In this document: piece after piece, positions 1 through 39,054 of the stretch
Layout of the letters: every line of letters begins with the position of its first letter
Position numbering within the stretch: position 1 is the stretch's first letter
IMG/VR virus record: IMGVR_UViG_3300032086_004087
Location: 1-39,054 of that record
Source of the DNA: a virus
Direction: 5' to 3' (one strand)
Length of the DNA: 39,054 nucleotides
Program-made: the position numbers and the translations under genes
The notes under the pieces: generated by a model
Seen by the model: only the letters and a program-made list of their open reading frames with translations
Told to the model about the DNA's origin: nothing
Database searches by the model: none

Positions 1-1
1 A

Positions 2-814
2 ACATTTTATGTTAACCTTGCTCGTAAAGCTTTATTCGTAGATTTAGACAATACAAGTTTAACTGACGCAGAAAGAGAAATAGTAACTCAAGATGTTGAG
101 CCAGCAAATGCAAAAGAAGTAGCAAAAGTACTTCGCAAGATTGTTGTTGATGCTGGTCTTAGTGAGAATTTTGATTCCAAAATTGATAGTGTGTGGGAAG
201 ATTTACAATTAAGCGATTTGCGTAGTAAGCTTTCTCTGGAATTAAAAAAAAACGATAGAGTAGTTGTATTAGTACCAGGTAGTTTCAAACCACCTCATAA
301 GGGCCATTACGAAATGGTTAAAACATATAGTGAGATGTACCCATCTGGTCAGGTACATGTTTTAATTTCAGCTCCTTCAGCTAAAAGTGAGCGCAGAACT
401 AAAGATGGTAAATTAATAACACCTGCTGCTGCAAAGCAAATTTTTGAACTATATGCTCAACCGCTGAATAATGTTACAGTTAGTATTTCGGAATATCCTT
501 CTCCTGTAACTACAGCGTATGAGACTCTTAAAACTCTCGATGACGGTACAACTGTTGTATTAGGAGCTAGTAAAAAAGACGGAGACTGGAAAAGATGGTC
601 ATATGCTAAACCATGGGCTGAAAAGGAAGGGTTAGATATTGAAATTGTAGAACCAGAAGAGTCTGCAGTAGATGTAACTCTAAAAGCAGATGGTACCCCT
701 TATAGCGCTAGTAACATTCGAGATAATTTTGACGATTTCGAAAAAATAAAGGCTGACATACCGGAGCATGTCAGCCCTGAGGCTGTTAAACAAGTATTTG
801 ATTCTTTATCTTAA
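2..814 (+). CDS. Cytidylyltransferase-fold nucleotidyltransferase, 5' truncated
   Basis: The reading frame is open from the window edge, so only the C-terminal ~270 residues are present and the true start lies outside. The GTG at 191 is internal. The catalytic domain opens with VLVPGSFKPPHKGH, the G-x-F-x-P-x-H-x-G-H nucleotide-binding motif of the cytidylyltransferase/NMN-adenylyltransferase superfamily. It ends with YSASNIRDNF, which resembles the ISxTxIR motif of the same superfamily. About 75 residues of helical, charged sequence precede the domain and may be a separate module. The substrate is not readable; NMN adenylyltransferase-like or sugar/alcohol cytidylyltransferase activity are both possible. 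The 3' end overlaps the convergent folE gene by nine bases. Superfamily assignment is firm, the reaction is not. Confidence 0.75.
   Translation, partial: TFYVNLARKALFVDLDNTSLTDAEREIVTQDVEPANAKEVAKVLRKIVVDAGLSENFDSKIDSVWEDLQLSDLRSKLSLELKKNDRVVVLVPGSFKPPHKGHYEMVKTYSEMYPSGQVHVLISAPSAKSERRTKDGKLITPAAAKQIFELYAQPLNNVTVSISEYPSPVTTAYETLKTLDDGTTVVLGASKKDGDWKRWSYAKPWAEKEGLDIEIVEPEESAVDVTLKADGTPYSASNIRDNFDDFEKIKADIPEHVSPEAVKQVFDSLS
751..776 (+). other. Perfect 9-bp hairpin inside the end of the nucleotidyltransferase gene
   Basis: GGCTGACAT (751-759) is the exact reverse complement of ATGTCAGCC (768-776), leaving an 8-base loop. It lies 38 bases before the stop codon. It is one of the strongest GC-rich stems in an AT-rich window. 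No T-run follows, so it does not look like a classical intrinsic terminator. It could still slow polymerase or protect the 3' end between these convergent genes. Confidence 0.45.
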
Positions 815-1441
815 GTCTCTTATAAAGTCGTAAAACTCTTGTCTTGTTAAATCGGTCTTATCTAAGAACGCACCAGACATTCTAGCAGTCTTCATAATAC
901 TATCATGCTTTACTCCTCGAAGACCAGCACAAGTATGATTAGCTGATACTAAAACAGCTACACCTTTATTATCTTTACATACTTCATTCATATAATTATG
1001 AATTTGCATGGTTAGATTTTCTTGGACTTGTGGTCTACGAGAGAACCATTCAACAATTCTATTAATTTTACTTAAACCAATTACCTTACCATCTTTTCCA
1101 GGAATATAAGATACATGAGCTTGACCAATAAAAGGTAAATGATGATGGGAACAAAAAGAATTAACTTTAATGTTACCTTGAAATACCAATCCATCATACT
1201 TATCAACATTATCAAATGCTGTGATCTTAGGAGGTAAGCTATAACAACCTTCTGCTAAATCATTCACAAAAGCTTTCGCCACTCTTCGAGGAGTATCAGC
1301 GCTATTAGGATCATTTCGCCAATCAAACCCTAAAGCATCCATATACTTCTCATATGCAGCTGCAGCTTTTTCAATAATTGCCTCTTTTTCGTCTTCCGTT
1401 CGGGGTAAGTTACCGTTTGCATATTGCAGTAATTCACTCAT
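806..1441 (-). CDS. folE: GTP cyclohydrolase I (FolE)
   Basis: FolE converts GTP to 7,8-dihydroneopterin triphosphate, the first step of both folate and 7-deazaguanine synthesis. The 211-residue length is normal. The zinc ligands are visible: C97 and H100 in FCSHHHLPF and C171 in NHTCAGLRGVKHD. The conserved GLSKINRIVEWFSRRPQVQE segment (residues 122-141) is intact. It is divergent from queD, and together with queE it makes the early part of the preQ0 pathway, so a DNA-modification role is more likely than folate supply. The start at 1441 is only six bases from a good -10 box, implying a leaderless mRNA. Identification is secure. Confidence 0.97.
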   Translation of the reverse strand: MSELLQYANGNLPRTEDEKEAIIEKAAAAYEKYMDALGFDWRNDPNSADTPRRVAKAFVNDLAEGCYSLPPKITAFDNVDKYDGLVFQGNIKVNSFCSHHHLPFIGQAHVSYIPGKDGKVIGLSKINRIVEWFSRRPQVQENLTMQIHNYMNEVCKDNKGVAVLVSANHTCAGLRGVKHDSIMKTARMSGAFLDKTDLTRQEFYDFIRDLR

Positions 1442-1447
1442 GCGACT

Positions 1448-1475
1448 ATTATATGAAAATTTTTATTAAGTTCAA
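1448..1475 (-). promoter_or_regulatory. Sigma70-like promoter of folE, leaderless geometry
   Basis: On the minus strand, TTGAAC (1475-1470), a 16-base spacer and TATAAT (1453-1448) are followed by AGTCGC and then the folE ATG. Transcription would begin at or next to the start codon. It mirrors the queD promoter in element spacing and in the bases between -10 and ATG. Confidence 0.75.
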
Positions 1476-1478
1476 CAC

Positions 1479-1506
1479 TTGATTTCGGTTTAGATATCGT
1501 TATAAT
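1479..1506 (+). promoter_or_regulatory. Sigma70-like promoter of queD, leaderless geometry
   Basis: TTGATT (1479-1484), a 16-base spacer and TATAAT (1501-1506) are followed by AGTCGT and then the queD ATG at 1513. The two divergent promoters do not overlap: their -35 boxes are three bases apart. TATAATAGTCG followed by C or T and ATG is shared by both genes. Confidence 0.75.
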
Positions 1507-1512
1507 AGTCGT

Positions 1513-2004
1513 ATGTTTAGTAGTACTAAGATAATTGAACTTGGGAGTTGTGCGTTTCGACAACCTCAAGCAACTTCGCATTGTCGGTTCGTGCACGGAT
1601 ATCGTTTGATTGGTAAGTTTTGGTTTGGCGCTAATGAATTAGATGAAAATAATTGGGTTGTAGATTTTGGAGGTCTAAAAGATCTAAAGAAGAAATTAGA
1701 AGAGCAGTTTGATCATACTACAGTTATTGCAGATAATGATCCTGCTTTAGAGTCTTTTCGTAAACTTCATGAGGAAGGTATTGTAGACTTGCGTGTTATG
1801 AAAGGTGGGGTTGGTATTGAGAAGTTTGCTGAGTTTTGTTTTAAAACCGCTGATCAGTATGTTAAAGAATTAACAGATAAGCGTTGTTTTGCGACACGAG
1901 TAGAAGTTTTCGAGCATGAGAAAAACTCCGCTATTTATGAAGACAAATATAATGTTATGTCTTGGGCTAATAATGAAAACGCAAAAATAAACAAAGGACT
2001 CTAA
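1513..2004 (+). CDS. queD: QueD-like 6-carboxytetrahydropterin synthase, variant metal-site
   Basis: This is a 163-residue T-fold protein of the QueD/PTPS family, which turns dihydroneopterin triphosphate into 6-carboxytetrahydropterin for 7-deazaguanine synthesis. Family marks are HCRFVHGY (residues 23-30), WVVDFGGLK (48-56), FDHTT (66-70) and a late VEVFEHE. The usual zinc set is altered. The canonical HGH triplet is HGY (H28, Y30), and the position of the first His ligand (FxAAH) appears to be Cys13 in SCAFRQ. This fits a divergent QueD subfamily I recall from phages and alphaproteobacteria rather than decay. It starts the operon leading to queE. Family is well supported; exact chemistry less so. 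Confidence 0.85.
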   Translation: MFSSTKIIELGSCAFRQPQATSHCRFVHGYRLIGKFWFGANELDENNWVVDFGGLKDLKKKLEEQFDHTTVIADNDPALESFRKLHEEGIVDLRVMKGGVGIEKFAEFCFKTADQYVKELTDKRCFATRVEVFEHEKNSAIYEDKYNVMSWANNENAKINKGL

Positions 2005-2005
2005 T

Positions 2006-2155
2006 ATGGGTAAAGGTAGTAAACGCCGAAAAGAAAATACTAGCAAAATCAACGACAACTGGGATAATATTGATTGGGGTAGGCCTAAGAAAGAAGAGGT
2101 TAAACCTGAGACAAGAGACATTAAGGACATATATTTAAATGACAGAACTTTATAA
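2006..2155 (+). CDS. Small basic phage protein, 49 residues, between queD and queE
   Basis: ATG at 2006 follows the queD stop by one base and the frame ends at 2155, overlapping the queE start at 2139. The product begins MGKGSKRRKENTSK and continues with a DNWDNIDWG segment. A basic Gly/Lys/Arg start followed by a DNWD-type motif is a pattern I recognise from small uncharacterised phage proteins. I know no function for it. Its exact fit between queD and queE, with overlap, argues that it is a translated member of this operon. Confidence 0.7.
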   Translation: MGKGSKRRKENTSKINDNWDNIDWGRPKKEEVKPETRDIKDIYLNDRTL

Positions 2156-2900
2156 AGAGGACTTAAGCGCGAAAACGTTACTTTTATCTGACGATAAAGT
2201 ATTCTATACTGTAGAAGGCGAAGGTGAATATGTAGGATACCCGTCTGTATTCATGAGATTATCAATGTGCAATCTTACATGTAAAGGCTTCGCATCCGCT
2301 GATTCTCCTCATGGTTGTGATAGTTTTATTTCTTGGAGTGTTAGGAACAAAATTACTAACGCAGATCTATTGCAGCACTTAGAGCAAGAAGGTTTTCAAG
2401 ATCATTTATACAATGGCGCTATTTGGAAGATTACTGGTGGTGAGCCGTTAGTACAACAACCTGCACTTCTTAGATTCTTGTCTCATATGGAAGTAGAGTG
2501 GGGTTGGTTACCTAGAATTGATTTTGAAACTAACGCTACGATTATGCCAGATAAAGAATGGGTTAGAGTAGGCGCGACATTTACTACTTCTCCTAAGCTT
2601 AGTAATAACGGAGACCCTGAAGATAGAAGATATAAACCTCAAGTATTGGAATGGCATGCTAATCAAGGTTCTGGTTTCAAGTTTGTTATAGATAAAGAGT
2701 CAGATTTAGATGAAGTATTAGAAAGATATGTAGATAAGTTTGATATACCTAGCGGTAGGGTTTGGTTAATGCCTTGCGCTGGTAGTCGAGCTGAGCATAT
2801 TGAGAAAGCTCCTATGGTAGCAGAGTTAGCTAAAAAGCATCGCTTTAATTTTAGTCCTAGGTTACATTTACTTGTATGGGATATGGCATTAAAGGTATGA
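2139..2900 (+). CDS. queE: 7-carboxy-7-deazaguanine synthase, radical SAM (QueE)
   Basis: QueE rearranges 6-carboxytetrahydropterin to 7-carboxy-7-deazaguanine using a [4Fe-4S] cluster and S-adenosylmethionine. Visible marks are FYTVEGEGEYVGYPSVFMRL near residues 22-41, the typical QueE opening, and a GGEPL motif near residue 100. The cluster cysteines are C44, C48 and C60, i.e. C-x3-C-x11-C instead of the standard C-x3-C-x2-C. A GCDS segment carries the third cysteine, as in other phage QueE proteins I recall. AAGGA lies about ten bases before the ATG. It overlaps both neighbours, showing translational coupling. The QueC and DpdA partners are not in the window. Confidence 0.93.
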   Translation: MTELYKEDLSAKTLLLSDDKVFYTVEGEGEYVGYPSVFMRLSMCNLTCKGFASADSPHGCDSFISWSVRNKITNADLLQHLEQEGFQDHLYNGAIWKITGGEPLVQQPALLRFLSHMEVEWGWLPRIDFETNATIMPDKEWVRVGATFTTSPKLSNNGDPEDRRYKPQVLEWHANQGSGFKFVIDKESDLDEVLERYVDKFDIPSGRVWLMPCAGSRAEHIEKAPMVAELAKKHRFNFSPRLHLLVWDMALKV

Positions 2901-3316
2901 AAATAGTTGCTACTAATGGTTGCTTTGACATTATACACGCTGGTCATGTTCAATATTTAAATGAAGCTAGATCATTAGGAGATAAGCTTATTGTAGGCTT
3001 AAATTCAGATAAGAGTGTTAGACAACTTAAAGGAGATAATAGACCGTACAATACCGAACAAAATCGCGCAGAGGTTCTTCTTGCATTAGAGAGTGTAGAT
3101 CAAGTTATTATATTTGATAGTGTTGATTGTCGTGGTTTCTTAAAACAGGTCCAGCCTGATATATATGTAAAGGGTGGAGATTATACAATAGATACTCTAC
3201 CTGAATGCGAGAGAAAGACTATTCTTAGTTGCTGCAAAGAAATTAAAATTCTCAAAAAATACGATAGTCTTTCTACCTCTCAAATTATTGAAAAACTGCA
3301 ATTAGTAGATAAATAG
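2897..3316 (+). CDS. HldE/RfaE-II-like sugar-phosphate cytidylyl/adenylyltransferase
   Basis: This 139-residue single-domain enzyme opens with MKIVATNGCFDIIHAGHVQYL, containing the GCFDxxHxGH motif of the HldE C-terminal / glycerol-3-phosphate cytidylyltransferase family. LIVGLNSDKSVRQLKG, RPYN and IYVKGGDY are the other family blocks. HldE-type domains add a nucleotide to heptose 1-phosphate, so a role in nucleotide-sugar supply is likely. I chose ATG 2897, which overlaps the queE stop as ATGA, because the motif then begins at residue 8. An upstream in-frame ATG at 2876 would add seven unneeded residues inside queE. The true substrate is not known. Confidence 0.88.
   Translation: MKIVATNGCFDIIHAGHVQYLNEARSLGDKLIVGLNSDKSVRQLKGDNRPYNTEQNRAEVLLALESVDQVIIFDSVDCRGFLKQVQPDIYVKGGDYTIDTLPECERKTILSCCKEIKILKKYDSLSTSQIIEKLQLVDK
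3308..3315 (+). promoter_or_regulatory. Possible late-promoter-like box before the NadR-like kinase
   Basis: GATAAATA matches the T4 late box TATAAATA at seven of eight positions and ends five bases before the ATG at 3321, the same spacing as boxes in the structural region. It overlaps the preceding stop codon and may be chance in AT-rich DNA. Confidence 0.25.
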
Positions 3317-3320
3317 AAGT

Positions 3321-4067
3321 ATGAGGATTGCAATCAGCGGTACAGCTTGTCAAGGTAAGTCGACATTAGTTAAAGATTTCTTAGAACTATGGCCTAGCTA
3401 TACTACTCCAGAAAAAACTTATAGAGATATTATCGCTGAAAATAATTTAGAACATTCTTCTAAAACAAATAAAAAAACTCAGCGTAAAATTTTAGATTTT
3501 CAAATTGAAGAGCAACAAAAATATCGGAGTGGGGATAATGTAATTTTTGACAGATGTCCATTAGATAATTTAGTTTATAGTATGTGGGCTTGTGAGCAGC
3601 CCGATAATGATATTGATGAAGAATTTGTGAGTAGTTGTATTCCTCTTGTAAGAGAAAGTTTTAGAAATTTAGATATTATTTTCTTCACTCCTATAACTAA
3701 GGTCGCCCCGGTTCCAATTGAAGAAGATGGTGAGAGAGATACTGATCAAAAAATTATTGAAGAGATAGATCATATTTTTAAAGCTGTACATCGTGATCAT
3801 GAAAATAATCCTAAGACAAATCTGTTTGTAGTAGATGATAAACCAGCGATTATAGAAGTATTCGGTAGTAGAAGAGAAAGAACTGAAATAATAAAATTAT
3901 ATATTGATGCTGAAGGAGACGCAATGACTCCTGGTAATATTCTCGATGAAGAGACTATAAAAGAGATGGAAAAATTAAGTGATGTATGGAAAGATGTTGA
4001 TGCAGAAGAGTTTTCTGTTCTTAAAAAAGAGCTAGAAAAACACCGTACTAATAGATTAAATACTTAA
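3321..4067 (+). CDS. P-loop kinase, AAA_28/NadR-kinase-like
   Basis: The 248-residue protein begins MRIAISGTACQGKSTL, with a Walker A motif GTACQGKST at residues 7-15. NVIFDRCPLDNLVY has the Asp-Arg pattern of nucleoside and nucleotide kinases. The layout resembles the AAA_28 family, which includes the ribosylnicotinamide kinase domain of NadR. The last ~70 residues are acidic and helical and lie beyond the kinase core. It shares the region with a nucleotidyltransferase of possibly NadM/NadR type (2-814), so an NAD-salvage pair is conceivable, but they are on opposite sides of the folE-queE block. Kinase fold is likely; substrate unknown. Confidence 0.7.
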   Translation: MRIAISGTACQGKSTLVKDFLELWPSYTTPEKTYRDIIAENNLEHSSKTNKKTQRKILDFQIEEQQKYRSGDNVIFDRCPLDNLVYSMWACEQPDNDIDEEFVSSCIPLVRESFRNLDIIFFTPITKVAPVPIEEDGERDTDQKIIEEIDHIFKAVHRDHENNPKTNLFVVDDKPAIIEVFGSRRERTEIIKLYIDAEGDAMTPGNILDEETIKEMEKLSDVWKDVDAEEFSVLKKELEKHRTNRLNT

Positions 4068-4259
4068 ATGAAAGAGTATGATAAAGTCTGTGAAAAATAT
4101 ATGATAAGAAAGGTTCGTTCTTTTTACCCACGTAAATTAGATTTATCTCCAGAGTTTGTCGAAGCATTTAAAGCTGAATATTCTAGATTAGTAGAAAGCG
4201 GTCAAAATAAACGTACTCTTTTTGAAAGAATGCGAAAAGCATTAACGTTTCATCTTTAA
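4068..4259 (+). CDS. Small hypothetical protein, 63 residues
   Basis: ATG 4068 directly follows the TAA of the kinase gene, a spacing typical of coupled phage genes. The product is charged and probably helical (MKEYDKVCEKYMIRKVRS at the start), with no membrane segment or recognisable motif. Its 3' end overlaps the convergent phoH gene by 18 bases. I do not recognise a family. The coupling supports it as real, but its small size leaves doubt. Confidence 0.55.
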   Translation: MKEYDKVCEKYMIRKVRSFYPRKLDLSPEFVEAFKAEYSRLVESGQNKRTLFERMRKALTFHL

Positions 4260-5033
4260 TTTCTCTAAGACCTTTACAATATACTTTAATATTTCTGATC
4301 GAACTATTTCCAGTTCGGTAAACTTAAATCCAAATAATCCAAACTCTTTAGAGTCAGTAGTATTAAATGCATTGAATATAGCTTTAAACCCAGATTTATT
4401 ACCAATATCACTCTGTTGAGTATCTCCAACTACAATATATTTAGAATTCTCTCCAAATCTAGTTAGGATAGTAGTTAATTCTTCTCTTGTAAGATTTTGT
4501 GATTCATCTATAATTACACACGCATTTTTAAATGTTAAACCTCTTGTATAATTAACTGGAACGCACTTAACATACCCTTCTGTCATTAAGTTGTTTATAG
4601 TTGGCTTGTCTAACAGTTCATTAAGCTTTTCTAAAAGAGGTAAACTCCACGGAAGAAACTTCTCTTCTACTTCACCTGGTAGAGAACCCATACTCTTAGA
4701 AGCTGATTCTACAACACTACGTATATATATTATTTCTTCTACTTTTTGAGTACGTAGTAATTGTAATGCTACAAAAACAGCAAGATATGTTTTCGCTGAA
4801 CCAGCTGGTCCGTCAATCATACACATTTTACATGCCTCCTTAAAGCATATTTCTAAAAATTCATCATGCGCTTGTGTTAGATTGTATTTTTGAGTTATAT
4901 TAAAATTTAAAAATGTATTTTTTTCAATACTCTCTGCGATTTCGGTATCGTTAATTTTTGTCTTTTTAGAAATTTTTCTAGCACCAACCTGCTGTGTTTT
5001 AGACATAGGCGTAACCCTTCCTTTTCTTGCCAT
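4242..5033 (-). CDS. phoH: PhoH-family P-loop ATPase
   Basis: The protein of 263 residues contains Walker A GPAGSAKT (75-82) and Walker B VIIDESQN, with the YIRSVVESASKSMGSLPGE and VVGDTQQSDI segments diagnostic of PhoH. PhoH proteins resemble the helicase part of superfamily 1 and several are RNA-associated ATPases. In marine phages phoH is a widespread auxiliary gene whose role is unsettled. About 50 lysine- and threonine-rich residues precede the ATPase core and may bind nucleic acid. It is transcribed against its neighbours and has a late-promoter-like box seven bases upstream. Identification is secure; function in infection is not. Confidence 0.95.
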   Translation of the reverse strand: MARKGRVTPMSKTQQVGARKISKKTKINDTEIAESIEKNTFLNFNITQKYNLTQAHDEFLEICFKEACKMCMIDGPAGSAKTYLAVFVALQLLRTQKVEEIIYIRSVVESASKSMGSLPGEVEEKFLPWSLPLLEKLNELLDKPTINNLMTEGYVKCVPVNYTRGLTFKNACVIIDESQNLTREELTTILTRFGENSKYIVVGDTQQSDIGNKSGFKAIFNAFNTTDSKEFGLFGFKFTELEIVRSEILKYIVKVLEKLKMKR

Positions 5034-5040
5034 ATATTAA

Positions 5041-5048
5041 TATTTATT
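5041..5048 (-). promoter_or_regulatory. Late-promoter-like box of phoH
   Basis: On the minus strand the sequence is AATAAATA, seven of eight matches to the T4 late consensus TATAAATA. It ends seven bases before the phoH ATG, the same tight placement as at the structural genes. Confidence 0.4.
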
Positions 5049-5082
5049 TGATTTTCTCAATTATACTACTAAAATATATATA

Positions 5083-5919
5083 ATGAACATATTGCTCGCA
5101 TGTCTATCATATAGAGAATTTACTGGTTCAGAAATATATTTTTATGAACTAAGTTCTGCATTAAGAGATGCTGGACATACAGTATCAATCTTTTCACCAT
5201 TTGTTAGTTCTCCTTTAAAAGACAAAACATTTGATATTAAGTTTCCATCAAAAGATGATATAAATAAAGAGAAATATGATTCTCTTATATTTTCTCACGG
5301 CAAAGTACTATGGGATTATTTAAAGGATGTAAAAACCAAAAAAACAATTAACATTATTCACTCTGAGGTTTTAGAGCTCGAAGAGCCTGTATTATCAGAA
5401 AAGATAGATACTTATATAGGTATAAGGCCGTCTATAGTAAGTATGTTAACAGAAAAAATACCTAACAAAAATATAAAATTAATTTACAACCCGTTTGATT
5501 TTAGCAGATTTAATATTGATAATTGTAAAAAAGATAAAAAAAATAAAGATAAGGTTGTGTTGTTTCCAGGTAGTCTTGACTATTTGCGGTATCAACCATT
5601 ACAATATTTGTTAGATTTATCTGTTAAGCAAAATTTTAAAGTCTTACATGTAGGTCGAAATGATTACAGTACTGTACACCCTAATTTCTCTTCTCAACCT
5701 GCAGTGTGGGATGTAGAAAATTATTATAAGCAGTGTGACATTGTTTCTGGTATCTTTTTAGGTCGGACCTCTATAGAAGGATTATTGTGTGGTAAAAAAG
5801 TATTACAATTTGATGTTGATAATACAGGAAAAATTAAAGAAGTTTACTGGCATACAGAACCGTATTTAGACAAGTTTTCGCGCGAGTTTGTTGCTAATCA
5901 AATAATTGATGAATGTTAA
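5083..5919 (+). CDS. GT-B glycosyltransferase, GT4-like
   Basis: The 278-residue product begins MNILLACLSYREFTGSEIYFYELSSALRDAGH, the N-terminal Rossmann pattern of GT4-type enzymes that survey a glycan acceptor. The second half has VVLFPGSLDYLRYQP and IEGLLCGKKVLQFD, matching the donor-binding half with its E-x-L/A-xx-G-K-P-V-like segment. The protein is about 100 residues shorter than most GT4 enzymes. It is the first gene of a 17-gene plus-strand operon, with 49 bases between it and divergent phoH. Sugar donor and acceptor cannot be told. Confidence 0.75.
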   Translation: MNILLACLSYREFTGSEIYFYELSSALRDAGHTVSIFSPFVSSPLKDKTFDIKFPSKDDINKEKYDSLIFSHGKVLWDYLKDVKTKKTINIIHSEVLELEEPVLSEKIDTYIGIRPSIVSMLTEKIPNKNIKLIYNPFDFSRFNIDNCKKDKKNKDKVVLFPGSLDYLRYQPLQYLLDLSVKQNFKVLHVGRNDYSTVHPNFSSQPAVWDVENYYKQCDIVSGIFLGRTSIEGLLCGKKVLQFDVDNTGKIKEVYWHTEPYLDKFSREFVANQIIDEC

Positions 5920-6649
5920 GTTTAATATTGTAGTGTTATGTTATAATTGTGAATCTTACATTAAGCAATGTATAGATTCTATAAAATCCCAAACATATAC
6001 TAATTATAATGTTGTTATTATAAATGATAATTCTACAGATAATACTCATGAGGCAATAACTCAAAATATAAACAAAAAATTTTATTACATTAACAATAAA
6101 TCTAATACAGGACCTCTTTCCAATCATATCAAAGCTATAGAGACGTTTGACTATGATCCAGAAGCCGTTATTGTGCATGTTGATGGAGACGATTTGTTAT
6201 TACATCCTAACGTTTTATCTATTGTAGCAAGAGCATATACAAAAAACACCAATCATTTGGTTTCGTATGGTAATTATGTTACTACTTCTGGTCAAAAAAG
6301 CATATGTAAACCGTGGGATAAAAATATTAATATTTCTAATTATATCGCACCTGTTGGGTGGATATTCTCTCATTTAAGAACATTTAAATTTAAATTATGG
6401 AATTATATTAACAAGGATATTAGTTTTTATGATTCAAATAAAAAAATTTATACAAGCGCTGGAGATGTCGCGATAATGAAACCTATTTTAGAATTAGCAG
6501 GCCGTGCTCGTACCATGTTTTTCAATTCTCCTCTATATTTATACAGAGATAATACTACATTAAACGAGCATAACAAAAATTTAAATGATCAGATTCGTTG
6601 TGCGTTAGACATAAAAACAAAAAAAGAATACAAAATTATAAATGAATAG
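5909..6649 (+). CDS. Family 2 glycosyltransferase (GT-A)
   Basis: FNIVVLCYNCESYIKQCIDSI is the classical GT2 start, followed by INDNSTDNT and the VHVDGDDLL segment carrying the metal- and nucleotide-binding Asp residues. The ~246-residue length is that of a single-domain GT2 with no membrane segment. I prefer ATG 5909 over the adjoining in-frame TTG at 5906. The gene overlaps the end of the preceding glycosyltransferase gene and its own end overlaps the next start, so translation is coupled. Donor unknown. Confidence 0.85.
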   Translation: MNVKFNIVVLCYNCESYIKQCIDSIKSQTYTNYNVVIINDNSTDNTHEAITQNINKKFYYINNKSNTGPLSNHIKAIETFDYDPEAVIVHVDGDDLLLHPNVLSIVARAYTKNTNHLVSYGNYVTTSGQKSICKPWDKNINISNYIAPVGWIFSHLRTFKFKLWNYINKDISFYDSNKKIYTSAGDVAIMKPILELAGRARTMFFNSPLYLYRDNTTLNEHNKNLNDQIRCALDIKTKKEYKIINE

Positions 6650-7400
6650 TATAAGCGACACTTTTAATTATAAAAATGTTTGTAAGTTAGCTGTAGAAAA
6701 CGATAAAGTATTTTCAGATTTCAAACAACATACAGATTATACTCCAATCTTAGAGCATGTAGATTATAATACTGGTTTGGTGTATTTGAATTATATTAAA
6801 AAATACGATCTTGATGTTTTTAATAAAATAAAAACAGAGTTATGTATTAATGATAAAATAGGTAATCCTGTATTATATGAATATCCTGATATAGGTAATA
6901 TATCTCCAACAACTTTACGTTATATAAAAACTGTAGTCGACCTTAAACGGTTATATGGTAATTTTAACAATAAAAAAATTATCGAAATTGGCTGTGGTTA
7001 CGGTGGTCAATGTTTAATTTTATCAAAACTTTTTGATATTGATGAATATACGGTAATTGATTTAGACGAACCTTTAGCTTTAACAAAAAAATATCTTTCT
7101 GAACACAATTTAAATGTAAATATATTATCAATAAATGATGTTCCGAACTATGTTAATTCTAATGATATTGTAATTAGTACATATGCGTATTCAGAAATTT
7201 CAAAAGAAATACAAACCGATTATTATAATCATATAATTAAAAACTGTAAACATGGTTATTTTATTTTAAACTTTATTAGTGATCAGTTTAAAATAACTTC
7301 TTTAAATAAAGAGGAAATTATATCTTTATTTGAACCTAAAGTTAATTTTCTAAAAGAGTATCCAAATACTCACCCTAACAACGTAGTAATGTACTTTTAG
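6642..7400 (+). CDS. Putative sugar O-methyltransferase
   Basis: The 252-residue protein has a class I SAM-binding motif, KKIIEIGCGYGGQ (residues 111-123), then YTVIDLDEPLAL with the acidic residue after beta-2. The ~110-residue N-terminal helical part before the SAM motif, and the VVDLKRLYG segment just ahead of it, fit the putative sugar O-methyltransferase family found in polysaccharide clusters. It lies between glycosyltransferase genes with an 8-base overlap upstream, so capping or decorating a glycan is the natural role. Family assignment is by pattern only. Confidence 0.7.
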   Translation: MNSISDTFNYKNVCKLAVENDKVFSDFKQHTDYTPILEHVDYNTGLVYLNYIKKYDLDVFNKIKTELCINDKIGNPVLYEYPDIGNISPTTLRYIKTVVDLKRLYGNFNNKKIIEIGCGYGGQCLILSKLFDIDEYTVIDLDEPLALTKKYLSEHNLNVNILSINDVPNYVNSNDIVISTYAYSEISKEIQTDYYNHIIKNCKHGYFILNFISDQFKITSLNKEEIISLFEPKVNFLKEYPNTHPNNVVMYF

Positions 7401-7404
7401 CTAA

Positions 7405-8082
7405 ATGAAATTTACGTTCGGTATAGTAACTGGTAAAAACTCTATCTTTATACAAAAATGTATAGAGAGTATATATTCTTTAAGAATACCTGAATTCGAG
7501 ATTGTCGTTGTTGGTAATAATTTACCGTTTAATGACCCAAAAATAAGATTTATACAGTATAACGATATATCCCCTCAAGGAGATATATCTATTAAAAAAA
7601 ATATTATTACTGATGTAGCTAACTTTAATAATATTGTATACTTACATGACTATATACAGTTCGATTCTAATTGGTATTCTGGTTTTCTCAAATACGAGGA
7701 AGATTTTGACTTATGTATGACAAAGATTCTCAACGTTGACGGTACGCGATACAGAGACTGGTCGTTATGGGCGTATGATGGAGAACCGATACTAAAAAAT
7801 AATCACTATTTAATACCATATGAGATGTCTCATCTAACCAAGCTTATGTATTTTTCAGGGGCCTATTGGGTCGGTAAGAAAGCCTTCATGTTAGAGAATA
7901 GACTAGACAATACTTTACCATGGGGTCATGGAGAAGATGTAGAATGGTCTAAGAGAGTTAGACAAAAAACAACATTTAAAATGAACCAGTATTCTGCTGT
8001 TAAGTTACTCAAGTACAAAGATAGAGCTTTTGAAAAAACAAACAAAGCAGACGAAGAACTACTCAATAATTTAAAATTATGA
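7405..8082 (+). CDS. Family 2-like glycosyltransferase
   Basis: The protein (225 residues) begins MKFTFGIVTGKNSIFIQKCIESIYSL and continues FEIVVVGNN, a GT2-type nucleotide-binding half. YLHDYIQFDSNW takes the place of the DxD region (HDY). WGHGEDVEWSKRV near residue 170 is the ED motif often seen as catalytic base and acceptor site in GT2/GT27-like enzymes. The next gene overlaps its stop as ATGA. Confident as glycosyltransferase, unknown donor. Confidence 0.78.
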   Translation: MKFTFGIVTGKNSIFIQKCIESIYSLRIPEFEIVVVGNNLPFNDPKIRFIQYNDISPQGDISIKKNIITDVANFNNIVYLHDYIQFDSNWYSGFLKYEEDFDLCMTKILNVDGTRYRDWSLWAYDGEPILKNNHYLIPYEMSHLTKLMYFSGAYWVGKKAFMLENRLDNTLPWGHGEDVEWSKRVRQKTTFKMNQYSAVKLLKYKDRAFEKTNKADEELLNNLKL

Positions 8083-9011
8083 TACAATTAAATTTAATTT
8101 TACATAATCTACGTAGATTACCTTTTTATAAAAAAACTCTTGAAGCTTTAAGTAAAATAAAAAAAGACAACAAAAGTAAGATTTTTTTAAATGTCTTGTC
8201 TTCTTTTAAGGAGGAAAAATATCCTGATATTATTAGCAACTCAGGTATAAGAAGTAGAACTGTTTTCTTCGACGAGTCTGCGACAAATTATATGAACAAA
8301 ATTCACTATGCTACAAGTGTATGTGATGATAGTGAGTACATGTGTTCTATTGATGACGATGTATATATTTCTAGTCAGTTATGGGATTATTTTATTGAAA
8401 ATATTAACTTTTTGGATGACAATCCTGATACCCTCTTATTGAGCCCTATTTTATCTAACGGAATACCTTCAACTGAATTTTTCTTAGAAGATTTATTCGA
8501 AGAACATCACAAAAAGTATATTTATAATATATTTTTAAATACCCATATACCTAATATATGGGGTGCTGACTATTCTTCTCTCAATAAAACAAGACACACC
8601 TGGGATGAAACATTTTATAATGACGTCTGTAAGATTGACCATCATTTTAAGGGAATACACCCTGTAAGAGTGTCTAAATTAGCTCAATCTGAAATATGTA
8701 ACATTTTTTGTGAACATTACATTGATAAATTTTTAAAAACTAATAACTTTAGAATAGAAAAACACAATAGACCGTATTTTTGTAACAATTTATTTTTCAC
8801 TAAAACCGAGCACTGGAAAAACGTCGTTAATGATATATCATTATTTGTAGATTTCTATGATGAAGTACCGTACAATAAGTACAAAGATAGACATAATTTA
8901 AATTTTGGCTTTGTACGAAATGGTCTCGGTATACACCCGGCTTATAATAACATAGATGGTTCAGCGGATATCGATAAAGAATATATCAATAAATTTTTAA
9001 ACATAATATAA
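8079..9011 (+). CDS. Probable glycosyltransferase with DDD motif
   Basis: The 310-residue product opens MIQLNLILHNLRRLPFYKKTLEALSK, a divergent GT-A-like opening, and has SEYMCSIDDDVYIS near residue 90, where DDD would be the metal/UDP-binding motif. No membrane segment is seen. It starts within the stop codon of the previous glycosyltransferase gene and the ddhC-like gene starts one base after it ends. I cannot place it in a numbered GT family. Context and the DDD motif are the evidence. Confidence 0.6.
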   Translation: MIQLNLILHNLRRLPFYKKTLEALSKIKKDNKSKIFLNVLSSFKEEKYPDIISNSGIRSRTVFFDESATNYMNKIHYATSVCDDSEYMCSIDDDVYISSQLWDYFIENINFLDDNPDTLLLSPILSNGIPSTEFFLEDLFEEHHKKYIYNIFLNTHIPNIWGADYSSLNKTRHTWDETFYNDVCKIDHHFKGIHPVRVSKLAQSEICNIFCEHYIDKFLKTNNFRIEKHNRPYFCNNLFFTKTEHWKNVVNDISLFVDFYDEVPYNKYKDRHNLNFGFVRNGLGIHPAYNNIDGSADIDKEYINKFLNII

Positions 9012-10319
9012 ATGACAAACCTAACAATAGATAAAATCATTAATGAAACTCAGTCTTATTTGAGTAATAGATTACCACCGTATTTATACAATACATCATT
9101 TGTCCCTGGAGAGAGTACTGTTTTATATTCCGGTCCATTTTGGGACGATAAAGAAATTGTCGCCGGTTTGAACGCATTTTTAACTGGTAAATGGATTGTC
9201 GCAGGAGAGAATGTACATCGTTTTGAAAAGTCATTTGCTAATTATTTTAATGTAGGTCATGCTCATATGGTTAATTCTGGCAGTTCAGCAAATTTAGTAT
9301 TAATTTCCGCTTTGAAGAAATATTACAAATGGAAAGATCAAGATGAAATCATTGTCTCCCCAGTAGGTTTTCCTACATCTATATCAGTTTTAGTACAAAA
9401 TAACTTAAAACCTGTTTTTGTTGACATAGAATATAATACATTAAACTTTGATGTAGGTAAAATAGAAGAAAAAATTACTTCTAAAACAAAAGCTATATTT
9501 GTATCCCCGGTTCTCGCGAATCCTCCGGATATGGATTATCTTACTGATTTATGTAAAAAATACGATTTATTATTGATAGGGGATAGTTGTGATAGTATAG
9601 GAACAAAGTGGGACAATAAACATCTGTCAGATTATTATACTGCATGGACATCATCTTTTTACCCTGCTCATCATATTTCTACAGGAGAAGGCGGTATGGT
9701 ATGTACAAATAACCCTGAATTGAAAAAATTATTTGTTAGTTTTTCATGGTGGGGACGAGATTGTTATTGTGTAGGTCCTGCAAATCTTTTATCTTGCGGT
9801 AGCTGTGGTAATAGGTTTGATAGATGGTTAGAAAGCTATGATGGTATTATTGATCATAAGTATGTTTTCAATAATATAGGTTATAATTTAAAACCTTTAG
9901 ATATGCAAGGAGCTATCGGAGTAGAACAGCTCAAAAAATTTGATGAAATATGTGTTAAAAGAAAAAATAGTAAGCAAAATATAGAAAATATACTTCTTAA
10001 ATATGTTAATGGTATCAAAGGAGTCACTACTTTAGATAAAGCTAGCCCATCCTGGTTTGGTACTCCTTTTATATGCGAAAATAAAGATTTGAAGTTTAAG
10101 CTTGTAAGCTTTTTAGAGGAAAATAAAATTCAAACAAGAAATTACTTCGCTGGTAATATACTATTACATCCAGGTTTTTCATATCTAGGAAATGTAAAAG
10201 AATACCCACAAGCCAATAAGGTTTTAGATAAAGTTTTCTTTATTGGAGCCGCTCCGCACTATAATCAAGATGTTTTTGATTATATAGATAATGTTTTTGC
10301 TAAAAAATGGACACAATAG
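9012..10319 (+). CDS. DdhC/RfbH-type 4-keto-6-deoxyhexose 3-dehydratase
   Basis: This 435-residue protein matches the DegT/DnrJ aminotransferase fold but carries the marks of the dehydratase E1 (DdhC/RfbH). The PLP-binding lysine is replaced by histidine in SFYPAHHISTGEGG, with His220 and His221 at the E1 position. Four cysteines, C193, C251, C253 and C262, closely follow the C-x57-C-x1-C-xn-C spacing reported for the [2Fe-2S] cluster of Yersinia E1. E1 removes the 3-hydroxyl of CDP-4-keto-6-deoxyglucose on the way to 3,6-dideoxyhexoses. DdhA, DdhB and the reductase DdhD are not in the window. It overlaps a downstream SDR gene that could complete the sugar. Confidence 0.88.
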   Translation: MTNLTIDKIINETQSYLSNRLPPYLYNTSFVPGESTVLYSGPFWDDKEIVAGLNAFLTGKWIVAGENVHRFEKSFANYFNVGHAHMVNSGSSANLVLISALKKYYKWKDQDEIIVSPVGFPTSISVLVQNNLKPVFVDIEYNTLNFDVGKIEEKITSKTKAIFVSPVLANPPDMDYLTDLCKKYDLLLIGDSCDSIGTKWDNKHLSDYYTAWTSSFYPAHHISTGEGGMVCTNNPELKKLFVSFSWWGRDCYCVGPANLLSCGSCGNRFDRWLESYDGIIDHKYVFNNIGYNLKPLDMQGAIGVEQLKKFDEICVKRKNSKQNIENILLKYVNGIKGVTTLDKASPSWFGTPFICENKDLKFKLVSFLEENKIQTRNYFAGNILLHPGFSYLGNVKEYPQANKVLDKVFFIGAAPHYNQDVFDYIDNVFAKKWTQ

Positions 10320-11128
10320 ATGTTTTCGGTTCAACTGGGTTTATTGGGAAGGCCTTTTCTAACATGTATCCTGATGAGATACATGAACACTCTAGAGACG
10401 ATGATAATCCTTTATATAAAAATATTTTATATTTTATAAGTACTACTGATAACTATAATGTCCATAATTATCCTACAAAAGATATTGAGACTAATTTAAT
10501 TAAATTAATTAGAGTTTTAGAAAATTGTAAAAATACAAATACTGTTTTTAATTTTATTAGCTCTTGGTTCGTATATGGGAACGTAGTCTTACCCGCTAAA
10601 GAAAATAGTAATTGTCAGCCAACAGGTTTTTATAGTATAACAAAAAAGTGCGCGGAAGATTTGCTTATAAGTTATTGTAAGACTTTTGATATTAAGTATC
10701 GTATTTTACGATTAGGTAATGTTTATGGTAAAAATGATAAAGGCGTTTCAAAGAAAAAAAATGCTTTACAGTACTTAATTAATGAAATAAAAAATAATAA
10801 AGATATTAATCTTTATCATGGTGGTGATTTTATAAGAGATTACATTCACGTTGATGACGTATGTAGAGCTATATATACAGTGTTATCAAATAATATGATT
10901 TATAATGATATAATAAACATAGGGTCCGGTATACCATATAAATTTATAAATCTTATGAACTTTGTCAAAAAACAAACTAATTCTACAAGTAAGTTTATTA
11001 CTATAGAACCTACAAATTTTCATAAACTAGTACAAGTTAAAGATATGTACTTAAACATTGATAAATTAAACAGTTTAGGGTATAGTCCTAAGGTTGATAT
11101 ATATACCGGTCTAAAACAATTATTATGA
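10307..11128 (+). CDS. Extended SDR sugar-nucleotide reductase/epimerase
   Basis: This 273-residue protein has the NAD(P)-binding GSTGFIG at residues 8-14, a SSWFVYG segment, and the catalytic Y109-x3-K113 (YSITK). RDYIHVDDVCRAI is the usual extended-SDR C-terminal motif. It overlaps the DdhC-like gene by 13 bases. In dideoxyhexose pathways DdhC is followed by an SDR such as CDP-abequose or CDP-paratose synthase that reduces the 4-keto group. That role is inferred here from position only; an epimerase is equally possible by sequence. Confidence 0.7.
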   Translation: MDTIDVFGSTGFIGKAFSNMYPDEIHEHSRDDDNPLYKNILYFISTTDNYNVHNYPTKDIETNLIKLIRVLENCKNTNTVFNFISSWFVYGNVVLPAKENSNCQPTGFYSITKKCAEDLLISYCKTFDIKYRILRLGNVYGKNDKGVSKKKNALQYLINEIKNNKDINLYHGGDFIRDYIHVDDVCRAIYTVLSNNMIYNDIINIGSGIPYKFINLMNFVKKQTNSTSKFITIEPTNFHKLVQVKDMYLNIDKLNSLGYSPKVDIYTGLKQLL

Positions 11129-11943
11129 AACAATCTGGTACAATAATCGTAAAATTACAAGGTGGTATAGGTAATCAATTATTCCAATGGGCTTATTACA
11201 AAGCTGCTAAAGAGTATTATAATATAGAGTCCTATATAGATATAAGTTTTTATAATAATCAAATAGGAGTTACTCCGAGAGAATTCCAATTAAACCAATT
11301 TCCTCACATACAATATGATATTTTTGATATTACTAAGATTGCTGAATTAAAAACAAATGTTAGAAGGATTGCTGACGACTTTGTTAATAGAGACATATTG
11401 CATCCTTGGAGATATTCTCAACATGATATTAATTATCTTGATGGTTATTGGCAAAGCGCCAAATACTTTTCGTGTATTAATAATACTATAAAAGAAAATC
11501 TCGCCCCGGCAAATACTTTTAATAAAGATATAATTTTACCAGGATCAACCTCTTTACATGTTCGTCGTGGAGATTACGTTAAAGTACCACAATTCCACCC
11601 AACTCAGTCTATTAATTATTATAATAAAGCAGTTGAGAGTATAGGTACGTATAATAAACTTTATGTTTTTTCTGATGATATATCTTGGTGTAAGGATAAT
11701 TTACATTATAAAGATATAGTTTTTATACAAGACAAAAAAGAGTCAGAATGTTTATGGCTTATGTCACAGTGTGAAAATAATATACTCGCAAATTCTAGTT
11801 TTAGCTGGTGGGGATCGTGGTTGAATTCTAATTCAAATAAAAGAGTCATAGCCCCTAAAAAATGGTTTGGTACAGGGTATGATAATAAAATTAATTGTGA
11901 AGATATTATTTTAAGTGATTGGGAGATAATTGATGGAGATTAA
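11125..11943 (+). CDS. GT11 alpha-1,2-fucosyltransferase-like
   Basis: VKLQGGIGNQLFQWAYYKAA (residues 9-28) is the GT11 N-terminal motif. HVRRGDY (145-151) is the HxRRxD donor-binding motif of alpha-1,2-fucosyltransferases, and NSSFSWWGSWLN is the conserved third block. At 272 residues it is typical of bacterial GT11. GT11 enzymes transfer L-fucose from GDP-fucose, which Gmd and Fcl in the same operon can provide. Translation is coupled: its start overlaps the stop of the preceding gene. One of two GT11 genes in this window. Confidence 0.9.
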   Translation: MKQSGTIIVKLQGGIGNQLFQWAYYKAAKEYYNIESYIDISFYNNQIGVTPREFQLNQFPHIQYDIFDITKIAELKTNVRRIADDFVNRDILHPWRYSQHDINYLDGYWQSAKYFSCINNTIKENLAPANTFNKDIILPGSTSLHVRRGDYVKVPQFHPTQSINYYNKAVESIGTYNKLYVFSDDISWCKDNLHYKDIVFIQDKKESECLWLMSQCENNILANSSFSWWGSWLNSNSNKRVIAPKKWFGTGYDNKINCEDIILSDWEIIDGD

Positions 11944-12751
11944 TTTATTTGATAATAATTTTAGTCATACTACGTATGCAAACCCTCATCGCCCTGTAGA
12001 TAATTTATCTTATAAGAAACCCCCTGTTATTGAATGGGATGGCGTTACAGTTTTTACAGATGAGTTTTGTTTAACTGACATACCACATAAAGTAAACAGT
12101 AGATATAAAATAGCATGGGCTTTAGAAAGTCCCGCTATCAAGCCAGCCGTTTATAATCACTGGGAAGACTTGGTTAACGTTTTTGATAAAATATATTTAT
12201 GTAATCCAAATATTAATCACCCAAAAGTAGGAATAATTGAATACGGTACATGCTGGATACCATTAAAAGAATGTAAAGTTTATAACAAAACTAATTTACT
12301 TTCCATAATTGCCTCGGAAAAAAGACATACTATTGGTCAAAAACTTCGGCACGAAGTAATACAAAGTATACAAAGAGATATTGATGTTTGGGGTCGTGGA
12401 TATAATAATTTTGAAAACCGACTAACACCATTTAAACAATATATGTATTCTATTGTAATAGAAAATTGTGTTTACCCAGGGTATTATACAGAGAAGTTAT
12501 TAGATTGTTTTGCGACTGGATGTATACCTATATATTATGGTTGTCCCAACACAAAGAGTAGGTTTGATGAGAGAGGTTTCTATACATTTAGTAATATCAG
12601 CGAGCTTCATGACATACTTAACTCTATTTCTATAGAAGATTATAATTCTAAATTAGAATATGTAAATTATAATTTTAATCAAGTAGAAAAATACTCTTCA
12701 CCTGATAAAAATTTATTAAACAATTTAATAGAAGACGGGTTTATTCATTAA
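11933..12751 (+). CDS. GT10 fucosyltransferase-like
   Basis: SIVIENCVYPGYYTEKLLDC (173-192) followed by GCIPIYYG is the GT10 signature region (FENS...YxTEK...GxxPIxxG) for GDP-fucose binding. GT10 enzymes make alpha-1,3/1,4-fucose linkages, though some members of the superfamily transfer other sugars. I chose ATG 11933 over the TTG at 11930; GGGAGA lies just upstream. With 272 residues it is shorter than most GT10 enzymes, and the N-terminal half is divergent. It overlaps the GT11 gene and precedes an epimerase gene by two bases. Confidence 0.82.
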   Translation: MEINLFDNNFSHTTYANPHRPVDNLSYKKPPVIEWDGVTVFTDEFCLTDIPHKVNSRYKIAWALESPAIKPAVYNHWEDLVNVFDKIYLCNPNINHPKVGIIEYGTCWIPLKECKVYNKTNLLSIIASEKRHTIGQKLRHEVIQSIQRDIDVWGRGYNNFENRLTPFKQYMYSIVIENCVYPGYYTEKLLDCFATGCIPIYYGCPNTKSRFDERGFYTFSNISELHDILNSISIEDYNSKLEYVNYNFNQVEKYSSPDKNLLNNLIEDGFIH

Positions 12752-12753
12752 CA

Positions 12754-13635
12754 ATGAAATATGTAGTTATTGGTGGTAGTGGTTTTATTGGTCAACATAT
12801 TATAAATGAAATCGCTTCTCACGACTCTAATTATTCTATTATTAATATAGATATAAACAATCCACCGCGTGGTAACAATAATATTGTATCTAAATTTTAT
12901 CGATCAAATATATGTCAAGATAATATATCTCGGTTTATTAGAGATGTAGATGTTGTTTTTTTGCTTGCGGGAGAAATAAACGTACAAGAATCTATTTCTG
13001 ACCCTGTATTATATAATAATACTAATGTTAATGGTGTATTAAAGGTGTTAGAACAGTGCAGACTTAACGGGGTTCGTCGACTTATTTTTAGTTCTTCTGC
13101 GAGTGTTTATGGTAATACATTAAAAACACCGATAACTGAAGATGTACCTGTTGCCCCACTAAGCCCATATGCTCTACAAAAACATATTGGTGAGCAGTAT
13201 TGTCAATTATATTCTAATATCTATAATTTAGATACTATATGTTTGCGATATTTTAATGTTTATGGAGAAAACAACCGTAAAAACAACACATATTCTTCTG
13301 TAATTAATATTTTTACTAAACTCAAAGAACAAAATCTACCTTTAACAATATATGGTACCGGGCAACAACAAAGAGATTTTGTTTGGGTACAGGATGTTGC
13401 AAGAGCAAATTTTTATGCTGGTCAATGTAATACCTTTAAAGGTGGAGATATTATTAATATTGGTACTCAGCGTGGTACATCAATTATTGAGCTTGCTAAA
13501 TTATACAACCACCCTATTAATTTTTTACCACAACGAATAGAACCAAAGAATTCTATTGCTGATATAACAAAGGCCAAAAAAATATTAAATTGGTCACCGA
13601 CTTGCAATATTAAAGAGTGGTTAATAAGTCTTTAA
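12754..13635 (+). CDS. NAD-dependent sugar-nucleotide epimerase, GalE-like SDR
   Basis: The 293-residue protein begins MKYVVIGGSGFIGQHI with the GxxGxxG fold motif, then FSSSASVYG and Y139-x3-K143 (YALQK). LRYFNVYGENN and RDFVWVQDVARA complete the extended-SDR pattern. SSSASVYG is the epimerase form of the active-site loop rather than the TDE/SSE form of 4,6-dehydratases, so a GalE- or WbpP-like C4 epimerase is the best reading. The substrate cannot be told. Confidence 0.82.
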   Translation: MKYVVIGGSGFIGQHIINEIASHDSNYSIINIDINNPPRGNNNIVSKFYRSNICQDNISRFIRDVDVVFLLAGEINVQESISDPVLYNNTNVNGVLKVLEQCRLNGVRRLIFSSSASVYGNTLKTPITEDVPVAPLSPYALQKHIGEQYCQLYSNIYNLDTICLRYFNVYGENNRKNNTYSSVINIFTKLKEQNLPLTIYGTGQQQRDFVWVQDVARANFYAGQCNTFKGGDIINIGTQRGTSIIELAKLYNHPINFLPQRIEPKNSIADITKAKKILNWSPTCNIKEWLISL

Positions 13636-13641
13636 AATCAT

Positions 13642-14565
13642 ATGTTTAAATTGTTAGTTACTGGAGGTACAGGATTAGTTGGTTCTTCCATACCCACAGT
13701 TCACGACCATCACTCGAATATTAAATTAAGCTCAAAAGATGGTAATTTAGTAGATAAAGAAGAGACAAATAAATTATTCTCATTACATAAACCAACTCAT
13801 GTCGTACATACTGCAGCTCGTGTAGGAGGTGTTGGTGGAAATATGAGCGCAAAGGGTGCTTATTATTATGATAATATAATGATAAACACTAATGTTTTAG
13901 AAGCATGTAGAATTTATGAAGTTACCAAGCTCGTCTCATTACTTTCAACATGTGTTTTTCCAAACGATATAGAATATCCACTTACAGAAGACAAATTTCA
14001 TTTAGGCGAACCTCATGAGTCTAATTACGGTTATTCGTATGCGAAGCGAATGATTGATGTACAGTCTAAAGTATATAGGGAACAATACGGAGTAAACTTT
14101 GTTAATGTAATTCCAACTAACATTTACGGGCCTCATGATAATTTTGATACAAAAAACGGTCACGTTTTACCATCTTTAATACATAAATGTTATTTAGCTA
14201 AAAAGAATAATACAGATTTAGTTATATGGGGTTCAGGTAACCCGTTAAGAGAGTTTATATATAGTAAAGATATTGGTAAATTAATTATTTGGGCTTTAGA
14301 GCACTATAATGAACCAGAACCTATTATATTTTCACCGTCAGAAGAAATATCTATTAAAGATTTAGTCGATCTCATCGTTAAAGCAGTCGGGTTTACAGGA
14401 AAGGTTATATTTGACACTACAAAACCAGAGGGACAATTCCGCAAACCTTCCGATAATTCTAAGCTTCGATCTTATTTACCAGATTTTGAGTTTACCCCGA
14501 TTGAAACTGGTATAAAAGAAACAGTTGAATGGTTTGAAACCAATTTTGAACATGCAAGAAAATAA
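13642..14565 (+). CDS. fcl: GDP-L-fucose synthase (Fcl/WcaG)
   Basis: Fcl converts GDP-4-keto-6-deoxymannose to GDP-L-fucose by epimerisation at C3 and C5 and reduction at C4. The 307-residue product has VTGGTGLVGS (6-15), HTAARVGGVGGN, typical of this enzyme, LLSTCVFP for the catalytic serine block, and YGYSYAKRM with Tyr and Lys of YxxxK. LREFIYSKDIG and the EGQFRKPSDNSKL tail are also diagnostic. It overlaps gmd, its pathway partner. Identification is secure. Confidence 0.93.
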   Translation: MFKLLVTGGTGLVGSSIPTVHDHHSNIKLSSKDGNLVDKEETNKLFSLHKPTHVVHTAARVGGVGGNMSAKGAYYYDNIMINTNVLEACRIYEVTKLVSLLSTCVFPNDIEYPLTEDKFHLGEPHESNYGYSYAKRMIDVQSKVYREQYGVNFVNVIPTNIYGPHDNFDTKNGHVLPSLIHKCYLAKKNNTDLVIWGSGNPLREFIYSKDIGKLIIWALEHYNEPEPIIFSPSEEISIKDLVDLIVKAVGFTGKVIFDTTKPEGQFRKPSDNSKLRSYLPDFEFTPIETGIKETVEWFETNFEHARK

Positions 14566-15535
14566 AAAAACAGCTATCATTACCGGTATAAACGGTCAAG
14601 ACGGTTCATATTTAGCAGAGCTATTAATTTCAAAAAATTACAATGTAATAGGTACACTAAAACGTAATTCTGTATCAGAAAACCAAACATCACGTATTTC
14701 TGAATTAAGAGATCTTAATAAGGTTACATTAGTTTATGCCGACATGACTGATTTTTCTTCTTTAGTGAGAGTAATTCAGAAATATAAGCCCGATGAAGTA
14801 TATAATTTAGCAGCTCAATCTCATGTACGTATATCTTTCGATCAACCAGTATATACAGCGAATACGGTTGCAATAGGAACTCTTAACTTGCTTGAAGCAA
14901 TTAAGCTAATTAAACCTAGCGCAAAAATATATCAAGCTTCTTCTAGCGAAATGTTTGGTAATAATATTGACTCTGATGGTTTTCAAAGAGAGACTACCCC
15001 TATGACACCTGTGTCTCCGTATGGTTGTTCAAAGGTCTTTGCTTATAATATTTGTAACAATTATAAAAATAGTTATGATATGTTTATTAGTAATGGTATT
15101 TTGTTTAATCACGAATCTCCCAGAAGAGGTACAAATTTTGTAACTAATAAAGTTGTAAAAGCAGCAGTAGAAATAAAGAAAGGCTTACTAGATGCATTAC
15201 CTATGGGTAATCTTCAAGCAACAAGAGATTGGGGACATGCGAAAGATTACGTTGAAGCTATGTGGCGTATACTTCAGCATGATAAGCCAGATAATTTTGT
15301 ATGTGCTACAGGAATATCTCACTCCGTACAAAATTTAATAGAATATGTCTTTGGAAAATTAGGTCTAGATTGGTCAGAATATATAACTGAAGATGAGCGC
15401 TTTTTGCGACCAGAAGAGTTAAGAGATTTAAAAGGAGATTCTAGCAAATTGAGAAATCAACTCAATTGGGCTCCCACATATACATTTGAAACAATGCTAG
15501 ACGAGATGATTGATTACTGGGTCGACTTAAAATAG
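14552..15535 (+). CDS. gmd: GDP-mannose 4,6-dehydratase (Gmd)
   Basis: Gmd makes GDP-4-keto-6-deoxy-D-mannose from GDP-mannose. TGINGQDGSYLAELL (11-25) is the Gmd signature, QASSSEMFG the dehydratase active-site loop, and SPYGCSKVFAY supplies YxxxK. NHESPRRGTNFVT and the RPEELRDLKGDSSKL tail are typical. I prefer ATG 14552, inside the end of fcl, because it puts the GxxGxxG motif at residues 12-18; a start at 14525 would only add residues encoded within fcl. Length 327 residues. With fcl it gives a complete GDP-mannose to GDP-fucose route. Confidence 0.94.
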   Translation: MQENKKTAIITGINGQDGSYLAELLISKNYNVIGTLKRNSVSENQTSRISELRDLNKVTLVYADMTDFSSLVRVIQKYKPDEVYNLAAQSHVRISFDQPVYTANTVAIGTLNLLEAIKLIKPSAKIYQASSSEMFGNNIDSDGFQRETTPMTPVSPYGCSKVFAYNICNNYKNSYDMFISNGILFNHESPRRGTNFVTNKVVKAAVEIKKGLLDALPMGNLQATRDWGHAKDYVEAMWRILQHDKPDNFVCATGISHSVQNLIEYVFGKLGLDWSEYITEDERFLRPEELRDLKGDSSKLRNQLNWAPTYTFETMLDEMIDYWVDLK

Positions 15536-15539
15536 TATC

Positions 15540-16463
15540 ATGATTACCAACCCTTATATTGGGTCTGATGGTAGGTTAGGTAATCAGCTATTTCAATATG
15601 CTGCTCTCAAATCTCTAGCGTTAAAAAAGAAATACGACTTTGTATTACCGGTTTTTAACGATAAGTCTTTTCAAGACCAGTCATGTTTGTTGAATAACTT
15701 TAATTTAGATTGCCCATTATCTGATTTAAATAGTTTAACTAACACATATATTGAACCGACAAGGATGCACACTGCGTGGACCTTTAATAAAATAGCTAAT
15801 TCAACTGGTTTCGATCATAATTTTTTTAACCTATCTGACAATACTAGTATTCGTGGCTTTTTCCAACATTTAAAATACTTCATAGAGTATGATTCTATAT
15901 TTCGTAAAGAGTTCACTCTCAAACAATCTATAATATTAAAAGCTAAAAATATATTATTAAACTATAGAAAAAAATTTCCAGACTATAAGTTTGTTTCTGT
16001 GCATATACGTAGAGGAGATGTAGTCTTTAATCCGACAATGTTTAAGAATTATGGAGAGAAGATGTATGGTTCAGATATAACAAGATTATGCCCTAATTCT
16101 GTTTACGGTCAATATTTCTTAAAGGCAAAAAAATATTTTGATTACGACTATAGTATGCCTAGAGTTAAGTTTTTAGTTTTCGTAGGTGGTAATCGACATA
16201 ATGAGTTAGATGAACGTCAGTGGTTTAATAATAGTTTTCTTGGAGATAGCTATATTTACGCATCTACAGATGACCCCCTTGTAGATTTTAGCTTGATATC
16301 TCAATGCGATTATAATATACTATGTCATGGTTCTAGTTTTGGTTGGTGGGCAACCTATCTAAGCGAAGAGACAAATGAAAAAGTTATGATAGCCCCATCT
16401 GACTATTTTGTAGATGGACATTCTCCTACACGTATACTAAACTATAGATATACTTTAATATAA
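15540..16463 (+). CDS. GT11 alpha-1,2-fucosyltransferase-like (second copy)
   Basis: GRLGNQLFQYAALKSLA (11-27) and HIRRGD (155-160) are the GT11 motifs, followed by HGSSFGWWATYLS, the third block. At 307 residues it is about 35 longer than the GT11 protein at 11125, with an insertion after HxRRGD. The two share motifs but not overall sequence, so they are probably not a recent duplication and may make different linkages. It directly follows gmd by four bases. Confidence 0.88.
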   Translation: MITNPYIGSDGRLGNQLFQYAALKSLALKKKYDFVLPVFNDKSFQDQSCLLNNFNLDCPLSDLNSLTNTYIEPTRMHTAWTFNKIANSTGFDHNFFNLSDNTSIRGFFQHLKYFIEYDSIFRKEFTLKQSIILKAKNILLNYRKKFPDYKFVSVHIRRGDVVFNPTMFKNYGEKMYGSDITRLCPNSVYGQYFLKAKKYFDYDYSMPRVKFLVFVGGNRHNELDERQWFNNSFLGDSYIYASTDDPLVDFSLISQCDYNILCHGSSFGWWATYLSEETNEKVMIAPSDYFVDGHSPTRILNYRYTLI

Positions 16464-16465
16464 AA

Positions 16466-16903
16466 ATGCGCTTAATATCACATAGAGGAAATTTAACCGG
16501 ACCAGACGCTAAAACAGAAAATTCTCCTATACAAATTCAAAAGGTACTTGACTTAGGTTATGAATGTGAGATAGACGTGTGGTATATAGATGGGAACTAT
16601 ATTTTAGGTCATGATGAACCTACGTATAATGTACCAGAATATAATTTAACGCATCCAAAGCTTTGGTGTCATGCTAAAAATCTTGAAGCCTTACAACAGA
16701 TGTTAAAAAATGATAAGATTCATTGCTTTTGGCATGAAACAGATCAGTATACGGTCACCTCTCAAAAGCATATTTGGACGTTCCCTGGTAAGTTTGCTTC
16801 AGATAATTGTGTTATTGTAGATAATTCAAAAAACCCTCCTAATTATAATTGTACAGGGGTGTGTTCTGATTATGTCGAACTATATAAAGCACGTTATTTT
16901 TGA
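16466..16903 (+). CDS. Short glycerophosphodiesterase-like protein
   Basis: LISHRGN (residues 3-9) gives the His-Arg-Gly start of glycerophosphodiester phosphodiesterases, with CEIDVW supplying E35 and D37 and LGHDEP a second His (H49). These are the catalytic and metal residues of the GDPD barrel. The protein has only 145 residues, against roughly 230-300 for full enzymes, so it is a shortened member. It sits directly before a HAD-nucleotidyltransferase fusion and overlaps it by 32 bases. A glycan phosphodiester role is an inference. Confidence 0.6.
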   Translation: MRLISHRGNLTGPDAKTENSPIQIQKVLDLGYECEIDVWYIDGNYILGHDEPTYNVPEYNLTHPKLWCHAKNLEALQQMLKNDKIHCFWHETDQYTVTSQKHIWTFPGKFASDNCVIVDNSKNPPNYNCTGVCSDYVELYKARYF

Positions 16904-18257
16904 TTTAGACGGGGTATTAATAGATAGTAGAGATTTACACTATTACGCCCTCAATGATGCTCTTCGGGCGATTGATGAATCTTATGTAATAACAAGAGAA
17001 GAACACCTTTCTTCCTATGACGGAAAGACAACCACCACCAAACTCCAACTACTTACTCAGCAAAAACAGTTACCAGTTGATAGATATAATGAAGTATGGG
17101 AGTTAAAACAAAAGTATACTAGAGAGCGTCTTCAGTCTATACCCGAAAACTTAGAGCTACAGCAATTATTCAAGCATTTAAAAGATAGTAAGTTAAAAAT
17201 CTCTATTGCATCTAACGCTATCCGACAGACTGTTATTACATCTCTTACTCAAATAGGGGTTATAAAATATTGTGACTATATACTAGCTAATGAAGATGTG
17301 TTTCTCCCTAAGCCTAATGCGGAGATGTACATGAGATGCATGATATATACGAAATGTAATCCTGATGAAACTGTAATTATCGAAGATTCTCACACAGGGA
17401 GAAAGGGGGCATTAAGGAGTGGTGCACATTTATGCCCAGTCACTGGTCCAGATGATGTTACATTTGATTATATCACTAATTTTATTAATATAAAAAACAA
17501 CACTATGCAAGAAATTAAACCAAAATGGTTAGGAGGAGATATGAATGTGTTAATTCCGATGGCAGGAGCTGGTTCTCGATTTGAAAAGGCTGGCTATACG
17601 TTCCCTAAACCATTAATTGATGTTAACGGTAAACCAATGATACAAACTGTAGTTGATAATATTAATATTGACGCGAATTATATTTTTATCGTACAAAAGT
17701 CTCATTATGAACAGTATCACTTACAAACAGTTTTAGAGAATATTGCACCAAATTGTAAAATAGTACAAGTCGATGGTGTAACTGAAGGAGCAGCATGTAC
17801 TACTCTACTTGCTAAAGAGTATATTAACAACGACAAACCGCTAGTCATGGCAAATTCCGATCAATTTGTTGAGTGGGATAGTAATGAGTTTATGTATTCT
17901 ATGGTAGGAGACAATGTTACAGGCGGTATTTTAACTTTCAAGTCAACACACCCTAAATGGAGTTATGCTAAATTAGGAGATAATGGTTTTGTTACTGAAG
18001 TAGCAGAAAAGAAACCTATTTCTGATACCGCAACAGTTGGTATTTATTATTGGTCTAAGGGTTCTGATTATGTAAAATACGCAGAACAAATGATACAAAA
18101 AAATATTAGAACAAATAATGAGTTTTATGTATGTCCTGTTTTTAATGAAGCTATAGGAGATGGAAAAAATATTAAAATTTTTGATGTCCCTAAAATGTGG
18201 GGTCTTGGTACACCAGAAGATTTACAATTATTTTTAAGTAATGATAAAAATAAATGA
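16872..18257 (+). CDS. HAD phosphatase - sugar nucleotidyltransferase fusion
   Basis: Two enzymes are joined in 461 residues. Residues 1-215 are a HAD hydrolase: FDLDGVLIDS with D11/D13, SIASNA (motif II), KPNAEMY (motif III lysine) and VIIEDSHTG (motif IV). Residues 224-461 are a nucleotidyltransferase: NVLIPMAGAGSRFEKAGY and FPKPLIDVNGKPM form the NTP-binding site, MANSDQ the metal site, and WGLGTPEDL the C-terminal block. A sugar-phosphate phosphatase plus nucleotidyltransferase suggests activation of a sugar for this cluster. A strong ribosome-binding site before Met224 could also yield the second domain alone. Confidence 0.85.
   Translation: MSNYIKHVIFDLDGVLIDSRDLHYYALNDALRAIDESYVITREEHLSSYDGKTTTTKLQLLTQQKQLPVDRYNEVWELKQKYTRERLQSIPENLELQQLFKHLKDSKLKISIASNAIRQTVITSLTQIGVIKYCDYILANEDVFLPKPNAEMYMRCMIYTKCNPDETVIIEDSHTGRKGALRSGAHLCPVTGPDDVTFDYITNFINIKNNTMQEIKPKWLGGDMNVLIPMAGAGSRFEKAGYTFPKPLIDVNGKPMIQTVVDNINIDANYIFIVQKSHYEQYHLQTVLENIAPNCKIVQVDGVTEGAACTTLLAKEYINNDKPLVMANSDQFVEWDSNEFMYSMVGDNVTGGILTFKSTHPKWSYAKLGDNGFVTEVAEKKPISDTATVGIYYWSKGSDYVKYAEQMIQKNIRTNNEFYVCPVFNEAIGDGKNIKIFDVPKMWGLGTPEDLQLFLSNDKNK
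17531..17543 (+). promoter_or_regulatory. Strong internal Shine-Dalgarno and start at a domain boundary
   Basis: AGGAGGAG at 17531-17538 precedes an in-frame ATG at 17541 (Met224 of the fusion), exactly where the nucleotidyltransferase domain begins. Most genes here have weak or no such sequence. The GGA-GGA-GAT codons also encode the linker, so this could be chance. Confidence 0.4.
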
Positions 18258-18876
18258 ATATTTTGATAAAGTATTTTTAATTACTTGTTATCATACTAAA
18301 GATAGACTATCTCATGTTGTTCCTTATTTAAATAGTAGAGGTATCCACCCTGAAATATTTTTCGCTCCGTTTAAAGAGCGTTTTCACTATTCTTATTATA
18401 ATAAGCAACCCATATGGCCCGGAGCTCATTCTTTATCATGTGCTTATGAGCAGCTTTTTCAAAAATGTTTGTATGATAAAGATGTAAAAACTGCTTTATT
18501 CATAGAAGACGATATCATATTAGCTGATGATTGGGATGTACAGCTAAAAAATATTTGGTTTGAACAAGATAAAGATTGGTATATTTTAAAAGAGAGTAAC
18601 GGTACTCATTTTTTCGCTATGAGTCGAGAAGCTATTGCTGATTTCTTGAACAAGTATGCAGCAGATACATACCCTATTGATCTCGCAATTAACGATTTAC
18701 AAGATCAAAAAATAACTAATAAACTTAATATACGCAACCAACCTAGTTTATTTACTACCCAATCTACCGGAGGTTATAATCATATTACTGGTAAAGAATT
18801 TCTCGATGGAGAGAAAATACCATCTACAGTAGAAATACCTAAACGTTTGAGACAAGATTTAGTTTTTCATGCTTAA
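18241..18876 (+). CDS. GT25-like glycosyltransferase
   Basis: The 211-residue protein has FDKVFLITCYHTKDRLSHVV near the start, matching the opening of GT25 (LPS beta-glycosyltransferase) enzymes. TALFIEDDIILADDW provides the EDD metal-binding motif, and the SLSCAYEQLF segment corresponds to the conserved G/S-xx-S-H region. It overlaps the fusion gene before it by 17 bases and the sulfotransferase after it by 8. GT25 members transfer galactose or glucose, but the donor is not readable here. Confidence 0.72.
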   Translation: MIKINEYFDKVFLITCYHTKDRLSHVVPYLNSRGIHPEIFFAPFKERFHYSYYNKQPIWPGAHSLSCAYEQLFQKCLYDKDVKTALFIEDDIILADDWDVQLKNIWFEQDKDWYILKESNGTHFFAMSREAIADFLNKYAADTYPIDLAINDLQDQKITNKLNIRNQPSLFTTQSTGGYNHITGKEFLDGEKIPSTVEIPKRLRQDLVFHA

Positions 18877-19525
18877 ATTCGGATTTATACATATACCTAA
18901 AACTGGTGGCCATTATGTACACCGGTGTTGTAATTTTGAGAAAAATAATATACATAATTTCTGTCATGATGCTTATCATGATATGACTGTTATAGGGTGG
19001 GATTCTTGGAATCCTGATACAGGCTTCGATATAAATAGGGAATCATGTTTTAAAGGTTATAAGCACGCGGTTAAAAAACATTCGATTGATGAGTTATTTA
19101 CTGTTGTACGTAATCCGTTTGATTTGTTAGTGAGTTATTATTTTTATATTGACTGTACCGGCTGGGCTAATTGTAATAAAATACATAATTTTAATTCTTT
19201 TAATGAATTTATTGAAGGTTATTTAAACCCTAGTATAAACTGGCACTACCCTATCATACATAAACATATATTTGGTCAATTGTATGATGAATCTCGGTTA
19301 GTTGTTAAAAAAGAAAACATTTTGCGATTAGAAACTATTAACAAAGATTTAACAAATTTTAAAGAGCGTTATAATTTAGATATTATTACTGATTTTAAAC
19401 GAATATGTAATATAAACCCAAATAGACCGTCAAGAGATTATAAAGATTTTTATACATCAAAACAGGTTAAAAAATTAGAAGAAAAATTTGGGGATATTTT
19501 AACTACTTTTAATTATAGTTTTTGA
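18869..19525 (+). CDS. Sulfotransferase-family protein
   Basis: The 218-residue product begins MLKFGFIHIPKTGGHYV, with HIPKTGG the 5'-phosphosulfate loop that binds PAPS. TVVRNPFDLLVSYYFY is the 3'-phosphate-binding R-x-P-xx-x-xx-S-x-Y block. This is the carbohydrate sulfotransferase pattern, so sulfation of the glycan built by the upstream enzymes is the likely role. It is the last gene of the plus-strand operon and overlaps the convergent minus operon by 13 bases. PAPS would have to come from the host. Confidence 0.82.
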   Translation: MLKFGFIHIPKTGGHYVHRCCNFEKNNIHNFCHDAYHDMTVIGWDSWNPDTGFDINRESCFKGYKHAVKKHSIDELFTVVRNPFDLLVSYYFYIDCTGWANCNKIHNFNSFNEFIEGYLNPSINWHYPIIHKHIFGQLYDESRLVVKKENILRLETINKDLTNFKERYNLDIITDFKRICNINPNRPSRDYKDFYTSKQVKKLEEKFGDILTTFNYSF

Positions 19526-19926
19526 TTTTTATGTATTGGTTTTATCCATATAAACGTTTCAGATATTAATAATAAATTATACATTAAAACACGTGGGTTT
19601 AATGTATCAGGAGTTTTAAAATAATTTTCTAAAGACTTATTATTCCATTTTTTATTGGAGTTTTCTTTGTACAACTCGTATGTATGTGTGATGTTTTTTA
19701 CAGCGCTTTTGTTAAGTAAAATAAAATTATCTAAGATACGAAACATATTATTCTTTTTATCTGAAATTTCCTCTTTTAAAATAGCAATTGGTTTAACTTG
19801 ATTTAATAGGTGTAAGTATTCGCAGTAACCGGTAAAATTTTTATTAAAACTAACACACAAGTCAACATTTGACAATAATTTTAGTTTATCAAAGTCCGTA
19901 TTTTTAATTAATGTAATTTTATGCAT
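19513..19926 (-). CDS. Hypothetical protein, 137 residues
   Basis: I do not recognise this protein. It begins MHKITLIKNTDFDKLKLLSN, is lysine- and asparagine-rich, and has no clear catalytic motif or signal peptide. FNKNFTGYCEYLHLLNQVKP and ENYFKTPDTLNPRVLMYN are the only distinctive blocks. It is the last gene of the minus-strand operon and overlaps the end of the preceding paralogue by eight bases. Size and position fit a small accessory of the glycosyltransferase-like array. Confidence 0.6.
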   Translation of the reverse strand: MHKITLIKNTDFDKLKLLSNVDLCVSFNKNFTGYCEYLHLLNQVKPIAILKEEISDKKNNMFRILDNFILLNKSAVKNITHTYELYKENSNKKWNNKSLENYFKTPDTLNPRVLMYNLLLISETFIWIKPIHKNQKL

Positions 19927-20761
19927 GCAGTTTTCTTAAAAATTCTTCTCCAAATTCGTATATAATTTCAATCTCGCTTGGTGTAGGGGCTTTTTTAGTT
20001 TTAGGTTGTATGGGACAACCGGCCCTATATATGTATGTAGGTATATCTTTATAATAAACGTCAATGTTATCTACTATAGTTTTCTCTAACCACATATTTC
20101 GCCATTGTTTTTGTGTCGTAGTAAGTTGTTTTATTATTAGTTCTTCTAGAAGGTTATCATACTGTGGGTCTAATACTTCTAAATATAGTCTATATATTTG
20201 ATTTTTAGTAAAATTTTTCGCAAATTTTTTAATTGAGTTAATATCTCCAACGAAAATAAAATCATCTAACGACGGATAATGGGTTCCACCTAAATTTGTA
20301 CGAGATATATTAATTATACCCGGATTTTTTATAATAAAGTCGTGTATTTCTTTTAATTTTTCTTTTTGAAAGAGTATTTCACTTATTGCGTCATATCTAG
20401 TTACTATTACCAAGTCATAATAATTATTATTAATATTTTTTACACCTTTCTCAAAAGATCTCCATTGATTTATATTTTCTCCCTTTCTTATTACATCGAA
20501 AATATAATCGTTTTTTATTAATGCAGTTTTTTTATATAAATTGCTAATTCTTTTAAACTCTTGAGTGTAGTTATTAACTTGAAATATTCCGTTATATGTA
20601 TCAACTAACTTTTTTTCAATTTCTTGCGAGGATGTTAATTTATCATTTACATTCCACGCATGACCAAAATAATCTACATTATATAACTCATCTATAGTTA
20701 TATATTTTGAAGTAAATTGATATTGTCTAGGTAAACCAAAAAATATTATCGCTATTTTCAC
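19919..20761 (-). CDS. Array paralogue 5: glycosyltransferase-like protein
   Basis: This 280-residue protein is the most divergent of five tandem paralogues. It keeps the family frame: MKIAIIFFGLPRQYQ at the start, VDYFGHAWN near residue 30, a glutamine-tryptophan block (INQWRSFEKGV), and YDLVIVTRYDAI in place of the more usual FKYDVVxRxRxD. The first 40 residues look like a beta-alpha nucleotide-binding half, and R-x-D may act as a metal/donor motif. No numbered glycosyltransferase family is claimed. It overlaps the preceding paralogue as ATGA. Confidence 0.6.
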   Translation of the reverse strand: MKIAIIFFGLPRQYQFTSKYITIDELYNVDYFGHAWNVNDKLTSSQEIEKKLVDTYNGIFQVNNYTQEFKRISNLYKKTALIKNDYIFDVIRKGENINQWRSFEKGVKNINNNYYDLVIVTRYDAISEILFQKEKLKEIHDFIIKNPGIINISRTNLGGTHYPSLDDFIFVGDINSIKKFAKNFTKNQIYRLYLEVLDPQYDNLLEELIIKQLTTTQKQWRNMWLEKTIVDNIDVYYKDIPTYIYRAGCPIQPKTKKAPTPSEIEIIYEFGEEFLRKLHA

Positions 20762-21588
20762 GTATAACTCAAATAAGTTTTTTTTATTATTTCAATACAT
20801 TTATCATTATCATTACTATCGAAATATTTTTTCAATAACTCTCCGTTTATTGATGGTCGAATTAAATTTCTACATATTTTTTTCACCAATTCTCCTTCAT
20901 CGACATTTAGCTTTAATTTACGGAAGTAATTATACAGCTGAGTATGAGGATTTGTTTGACCAAAATTACCGCACGATGTAATGTTCAATAATATATCGTG
21001 CCAAATTAAATCTTGGGCCGTATTACTACCAATTATCGTCGCATATTCTATTAGTGGTTGACCTTGTTCTAATTTCATCCAACCAACAAACACATCTGTT
21101 ATGTTTTTTTGTATTTGAGGAAAATACAAATTTTCATAGTCTTCAGATTCAATAAAAAATGTGTCAAACCTTGTCTTTATTTGTATGTCGTACTTGAACC
21201 CTTCTTGTTCTTCATACGCTTGCTTCATTCTGTTTACTTCTTGACTACTATACCACTGACATATTGACCCGTAGTTAGTAGACATGTACTTCTCATAATC
21301 AAAAGGGCTATGTATTATAGGGTTTGTTTTTAAAAAGTCTATTAACGCTGTTTTTTCTTGCACGTTAACCCATATGGGCTCATATATATCATTTAACTCA
21401 TCTTGTAATTGTTTAGATTTGTGTTGTTGCAAGCATTTACCTGTACCGTCATTAGTACCGGGTTTAGTATAAGAATTCCACGCGTGTATAAAGACATCTA
21501 CATTATACTTTTCTTTAAATCGTTTTATCGTGTAAAAAGTATTTTTGTACTCCCGTGGCTCTCCACTTAATGTTAAGCATATTCTCAT
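20758..21588 (-). CDS. Array paralogue 4: glycosyltransferase-like protein
   Basis: The protein (276 residues) has MRICLTLSGEPREYKNT at its start, VDVFIHAWNSY near residue 30, then CQWYSSQEVNRMKQAYEE and FKYDIQIKTRFDTFF. Thus the G-x-P-R, D-x-F-x-x-A-W and YD-x-x-x-R-x-D marks shared by the array are all present. It overlaps both neighbours by four bases, so the whole array is translationally coupled. Assignment to glycan synthesis rests on the fold-like pattern and on context. Confidence 0.62.
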   Translation of the reverse strand: MRICLTLSGEPREYKNTFYTIKRFKEKYNVDVFIHAWNSYTKPGTNDGTGKCLQQHKSKQLQDELNDIYEPIWVNVQEKTALIDFLKTNPIIHSPFDYEKYMSTNYGSICQWYSSQEVNRMKQAYEEQEGFKYDIQIKTRFDTFFIESEDYENLYFPQIQKNITDVFVGWMKLEQGQPLIEYATIIGSNTAQDLIWHDILLNITSCGNFGQTNPHTQLYNYFRKLKLNVDEGELVKKICRNLIRPSINGELLKKYFDSNDNDKCIEIIKKTYLSYT

Positions 21589-22556
21589 TGTATTATTAAA
21601 CTTATATCTTTATCATTTGAATTTGTTACTTTATTGAGCAAATCATGATAACAATCTGGGGATTTTTTTTGCTTAAATTCTTCTTCTTTTAATAAAGATC
21701 TTTTTTCGTTAAAAATATTCTTCTCTTCACACACTCTGATTATATCTCTATAAACATGATACCCTTTTACGTCGTTTATAGTTGCGTCTAACGGTGTTCC
21801 TGATCTTAATATATTGTGTATAAAAATATTTTGTTTATATTTTACTGGTCGTATTCCTTTCACCCCAAATAGTAAAGCCCATTTTGCTTCTGGCGTTAGC
21901 GTAGTTTGAGGAAATAAAATATCTACAAAACGCTTTCTATCTTTTATATCTGTACGTTTAGATAACCAGCCTTTATACCATTCGTGTACGATTTTAGATA
22001 TATCTTTGTGATACACATCCATTGTCTTTGAGCTACCTATCCAAGGCCCGTGATCAGATATAGAAGCATATAGAGCATTATGTACAATATCAGTACGAAT
22101 GTTATTAATATGAATAAAATCGTCGTCATAATTATTAAAAAAATTTATTTTCGTATTATGACATACGTTTTCTATAGCAATATCGTATCTGCATCTTATA
22201 ACAACATCATATTTAAAATTGTGCTTTTTTTCATATTCTTGTTTTAATTTTATTACTTTCTCCGCTGCTATATACTGACCTAAGACCCGTTCTTGATCAA
22301 ACTTTTCTATGAGTATATTTTTGGGGTTGTATATTGTTTGTATATACTCTTTTAATTGGGAAATATTATTATATAATTTCTTCTCTTGTATATCAAGATT
22401 ATTTAATTTTAAATTTTTTGGGTGAATTACTGTATTGTTATCCCAGGCTTGGCAAAAATAATCTACATTCAGTTCGTTGAAGTATTTTTTTATATATTTT
22501 GAGCATTGTAATATACTTCTCGGTTCTCCGTTTAAACATACTGCGATTTTTTTCAT
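21585..22556 (-). CDS. Array paralogue 3: glycosyltransferase-like protein
   Basis: A 323-residue member opening MKKIAVCLNGEPRSILQCSKY, with VDYFCQAWDNN and the block KLKQEYEKKHNFKYDVVIRC followed by RYD. This middle block is nearly the same as in the two upstream paralogues, also at DNA level. The C-terminal ~100 residues are unlike the others, suggesting that acceptor specificity differs. It begins two bases after the paralogue at 22558. Confidence 0.62.
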   Translation of the reverse strand: MKKIAVCLNGEPRSILQCSKYIKKYFNELNVDYFCQAWDNNTVIHPKNLKLNNLDIQEKKLYNNISQLKEYIQTIYNPKNILIEKFDQERVLGQYIAAEKVIKLKQEYEKKHNFKYDVVIRCRYDIAIENVCHNTKINFFNNYDDDFIHINNIRTDIVHNALYASISDHGPWIGSSKTMDVYHKDISKIVHEWYKGWLSKRTDIKDRKRFVDILFPQTTLTPEAKWALLFGVKGIRPVKYKQNIFIHNILRSGTPLDATINDVKGYHVYRDIIRVCEEKNIFNEKRSLLKEEEFKQKKSPDCYHDLLNKVTNSNDKDISLIIQ

Positions 22557-22557
22557 T

Positions 22558-23625
22558 TTAATGTAATACTCTCAAATCGTGAGTTAATTCTTTTATTTGA
22601 TGGTTTAACCTCTCAATTATGTCTTTATTTTTATCGCTGTTTTCAACAAGTTTAGCTAGCTCTTGTTTCTTTTTGGCAAGCTCATTAGATCTATGCTCAT
22701 GCCACATTCTATCAGTAAGTTTTTTTAATGTATCTTTTGCCTCTCCAGTACTTGAAATATAGTTCATTGGACAACGCATTATTTCATGTTTAAAGTGTCC
22801 GTTAGAGTGGGTGGTTGCTGTACTTTTTGTTGTTATAAGTTGATTACCCCAAACAGCTTCCGGGTGTGGTTCATCACAATATCCAGGTATTACTCCTTTT
22901 TTACTTTTTAAATAAAGGAGACTGTTAACAGTAATATTTTCAAAAAAATTATCAATAGCTTCTGAACTTCCATAGTAATAATTGTCTCCTATACGCAACT
23001 GGCCTTGTAATACATCAATATATGAAACATGTATTTGATTATCTCTCCCTCTCAACTCCCAATCCCCGGTCCTGAGAAAATAATCCCACCATTTTTTATT
23101 ATTTTCTGGTGCGTGATGGTCAACCCACGATATAAACAAATCCGGTCGAACCCGAAAGACTACGTCATATTTAAAATTATTTTCTTGTTCGTATTTTTGT
23201 TTTAATTTATTACATTCTTCCCCGACAAAATATTGATTTATTTGTCTAAAAAAGTGAAATTCAAAGTTGTTGTATTGTTCGGGTAAGTGTTCTTTTACTA
23301 AAGCTTTGAGTTTAGCACGCTCATCATCAATAACATATTTTTTCGGTTTAAAAGAATTAATATAATTTTTTATTTCATCGTCTTTGAATTTAAAAACATG
23401 ATTCCCATCATAATCTGATGTATTACTTTCATGAAAATCATCTTTTCTCGTTTTTAAATACTTAGATTTTTGAGGAATAAACCCAGTTTGAGTTGTTTCA
23501 CTAGTATATATGAAAAAGTCTACATCTGCCCCTACCCGGATTCTATTAAAAAACTCAGACATATATGGAATACATGATTCTGGTTCGCGTATCACACCGC
23601 TTATACATACTGCTACTCTTTTCAT
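22558..23625 (-). CDS. Array paralogue 2, with coiled-coil tail
   Basis: This 355-residue member begins MKRVAVCISGVIREPESCIP, identical over its first 20 residues to the gene at 23622, and includes QINQYFVGEECNKLKQKYEQ and FKYDVVFRVRPDLF. The last ~45 residues are Lys/Glu/Leu-rich with heptad-like spacing (AKKKQELAKLVENSDKN), so a coiled-coil tail is likely; no other array member has it. It overlaps the gene before it as ATGA. Probable glycosyltransferase by context. Confidence 0.63.
   Translation of the reverse strand: MKRVAVCISGVIREPESCIPYMSEFFNRIRVGADVDFFIYTSETTQTGFIPQKSKYLKTRKDDFHESNTSDYDGNHVFKFKDDEIKNYINSFKPKKYVIDDERAKLKALVKEHLPEQYNNFEFHFFRQINQYFVGEECNKLKQKYEQENNFKYDVVFRVRPDLFISWVDHHAPENNKKWWDYFLRTGDWELRGRDNQIHVSYIDVLQGQLRIGDNYYYGSSEAIDNFFENITVNSLLYLKSKKGVIPGYCDEPHPEAVWGNQLITTKSTATTHSNGHFKHEIMRCPMNYISSTGEAKDTLKKLTDRMWHEHRSNELAKKKQELAKLVENSDKNKDIIERLNHQIKELTHDLRVLH
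23561..23625 (-). repeat. Duplicated 65-bp 5' coding segment, copy A
   Basis: It matches 24529-24593 at 62 of 65 positions. It covers the first 21-22 codons of array paralogue 2. Similarity at third codon positions shows recent duplication or gene conversion rather than mere protein-level constraint. Confidence 0.85.
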
Positions 23626-24593
23626 TTTATAGAATTTAATGTTAAATTTTTTTGTATAGTTCTCACGACTTCTTGAACCTTTTCTTTTGCTTTACCAGGG
23701 TCTGATATATATTCCATAGGTCCTCTTATAATATCGTTCCGAAAATACCCCATATTCGACCCGTGAGGTGTACAAGAACATTTGGTTGTATTTATTTGGT
23801 TACCCCAGCACGTTTCCCCAGTAAAAAACAAATGATAATAATATTTTATATTGAGCTTTTTGTACATGTCTTCATGATAAGATTTTGTCATGAGGGACTT
23901 TTTAAAATAAACTAAGGTATTAATAGTTATTTTATTTAAAAAGGTATCCATGGAGTTTGAATCTCCGTAAAAATAATTATCTGCAACAAATAAATTACCT
24001 TGAAAAACGTCTATCTTTTGTACATGAATCTCATTTAAGCGACCAGGTAAAAAGCGTTCACCTGCTCTTAAAAACTCATCCCATTCTTTTTCGTTTTTTG
24101 GTGCTCGATCGGGGTTCCAAGCAAGAAATAAATCTGGTCGAATTCTAAAAACTATGTCATATTTAAAATTATGCTTTTTTTCGTATTCTTGTTTTAATTT
24201 ATTACATTCTTCTGCGACAAAATATTGATTTATTTTTTTAAAGTTTTCACCTTTACATTCTTCATACTTTTCTGGTAAATAATTTTTAATAAGAGACTTG
24301 AGCTTTACCCGTTTGTCATCAATAACGTACTTTTTAGGTTCAAAAGAATTAATATAATTTTTTATTTCCTCCTCTTTTAATTTTACGACTTCTTTATTGA
24401 TAAAGTCTTCTTTTCTATCATTATAATAGTTAATTCTTTGAGCTTCATACGAAATATGAGAGTAATTGCTTGTATATATAAAGTAATCTACTTTAGCTCC
24501 TTCTTTAAGCTCATTAAAGAACGATTTTATATATGGAATACATGATTCTGGTTCGCGTATTACTCCACTTATACATACTGCTACTCTTTTCAT
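23622..24593 (-). CDS. Array paralogue 1: glycosyltransferase-like protein
   Basis: The 323-residue protein begins MKRVAVCISGVIREPESCIP and keeps KINQYFVAEECNKLKQEYEK and FKYDIVFRIRPDLFLAW. It is closest to the gene at 22558, sharing both the opening and the segments VDYFIYTS, YINSFEPKKYVIDD and GPMEYISDPGKAK. The distal part differs in an insertion around TGETCWGNQ. It is the first of the five paralogues after the radical SAM gene, separated by three bases. Confidence 0.63.
   Translation of the reverse strand: MKRVAVCISGVIREPESCIPYIKSFFNELKEGAKVDYFIYTSNYSHISYEAQRINYYNDRKEDFINKEVVKLKEEEIKNYINSFEPKKYVIDDKRVKLKSLIKNYLPEKYEECKGENFKKINQYFVAEECNKLKQEYEKKHNFKYDIVFRIRPDLFLAWNPDRAPKNEKEWDEFLRAGERFLPGRLNEIHVQKIDVFQGNLFVADNYFYGDSNSMDTFLNKITINTLVYFKKSLMTKSYHEDMYKKLNIKYYYHLFFTGETCWGNQINTTKCSCTPHGSNMGYFRNDIIRGPMEYISDPGKAKEKVQEVVRTIQKNLTLNSIK
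24529..24593 (-). repeat. Duplicated 65-bp 5' coding segment, copy B
   Basis: This is the partner of 23561-23625, with three mismatches. It covers the first codons of array paralogue 1. A second shared block lies around 23165-23250 and 24155-24240, with a weaker third copy near 22205-22280. Confidence 0.85.
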
Positions 24594-24596
24594 GTT

Positions 24597-25655
24597 TTAA
24601 TCAGTGATAAAATCCGTCAAATTACCCCAGTCGTGTTTATAATAATGATAATCTTGATTAAGAACTTTTAAAAACTGTACATGTTCCGGATGTTTTGAGT
24701 CAAAAATATTGTGAATGTTATAATCTTTATCTGTAAATGTCCCCCAGTTAAAAATTCGTGATGTATATGAATTAAAGTCATGAGCTTGAGCTATTTGAAT
24801 GAACTCAGGTATACTTTTATAATTATTTTTTTGTACACACATATCTAATCGGACACTTTTTAGTCCGAGTTGTTGTATAAAGTGTAAATTTTTCATTAAT
24901 TTATCCCAATCTCCACCTACTCTTACTTTATTATAATGTTCTTTTATACCTCCATCTAAACTTATTATGGCGCTAATATGTTCAGTAATCTTATGTAGGT
25001 TTTTCAACCGATCCCAACGTTTCTCATCAAATAGAACACCATTAGTTTGTAAGCATATACTTATTTCAGGGTTCTTTTTAAGATCTATTTTTCGCATTAA
25101 CTCAAAAAACGATGGAGAACCAAATGGATCGCCTGATCCGGTTATATTAAGATGTACCTTATGAGGTTTACTATGAATCATACGAAGTAGTCTTTTGTTT
25201 ATCATCATAGTAGTTTTATATTTGTCTGGTTCATTTTTCTCACTGTACTGTATCAAGTTTTTTCTACAACTAGGGCATCTTAAGTTACAAGATTTGTCGT
25301 AGCATAAATTAATAGTACTAGGTGGTTGAGCTACATCCATTTCAAACTCTAAAATAAACTTCATCTCATCTCCCCACTTACCATCAAGTACGTCTTGCCT
25401 AGTAGGCAATGTACCGTTTTGTATTTTTGGACATTCCTCCGCATTACACATACTAAAAGAGCCATCAAGTATAGACCGTCGAAAAGCTTTACTTCTTTTA
25501 CTATTCCATTCTTGGTAAAAATCTAAATCTGGAGTTAAATCTCCTATACGGTTATGATTTACCCATCGTGGACAACAGTTAAATAACCCCTTTTCTTGTA
25601 TTTCTAGAAAGGTCCAAGGATGTTCACAAAACTTAGTTGATAGTTCTTTATCCAT
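24597..25655 (-). CDS. Radical SAM protein with N-terminal Cys domain
   Basis: The 352-residue protein has the radical SAM cluster motif CNLRCPSC at C123, C127 and C130. TGSGDPFGS takes the place of the GGEP-like SAM motif, and CLQTNGVLF is the beta-4 strand. Ahead of it, residues 1-80 carry C10, C27, C28, C70 and C75 in a context (FCEHPWTFLEIQEKGLFNCC) that resembles the auxiliary-cluster SPASM/twitch domains, which usually follow rather than precede the barrel. It opens the minus-strand operon ahead of the paralogue array. Substrate unknown; modification of a sugar or of a peptide are both possible. Confidence 0.85.
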   Translation of the reverse strand: MDKELSTKFCEHPWTFLEIQEKGLFNCCPRWVNHNRIGDLTPDLDFYQEWNSKRSKAFRRSILDGSFSMCNAEECPKIQNGTLPTRQDVLDGKWGDEMKFILEFEMDVAQPPSTINLCYDKSCNLRCPSCRKNLIQYSEKNEPDKYKTTMMINKRLLRMIHSKPHKVHLNITGSGDPFGSPSFFELMRKIDLKKNPEISICLQTNGVLFDEKRWDRLKNLHKITEHISAIISLDGGIKEHYNKVRVGGDWDKLMKNLHFIQQLGLKSVRLDMCVQKNNYKSIPEFIQIAQAHDFNSYTSRIFNWGTFTDKDYNIHNIFDSKHPEHVQFLKVLNQDYHYYKHDWGNLTDFITD

Positions 25656-25656
25656 G

Positions 25657-25670
25657 TATAATTAATTATA
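25657..25670. promoter_or_regulatory. Palindromic bidirectional -10 region
   Basis: TATAATTAATTATA is a perfect 14-bp palindrome with TATAAT on each strand. It sits in the 20-base gap between the divergent radical SAM gene (start 25655) and the gene at 25676. Possible -35 boxes, TTGATA (25637-25642) on plus and TTGTAT (25690-25685) on minus, both lie 14 bases away, shorter than ideal. It is the only evident place for a promoter of the minus-strand operon. Confidence 0.5.
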
Positions 25671-25675
25671 GAGTT

Positions 25676-26077
25676 ATGCCAAGTATACAAGCAGCTAAAC
25701 CTGAGATTAAAGAGATCTTCTTCAATGGTGTGCAATATAAACCCAATCAGAAGGATGTTGAAGAAATTACTTTTTTAGGCACTACAACTATTCAAGCAAA
25801 GGTTAAAGAGAACTTAACTATATTCTGGAACCCTCTTACATGGGACTGGACTAAAGCAGCAGACAAGAGCGCATACGAAACCAAATACAAAAGAAAGACT
25901 AGACCTGTGTATTTCAAAGAAAAGGTCTTTCTTGTTGAGACTTCTAAAATGAAAAAGGGTATTGTTGACGATGAGTTCGTTGATACTGCTGAATTACCAA
26001 TTGGTATTGTTGTGTATTGGGAAGCTGATACTGAAGAATGGCAGATGCTTGGTTATAAAGAAAACTTACTTCGATAG
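25676..26077 (+). CDS. Hypothetical protein, 133 residues, lone gene in the glycan block
   Basis: I do not recognise the family. From ATG 25676 the product runs MPSIQAAKPEIKEIFFNGVQ and is rich in beta-prone and charged residues (TIFWNPLTWDWTKAAD, IGIVVYWEADTEEWQM), with no membrane segment. An in-frame TTG at 25637 would start inside the opposite gene and is less likely. Its base and codon use look less AT-biased than the glycosyltransferase genes on each side, more like the core phage genes. It may be an old core gene left between two glycan segments. Confidence 0.7.
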   Translation: MPSIQAAKPEIKEIFFNGVQYKPNQKDVEEITFLGTTTIQAKVKENLTIFWNPLTWDWTKAADKSAYETKYKRKTRPVYFKEKVFLVETSKMKKGIVDDEFVDTAELPIGIVVYWEADTEEWQMLGYKENLLR

Positions 26078-26081
26078 ATGA

Positions 26082-27035
26082 GTGAAAAAAACCGCATGTA
26101 TCTATACTTCTAATACAGGTGTAGGCCTCATATCCGATGTAAACCTCATACAAGATCTATTATATGAAGATTTTGATATTGATGTAGTATATTTAGAGTG
26201 GGATATTAATGATTCTGCAACACATTCGGTGTTTGCTAATTATGATATTGGTATTTTTATACAAGAATTTGGAGAGCAATGGCTCGATCGAAATAAAATT
26301 AATATTTTAATTGCTAATGAAGAGTGGATCTTAAAAGATAAGCTCTTAAAATTAAAATATTTTAATAAAATTATAACCAAATCTAGTTTCGCAAAATATT
26401 TGTTATCTCCATACAACAGTAATATAGTAAATACAGGGTTTGTATCTTTAAATAAAAATTTAAATATTGACCCAGCAAAAGAGTTCTTACATCTCGCCGG
26501 TAAGAGTTCTCAAAAAGGTACTGAAGCGGTTTTAAGTTGTTTTAATAACAACAAACTTAACTTAACATTTTTACAAAGCGACAGAGAGTTCAATAATATA
26601 AACTCTAATATACATTATATATCAGAATTTATACCTTCAGAAGATATAGCGCTTAATCTCAATAACCATAGTATACATTTATGCCCTAGTATATACGAAG
26701 GCTGGGGCCACTATTTATACGAAGGAATGTCAACTGGTGCTTTAATTTATGCAACAAAAATTCCTATGTTTGTTGAATGGATTGATCCTGATCTGGTAGT
26801 TTTTTTAGATTGTATTTTTTGTTCTAATGATGATACATATCATTTTTTAAAACATAGACATAATGAATGGCCGCATCAAGTTGGTTGGCTAGTTGACAAA
26901 GATCATTTAACGTATGAAATTAATAATTATAAAGCAAATTTAAAAAAACATAAACCTGACAAAGTTCGATCGTTTTTTAAACATATAAATAATCAAAACT
27001 CAAAAAAATTATTTAAAGAACTAACAAACGTATGA
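26082..27035 (+). CDS. GT-B glycosyltransferase
   Basis: The 317-residue protein has a donor-binding half typical of GT4-type enzymes: FLHLAGKSSQKGTEAVLSCF, then LCPSIYEGWGHYLYEGMSTG, which carries the E-G-x-G and E-x-M-xx-G pattern, and ALIYATKIPMFVEW. The N-terminal half is divergent (KKTACIYTSNTGVGLISDVN). The start is GTG at 26082, four bases after the previous stop; the ATG at 26078 lies in another frame and ends after 11 codons. Donor unknown. Confidence 0.75.
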   Translation: MKKTACIYTSNTGVGLISDVNLIQDLLYEDFDIDVVYLEWDINDSATHSVFANYDIGIFIQEFGEQWLDRNKINILIANEEWILKDKLLKLKYFNKIITKSSFAKYLLSPYNSNIVNTGFVSLNKNLNIDPAKEFLHLAGKSSQKGTEAVLSCFNNNKLNLTFLQSDREFNNINSNIHYISEFIPSEDIALNLNNHSIHLCPSIYEGWGHYLYEGMSTGALIYATKIPMFVEWIDPDLVVFLDCIFCSNDDTYHFLKHRHNEWPHQVGWLVDKDHLTYEINNYKANLKKHKPDKVRSFFKHINNQNSKKLFKELTNV

Positions 27036-28315
27036 CTATATTATACAAAATATGTTTTAATATAGATCGTTTTCGCGATCATGAACGACCTGATAGACCT
27101 ATTGCTAGTAATATAAACGATATTATTAAAGTATGCCTTTTTTCTTTAGTAAAAAATTTAACTCCAGAAGACAATATTGTTTTTTTCGTTGATGGTACTG
27201 ATGAACAAAATGTAATTTATAATATATGTGACCAGTTTAATGTTAACTACAAAATTTATAATTTTAATCATAACTGCGCAGCAAAAATTAATAATGAGTG
27301 TATGTTATATATTATTAATAATATAGAAGACGAAAACGAAATTATATATTTGTGCGAAGATGATTATTTACATTATAACAATTGCCTTGTTCATATTAAA
27401 GATTTTATAAAACAGTATCCGGATTTTATTTGTCATCCAGTAGATTATCCAGATTTATATACGAATAAAAATAAACAAACAAGTGAAATAGTTCTATCAA
27501 AAAATAAACATTGGCGCTCTGTTAAAACAACAACATACACAATAGCGTTCACAAAAAAAGTTTTTAATTCAAATTATAATATATTTACAAGTATAAACAA
27601 ATCTTTATTTTACGAACATATTATTAATCTTATATATGTTTCTACTAAATGTTTTTCCCCTATACCATCTTTAATTTCTCATATAGAAATACATTGTTTA
27701 TCTCCGTGTATAGATACAGAAAAAATATTTTACTCTCTGTTTGAGCAGTATAAAAACGCAGGTATAACAGATAGAGGAAATATGACAAACGAGCAATGGT
27801 CATTATTGTATGGTAGAGGAGGTTACGATGGTGTTGGAAGTGGCCCAGGTAGTCTTTTAAAGAACAATCATTCACTTATTGATTGGCTTACCAAATTTAT
27901 AAAAACAAACAATATAAGTACTGTGTTAGATTTAGGTTGCGGGGATATGCAATGGATGCCTGAGGTAGTAAACAACACCTTGGTTAACTACACTGGTGTT
28001 GATTGTGTATCTAATTTAATATTAGACCACAAAAATAAATTTCAAAAATTAAAATTTTTATGTGAGGATATTATTTCCTTTGATATAAAAGAAGAAAAAT
28101 ACGATTTAATATTTTCTAAAGACGTACTACAGCATTTTAATTTTGACAGAGTAAAGCTTTTTATTGATAAAATAATATTATCAAGTAGTAAGCATAGTAT
28201 AATAGTTACACCAGGTAATGTTAATTCTGATACTGAAAATTATCTTCTCCAAAATAACTTTACATTAGCTACTACATATCAAAGCGATGAAATAAAAAAA
28301 ATCTTTTGTAAATGA
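27032..28315 (+). CDS. Glycosyltransferase-like and methyltransferase fusion
   Basis: The 427-residue protein has two parts. Residues 1-~250 look like a GT-A glycosyltransferase, with EDNIVFFVDGTDEQ and IIYLCEDDYLHY (EDD as possible metal motif). Residues ~290-427 form a class I methyltransferase with STVLDLGCGDMQWMP, YTGVDCVS and YDLIFSKDVLQHF. A segment MTNEQWSLLYGRGGYDGVGS links them and resembles the start of stand-alone methyltransferases. The fusion suggests that one protein adds and then methylates a sugar. It overlaps both neighbours by four bases. Confidence 0.78.
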   Translation: MTILYKICFNIDRFRDHERPDRPIASNINDIIKVCLFSLVKNLTPEDNIVFFVDGTDEQNVIYNICDQFNVNYKIYNFNHNCAAKINNECMLYIINNIEDENEIIYLCEDDYLHYNNCLVHIKDFIKQYPDFICHPVDYPDLYTNKNKQTSEIVLSKNKHWRSVKTTTYTIAFTKKVFNSNYNIFTSINKSLFYEHIINLIYVSTKCFSPIPSLISHIEIHCLSPCIDTEKIFYSLFEQYKNAGITDRGNMTNEQWSLLYGRGGYDGVGSGPGSLLKNNHSLIDWLTKFIKTNNISTVLDLGCGDMQWMPEVVNNTLVNYTGVDCVSNLILDHKNKFQKLKFLCEDIISFDIKEEKYDLIFSKDVLQHFNFDRVKLFIDKIILSSSKHSIIVTPGNVNSDTENYLLQNNFTLATTYQSDEIKKIFCK

Positions 28316-29148
28316 AATGCGCTATATTACAATCCGTTTGTAATAACTACGACCATATAATATCTCTTACAAGCCCCATTAACAAGCGATATGCAGAGTC
28401 TCATAACGCCGATTATATACTTCACAAACAAATAGTTACTCATAATAGATACCCTGCTTGGAATAAAATATACTCTACCTTAGATTTATTATATAGTAGG
28501 GAGTATGATTACATTTTATTTCTCGATGGAGATGCTGTTATTATAGATATAACAAAAAATTTATTTGATTTATGTATTAACGACCCGGATATTCTTTTAC
28601 ACATAGGAGATGATAATCAAAAAAAGAAAAAATTTAATGTAAACACAGGAGTTTATTTAGTTAAGTGTGACGATTTAATGATTAAATTCTTTGAAAAAAT
28701 CTTACATTATCCTACTTTAAAAAAATACTACACATTAAAATATTGGGAGCAAAATGTTGTTCAACATGAATTAAACCGCTCGAAAAAATATTATTCTAAA
28801 ATAGTCAAAGTGTACGACGGTAATTATTTTAATCATACGGAAGGGGATTGGGTATATCATCCATGTATTGTAATTCCAGAGCCTATGATTTCTCAAACAG
28901 ACAAAATAAAAATATCTTTATTAAAGAAAAAAATTTCAACATTAACTGTCGATCAGAAATTGTATCTCGATAGTAAACTTCTTTCTATTGACCCATTTGC
29001 TGAGGCTGTTTATTCAAGCACAACAGCGCTTGGCCACCTTATTCGAGAAGTACGCTCCCAGAAACTGTTTTTATTAGACTCGTCTTTAAGTAAATCAAAA
29101 AAAATCACAAACATAATTAAGCAGCCAACTGATTATTATGACTCTTGA
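28312..29148 (+). CDS. GT34-like galactosyl/mannosyltransferase
   Basis: The 278-residue protein reads MKCAILQSVCNNYDHIISL at its start, then NKRYAESHNADYILHKQ and YDYILFLDGDAVIID with the DxD metal motif, followed by NVNTGVYLVKC. This order is that of the GMA12/MNN10 (GT34) family. The WEQNVVQHEL segment matches the family's acceptor-side DQ motif. It is the last gene of the glycan block; a 31-base gap with its own promoter separates it from the DUF366-like gene. Donor not determined. Confidence 0.72.
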   Translation: MKCAILQSVCNNYDHIISLTSPINKRYAESHNADYILHKQIVTHNRYPAWNKIYSTLDLLYSREYDYILFLDGDAVIIDITKNLFDLCINDPDILLHIGDDNQKKKKFNVNTGVYLVKCDDLMIKFFEKILHYPTLKKYYTLKYWEQNVVQHELNRSKKYYSKIVKVYDGNYFNHTEGDWVYHPCIVIPEPMISQTDKIKISLLKKKISTLTVDQKLYLDSKLLSIDPFAEAVYSSTTALGHLIREVRSQKLFLLDSSLSKSKKITNIIKQPTDYYDS

Positions 29149-29172
29149 TTATCGCTCTAGATAACATATAAT
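29145..29172 (+). promoter_or_regulatory. Sigma70-like promoter of the DUF366-like gene
   Basis: TTGATT (29145-29150), a 16-base spacer and TATAAT (29167-29172) are seven bases before the ATG at 29180. The -35 and -10 hexamers and the spacer length are identical to those of queD. Confidence 0.7.
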
Positions 29173-29179
29173 TGTTGGT

Positions 29180-29767
29180 ATGATTTTGAGAGATATCGAT
29201 ATCTATGATGGTAATCTTATTCACGGACGGTTTGCTTATAAATATTTTCGCAAAAAGACTCTTCCAATTGGTAACATTGTCGCGTTTCGAGCGCCGATGA
29301 AGGTCGAAACAGAAGGAATGATTGATAATGAAGACCTACTTAATAATGATTTTATATATTCAGATGACGCTGTTAATTTTTGCTGGGAGTTGCCTAATCT
29401 TGACCCTCTTGGTGCTGTATTCTTTCAGCGATTATTTAATACACAAATCGCAAACCTACTGTCGACAAAATATCTTAACGCGCCTATTGAAGTAGATGGT
29501 GATGACCTGATCGTACATAAAGAATTTGAGCAACACGGTATCATCCAACCAAAAGGTAAGTGCAGTGTAAGTATTACCTATTCGAGGAACAATGTCGCGC
29601 TTGGTCACACCGCAATTAACGTCGTCGCAGGTCAAAAAGCACCGTCATTTGCGTTTTCCACGAATTTAACCGATAATCAAGTGGAAGAATTCATGAAAAT
29701 CGTGGTAGATACCTACTATTCCATGGTGGATGACGCGTTTATCGCAACTACAAAACTGACCTTGTGA
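29180..29767 (+). CDS. DUF366-like protein
   Basis: The 195-residue protein resembles DUF366: LIHGRFAYKYF near residue 13, NIVAFRAPMKVETEGMIDNE and the acidic NDFIYSDDAVNF, followed by a long FFQRLFNTQIANLL helix. The family's reaction is not something I can state with certainty. The gene is distinctly richer in GC than its neighbours (48 of 120 bases at 29641-29760, against 25 of 120 at 28681-28740 plus 28921-28980). It shares promoter elements with queD. A role in the same 7-deazaguanine pathway is a hypothesis from that link. Family call is from memory of its pattern. Confidence 0.6.
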   Translation: MILRDIDIYDGNLIHGRFAYKYFRKKTLPIGNIVAFRAPMKVETEGMIDNEDLLNNDFIYSDDAVNFCWELPNLDPLGAVFFQRLFNTQIANLLSTKYLNAPIEVDGDDLIVHKEFEQHGIIQPKGKCSVSITYSRNNVALGHTAINVVAGQKAPSFAFSTNLTDNQVEEFMKIVVDTYYSMVDDAFIATTKLTL

Positions 29768-29793
29768 GGTCGAGTTCTTAGAGAAAAATTTTT

Positions 29794-29822
29794 TTGCAAA
29801 ATTTTAATGAAATTACTATAAG
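29794..29822 (+). promoter_or_regulatory. Sigma70-like promoter of the pyrophosphatase gene
   Basis: TTGCAA (29794-29799), a 17-base spacer and TATAAG (29817-29822) lie 14 bases before the ATG at 29837. It would give a leader of only about seven bases. Confidence 0.6.
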
Positions 29823-29836
29823 GGTTTTAGACTGTC

Positions 29837-30358
29837 ATGAATTTAGTAGAGCGAATACCAATTGGAAACAAGTTCCCGGAAAAAATTAATTGTATTATTG
29901 AAATACCGAAAGGAACGAGCGCAAAATACGAGTACAACGAGGAGTTAGATATATTTCAACTTGCAAGGTGCTTGTATAGCTCGATGATATATACTGCCTC
30001 GTATGGTTTTATACCTCAAACACATGCGCTTGACAACGACCCTTTAGATGTTGTGGTGTATAATAATATACCGATACAAACTGGTACATTAATTGAAGTT
30101 ACTCCTATCGCGACAATAGATATGACCGACAACGGAGATAAAGACTACAAAGTTGTAGCTGTTCCTTGTAGTCATGTAAAGGAATACCGTACCTTAAAAG
30201 ATCTTGAGCCACATTGGGTGAGTACTACACTTAACTTCTTTTCTCATTACAAAGACTTAGAAGATAAGGTTGTAGAGATTGGCGGTTGGTTGTCAAAATC
30301 TCGTACTAAAAAAATAATTACTGAAGCCCACGAAAGATATAATGCCAAAACCAATTAA
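29837..30358 (+). CDS. ppa: Soluble inorganic pyrophosphatase, family I
   Basis: The enzyme hydrolyses pyrophosphate to phosphate. The 173 residues match the bacterial length. IIEIPKGTSAKYEYNEE holds the substrate-binding Glu and Lys, SYGFIPQT the conserved Tyr, ALDNDPLDVVV the Asp cluster (usually DGDPxDVxV, here with Asn), DNGDKDYKVVAVP the second Asp/Lys set, and FFSHYKDLE the Tyr-Lys pair. All catalytic positions I can check are present. It could pull forward the many pyrophosphate-releasing nucleotidyltransfer reactions of DNA and nucleotide-sugar synthesis. A phage copy is uncommon. It overlaps the next gene by 17 bases. Confidence 0.93.
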   Translation: MNLVERIPIGNKFPEKINCIIEIPKGTSAKYEYNEELDIFQLARCLYSSMIYTASYGFIPQTHALDNDPLDVVVYNNIPIQTGTLIEVTPIATIDMTDNGDKDYKVVAVPCSHVKEYRTLKDLEPHWVSTTLNFFSHYKDLEDKVVEIGGWLSKSRTKKIITEAHERYNAKTN

Positions 30359-30725
30359 TAATGTCTTTGATCTCATTAATAACATTGCTTTTGATAGTAA
30401 CCCTGTTGATATCAATATTGCCGATGGTGGGCTTTATTCTCCGTATATTACGAACAGGTATCTTACTCATATTAATCCTCAAATTACTCTTCTTGTTAAC
30501 AACACCGTCAACAAATATGGTATTGCGTTTAGTTCCTTAGATCATTATAAATTTATGTTTAACTTGATACCTAAGACAAAGCGCAAATTTATTCGTTATA
30601 TAAAGAAGAAAAAAGCAGATAAAAAAGAATGCAAACTGTTATCTAAACGATATGAATTATCTGAAAGAGAAATAAATTTGTATTCAGAAACATTTGATGT
30701 AAATATAAAAAAGTATGAACAGTAA
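30342..30725 (+). CDS. gp62-like clamp-loader small subunit
   Basis: In T4, gp62 is the single small subunit that joins gp44 to load the sliding clamp gp45. This 127-residue protein has NVFDLINNIAF at the start, YSPYITNRYLTHINPQITLL (compare the xSPFxVNRxLSxxPDTxL block of cyanophage gp62) and LIPKTKRKFIRYIKKKKAD (compare RKRKRFSKW). The C-terminal helical ELSEREINLYSETF is likewise gp62-like. The match is by motif layout, and short proteins of this type diverge fast. Its DNA-replication role separates it from both flanking genes. Confidence 0.7.
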   Translation: MPKPINNVFDLINNIAFDSNPVDINIADGGLYSPYITNRYLTHINPQITLLVNNTVNKYGIAFSSLDHYKFMFNLIPKTKRKFIRYIKKKKADKKECKLLSKRYELSEREINLYSETFDVNIKKYEQ

Positions 30726-31197
30726 ACAACAGAAGGCATACGACGCTCAGCTTGACAAAATGGACTTAACTGATAGTCAAAGAGATGCATTTGATCATTC
30801 TCCGAAGCGTAGTTTAATTGATCTAGACACCTACCAGCATACAGACAATTTTAGCTTACACGGCTATAGGTTGAGTAGAGTAATGGATGATATTGTATTA
30901 GCTCAATACGCTGACCTTGCTCAGGACGGACAAACTATAGAGCGTAATGGTATCTATATTCCATTATCTCAAGTACAAAAAACTTGGCGCTTAGCGCGAG
31001 TTATTTTAGCTGGCCCTAATTGTAAGTTTTGTTCACCAGGTGATATTGTTTGTTTTCCAGATGATAAAGGAATTAAGGTTGATAATATTAATGTTACTGG
31101 TCACGACGAGCCTTTGAGACATTGTTTATTCTTAAGCGAGGAGAGGTTCTTTGGAGTTTGTGATCAAGTAGATCAAAATGATAGTAGGTCTGAGTAA
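30715..31197 (+). CDS. GroES/gp31-like co-chaperonin
   Basis: The 160-residue protein has a central domain (residues ~50-150) arranged like Cpn10: LSRVMDDIVLAQ, then IERNGIYIPLSQV where the mobile-loop region would be, RLARVILAGP, SPGDIVCFPDDKG (the PGDxVxF turn of GroES) and CLFLSEERFFGV at the end. T4 gp31 replaces GroES to fold the capsid protein, and many marine T4-like phages carry such a gene. The first 45 residues are extra and polar. Sequence support is moderate and rests on the beta-barrel pattern. Confidence 0.55.
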   Translation: MNSKQQKAYDAQLDKMDLTDSQRDAFDHSPKRSLIDLDTYQHTDNFSLHGYRLSRVMDDIVLAQYADLAQDGQTIERNGIYIPLSQVQKTWRLARVILAGPNCKFCSPGDIVCFPDDKGIKVDNINVTGHDEPLRHCLFLSEERFFGVCDQVDQNDSRSE

Positions 31198-31555
31198 TTT
31201 AAAAAGCATACTTCTTGATAAAGTATGTGAAGTAAAGTTTGCTCGAAGAAATCCAAAACCCGGGCGACCTTCTACTAGAAGAATGCTTTGTACTAATAAT
31301 GTACAGTTGCTTAATTCTGTTGAAGGTCGTACAATCTTAAACTATAGACCACCTCGACAAGCTCCGAAATATAATCCTAATCAAGAAAATTTAATTATTA
31401 CATGGGACATATTAATGCAGGACTTTAGAACAATAAGCTGTGATTCTGTAGATTTAATATCTACTTTAGAAGCTGATGTAACATTCTGGGACTATCTATC
31501 ACAGAATATCGCTCCAATGACTGCAGAAGAAAAAATGAATTTTATGAATGTATGA
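31178..31555 (+). CDS. SH3-barrel-like phage protein (DUF2693-like)
   Basis: This protein of 125 residues has CEVKFARRNPKPGRPSTRRMLCT at the front, an insertion with NYRPPRQAPKYNPNQEN, then LIITWDILMQDFRTISCDSVDLI. The order (V-x-F-T-K..., R-x-M-x-C/A-T, WD...WR-x-x-DS-V) recalls a small phage SH3-barrel-like family, DUF2693. Function unknown; possibly nucleic-acid or protein binding. It overlaps the co-chaperonin gene by 20 bases and the next gene by four. Confidence 0.5.
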   Translation: MIVGLSNLKSILLDKVCEVKFARRNPKPGRPSTRRMLCTNNVQLLNSVEGRTILNYRPPRQAPKYNPNQENLIITWDILMQDFRTISCDSVDLISTLEADVTFWDYLSQNIAPMTAEEKMNFMNV

Positions 31556-31878
31556 CCCACGAATTAGTTGAAACAACGTTAAAATCATTATTACAGAGTG
31601 AAGTAAAAATTGTATCTAGAAAAAGAATACTAGGGACAGGCACAGTACTTCTGTATGAATTAAAAGATTTTAATATTAAGCTACATTTCTCTAACAGCAA
31701 GAAGGTAGAAATTCTGTACCCGTTTGGTATAATTAAAAAGAAAAACATAATTTATTTTGATTACAGTTTGTCTCACATTCATCAAGGGGACATCGTACAA
31801 AAAGTAAGAACTCAAAATATGGTTAAAAACCCTCGTAACAAATATTATGACTTGCTTCTCTCTATAGAACAACTATAA
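31552..31878 (+). CDS. Hypothetical protein, 108 residues
   Basis: I do not recognise a family. The product is beta-rich in the middle (VKIVSRKRILGTGTVLLYEL, FNIKLHFSNSKKVEILYP) with a short helical end. No signal peptide or membrane span. Its start overlaps the previous stop as ATGA, which supports translation. The -35 box of the helicase promoter lies in its last codons. Confidence 0.65.
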   Translation: MTHELVETTLKSLLQSEVKIVSRKRILGTGTVLLYELKDFNIKLHFSNSKKVEILYPFGIIKKKNIIYFDYSLSHIHQGDIVQKVRTQNMVKNPRNKYYDLLLSIEQL

Positions 31879-31879
31879 T
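31852..31879 (+). promoter_or_regulatory. Sigma70-like promoter of the DinG-type helicase
   Basis: TTGCTT (31852-31857), a 16-base spacer and TATAAT (31874-31879) end seven bases before the ATG at 31887. ATTAGTC lies between, sharing AGTC with the bases before folE and queD. Confidence 0.65.
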
Positions 31880-31886
31880 ATTAGTC

Positions 31887-33527
31887 ATGGGGCTAAAATA
31901 TTTTCCTAAAGGCTTTAAGCCTTCCTCAACTCAGCAGTATGCTATTCCTAATATTGTCGATGCATTCAAAGACAATAAGTTTGTAGTTATACAAGGACCT
32001 ACTGGATGTGGTAAAAGCTTTATCGCTAAGACTATTGCTAATAGTCTCAATAAACCACCAGTACGTCTCACTAAACTAATTCATAATTATTCTGCTTTTG
32101 AAACTAGTTGGGAAAATAATCGTAGAGTGTATGAGTACGCAGATGATTTTAATGGTAGTAAAAGATACGGTACATCTATTCTAACTACAACTAAAGCTTT
32201 GCAAGATCAGTACATAAGAGACTTTGATGATGTTAAACCTCTTAAAGGTAAAGGTAGTTATATTTGTAATATAGATGACCGGAGTACTGCTGATGCCGCG
32301 CCATGTGCTTTTAGCTCTAAACTAAAAAAGGAATGTTGGGATTGTAATAGATGTGATTATTATGAATCTAGAAACAAATCGATTGCTGCTAAGATTAGTA
32401 TTGAAAACTATTCGAGCTTTTTTCACAAACCAGATCATCTAAAAAACAGACAACTTATAGTATGTGATGAAGCGTCGGAATTAGAAAACGTTATTGTTAG
32501 TCGTTATAGTTGTAGTATTGAATGTGGTAAGTTGAACAAGTACGGCTTTAGTTTACCGTATAGCACAAACCGAAAACGATTTTACGATAATCTATGTACA
32601 TTATACTCTAACCTTGAAGCAAGGTATGTAGAGCTTTTGCGCATGCTAGATAAGCATCAAGACACTATTAGTGAAGATCGAAAGAAAGAGTTCAAATTTA
32701 TTACCGACTTGAAAGGTGACTTAAGTTTAATCGCTGATACATGGAGTCAATCTGAATATATTATTCATTCTACCTATGAACGTAATAAAAAATATATCAA
32801 ACTAATCCCTAAAAAGATAGATAATCTTGCTCAGCATTTGTTTCAGTATGCAGATAAAGTATTATTAATGTCAGCTACGTTTGTTGATTACAAAAGCTTT
32901 ATGAGAGGGTTAGGTATACCTGAACACGAGTACAAATATATAGATCTACCCTCAACATTTGATCCGAAAAAATCTCCTATCTTATTTGGTAACTTTCATT
33001 TATCAAAAAAGAACTTAGAGAATAGCTTTCCTAAAATCGTTGGATGTGTTAAAGAGATATTACAAGAGCATAAAAATGATAAAGGGTTAATACACACTCA
33101 ATCTAACAAGATTACTAATATGCTTAAAGATAATATTAGATCAAAGCGCGTTTTGTATCGTATTCGTGGAGATAAGGACAATATAGATATACTTAACGAA
33201 CATCTTAATACAGACGCGCCTACGGTTCTAGCAAGCCCGTCAATGAGCTTCGGTGTTGATCTTAAAGGAGATGCGGCTCGTTTTTGTATTATTATTAAAT
33301 GCCCATGGCCCGATCTTGGTGACGTTCGTATTAAAGAAATGTCAAAAAATAATTATAGATGGTACTCTAATAAGATGTTTACTACATTTATTCAGCAATG
33401 CGGTCGCTGTACGAGAAACGAAAATGATGCTAGTATAACGTATGTATTGGATGCGGGCGGTATTAGAAAATTAGTTCCAGACTATCTTAATTTATTGCCA
33501 AAATATTTTATAGACCGGTTTGTTTAA
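31887..33527 (+). CDS. DinG/XPD-like superfamily 2 helicase
   Basis: The 546-residue protein has Walker A GPTGCGKSF (37-45) and a DEAS box in place of DEAH (194-197). Cysteines C127, C140, C150, C153 and C156 form the likely [4Fe-4S] site, in the KGKGSYIC...CWDCNRCDYY context of DinG/XPD helicases. Motifs V and VI are ASPSMSFGVDLKG and FIQQCGRCTRNENDASI. Such enzymes unwind DNA 5' to 3' with an Fe-S pin. It could take part in phage recombination or replication fork rescue. No N-terminal exonuclease domain is present. Confidence 0.88.
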   Translation: MGLKYFPKGFKPSSTQQYAIPNIVDAFKDNKFVVIQGPTGCGKSFIAKTIANSLNKPPVRLTKLIHNYSAFETSWENNRRVYEYADDFNGSKRYGTSILTTTKALQDQYIRDFDDVKPLKGKGSYICNIDDRSTADAAPCAFSSKLKKECWDCNRCDYYESRNKSIAAKISIENYSSFFHKPDHLKNRQLIVCDEASELENVIVSRYSCSIECGKLNKYGFSLPYSTNRKRFYDNLCTLYSNLEARYVELLRMLDKHQDTISEDRKKEFKFITDLKGDLSLIADTWSQSEYIIHSTYERNKKYIKLIPKKIDNLAQHLFQYADKVLLMSATFVDYKSFMRGLGIPEHEYKYIDLPSTFDPKKSPILFGNFHLSKKNLENSFPKIVGCVKEILQEHKNDKGLIHTQSNKITNMLKDNIRSKRVLYRIRGDKDNIDILNEHLNTDAPTVLASPSMSFGVDLKGDAARFCIIIKCPWPDLGDVRIKEMSKNNYRWYSNKMFTTFIQQCGRCTRNENDASITYVLDAGGIRKLVPDYLNLLPKYFIDRFV

Positions 33528-33533
33528 TAAATA
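33526..33533 (+). promoter_or_regulatory. Late-promoter-like box of gene 15
   Basis: AATAAATA matches the T4 late box at seven of eight positions and ends six bases before the ATG at 33540. It overlaps the stop codon of the helicase gene. Confidence 0.45.
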
Positions 33534-33539
33534 TTTATA

Positions 33540-34223
33540 ATGAAAAATCAATACTATGGTTTTGAGCTGAAAGATATGATAAGGCAGTTTATTACTGCCT
33601 TTAATAGTATTGTAATAAACAGATATAATAAAAGTAAGACTGTTGTAGATCAGCTCAAAGTTGGTTTTTATTACGGTCCTAAAGAACGTGCACTTCATGA
33701 TGTAGTCAATAAAGCAGGCTCTTTAAAGCTCCCAGTTGTTGCTGTACATTATACATCTATTACTAGAGACCCTGATAGAGTCTTTAATAAGATACCTGGT
33801 TTTTATTTCAGCAAAGCACCTACAGTGAGCGCCGGTGCCCTTAATTCTGATCATTTAAAAACACCATTACCAGTTAATGTTGGTATCAACATGTCTATTA
33901 TGACAAAGTTTCAAACAGACATGGATCAAATTATTAGTAACTTTGCTCCCTATAACAATCCATATATTATAATGAGCTGGATTATACCTACATCTCAAAA
34001 CTTAGCTAGTAACTATGAAATTAGATCAGAGGTATTATGGTCAGGAGATATAAGTTTAGATTACCCTATTGAAGTATCTAGTACTCAACCTGCAAGGGTT
34101 ATTGCTAATACGAGTTTTACAATTAAAGGTTGGTTATTCAAAGGCCCAGCTGCTGAAGATACTAAGAACATTTTCACAATAGATCAAAAATTTGTCCCTG
34201 TGAGTGGGTTTGATTATGAGTAA
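33540..34223 (+). CDS. Tail sheath stabiliser/completion protein, gp15-like
   Basis: T4 gp15 caps the tail and joins it to the neck. This 227-residue protein repeats its layout: an N-terminal MKNQYYGFELKDMIRQF followed by INRYNKSK, then VGFYYGPKERALHDV (T4: VPITYASKEHF), LPVNVGINMSIMTKFQTDMD followed by QIISNFAPY (T4: YELSIFTRYEDDMFQIVEQILPYF), and FTIKGWLFKGP at the end (T4: FEVNGWMYPP). It opens the virion gene block behind a late-type promoter box. It is about 45 residues shorter than T4 gp15 at the C-terminus. Confidence 0.8.
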   Translation: MKNQYYGFELKDMIRQFITAFNSIVINRYNKSKTVVDQLKVGFYYGPKERALHDVVNKAGSLKLPVVAVHYTSITRDPDRVFNKIPGFYFSKAPTVSAGALNSDHLKTPLPVNVGINMSIMTKFQTDMDQIISNFAPYNNPYIIMSWIIPTSQNLASNYEIRSEVLWSGDISLDYPIEVSSTQPARVIANTSFTIKGWLFKGPAAEDTKNIFTIDQKFVPVSGFDYE

Positions 34224-34692
34224 ATTTATAAAATACAATAGTACATTAACTGATGTAACGTCATTTAGCGCGAACTTTGAAACACAAGAATTATCTGCTA
34301 GACCAGAATTTTCTAAGGACAATACTTATACAACTCTAACATGTGGTTTTTCTGGTAGTAGAACTTTTACTGGTTATGGTCTTGATTCAGTAGAGAGTAT
34401 TCTGTTAAGCGCAACAAATAATGCATTAGTATTTACTAATGCTGCAAGTGGTTTATTTGTTAATTGGCCTGTCTCTGGATTTACATCTATTTCATCTTTA
34501 TGTGACGGGGCGACATTAGATCCACCACTTTCAGGACTGCTTTTTAGCGACTTTACCCTAAATAACTATAATACTATGACTGTAAATTTCCCTGAGTTAA
34601 CAGCGACTGGCTCTATTGACATTATTCCTATGAACGCTGCAGGTTATGGTAGTTTAGTAAACGATATAGGTACAACAATAACAATTAATTAA
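34216..34692 (+). CDS. Probable virion structural protein, unknown
   Basis: From ATG 34216, which overlaps the gp15 stop, the 158-residue product is rich in Ser, Thr, Gly and Asn, with predicted short beta strands (YTTLTCGFSGSRTFTG, ALVFTNAASGLFVNWP, GSIDIIPMNAAG). It has few charged residues and no signal peptide. Such composition fits a small beta-sandwich virion or decoration protein. A GTG at 34204 also opens the frame but lies within gp15. In T4 this place before gp20 holds terminase and tail genes, so it is a lineage-specific gene. Confidence 0.65.
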   Translation: MSKFIKYNSTLTDVTSFSANFETQELSARPEFSKDNTYTTLTCGFSGSRTFTGYGLDSVESILLSATNNALVFTNAASGLFVNWPVSGFTSISSLCDGATLDPPLSGLLFSDFTLNNYNTMTVNFPELTATGSIDIIPMNAAGYGSLVNDIGTTITIN

Positions 34693-34693
34693 T

Positions 34694-36481
34694 ATGGCAG
34701 ACGACGGAAAAAAAGGAACATTCGGTAGAGGTTTACAAAAGTTTATAGCTAATAACTTACCGTATAGGTCACCAGCGGCAATTATCGATGATGTTGCGGC
34801 AGAAAACCCTAAGTTTAAAGAGTTCTATAAAGCTGGTACGGTACGTAAAGAACTATTAGCTCAACACTCTGTTATAGCTCCTAAACTACCAGAAGGGTCG
34901 CACCCGGTAGGTTCGTTTTTAGCTGACAAGGCTTATAACGAATTAATGTACGCTACATTAGACGTAGATAAGTATCGTCGTATTAGAGATTATCGTACAA
35001 TGGCACAATTTGCCGAAGTCGCGGATGCTTTAGATGAAATCTGTGATGAATTTTTAAACGAAGACGAACATGGTAATATGATTAATCTCAAATTGCGAAA
35101 TATTGTTGGAGATTTTGACCCTCTAATAAGTAAACAATTACATACTGAGTTTAATAAATTTATTAATCTTTTTGACTTAAAAGAAAATGCCTGGGAGTAC
35201 GTTAGAGGTTTACTTGTTGATGGAGAGTTATATTTTGAAAATATTATTCATGAAAAGCATTTAAGAGAAGGAATCCTAGGTGTAATAAATGTTCCCGTAC
35301 AAGCAATTGACCCGGTATATGATAATTTTCAAAATATGCATGTAAAGGCGTTTTTGTTGCGTAAAGCTAAACATCACAAAGAGCAAGATGAACATCAAGA
35401 TGCTTATACTGGCATGCAAGACAAAGATTTTATTCCAATGGAAAAAAATCAGGTTACGTATATTAACTCTGGTACATGGAATGAAAATAAAACATTTAGA
35501 ATACCTTTTATTGAAAATGCCCGTCGCGCGTATAGACAATTATCATTAATTGAAGATTCTATTATCATATATCGACTAGTTAGAGCTCCGGAGCGGTTAG
35601 TATTTAATGTGGATGTCGGTAACATGAGTCCACCGAAAGCAGAGAGTTATATTCGTAAACTTATGCAAAACTATTGGAGTAAAAAAGCTTTTAGTTTAGA
35701 TGAAAATAAGAGAGTTAATTCTTTTAACCCGCAGTCAATATTAGATGCTTACTGGTTTCCAAAAAGAGAAGGTAGTACTGGGACAGAAGTTAATACCTTA
35801 CCTGGTGGTCAAAATTTAGGAGAGTTACAAGACTTAGTTTATTTCGTTAAGAAGTTATACAAAGCTCTTAAAGTACCTACCAATAGAGTAGATGTTGAAA
35901 ATTCTCAATATAGCGCAGACGCTAATGTATTGAGAGAAGAATTAAAATTTGCTAACTTTATTGTTAGATTACAACATCAATTTGCAAAAGGATTAAAAGA
36001 TGCATTTGTCACTCATCTCAAGCTCAAAGATATGTGGGGTCAGTTCGATTTAAAAGAAAATGCTTTTGACTTAGAGTTTACACCGCCCCGGAATTATTTT
36101 GAATTACGTAAGCAACAGATACTTGATCTTAAAGTTAATAATTTCAATACCCTTACTTCTAATGAATCTATATCTAAAGGGTACAGTCAGAAAGAATATC
36201 TCGGGTGGACAGATGAGCAGATTAAAGCCAATAGAGAGTGGTTACGTAAAGATGCTGCTTTACAGCATGAATTAGAAGGTATACGAAGTGGTGGAGCTGA
36301 TTGGGCAGCAGGAGGAGGAGCAGCAGCACCAATGGGAGGAGGAGCGCCTGCAGGTCCTGGTGGAGAAGAGATGCCACCTGATATGGGCCCGGATGCAGCA
36401 CCTGACGCAGGCGGCGAAGAAGCACCTGCACCTGAACCTGTACCTACTCCTGGTGGGGAAACTTCAGCGTTGCCGACATAA
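34694..36481 (+). CDS. Portal vertex protein, gp20-like
   Basis: The portal forms the dodecameric DNA channel at one capsid vertex. The 595-residue protein has the T4 gp20 hallmarks: DKYRRIRDYRTMAQFAEV, ALDEICDEFL, WEYVRGLLVDGELYFENI, RLVRAPERLVFNVDVGNM and LPGGQNLGELQDLVYFVKKL followed by YKALKVP. Length is close to T4 (524) plus a tail. The last ~60 residues are low-complexity Gly, Ala, Pro and acidic. A late-type promoter box before the next gene overlaps its stop. Confidence 0.95.
   Translation: MADDGKKGTFGRGLQKFIANNLPYRSPAAIIDDVAAENPKFKEFYKAGTVRKELLAQHSVIAPKLPEGSHPVGSFLADKAYNELMYATLDVDKYRRIRDYRTMAQFAEVADALDEICDEFLNEDEHGNMINLKLRNIVGDFDPLISKQLHTEFNKFINLFDLKENAWEYVRGLLVDGELYFENIIHEKHLREGILGVINVPVQAIDPVYDNFQNMHVKAFLLRKAKHHKEQDEHQDAYTGMQDKDFIPMEKNQVTYINSGTWNENKTFRIPFIENARRAYRQLSLIEDSIIIYRLVRAPERLVFNVDVGNMSPPKAESYIRKLMQNYWSKKAFSLDENKRVNSFNPQSILDAYWFPKREGSTGTEVNTLPGGQNLGELQDLVYFVKKLYKALKVPTNRVDVENSQYSADANVLREELKFANFIVRLQHQFAKGLKDAFVTHLKLKDMWGQFDLKENAFDLEFTPPRNYFELRKQQILDLKVNNFNTLTSNESISKGYSQKEYLGWTDEQIKANREWLRKDAALQHELEGIRSGGADWAAGGGAAAPMGGGAPAGPGGEEMPPDMGPDAAPDAGGEEAPAPEPVPTPGGETSALPT
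36290..36475 (+). repeat. Gly/Ala/Pro-rich low-complexity tail of the portal gene
   Basis: Imperfect GGA, GCA and CCT triplet runs encode a disordered, acidic Gly/Ala/Pro tail. It is markedly GC-richer than the surrounding DNA. Triplet slippage may vary its length between relatives. Confidence 0.7.
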
Positions 36482-36484
36482 ATA
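36477..36484 (+). promoter_or_regulatory. Late-promoter-like box of the gp13-like gene
   Basis: CATAAATA matches TATAAATA at seven of eight positions, overlaps the portal stop codon and ends five bases before the GTG start at 36490. Confidence 0.5.
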
Positions 36485-36489
36485 ATTAT

Positions 36490-37839
36490 GTGGCTACAGA
36501 TATCTGGTCAGATTCATATTTAAGTGCTGGTGGTTTAGTATATTCTACATATTTAGCTAACCAGGTAACTACATATCAGCGTTTAGCAGATAGAATATCA
36601 TACGCTCTTGGTTGGCCTATTGTTAATTTAGAGTTACACGGCAATCAAATATATACAAATATTGCTCAGTCTGTTGAATTTTTTAGTAAATACGCCGGTT
36701 ACACAGAAGAGCATTTAGTTTTTGATAGTGATAAGTATACCCGTGGCAAAGGTTTAGATATCGCAGAGCTATTAACTCTTACTCCAGAGCTTACAGCGAC
36801 ATATGATTCTACTATTGAAGTTACTACTCGTACTACTTCAGAAGTAGCAACAACAACAGGTAGAGATTTTAATGCTGGTAGTGAAGGTACATTTATTTCA
36901 TTATTCGAATTTAATGTAGGCGACGCTTCTGTCGATCCGTCGGAATATACATTTACTGTAACTCTCAATGATTCCAACGCACAGGTTTCAAAAGCTTTAG
37001 TTATTGCTGTTTCAGGAGATACAGCGTCTGAATCTGCTGATGTTAGTCTTACTCAATATGGTGATGTATTTACGACATCAACTGAAATCTTCGAAGTAAG
37101 TGCAATACCCGGGACTACAACGGAACAAGTTGGTGGTAGTTATACAAACGCAGTCTCGGTTGGTATATTATTAGGCGATCAAATGACTAAAGCAGGATCT
37201 GTTAATGCGAACCGCAATGCTGTATCTACTGACGCTACAACTACCCAACAGCTTACAACCCAAAAACCTATTATTGGAAACTTTGATGATTTAACAAGAC
37301 AAAGACGTAAAGTAATAGATGTATATAGCCATGAAGAGTCAAGTAGTAGTAGTTTAAATACATTATTTACAATTGAACAAACTTTAGCGCAACAAACATA
37401 TTTTAGTTATGCTATGGGTAATTATGGTTTTGACTTAATTAGCTGGTACGTCCTCAAACAATGGTTAGAGACTCGAGAGAAAATGCTTTCTACAAAACGA
37501 TACTTCAAGTTTGATGAACGTACTCAGCATTTATTACTAGTACCGGAACCGAAAACCGGTGAACGTTTTTATGGTTGTGTAAGTTGTTATGTTGAAAAAC
37601 CAATTAGAGATATAATTAAAGAACCGTGGGTTTTTCAATACGCGCTAGCTTTAACTAAAATCACACTAGGTCGTGTCAGAGGTAAGTTTGGTAACGCTCA
37701 GTTATTTGGTGGTACTAGCTTAGATACGTCTATCCTTCAAGAAGGTCTCCAAGAAAAGAAAGAGCTAGAAGAGATGATGACCACAGGCGGATCAACCGGG
37801 TTTGGAGACGGTGCACCACCAATGTTTTTTGTTGGGTAA
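36490..37839 (+). CDS. Neck protein, gp13-like, with internal insertion
   Basis: T4 gp13 links the portal to the tail. Here the N-terminal ~95 residues (LADRISYALGWPIVNLELHGN, then IAQSVEFFSKYAGY) and the C-terminal ~130 (WVFQYALALTKITLGRVRGKF, ending in DGAPPMFFVG) have the gp13 pattern, including the [F]FxG end. The middle (~100-270) is Thr/Ser-rich and beta-like, making the protein 449 residues against 309 in T4. The start is GTG; a nearby ATG (36488) is in another frame. It follows the portal gene rather than lying beside gp14 as in T4. Confidence 0.68.
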   Translation: MATDIWSDSYLSAGGLVYSTYLANQVTTYQRLADRISYALGWPIVNLELHGNQIYTNIAQSVEFFSKYAGYTEEHLVFDSDKYTRGKGLDIAELLTLTPELTATYDSTIEVTTRTTSEVATTTGRDFNAGSEGTFISLFEFNVGDASVDPSEYTFTVTLNDSNAQVSKALVIAVSGDTASESADVSLTQYGDVFTTSTEIFEVSAIPGTTTEQVGGSYTNAVSVGILLGDQMTKAGSVNANRNAVSTDATTTQQLTTQKPIIGNFDDLTRQRRKVIDVYSHEESSSSSLNTLFTIEQTLAQQTYFSYAMGNYGFDLISWYVLKQWLETREKMLSTKRYFKFDERTQHLLLVPEPKTGERFYGCVSCYVEKPIRDIIKEPWVFQYALALTKITLGRVRGKFGNAQLFGGTSLDTSILQEGLQEKKELEEMMTTGGSTGFGDGAPPMFFVG

Positions 37840-38309
37840 TGGCACTTCACAAAAAAGGGGATTTCAAGAAAGGTATATATCGTCCGATATATAAACACAA
37901 ATTCTTAGGTAAAAAATTCCCACAATATAGAAGCTCGTGGGAACTTCATTTCTTTAAATGGTGTGATTATAATGCTAACGTTTTAGAGTGGACGAGTGAA
38001 GGTATTATAGTTCCATATGTAAGCCCTTTAGATACTAAAACTCATAGATACTTTGTTGATAATAGTTTAGTACTAAATGAGCGAGGTAATAAGCGAAGAT
38101 ACTTAGTAGAGATTAAACCATACAGTCAAACCCAGCGCCCAGTAATGCGTGGTCGTAAGAAACAAAGTACGTTTTTACATGAGCAGGCTACATACGATGT
38201 TAATCAAGCGAAATGGAGAGCTGCTAAGCAATGGGCAGATGATCATGGTTATAAGTTCCTTATTTTAACAGAAAGAGAACTATTTAGCGGAAAAAGCGCA
38301 AAGAGATAA
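37839..38309 (+). CDS. Head-completion nuclease, gp4-like
   Basis: T4 gp4 is needed to finish filled heads and has a TnsA-like nuclease fold. This 156-residue protein has YRSSWELHFFKWCDYN (30-45), WTSEGIIVPYVSP, and VDNSLVLN with D74 followed by YLVEIKPYSQTQRP, where E91 and K93 make a D...E-x-K nuclease site. VNQAKWRAAKQWADDHGYKF followed by LILTE completes the match. Overlaps the gp13-like gene by one base. Identification strong. Confidence 0.88.
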   Translation: MALHKKGDFKKGIYRPIYKHKFLGKKFPQYRSSWELHFFKWCDYNANVLEWTSEGIIVPYVSPLDTKTHRYFVDNSLVLNERGNKRRYLVEIKPYSQTQRPVMRGRKKQSTFLHEQATYDVNQAKWRAAKQWADDHGYKFLILTERELFSGKSAKR

Positions 38310-38315
38310 TAAATA
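38308..38315 (+). promoter_or_regulatory. Late-promoter-like box of the prohead protease gene
   Basis: AATAAATA overlaps the end of the gp4-like gene and ends 12 bases before the ATG at 38328, a longer gap than at the other boxes. Confidence 0.45.
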
Positions 38316-38327
38316 ATTTATAAGATT

Positions 38328-38984
38328 ATGTCATTTAAGTTACTTGTCGAAAAAACAGACCCGCAAGAGTTTGAGTATATTCTCGAAGAGAAAAATACAA
38401 AAGAATCTCCGAGGTTATATATCAAAGGACCATATATGATGGCAGATGGTGTTAACAAAAACAAACGCATATATGATCTTGATAATATGATTGAGGAAGT
38501 CGCGCGGTATGAAAAAGAAATGATTAAAAACGACCGCGCGATGGGAGAATTAAATCACCCTACTACTGCTGATGTAGATCTCGAAAGGGCTTGTCATATA
38601 GTAACTGAATTGAAACAAGAAGGTAGTACTTTTATTGGTAAGAGTAAAGTATTACAAACTCCATGTGGTGAAATTGTTCGAAAACTCATCATGGATGACG
38701 TTCAACTTGGTATGTCTTCCAGAGCTCTTGGTAAAATTGATCAAGATGGAGATATCGGTAAAGTAACTGAAATGAAACTAGTAGCTATTGATTGTGTTGC
38801 TGATCCTTCTTATTCTGATGCTTTTGTAAATGGTATTTTAGAGTCAAAACAATGGATTTTAAATAAAGAAGGTACATTCGAAGAGCACTATGATAAGTTC
38901 GAAGACAGCTTAAAGAAGTTACCACGTAAAGATGTTAATGATTTCTTAACGGAAAAAATTATCGCGTTTATCCGAAATATATAA
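38328..38984 (+). CDS. Prohead core protease, gp21-like
   Basis: The protease cleaves scaffold and capsid proteins during head maturation. The 218-residue length equals that of T4 gp21 (212). YIKGPYMMADGVNKNKRIYD opens the catalytic domain. GELNHP gives the catalytic His77, and LGMSSRALG carries the nucleophile Ser (130 or 131), as in the herpesvirus-like protease fold of gp21. VAIDCVADPSYSDAFV is the next block. Located before the expected scaffold gene, as in T4. Confidence 0.93.
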   Translation: MSFKLLVEKTDPQEFEYILEEKNTKESPRLYIKGPYMMADGVNKNKRIYDLDNMIEEVARYEKEMIKNDRAMGELNHPTTADVDLERACHIVTELKQEGSTFIGKSKVLQTPCGEIVRKLIMDDVQLGMSSRALGKIDQDGDIGKVTEMKLVAIDCVADPSYSDAFVNGILESKQWILNKEGTFEEHYDKFEDSLKKLPRKDVNDFLTEKIIAFIRNI

Positions 38985-39002
38985 GAAAAATAGCGAAAAG
39001 AA

Positions 39003-39010
39003 TATAAATA
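39003..39010 (+). promoter_or_regulatory. Exact T4-type late promoter box TATAAATA
   Basis: The eight bases match the T4 late consensus completely and end six bases before the ATG at 39017. The predicted start of the transcript is at or next to the A of that ATG. Confidence 0.65.
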
Positions 39011-39016
39011 ATTAAG

Positions 39017-39054
39017 ATGGACCAAAAACAAGACATCAAAAGTTTTATCTCTAA
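39017..39054 (+). CDS. 5' end of a further gene, probably the head scaffold
   Basis: Twelve full codons remain before the window ends: MDQKQDIKSFIS. The gene has a perfect late promoter box and follows the prohead protease, where T4 has scaffold gene 22. The sequence itself is too short to identify; the scaffold call is by position only. Confidence 0.5.
   Translation, partial: MDQKQDIKSFIS

Follow-up and report, generated by a model that had tools for sequence, protein, structure and literature searches.

The available portions of two reports on T4-like cyanophages and pelagimyophages describe sugar genes that lie close to phoH or that share a hypervariable region with radical SAM genes (PMC3037559; PMC7029224). 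That T4-like phages can harbor hypervariable glycan islands is already known, and the available portion of the first report left open whether the LPS clusters of cyanophages are functional or filler (PMC3037559). In chloroviruses, the inverting, cation-independent rhamnosyltransferase A064R-D2 has been reported to represent a new GT family, with A071R being similar to it (PMC9614988). Here, a fragment of a virus known from metagenomic sequence (an IMG/VR record of 39,054 bases) was analyzed over its whole length (the window), and its array of five glycosyltransferase-like genes was compared with these systems.

The phage contig and its glycan island

The window encodes T4-type structural proteins on the plus strand at 33540..38984, namely a gp15-like tail sheath stabiliser, a gp20 portal and an S77 prohead protease, which served as phage identifiers. 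The portal was only ~31% identical to cyanophage portals. This indicated a distant T4-like phage as the source.

A glycan cluster spans ~5–29 kb of the window. According to family matches, the plus-strand genes at 9012..16463 comprise the nucleotide-sugar and fucosyltransferase genes of the island: a DegT aminotransferase, three epimerase-type genes, a GDP-mannose 4,6-dehydratase (GMD, 14525–15535), two GT11 genes and one GT10 gene. The plus-strand interval 16872..19525 holds a fusion of HAD and nucleotidyltransferase domains, a weakly matching GT25-like gene and a weakly matching sulfotransferase-like gene, and GT4, GT2 and methyltransferase genes also matched within the cluster. On one side the island is flanked by the conserved phoH gene (4242..5033, minus strand). 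On the other side, a radical SAM gene (24597..25655, minus strand) is the conserved anchor and the first gene of the minus-strand run that includes the array. This radical SAM protein was rejected as a member of N_Twi_rSAM, the group accompanying the arrays in other phages.

Five tandem paralogues and their predicted fold

The sequence-only reading had placed five adjacent minus-strand paralogues at 19919–24593, and the ORFs, BLASTP and profile searches all agreed with it. From the radical SAM gene onwards, the array consists of g5 (23622..24593, 323 aa), g4 (22558..23625, 355 aa), g3 (21585..22556, 323 aa), g2 (20758..21588, 276 aa) and g1 (19919..20761, 280 aa), the most divergent copy, which has a GTG start. 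All five ORFs were intact, with ATG or GTG starts. The minus-strand run was tightly packed, with 4-nt overlaps, gaps of 1–3 nt and an 8-nt overlap with its last ORF, g0 (19513..19926, minus strand, 137 aa), which belonged to no known family. The genes thus appear packed as in one transcription unit; a promoter and terminator scan was near chance (56 found vs. 45 ± 8.7 expected). The proposal that g0 is a truncated family member was unsupported by the family profile (E = 0.03).

The nearest copies, g4 and g5, were 50% identical over 320 aa in BLASTP (E = 3e-110). The other array pairs were ~28–36% identical over the first ~150–200 aa, and BLASTP tied all five together, directly or via g2 and g3. 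An HMM built from 94 relatives in other phages, with the window excluded, recovered g5 (2.6e-37), g3 (7.7e-35), g4 (2.5e-34), g2 (3e-34) and g1 (2.6e-15), whereas the next-best of the other window ORFs tested had an E-value of 0.03 and 960 shuffled ORFs gave at most 6.7 bits. In the tree, g3 was the sister of g4/g5 (SH-aLRT 94) and g2 grouped with members from the sister phages L056 and L060 (96). These results confirm true paralogues, among which g4 and g5 represent the youngest duplication.

Ten residues were found in all five proteins (G10, R13, D36, F38, Y145, D146, R152, D154, D205, and R290 in g5 numbering), so no array copy looks decayed. Among the relatives, D154 was conserved in 99% and R152 in 97%. 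The motifs listed in the sequence-only reading held in part: G-x-x-R, D-x-F, YD and R-x-D occurred in all five, but the literal LKQ-x-YE and FKYDVV occurred only in g3–g5, with MKQAYE and FKYDIQ in g2 and no YE part in g1. The C-terminal parts had been said to differ, and they were indeed less identical than the N-terminal parts in nine of ten pairs (62% vs. 42% for g5/g4). However, this difference was a gradient, not a switch, and D205 and R290 in the C-terminal part were kept in all five. Given this divergence, it is plausible that the varied C-terminal part is the acceptor part.

By sequence, the family matched only two entries, both without an assigned function. The first, phrog_13607, matched 71 of 76 relatives (best 1.4e-57), and Pfam DUF7796 (PF25072) matched 33 of the 76 (best 6.8e-17). 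In the window, phrog_13607 matched g2 (1.8e-15), g3 (6.6e-10) and g1 (7.6e-8); g4 and g5 had no direct match, but they were 29–36% identical to g3 and fell in the same iterated HMM family. The array can thus be assigned to phrog_13607 by profile match. DUF7796 matched g3–g5 weakly (E = 0.0003–0.005) and over part of the model only; the best score in the window, 20.2 bits for g5, was below the curated cut-off of 27 bits, which a family member on another viral contig (L027) passed with 30.6 bits. None of the known GT models in Pfam and NCBIfam was matched by the 76 members at E ≤ 0.01, and NCBIfam as a whole gave zero matches over the 76 relatives, in line with the earlier statement that no numbered GT family could be named. 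When a single member or the family profile was used to search PDB sequences, the matches were at chance level only, e.g., Lon protease and FtsY.

AlphaFold2 models were obtained for g5 (pLDDT 89, pTM 0.89) and g2 (pLDDT 80, pTM 0.83). In Foldseek searches against the PDB, all 50 matches listed per model were nucleotide-sugar enzymes of the GT-A superfamily, including GT6 BoGT6a, alpha-1,3-GalT, glycogenin, GT31 B3GalT5 and PBCV-1 A064R-D1 (2p72), at E-values of ~5e-5 to 8e-4, probabilities of 0.96–1.00 and ~10% identity. TM-scores to solved GTs were modest (0.3–0.5), and the superfamily matches also included nucleotidyltransferases (GMPPA/GMPPB at rank 40). In the viral structure library, the best matches came from uncultured phages, Synechococcus phages S-SKS1 and S-PRM1, and giant viruses; some were named glycosyltransferase and one DUF7796, and chlorella-virus M177L was among the g5 matches. 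Three structural relatives occur in S-SKS1, and the isolate Synechococcus phage S-SM2 carries a family member (SSM2_209). No clear match to a known non-glycosyltransferase family emerged from the sequence and structure searches. Thus, the predicted GT-A fold of the two models supports well the assignment of the five genes as glycosyltransferase-like, which had been suggested earlier together with a structure search.

GT-A enzymes usually carry a DxD motif mid-fold. The DxD motif was absent from this family, which has an R150-x-R152-x-D154 block instead. As placed by secondary structure rather than by superposition, the RxRxD block would follow the mid-fold strand, at the usual DxD position.

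Distribution of the family and exchange of the island

A pattern-plus-tblastn scan with near-identical search patterns gave 63 confirmed loci among viral contigs vs. three in the bacterial and archaeal genome collection, and the family comprised 129 ORFs from the fetched loci and the window. The number of family-matching stretches per contig ranged from 1 to 11, and tandem arrays were usual. Nucleotidyltransferases, GDP-mannose dehydratase, GT7, GT25 and GT1 occurred in the glycan clusters of the relatives, with radical SAM genes nearby. Two subfamilies, P and Q, were resolved in a quick tree (SH-aLRT 99 and 94), and P directly preceded Q in every contig having both (L006/L007, L008, L011–L017, L029, L030, L032, L055, and L068). 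This fixed order suggests that P and Q each have a fixed role, for example in consecutive steps of a single pathway, and are not interchangeable variants. In L058, two family domains were fused in one protein, an arrangement that fits fixed roles.

A portal search retrieved 80 relatives, the best of which were 99–100% identical. Family matches were found in 11 of 32 of the longer contigs, on both strands and numbering 2 to 9 where the contig reached well into the region. A comparison of copy number in sister phages had been proposed in the sequence-only reading; both the number and the content of the arrays varied.

The sister contig G052 (also L207) shared high protein identity with the window on both sides of the island: helicase 97%, gp15 99%, DUF366 99%, PhoH 97%, QueE 98%, the radical SAM protein 91%, and the ORF adjoining the radical SAM gene 98%. 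Its DNA identity was 84.6% over 1439–5877, 79% over 24575–26956 and 86.6% over 29145–37604. Between these flanks, the exchanged island (5878..24596) showed no DNA homology to G052 except for GMD (74% over 14559–15520) and two ~100-nt pieces. G052 has six family members, and none of them was orthologous to the five in the window (best 25–27%). An assembly chimera is an unlikely cause of this mismatch: the flanks matched one sister in the same order, with a spacing of 18.7 vs. ~20 kb.

DNA homology to the sisters ended at the stop codon of the radical SAM gene plus a few bases common to the starts of family members. This gene was 50–92% identical over 11 compared sisters, and a family member directly followed it in ten of them; in the remaining one (G064), the nearest member was 1.6 kb away. 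In the close sisters L206, L208 and L209, the radical SAM gene was 91–92% identical, and a family member came directly after it. The first array members of L206–L209 were orthologous to each other (65–93%), and the window contained no member of that group. Since the radical SAM flank was kept while the family members after it differed, the slot and the family are conserved and the genes within the slot are replaced as a block. Close relatives that keep the flanks but differ in the content between them show the pattern of O-antigen-like exchange. The array had no DNA similarity to phage records, and no close relatives of g5, g3 and g4 turned up among viral contigs in single-protein searches; the donor of the array was therefore not found.

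The dN/dS ratios were 0.06–0.25 in 15 orthologue pairs and 0.25 for g4/g5, compared with 0.02–0.04 in backbone controls, with several dS values near or above 1, so the exact ratios are rough. The array genes are thus constrained as proteins by strong purifying selection, and the array changes by replacement, not by fast drift or exchange between copies. Taken together, strong purifying selection and the replacement of whole blocks at one fixed slot argue that such clusters work and that selection acts on which glycan is made.

Possible roles and comparison with known systems

We consider it likely that the five genes encode soluble GT-A glycosyltransferases of one uncatalogued family, which form a glycan-assembly module in an exchangeable island. 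The N-terminal half, with SGxxR, DxF and RxRxD, would bind the nucleotide-sugar donor, and the acceptor would be set by the faster-changing C-terminal half; the copies probably act in succession, each adding one sugar. The donors may be supplied by the neighboring plus-strand genes (GDP-mannose dehydratase, epimerases, aminotransferase, and nucleotidyltransferase). The array would be the replaceable end of the island beside phoH. While phoH, the radical SAM gene and the head and tail genes would be inherited, the segment between phoH and the radical SAM gene would be swapped between phages, so that each sister would receive a different set and number of members and probably a different glycan.

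It is possible, though in our view less likely, that the island makes or alters the host LPS O-chain during infection and blocks superinfection, with the array as a set of sugar-specific transferases. The same reading was given for the hypervariable-region glycosyltransferases of pelagimyophages in the available portion of PMC7029224, and LPS clusters of cyanophages can lie near phoH, as in the window, according to the available portion of PMC3037559; the GT11/GT10 fucosyltransferases and the sugar-nucleotide genes would also fit. However, family searches of the window gave no matches to a flippase, polymerase, GtrA/B or polyprenyl-phosphate transferase. No window ORF passed a hydropathy scan for multi-pass membrane proteins, and zero ORFs with three or more membrane spans were found in the fetched sister regions; the scan was strict (threshold 1.9), and a flippase may be missed or lie off the contig. 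Because no flippase, polymerase or multi-pass membrane protein was seen, cytoplasmic assembly on a virion protein is slightly favored over a host surface polysaccharide as the acceptor of the glycan-assembly module. We tentatively extend this to a phage 'serotype locus' that might set the virion glycan, made of arrays of a virus-enriched GT family with RxRxD for DxD, perhaps metal-independent, that would be swapped as blocks at the fixed slot next to the radical SAM gene within a clade of T4-like phages.

In the sequence-only reading, the tandem paralogues with a conserved N-terminal and a divergent C-terminal half were seen as a diversifying set that might let the phage switch its surface sugars, through recombination or selection of copies within it. 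Variation between phages bore this out, as the content differed among sisters; within one phage, such switching is very improbable. The longest exact stretch common to two copies was 32 nt (g4/g5), with ≤17 nt in the other pairs. For every P and Q row, the nearest relatives of the N- and C-terminal halves fell in the same subfamily, so no shuffling of halves was seen. There were no convincing invertible or inverted repeats flanking the block, and the ORFs scanned included neither a reverse transcriptase nor a recombinase; no exchange between copies and no inversion repeats of a phase-variable or diversity-generating array were thus found, and dN/dS was well below 1.

We would equally hardly expect the array to glycosylate the phage DNA in the T-even style. 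The T4-like backbone and the 7-deazaguanine-pathway genes of the window (FolE, QueD-like, and QueE-like at 806–2900) could point in this direction, but the exchanged island does not include these pathway genes, no hydroxymethylase was seen in the window, the neighbors are fucosyltransferases and GDP-mannose dehydratase, and as many as nine differing family matches occur in the sisters. That the genes are filler DNA without a function, serving headful packaging, was left as a possibility for the LPS clusters of cyanophages in the available portion of PMC3037559 and is compatible with sporadic distribution and variable content; it deserves almost no weight against intact frames, putative catalytic residues in all five copies and dN/dS of 0.06–0.25.

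Compared with known enzymes, the array family has a predicted fold like that of GT6, GT8, GT31 and A064R domain 1, and it differs from these in lacking DxD. By description, it can also be likened to chlorovirus A064R-D2 and A071R, which are likewise virus-encoded and missed by standard GT searches. Since A064R-D2 is active and yet formed a new GT family (PMC9614988), there is a precedent for glycosyltransferases that escape sequence annotation. Because members are frequent in viruses and the family lacks an assigned function, an assay of a single enzyme would allow many genes of phages and giant viruses to be annotated. The available portions of PMC3037559 and PMC7029224 describe neither arrays of paralogues from this family nor the replacement of genes at a fixed radical SAM slot. 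By analogy, the island may be compared with bacterial O-antigen and capsule loci, which have the same conserved flanks and exchanged glycosyltransferase content; it differs from them in being phage-borne, with no flippase or polymerase seen. Relative to these systems, three features are new here: the GT-A family, which is uncatalogued, the order within its arrays, and the fixed slot at the radical SAM gene.

Genes adjoining the arrays

A twitch-domain radical SAM protein (NF033640) preceded the array, directly or one gene away, in many other phages, as at the contig loci L007:3619–5007, L008:2830–4248, L013:3608–5002 and L030:3587–4984, among others. The array in the window (19919–24593) was also preceded by a radical SAM gene (24597–25655, minus strand), but its subfamily differed from the twitch-domain group of the other phages. 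The transferase family may be functionally linked to radical SAM enzymes. Among the 123 array neighbours at the related loci (alignment A4), DUF6071 (PF19547) was the most frequent adjoining Pfam family, with 14 occurrences, and it outnumbered every known glycosyltransferase model.

Copy number and fused proteins

Nine family matches were found in the 200.8-kb virus record G068, and eleven in the 82-kb record G001, in which at least six family genes formed two tandem groups of three close together. Two family domains were joined in one protein at L058:5004–6752, and the family domain was joined to other sequence at L018:5732–7311, L012:3274–5007 and L071:4998–6476; these fusion proteins were ~490–580 aa long.

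Other genes of the window

A gene with a TnsA-like endonuclease N-terminal domain (37839–38309), flanked by structural genes, was kept in the sister phages (64–83%). At the left end, two cytidylyltransferase-like genes and one AAA_28 (NadR-kinase-like) gene (191–814, 2876–3316 and 3321–4067) may constitute an NAD salvage set. The region 806–2900 comprised GTP cyclohydrolase I (minus strand), QueD-like (6-pyruvoyl-tetrahydropterin synthase) and QueE-like (4Fe-4S/radical-SAM) genes. This trio looks like the preQ0/7-deazaguanine pathway, and its role is possibly DNA modification.
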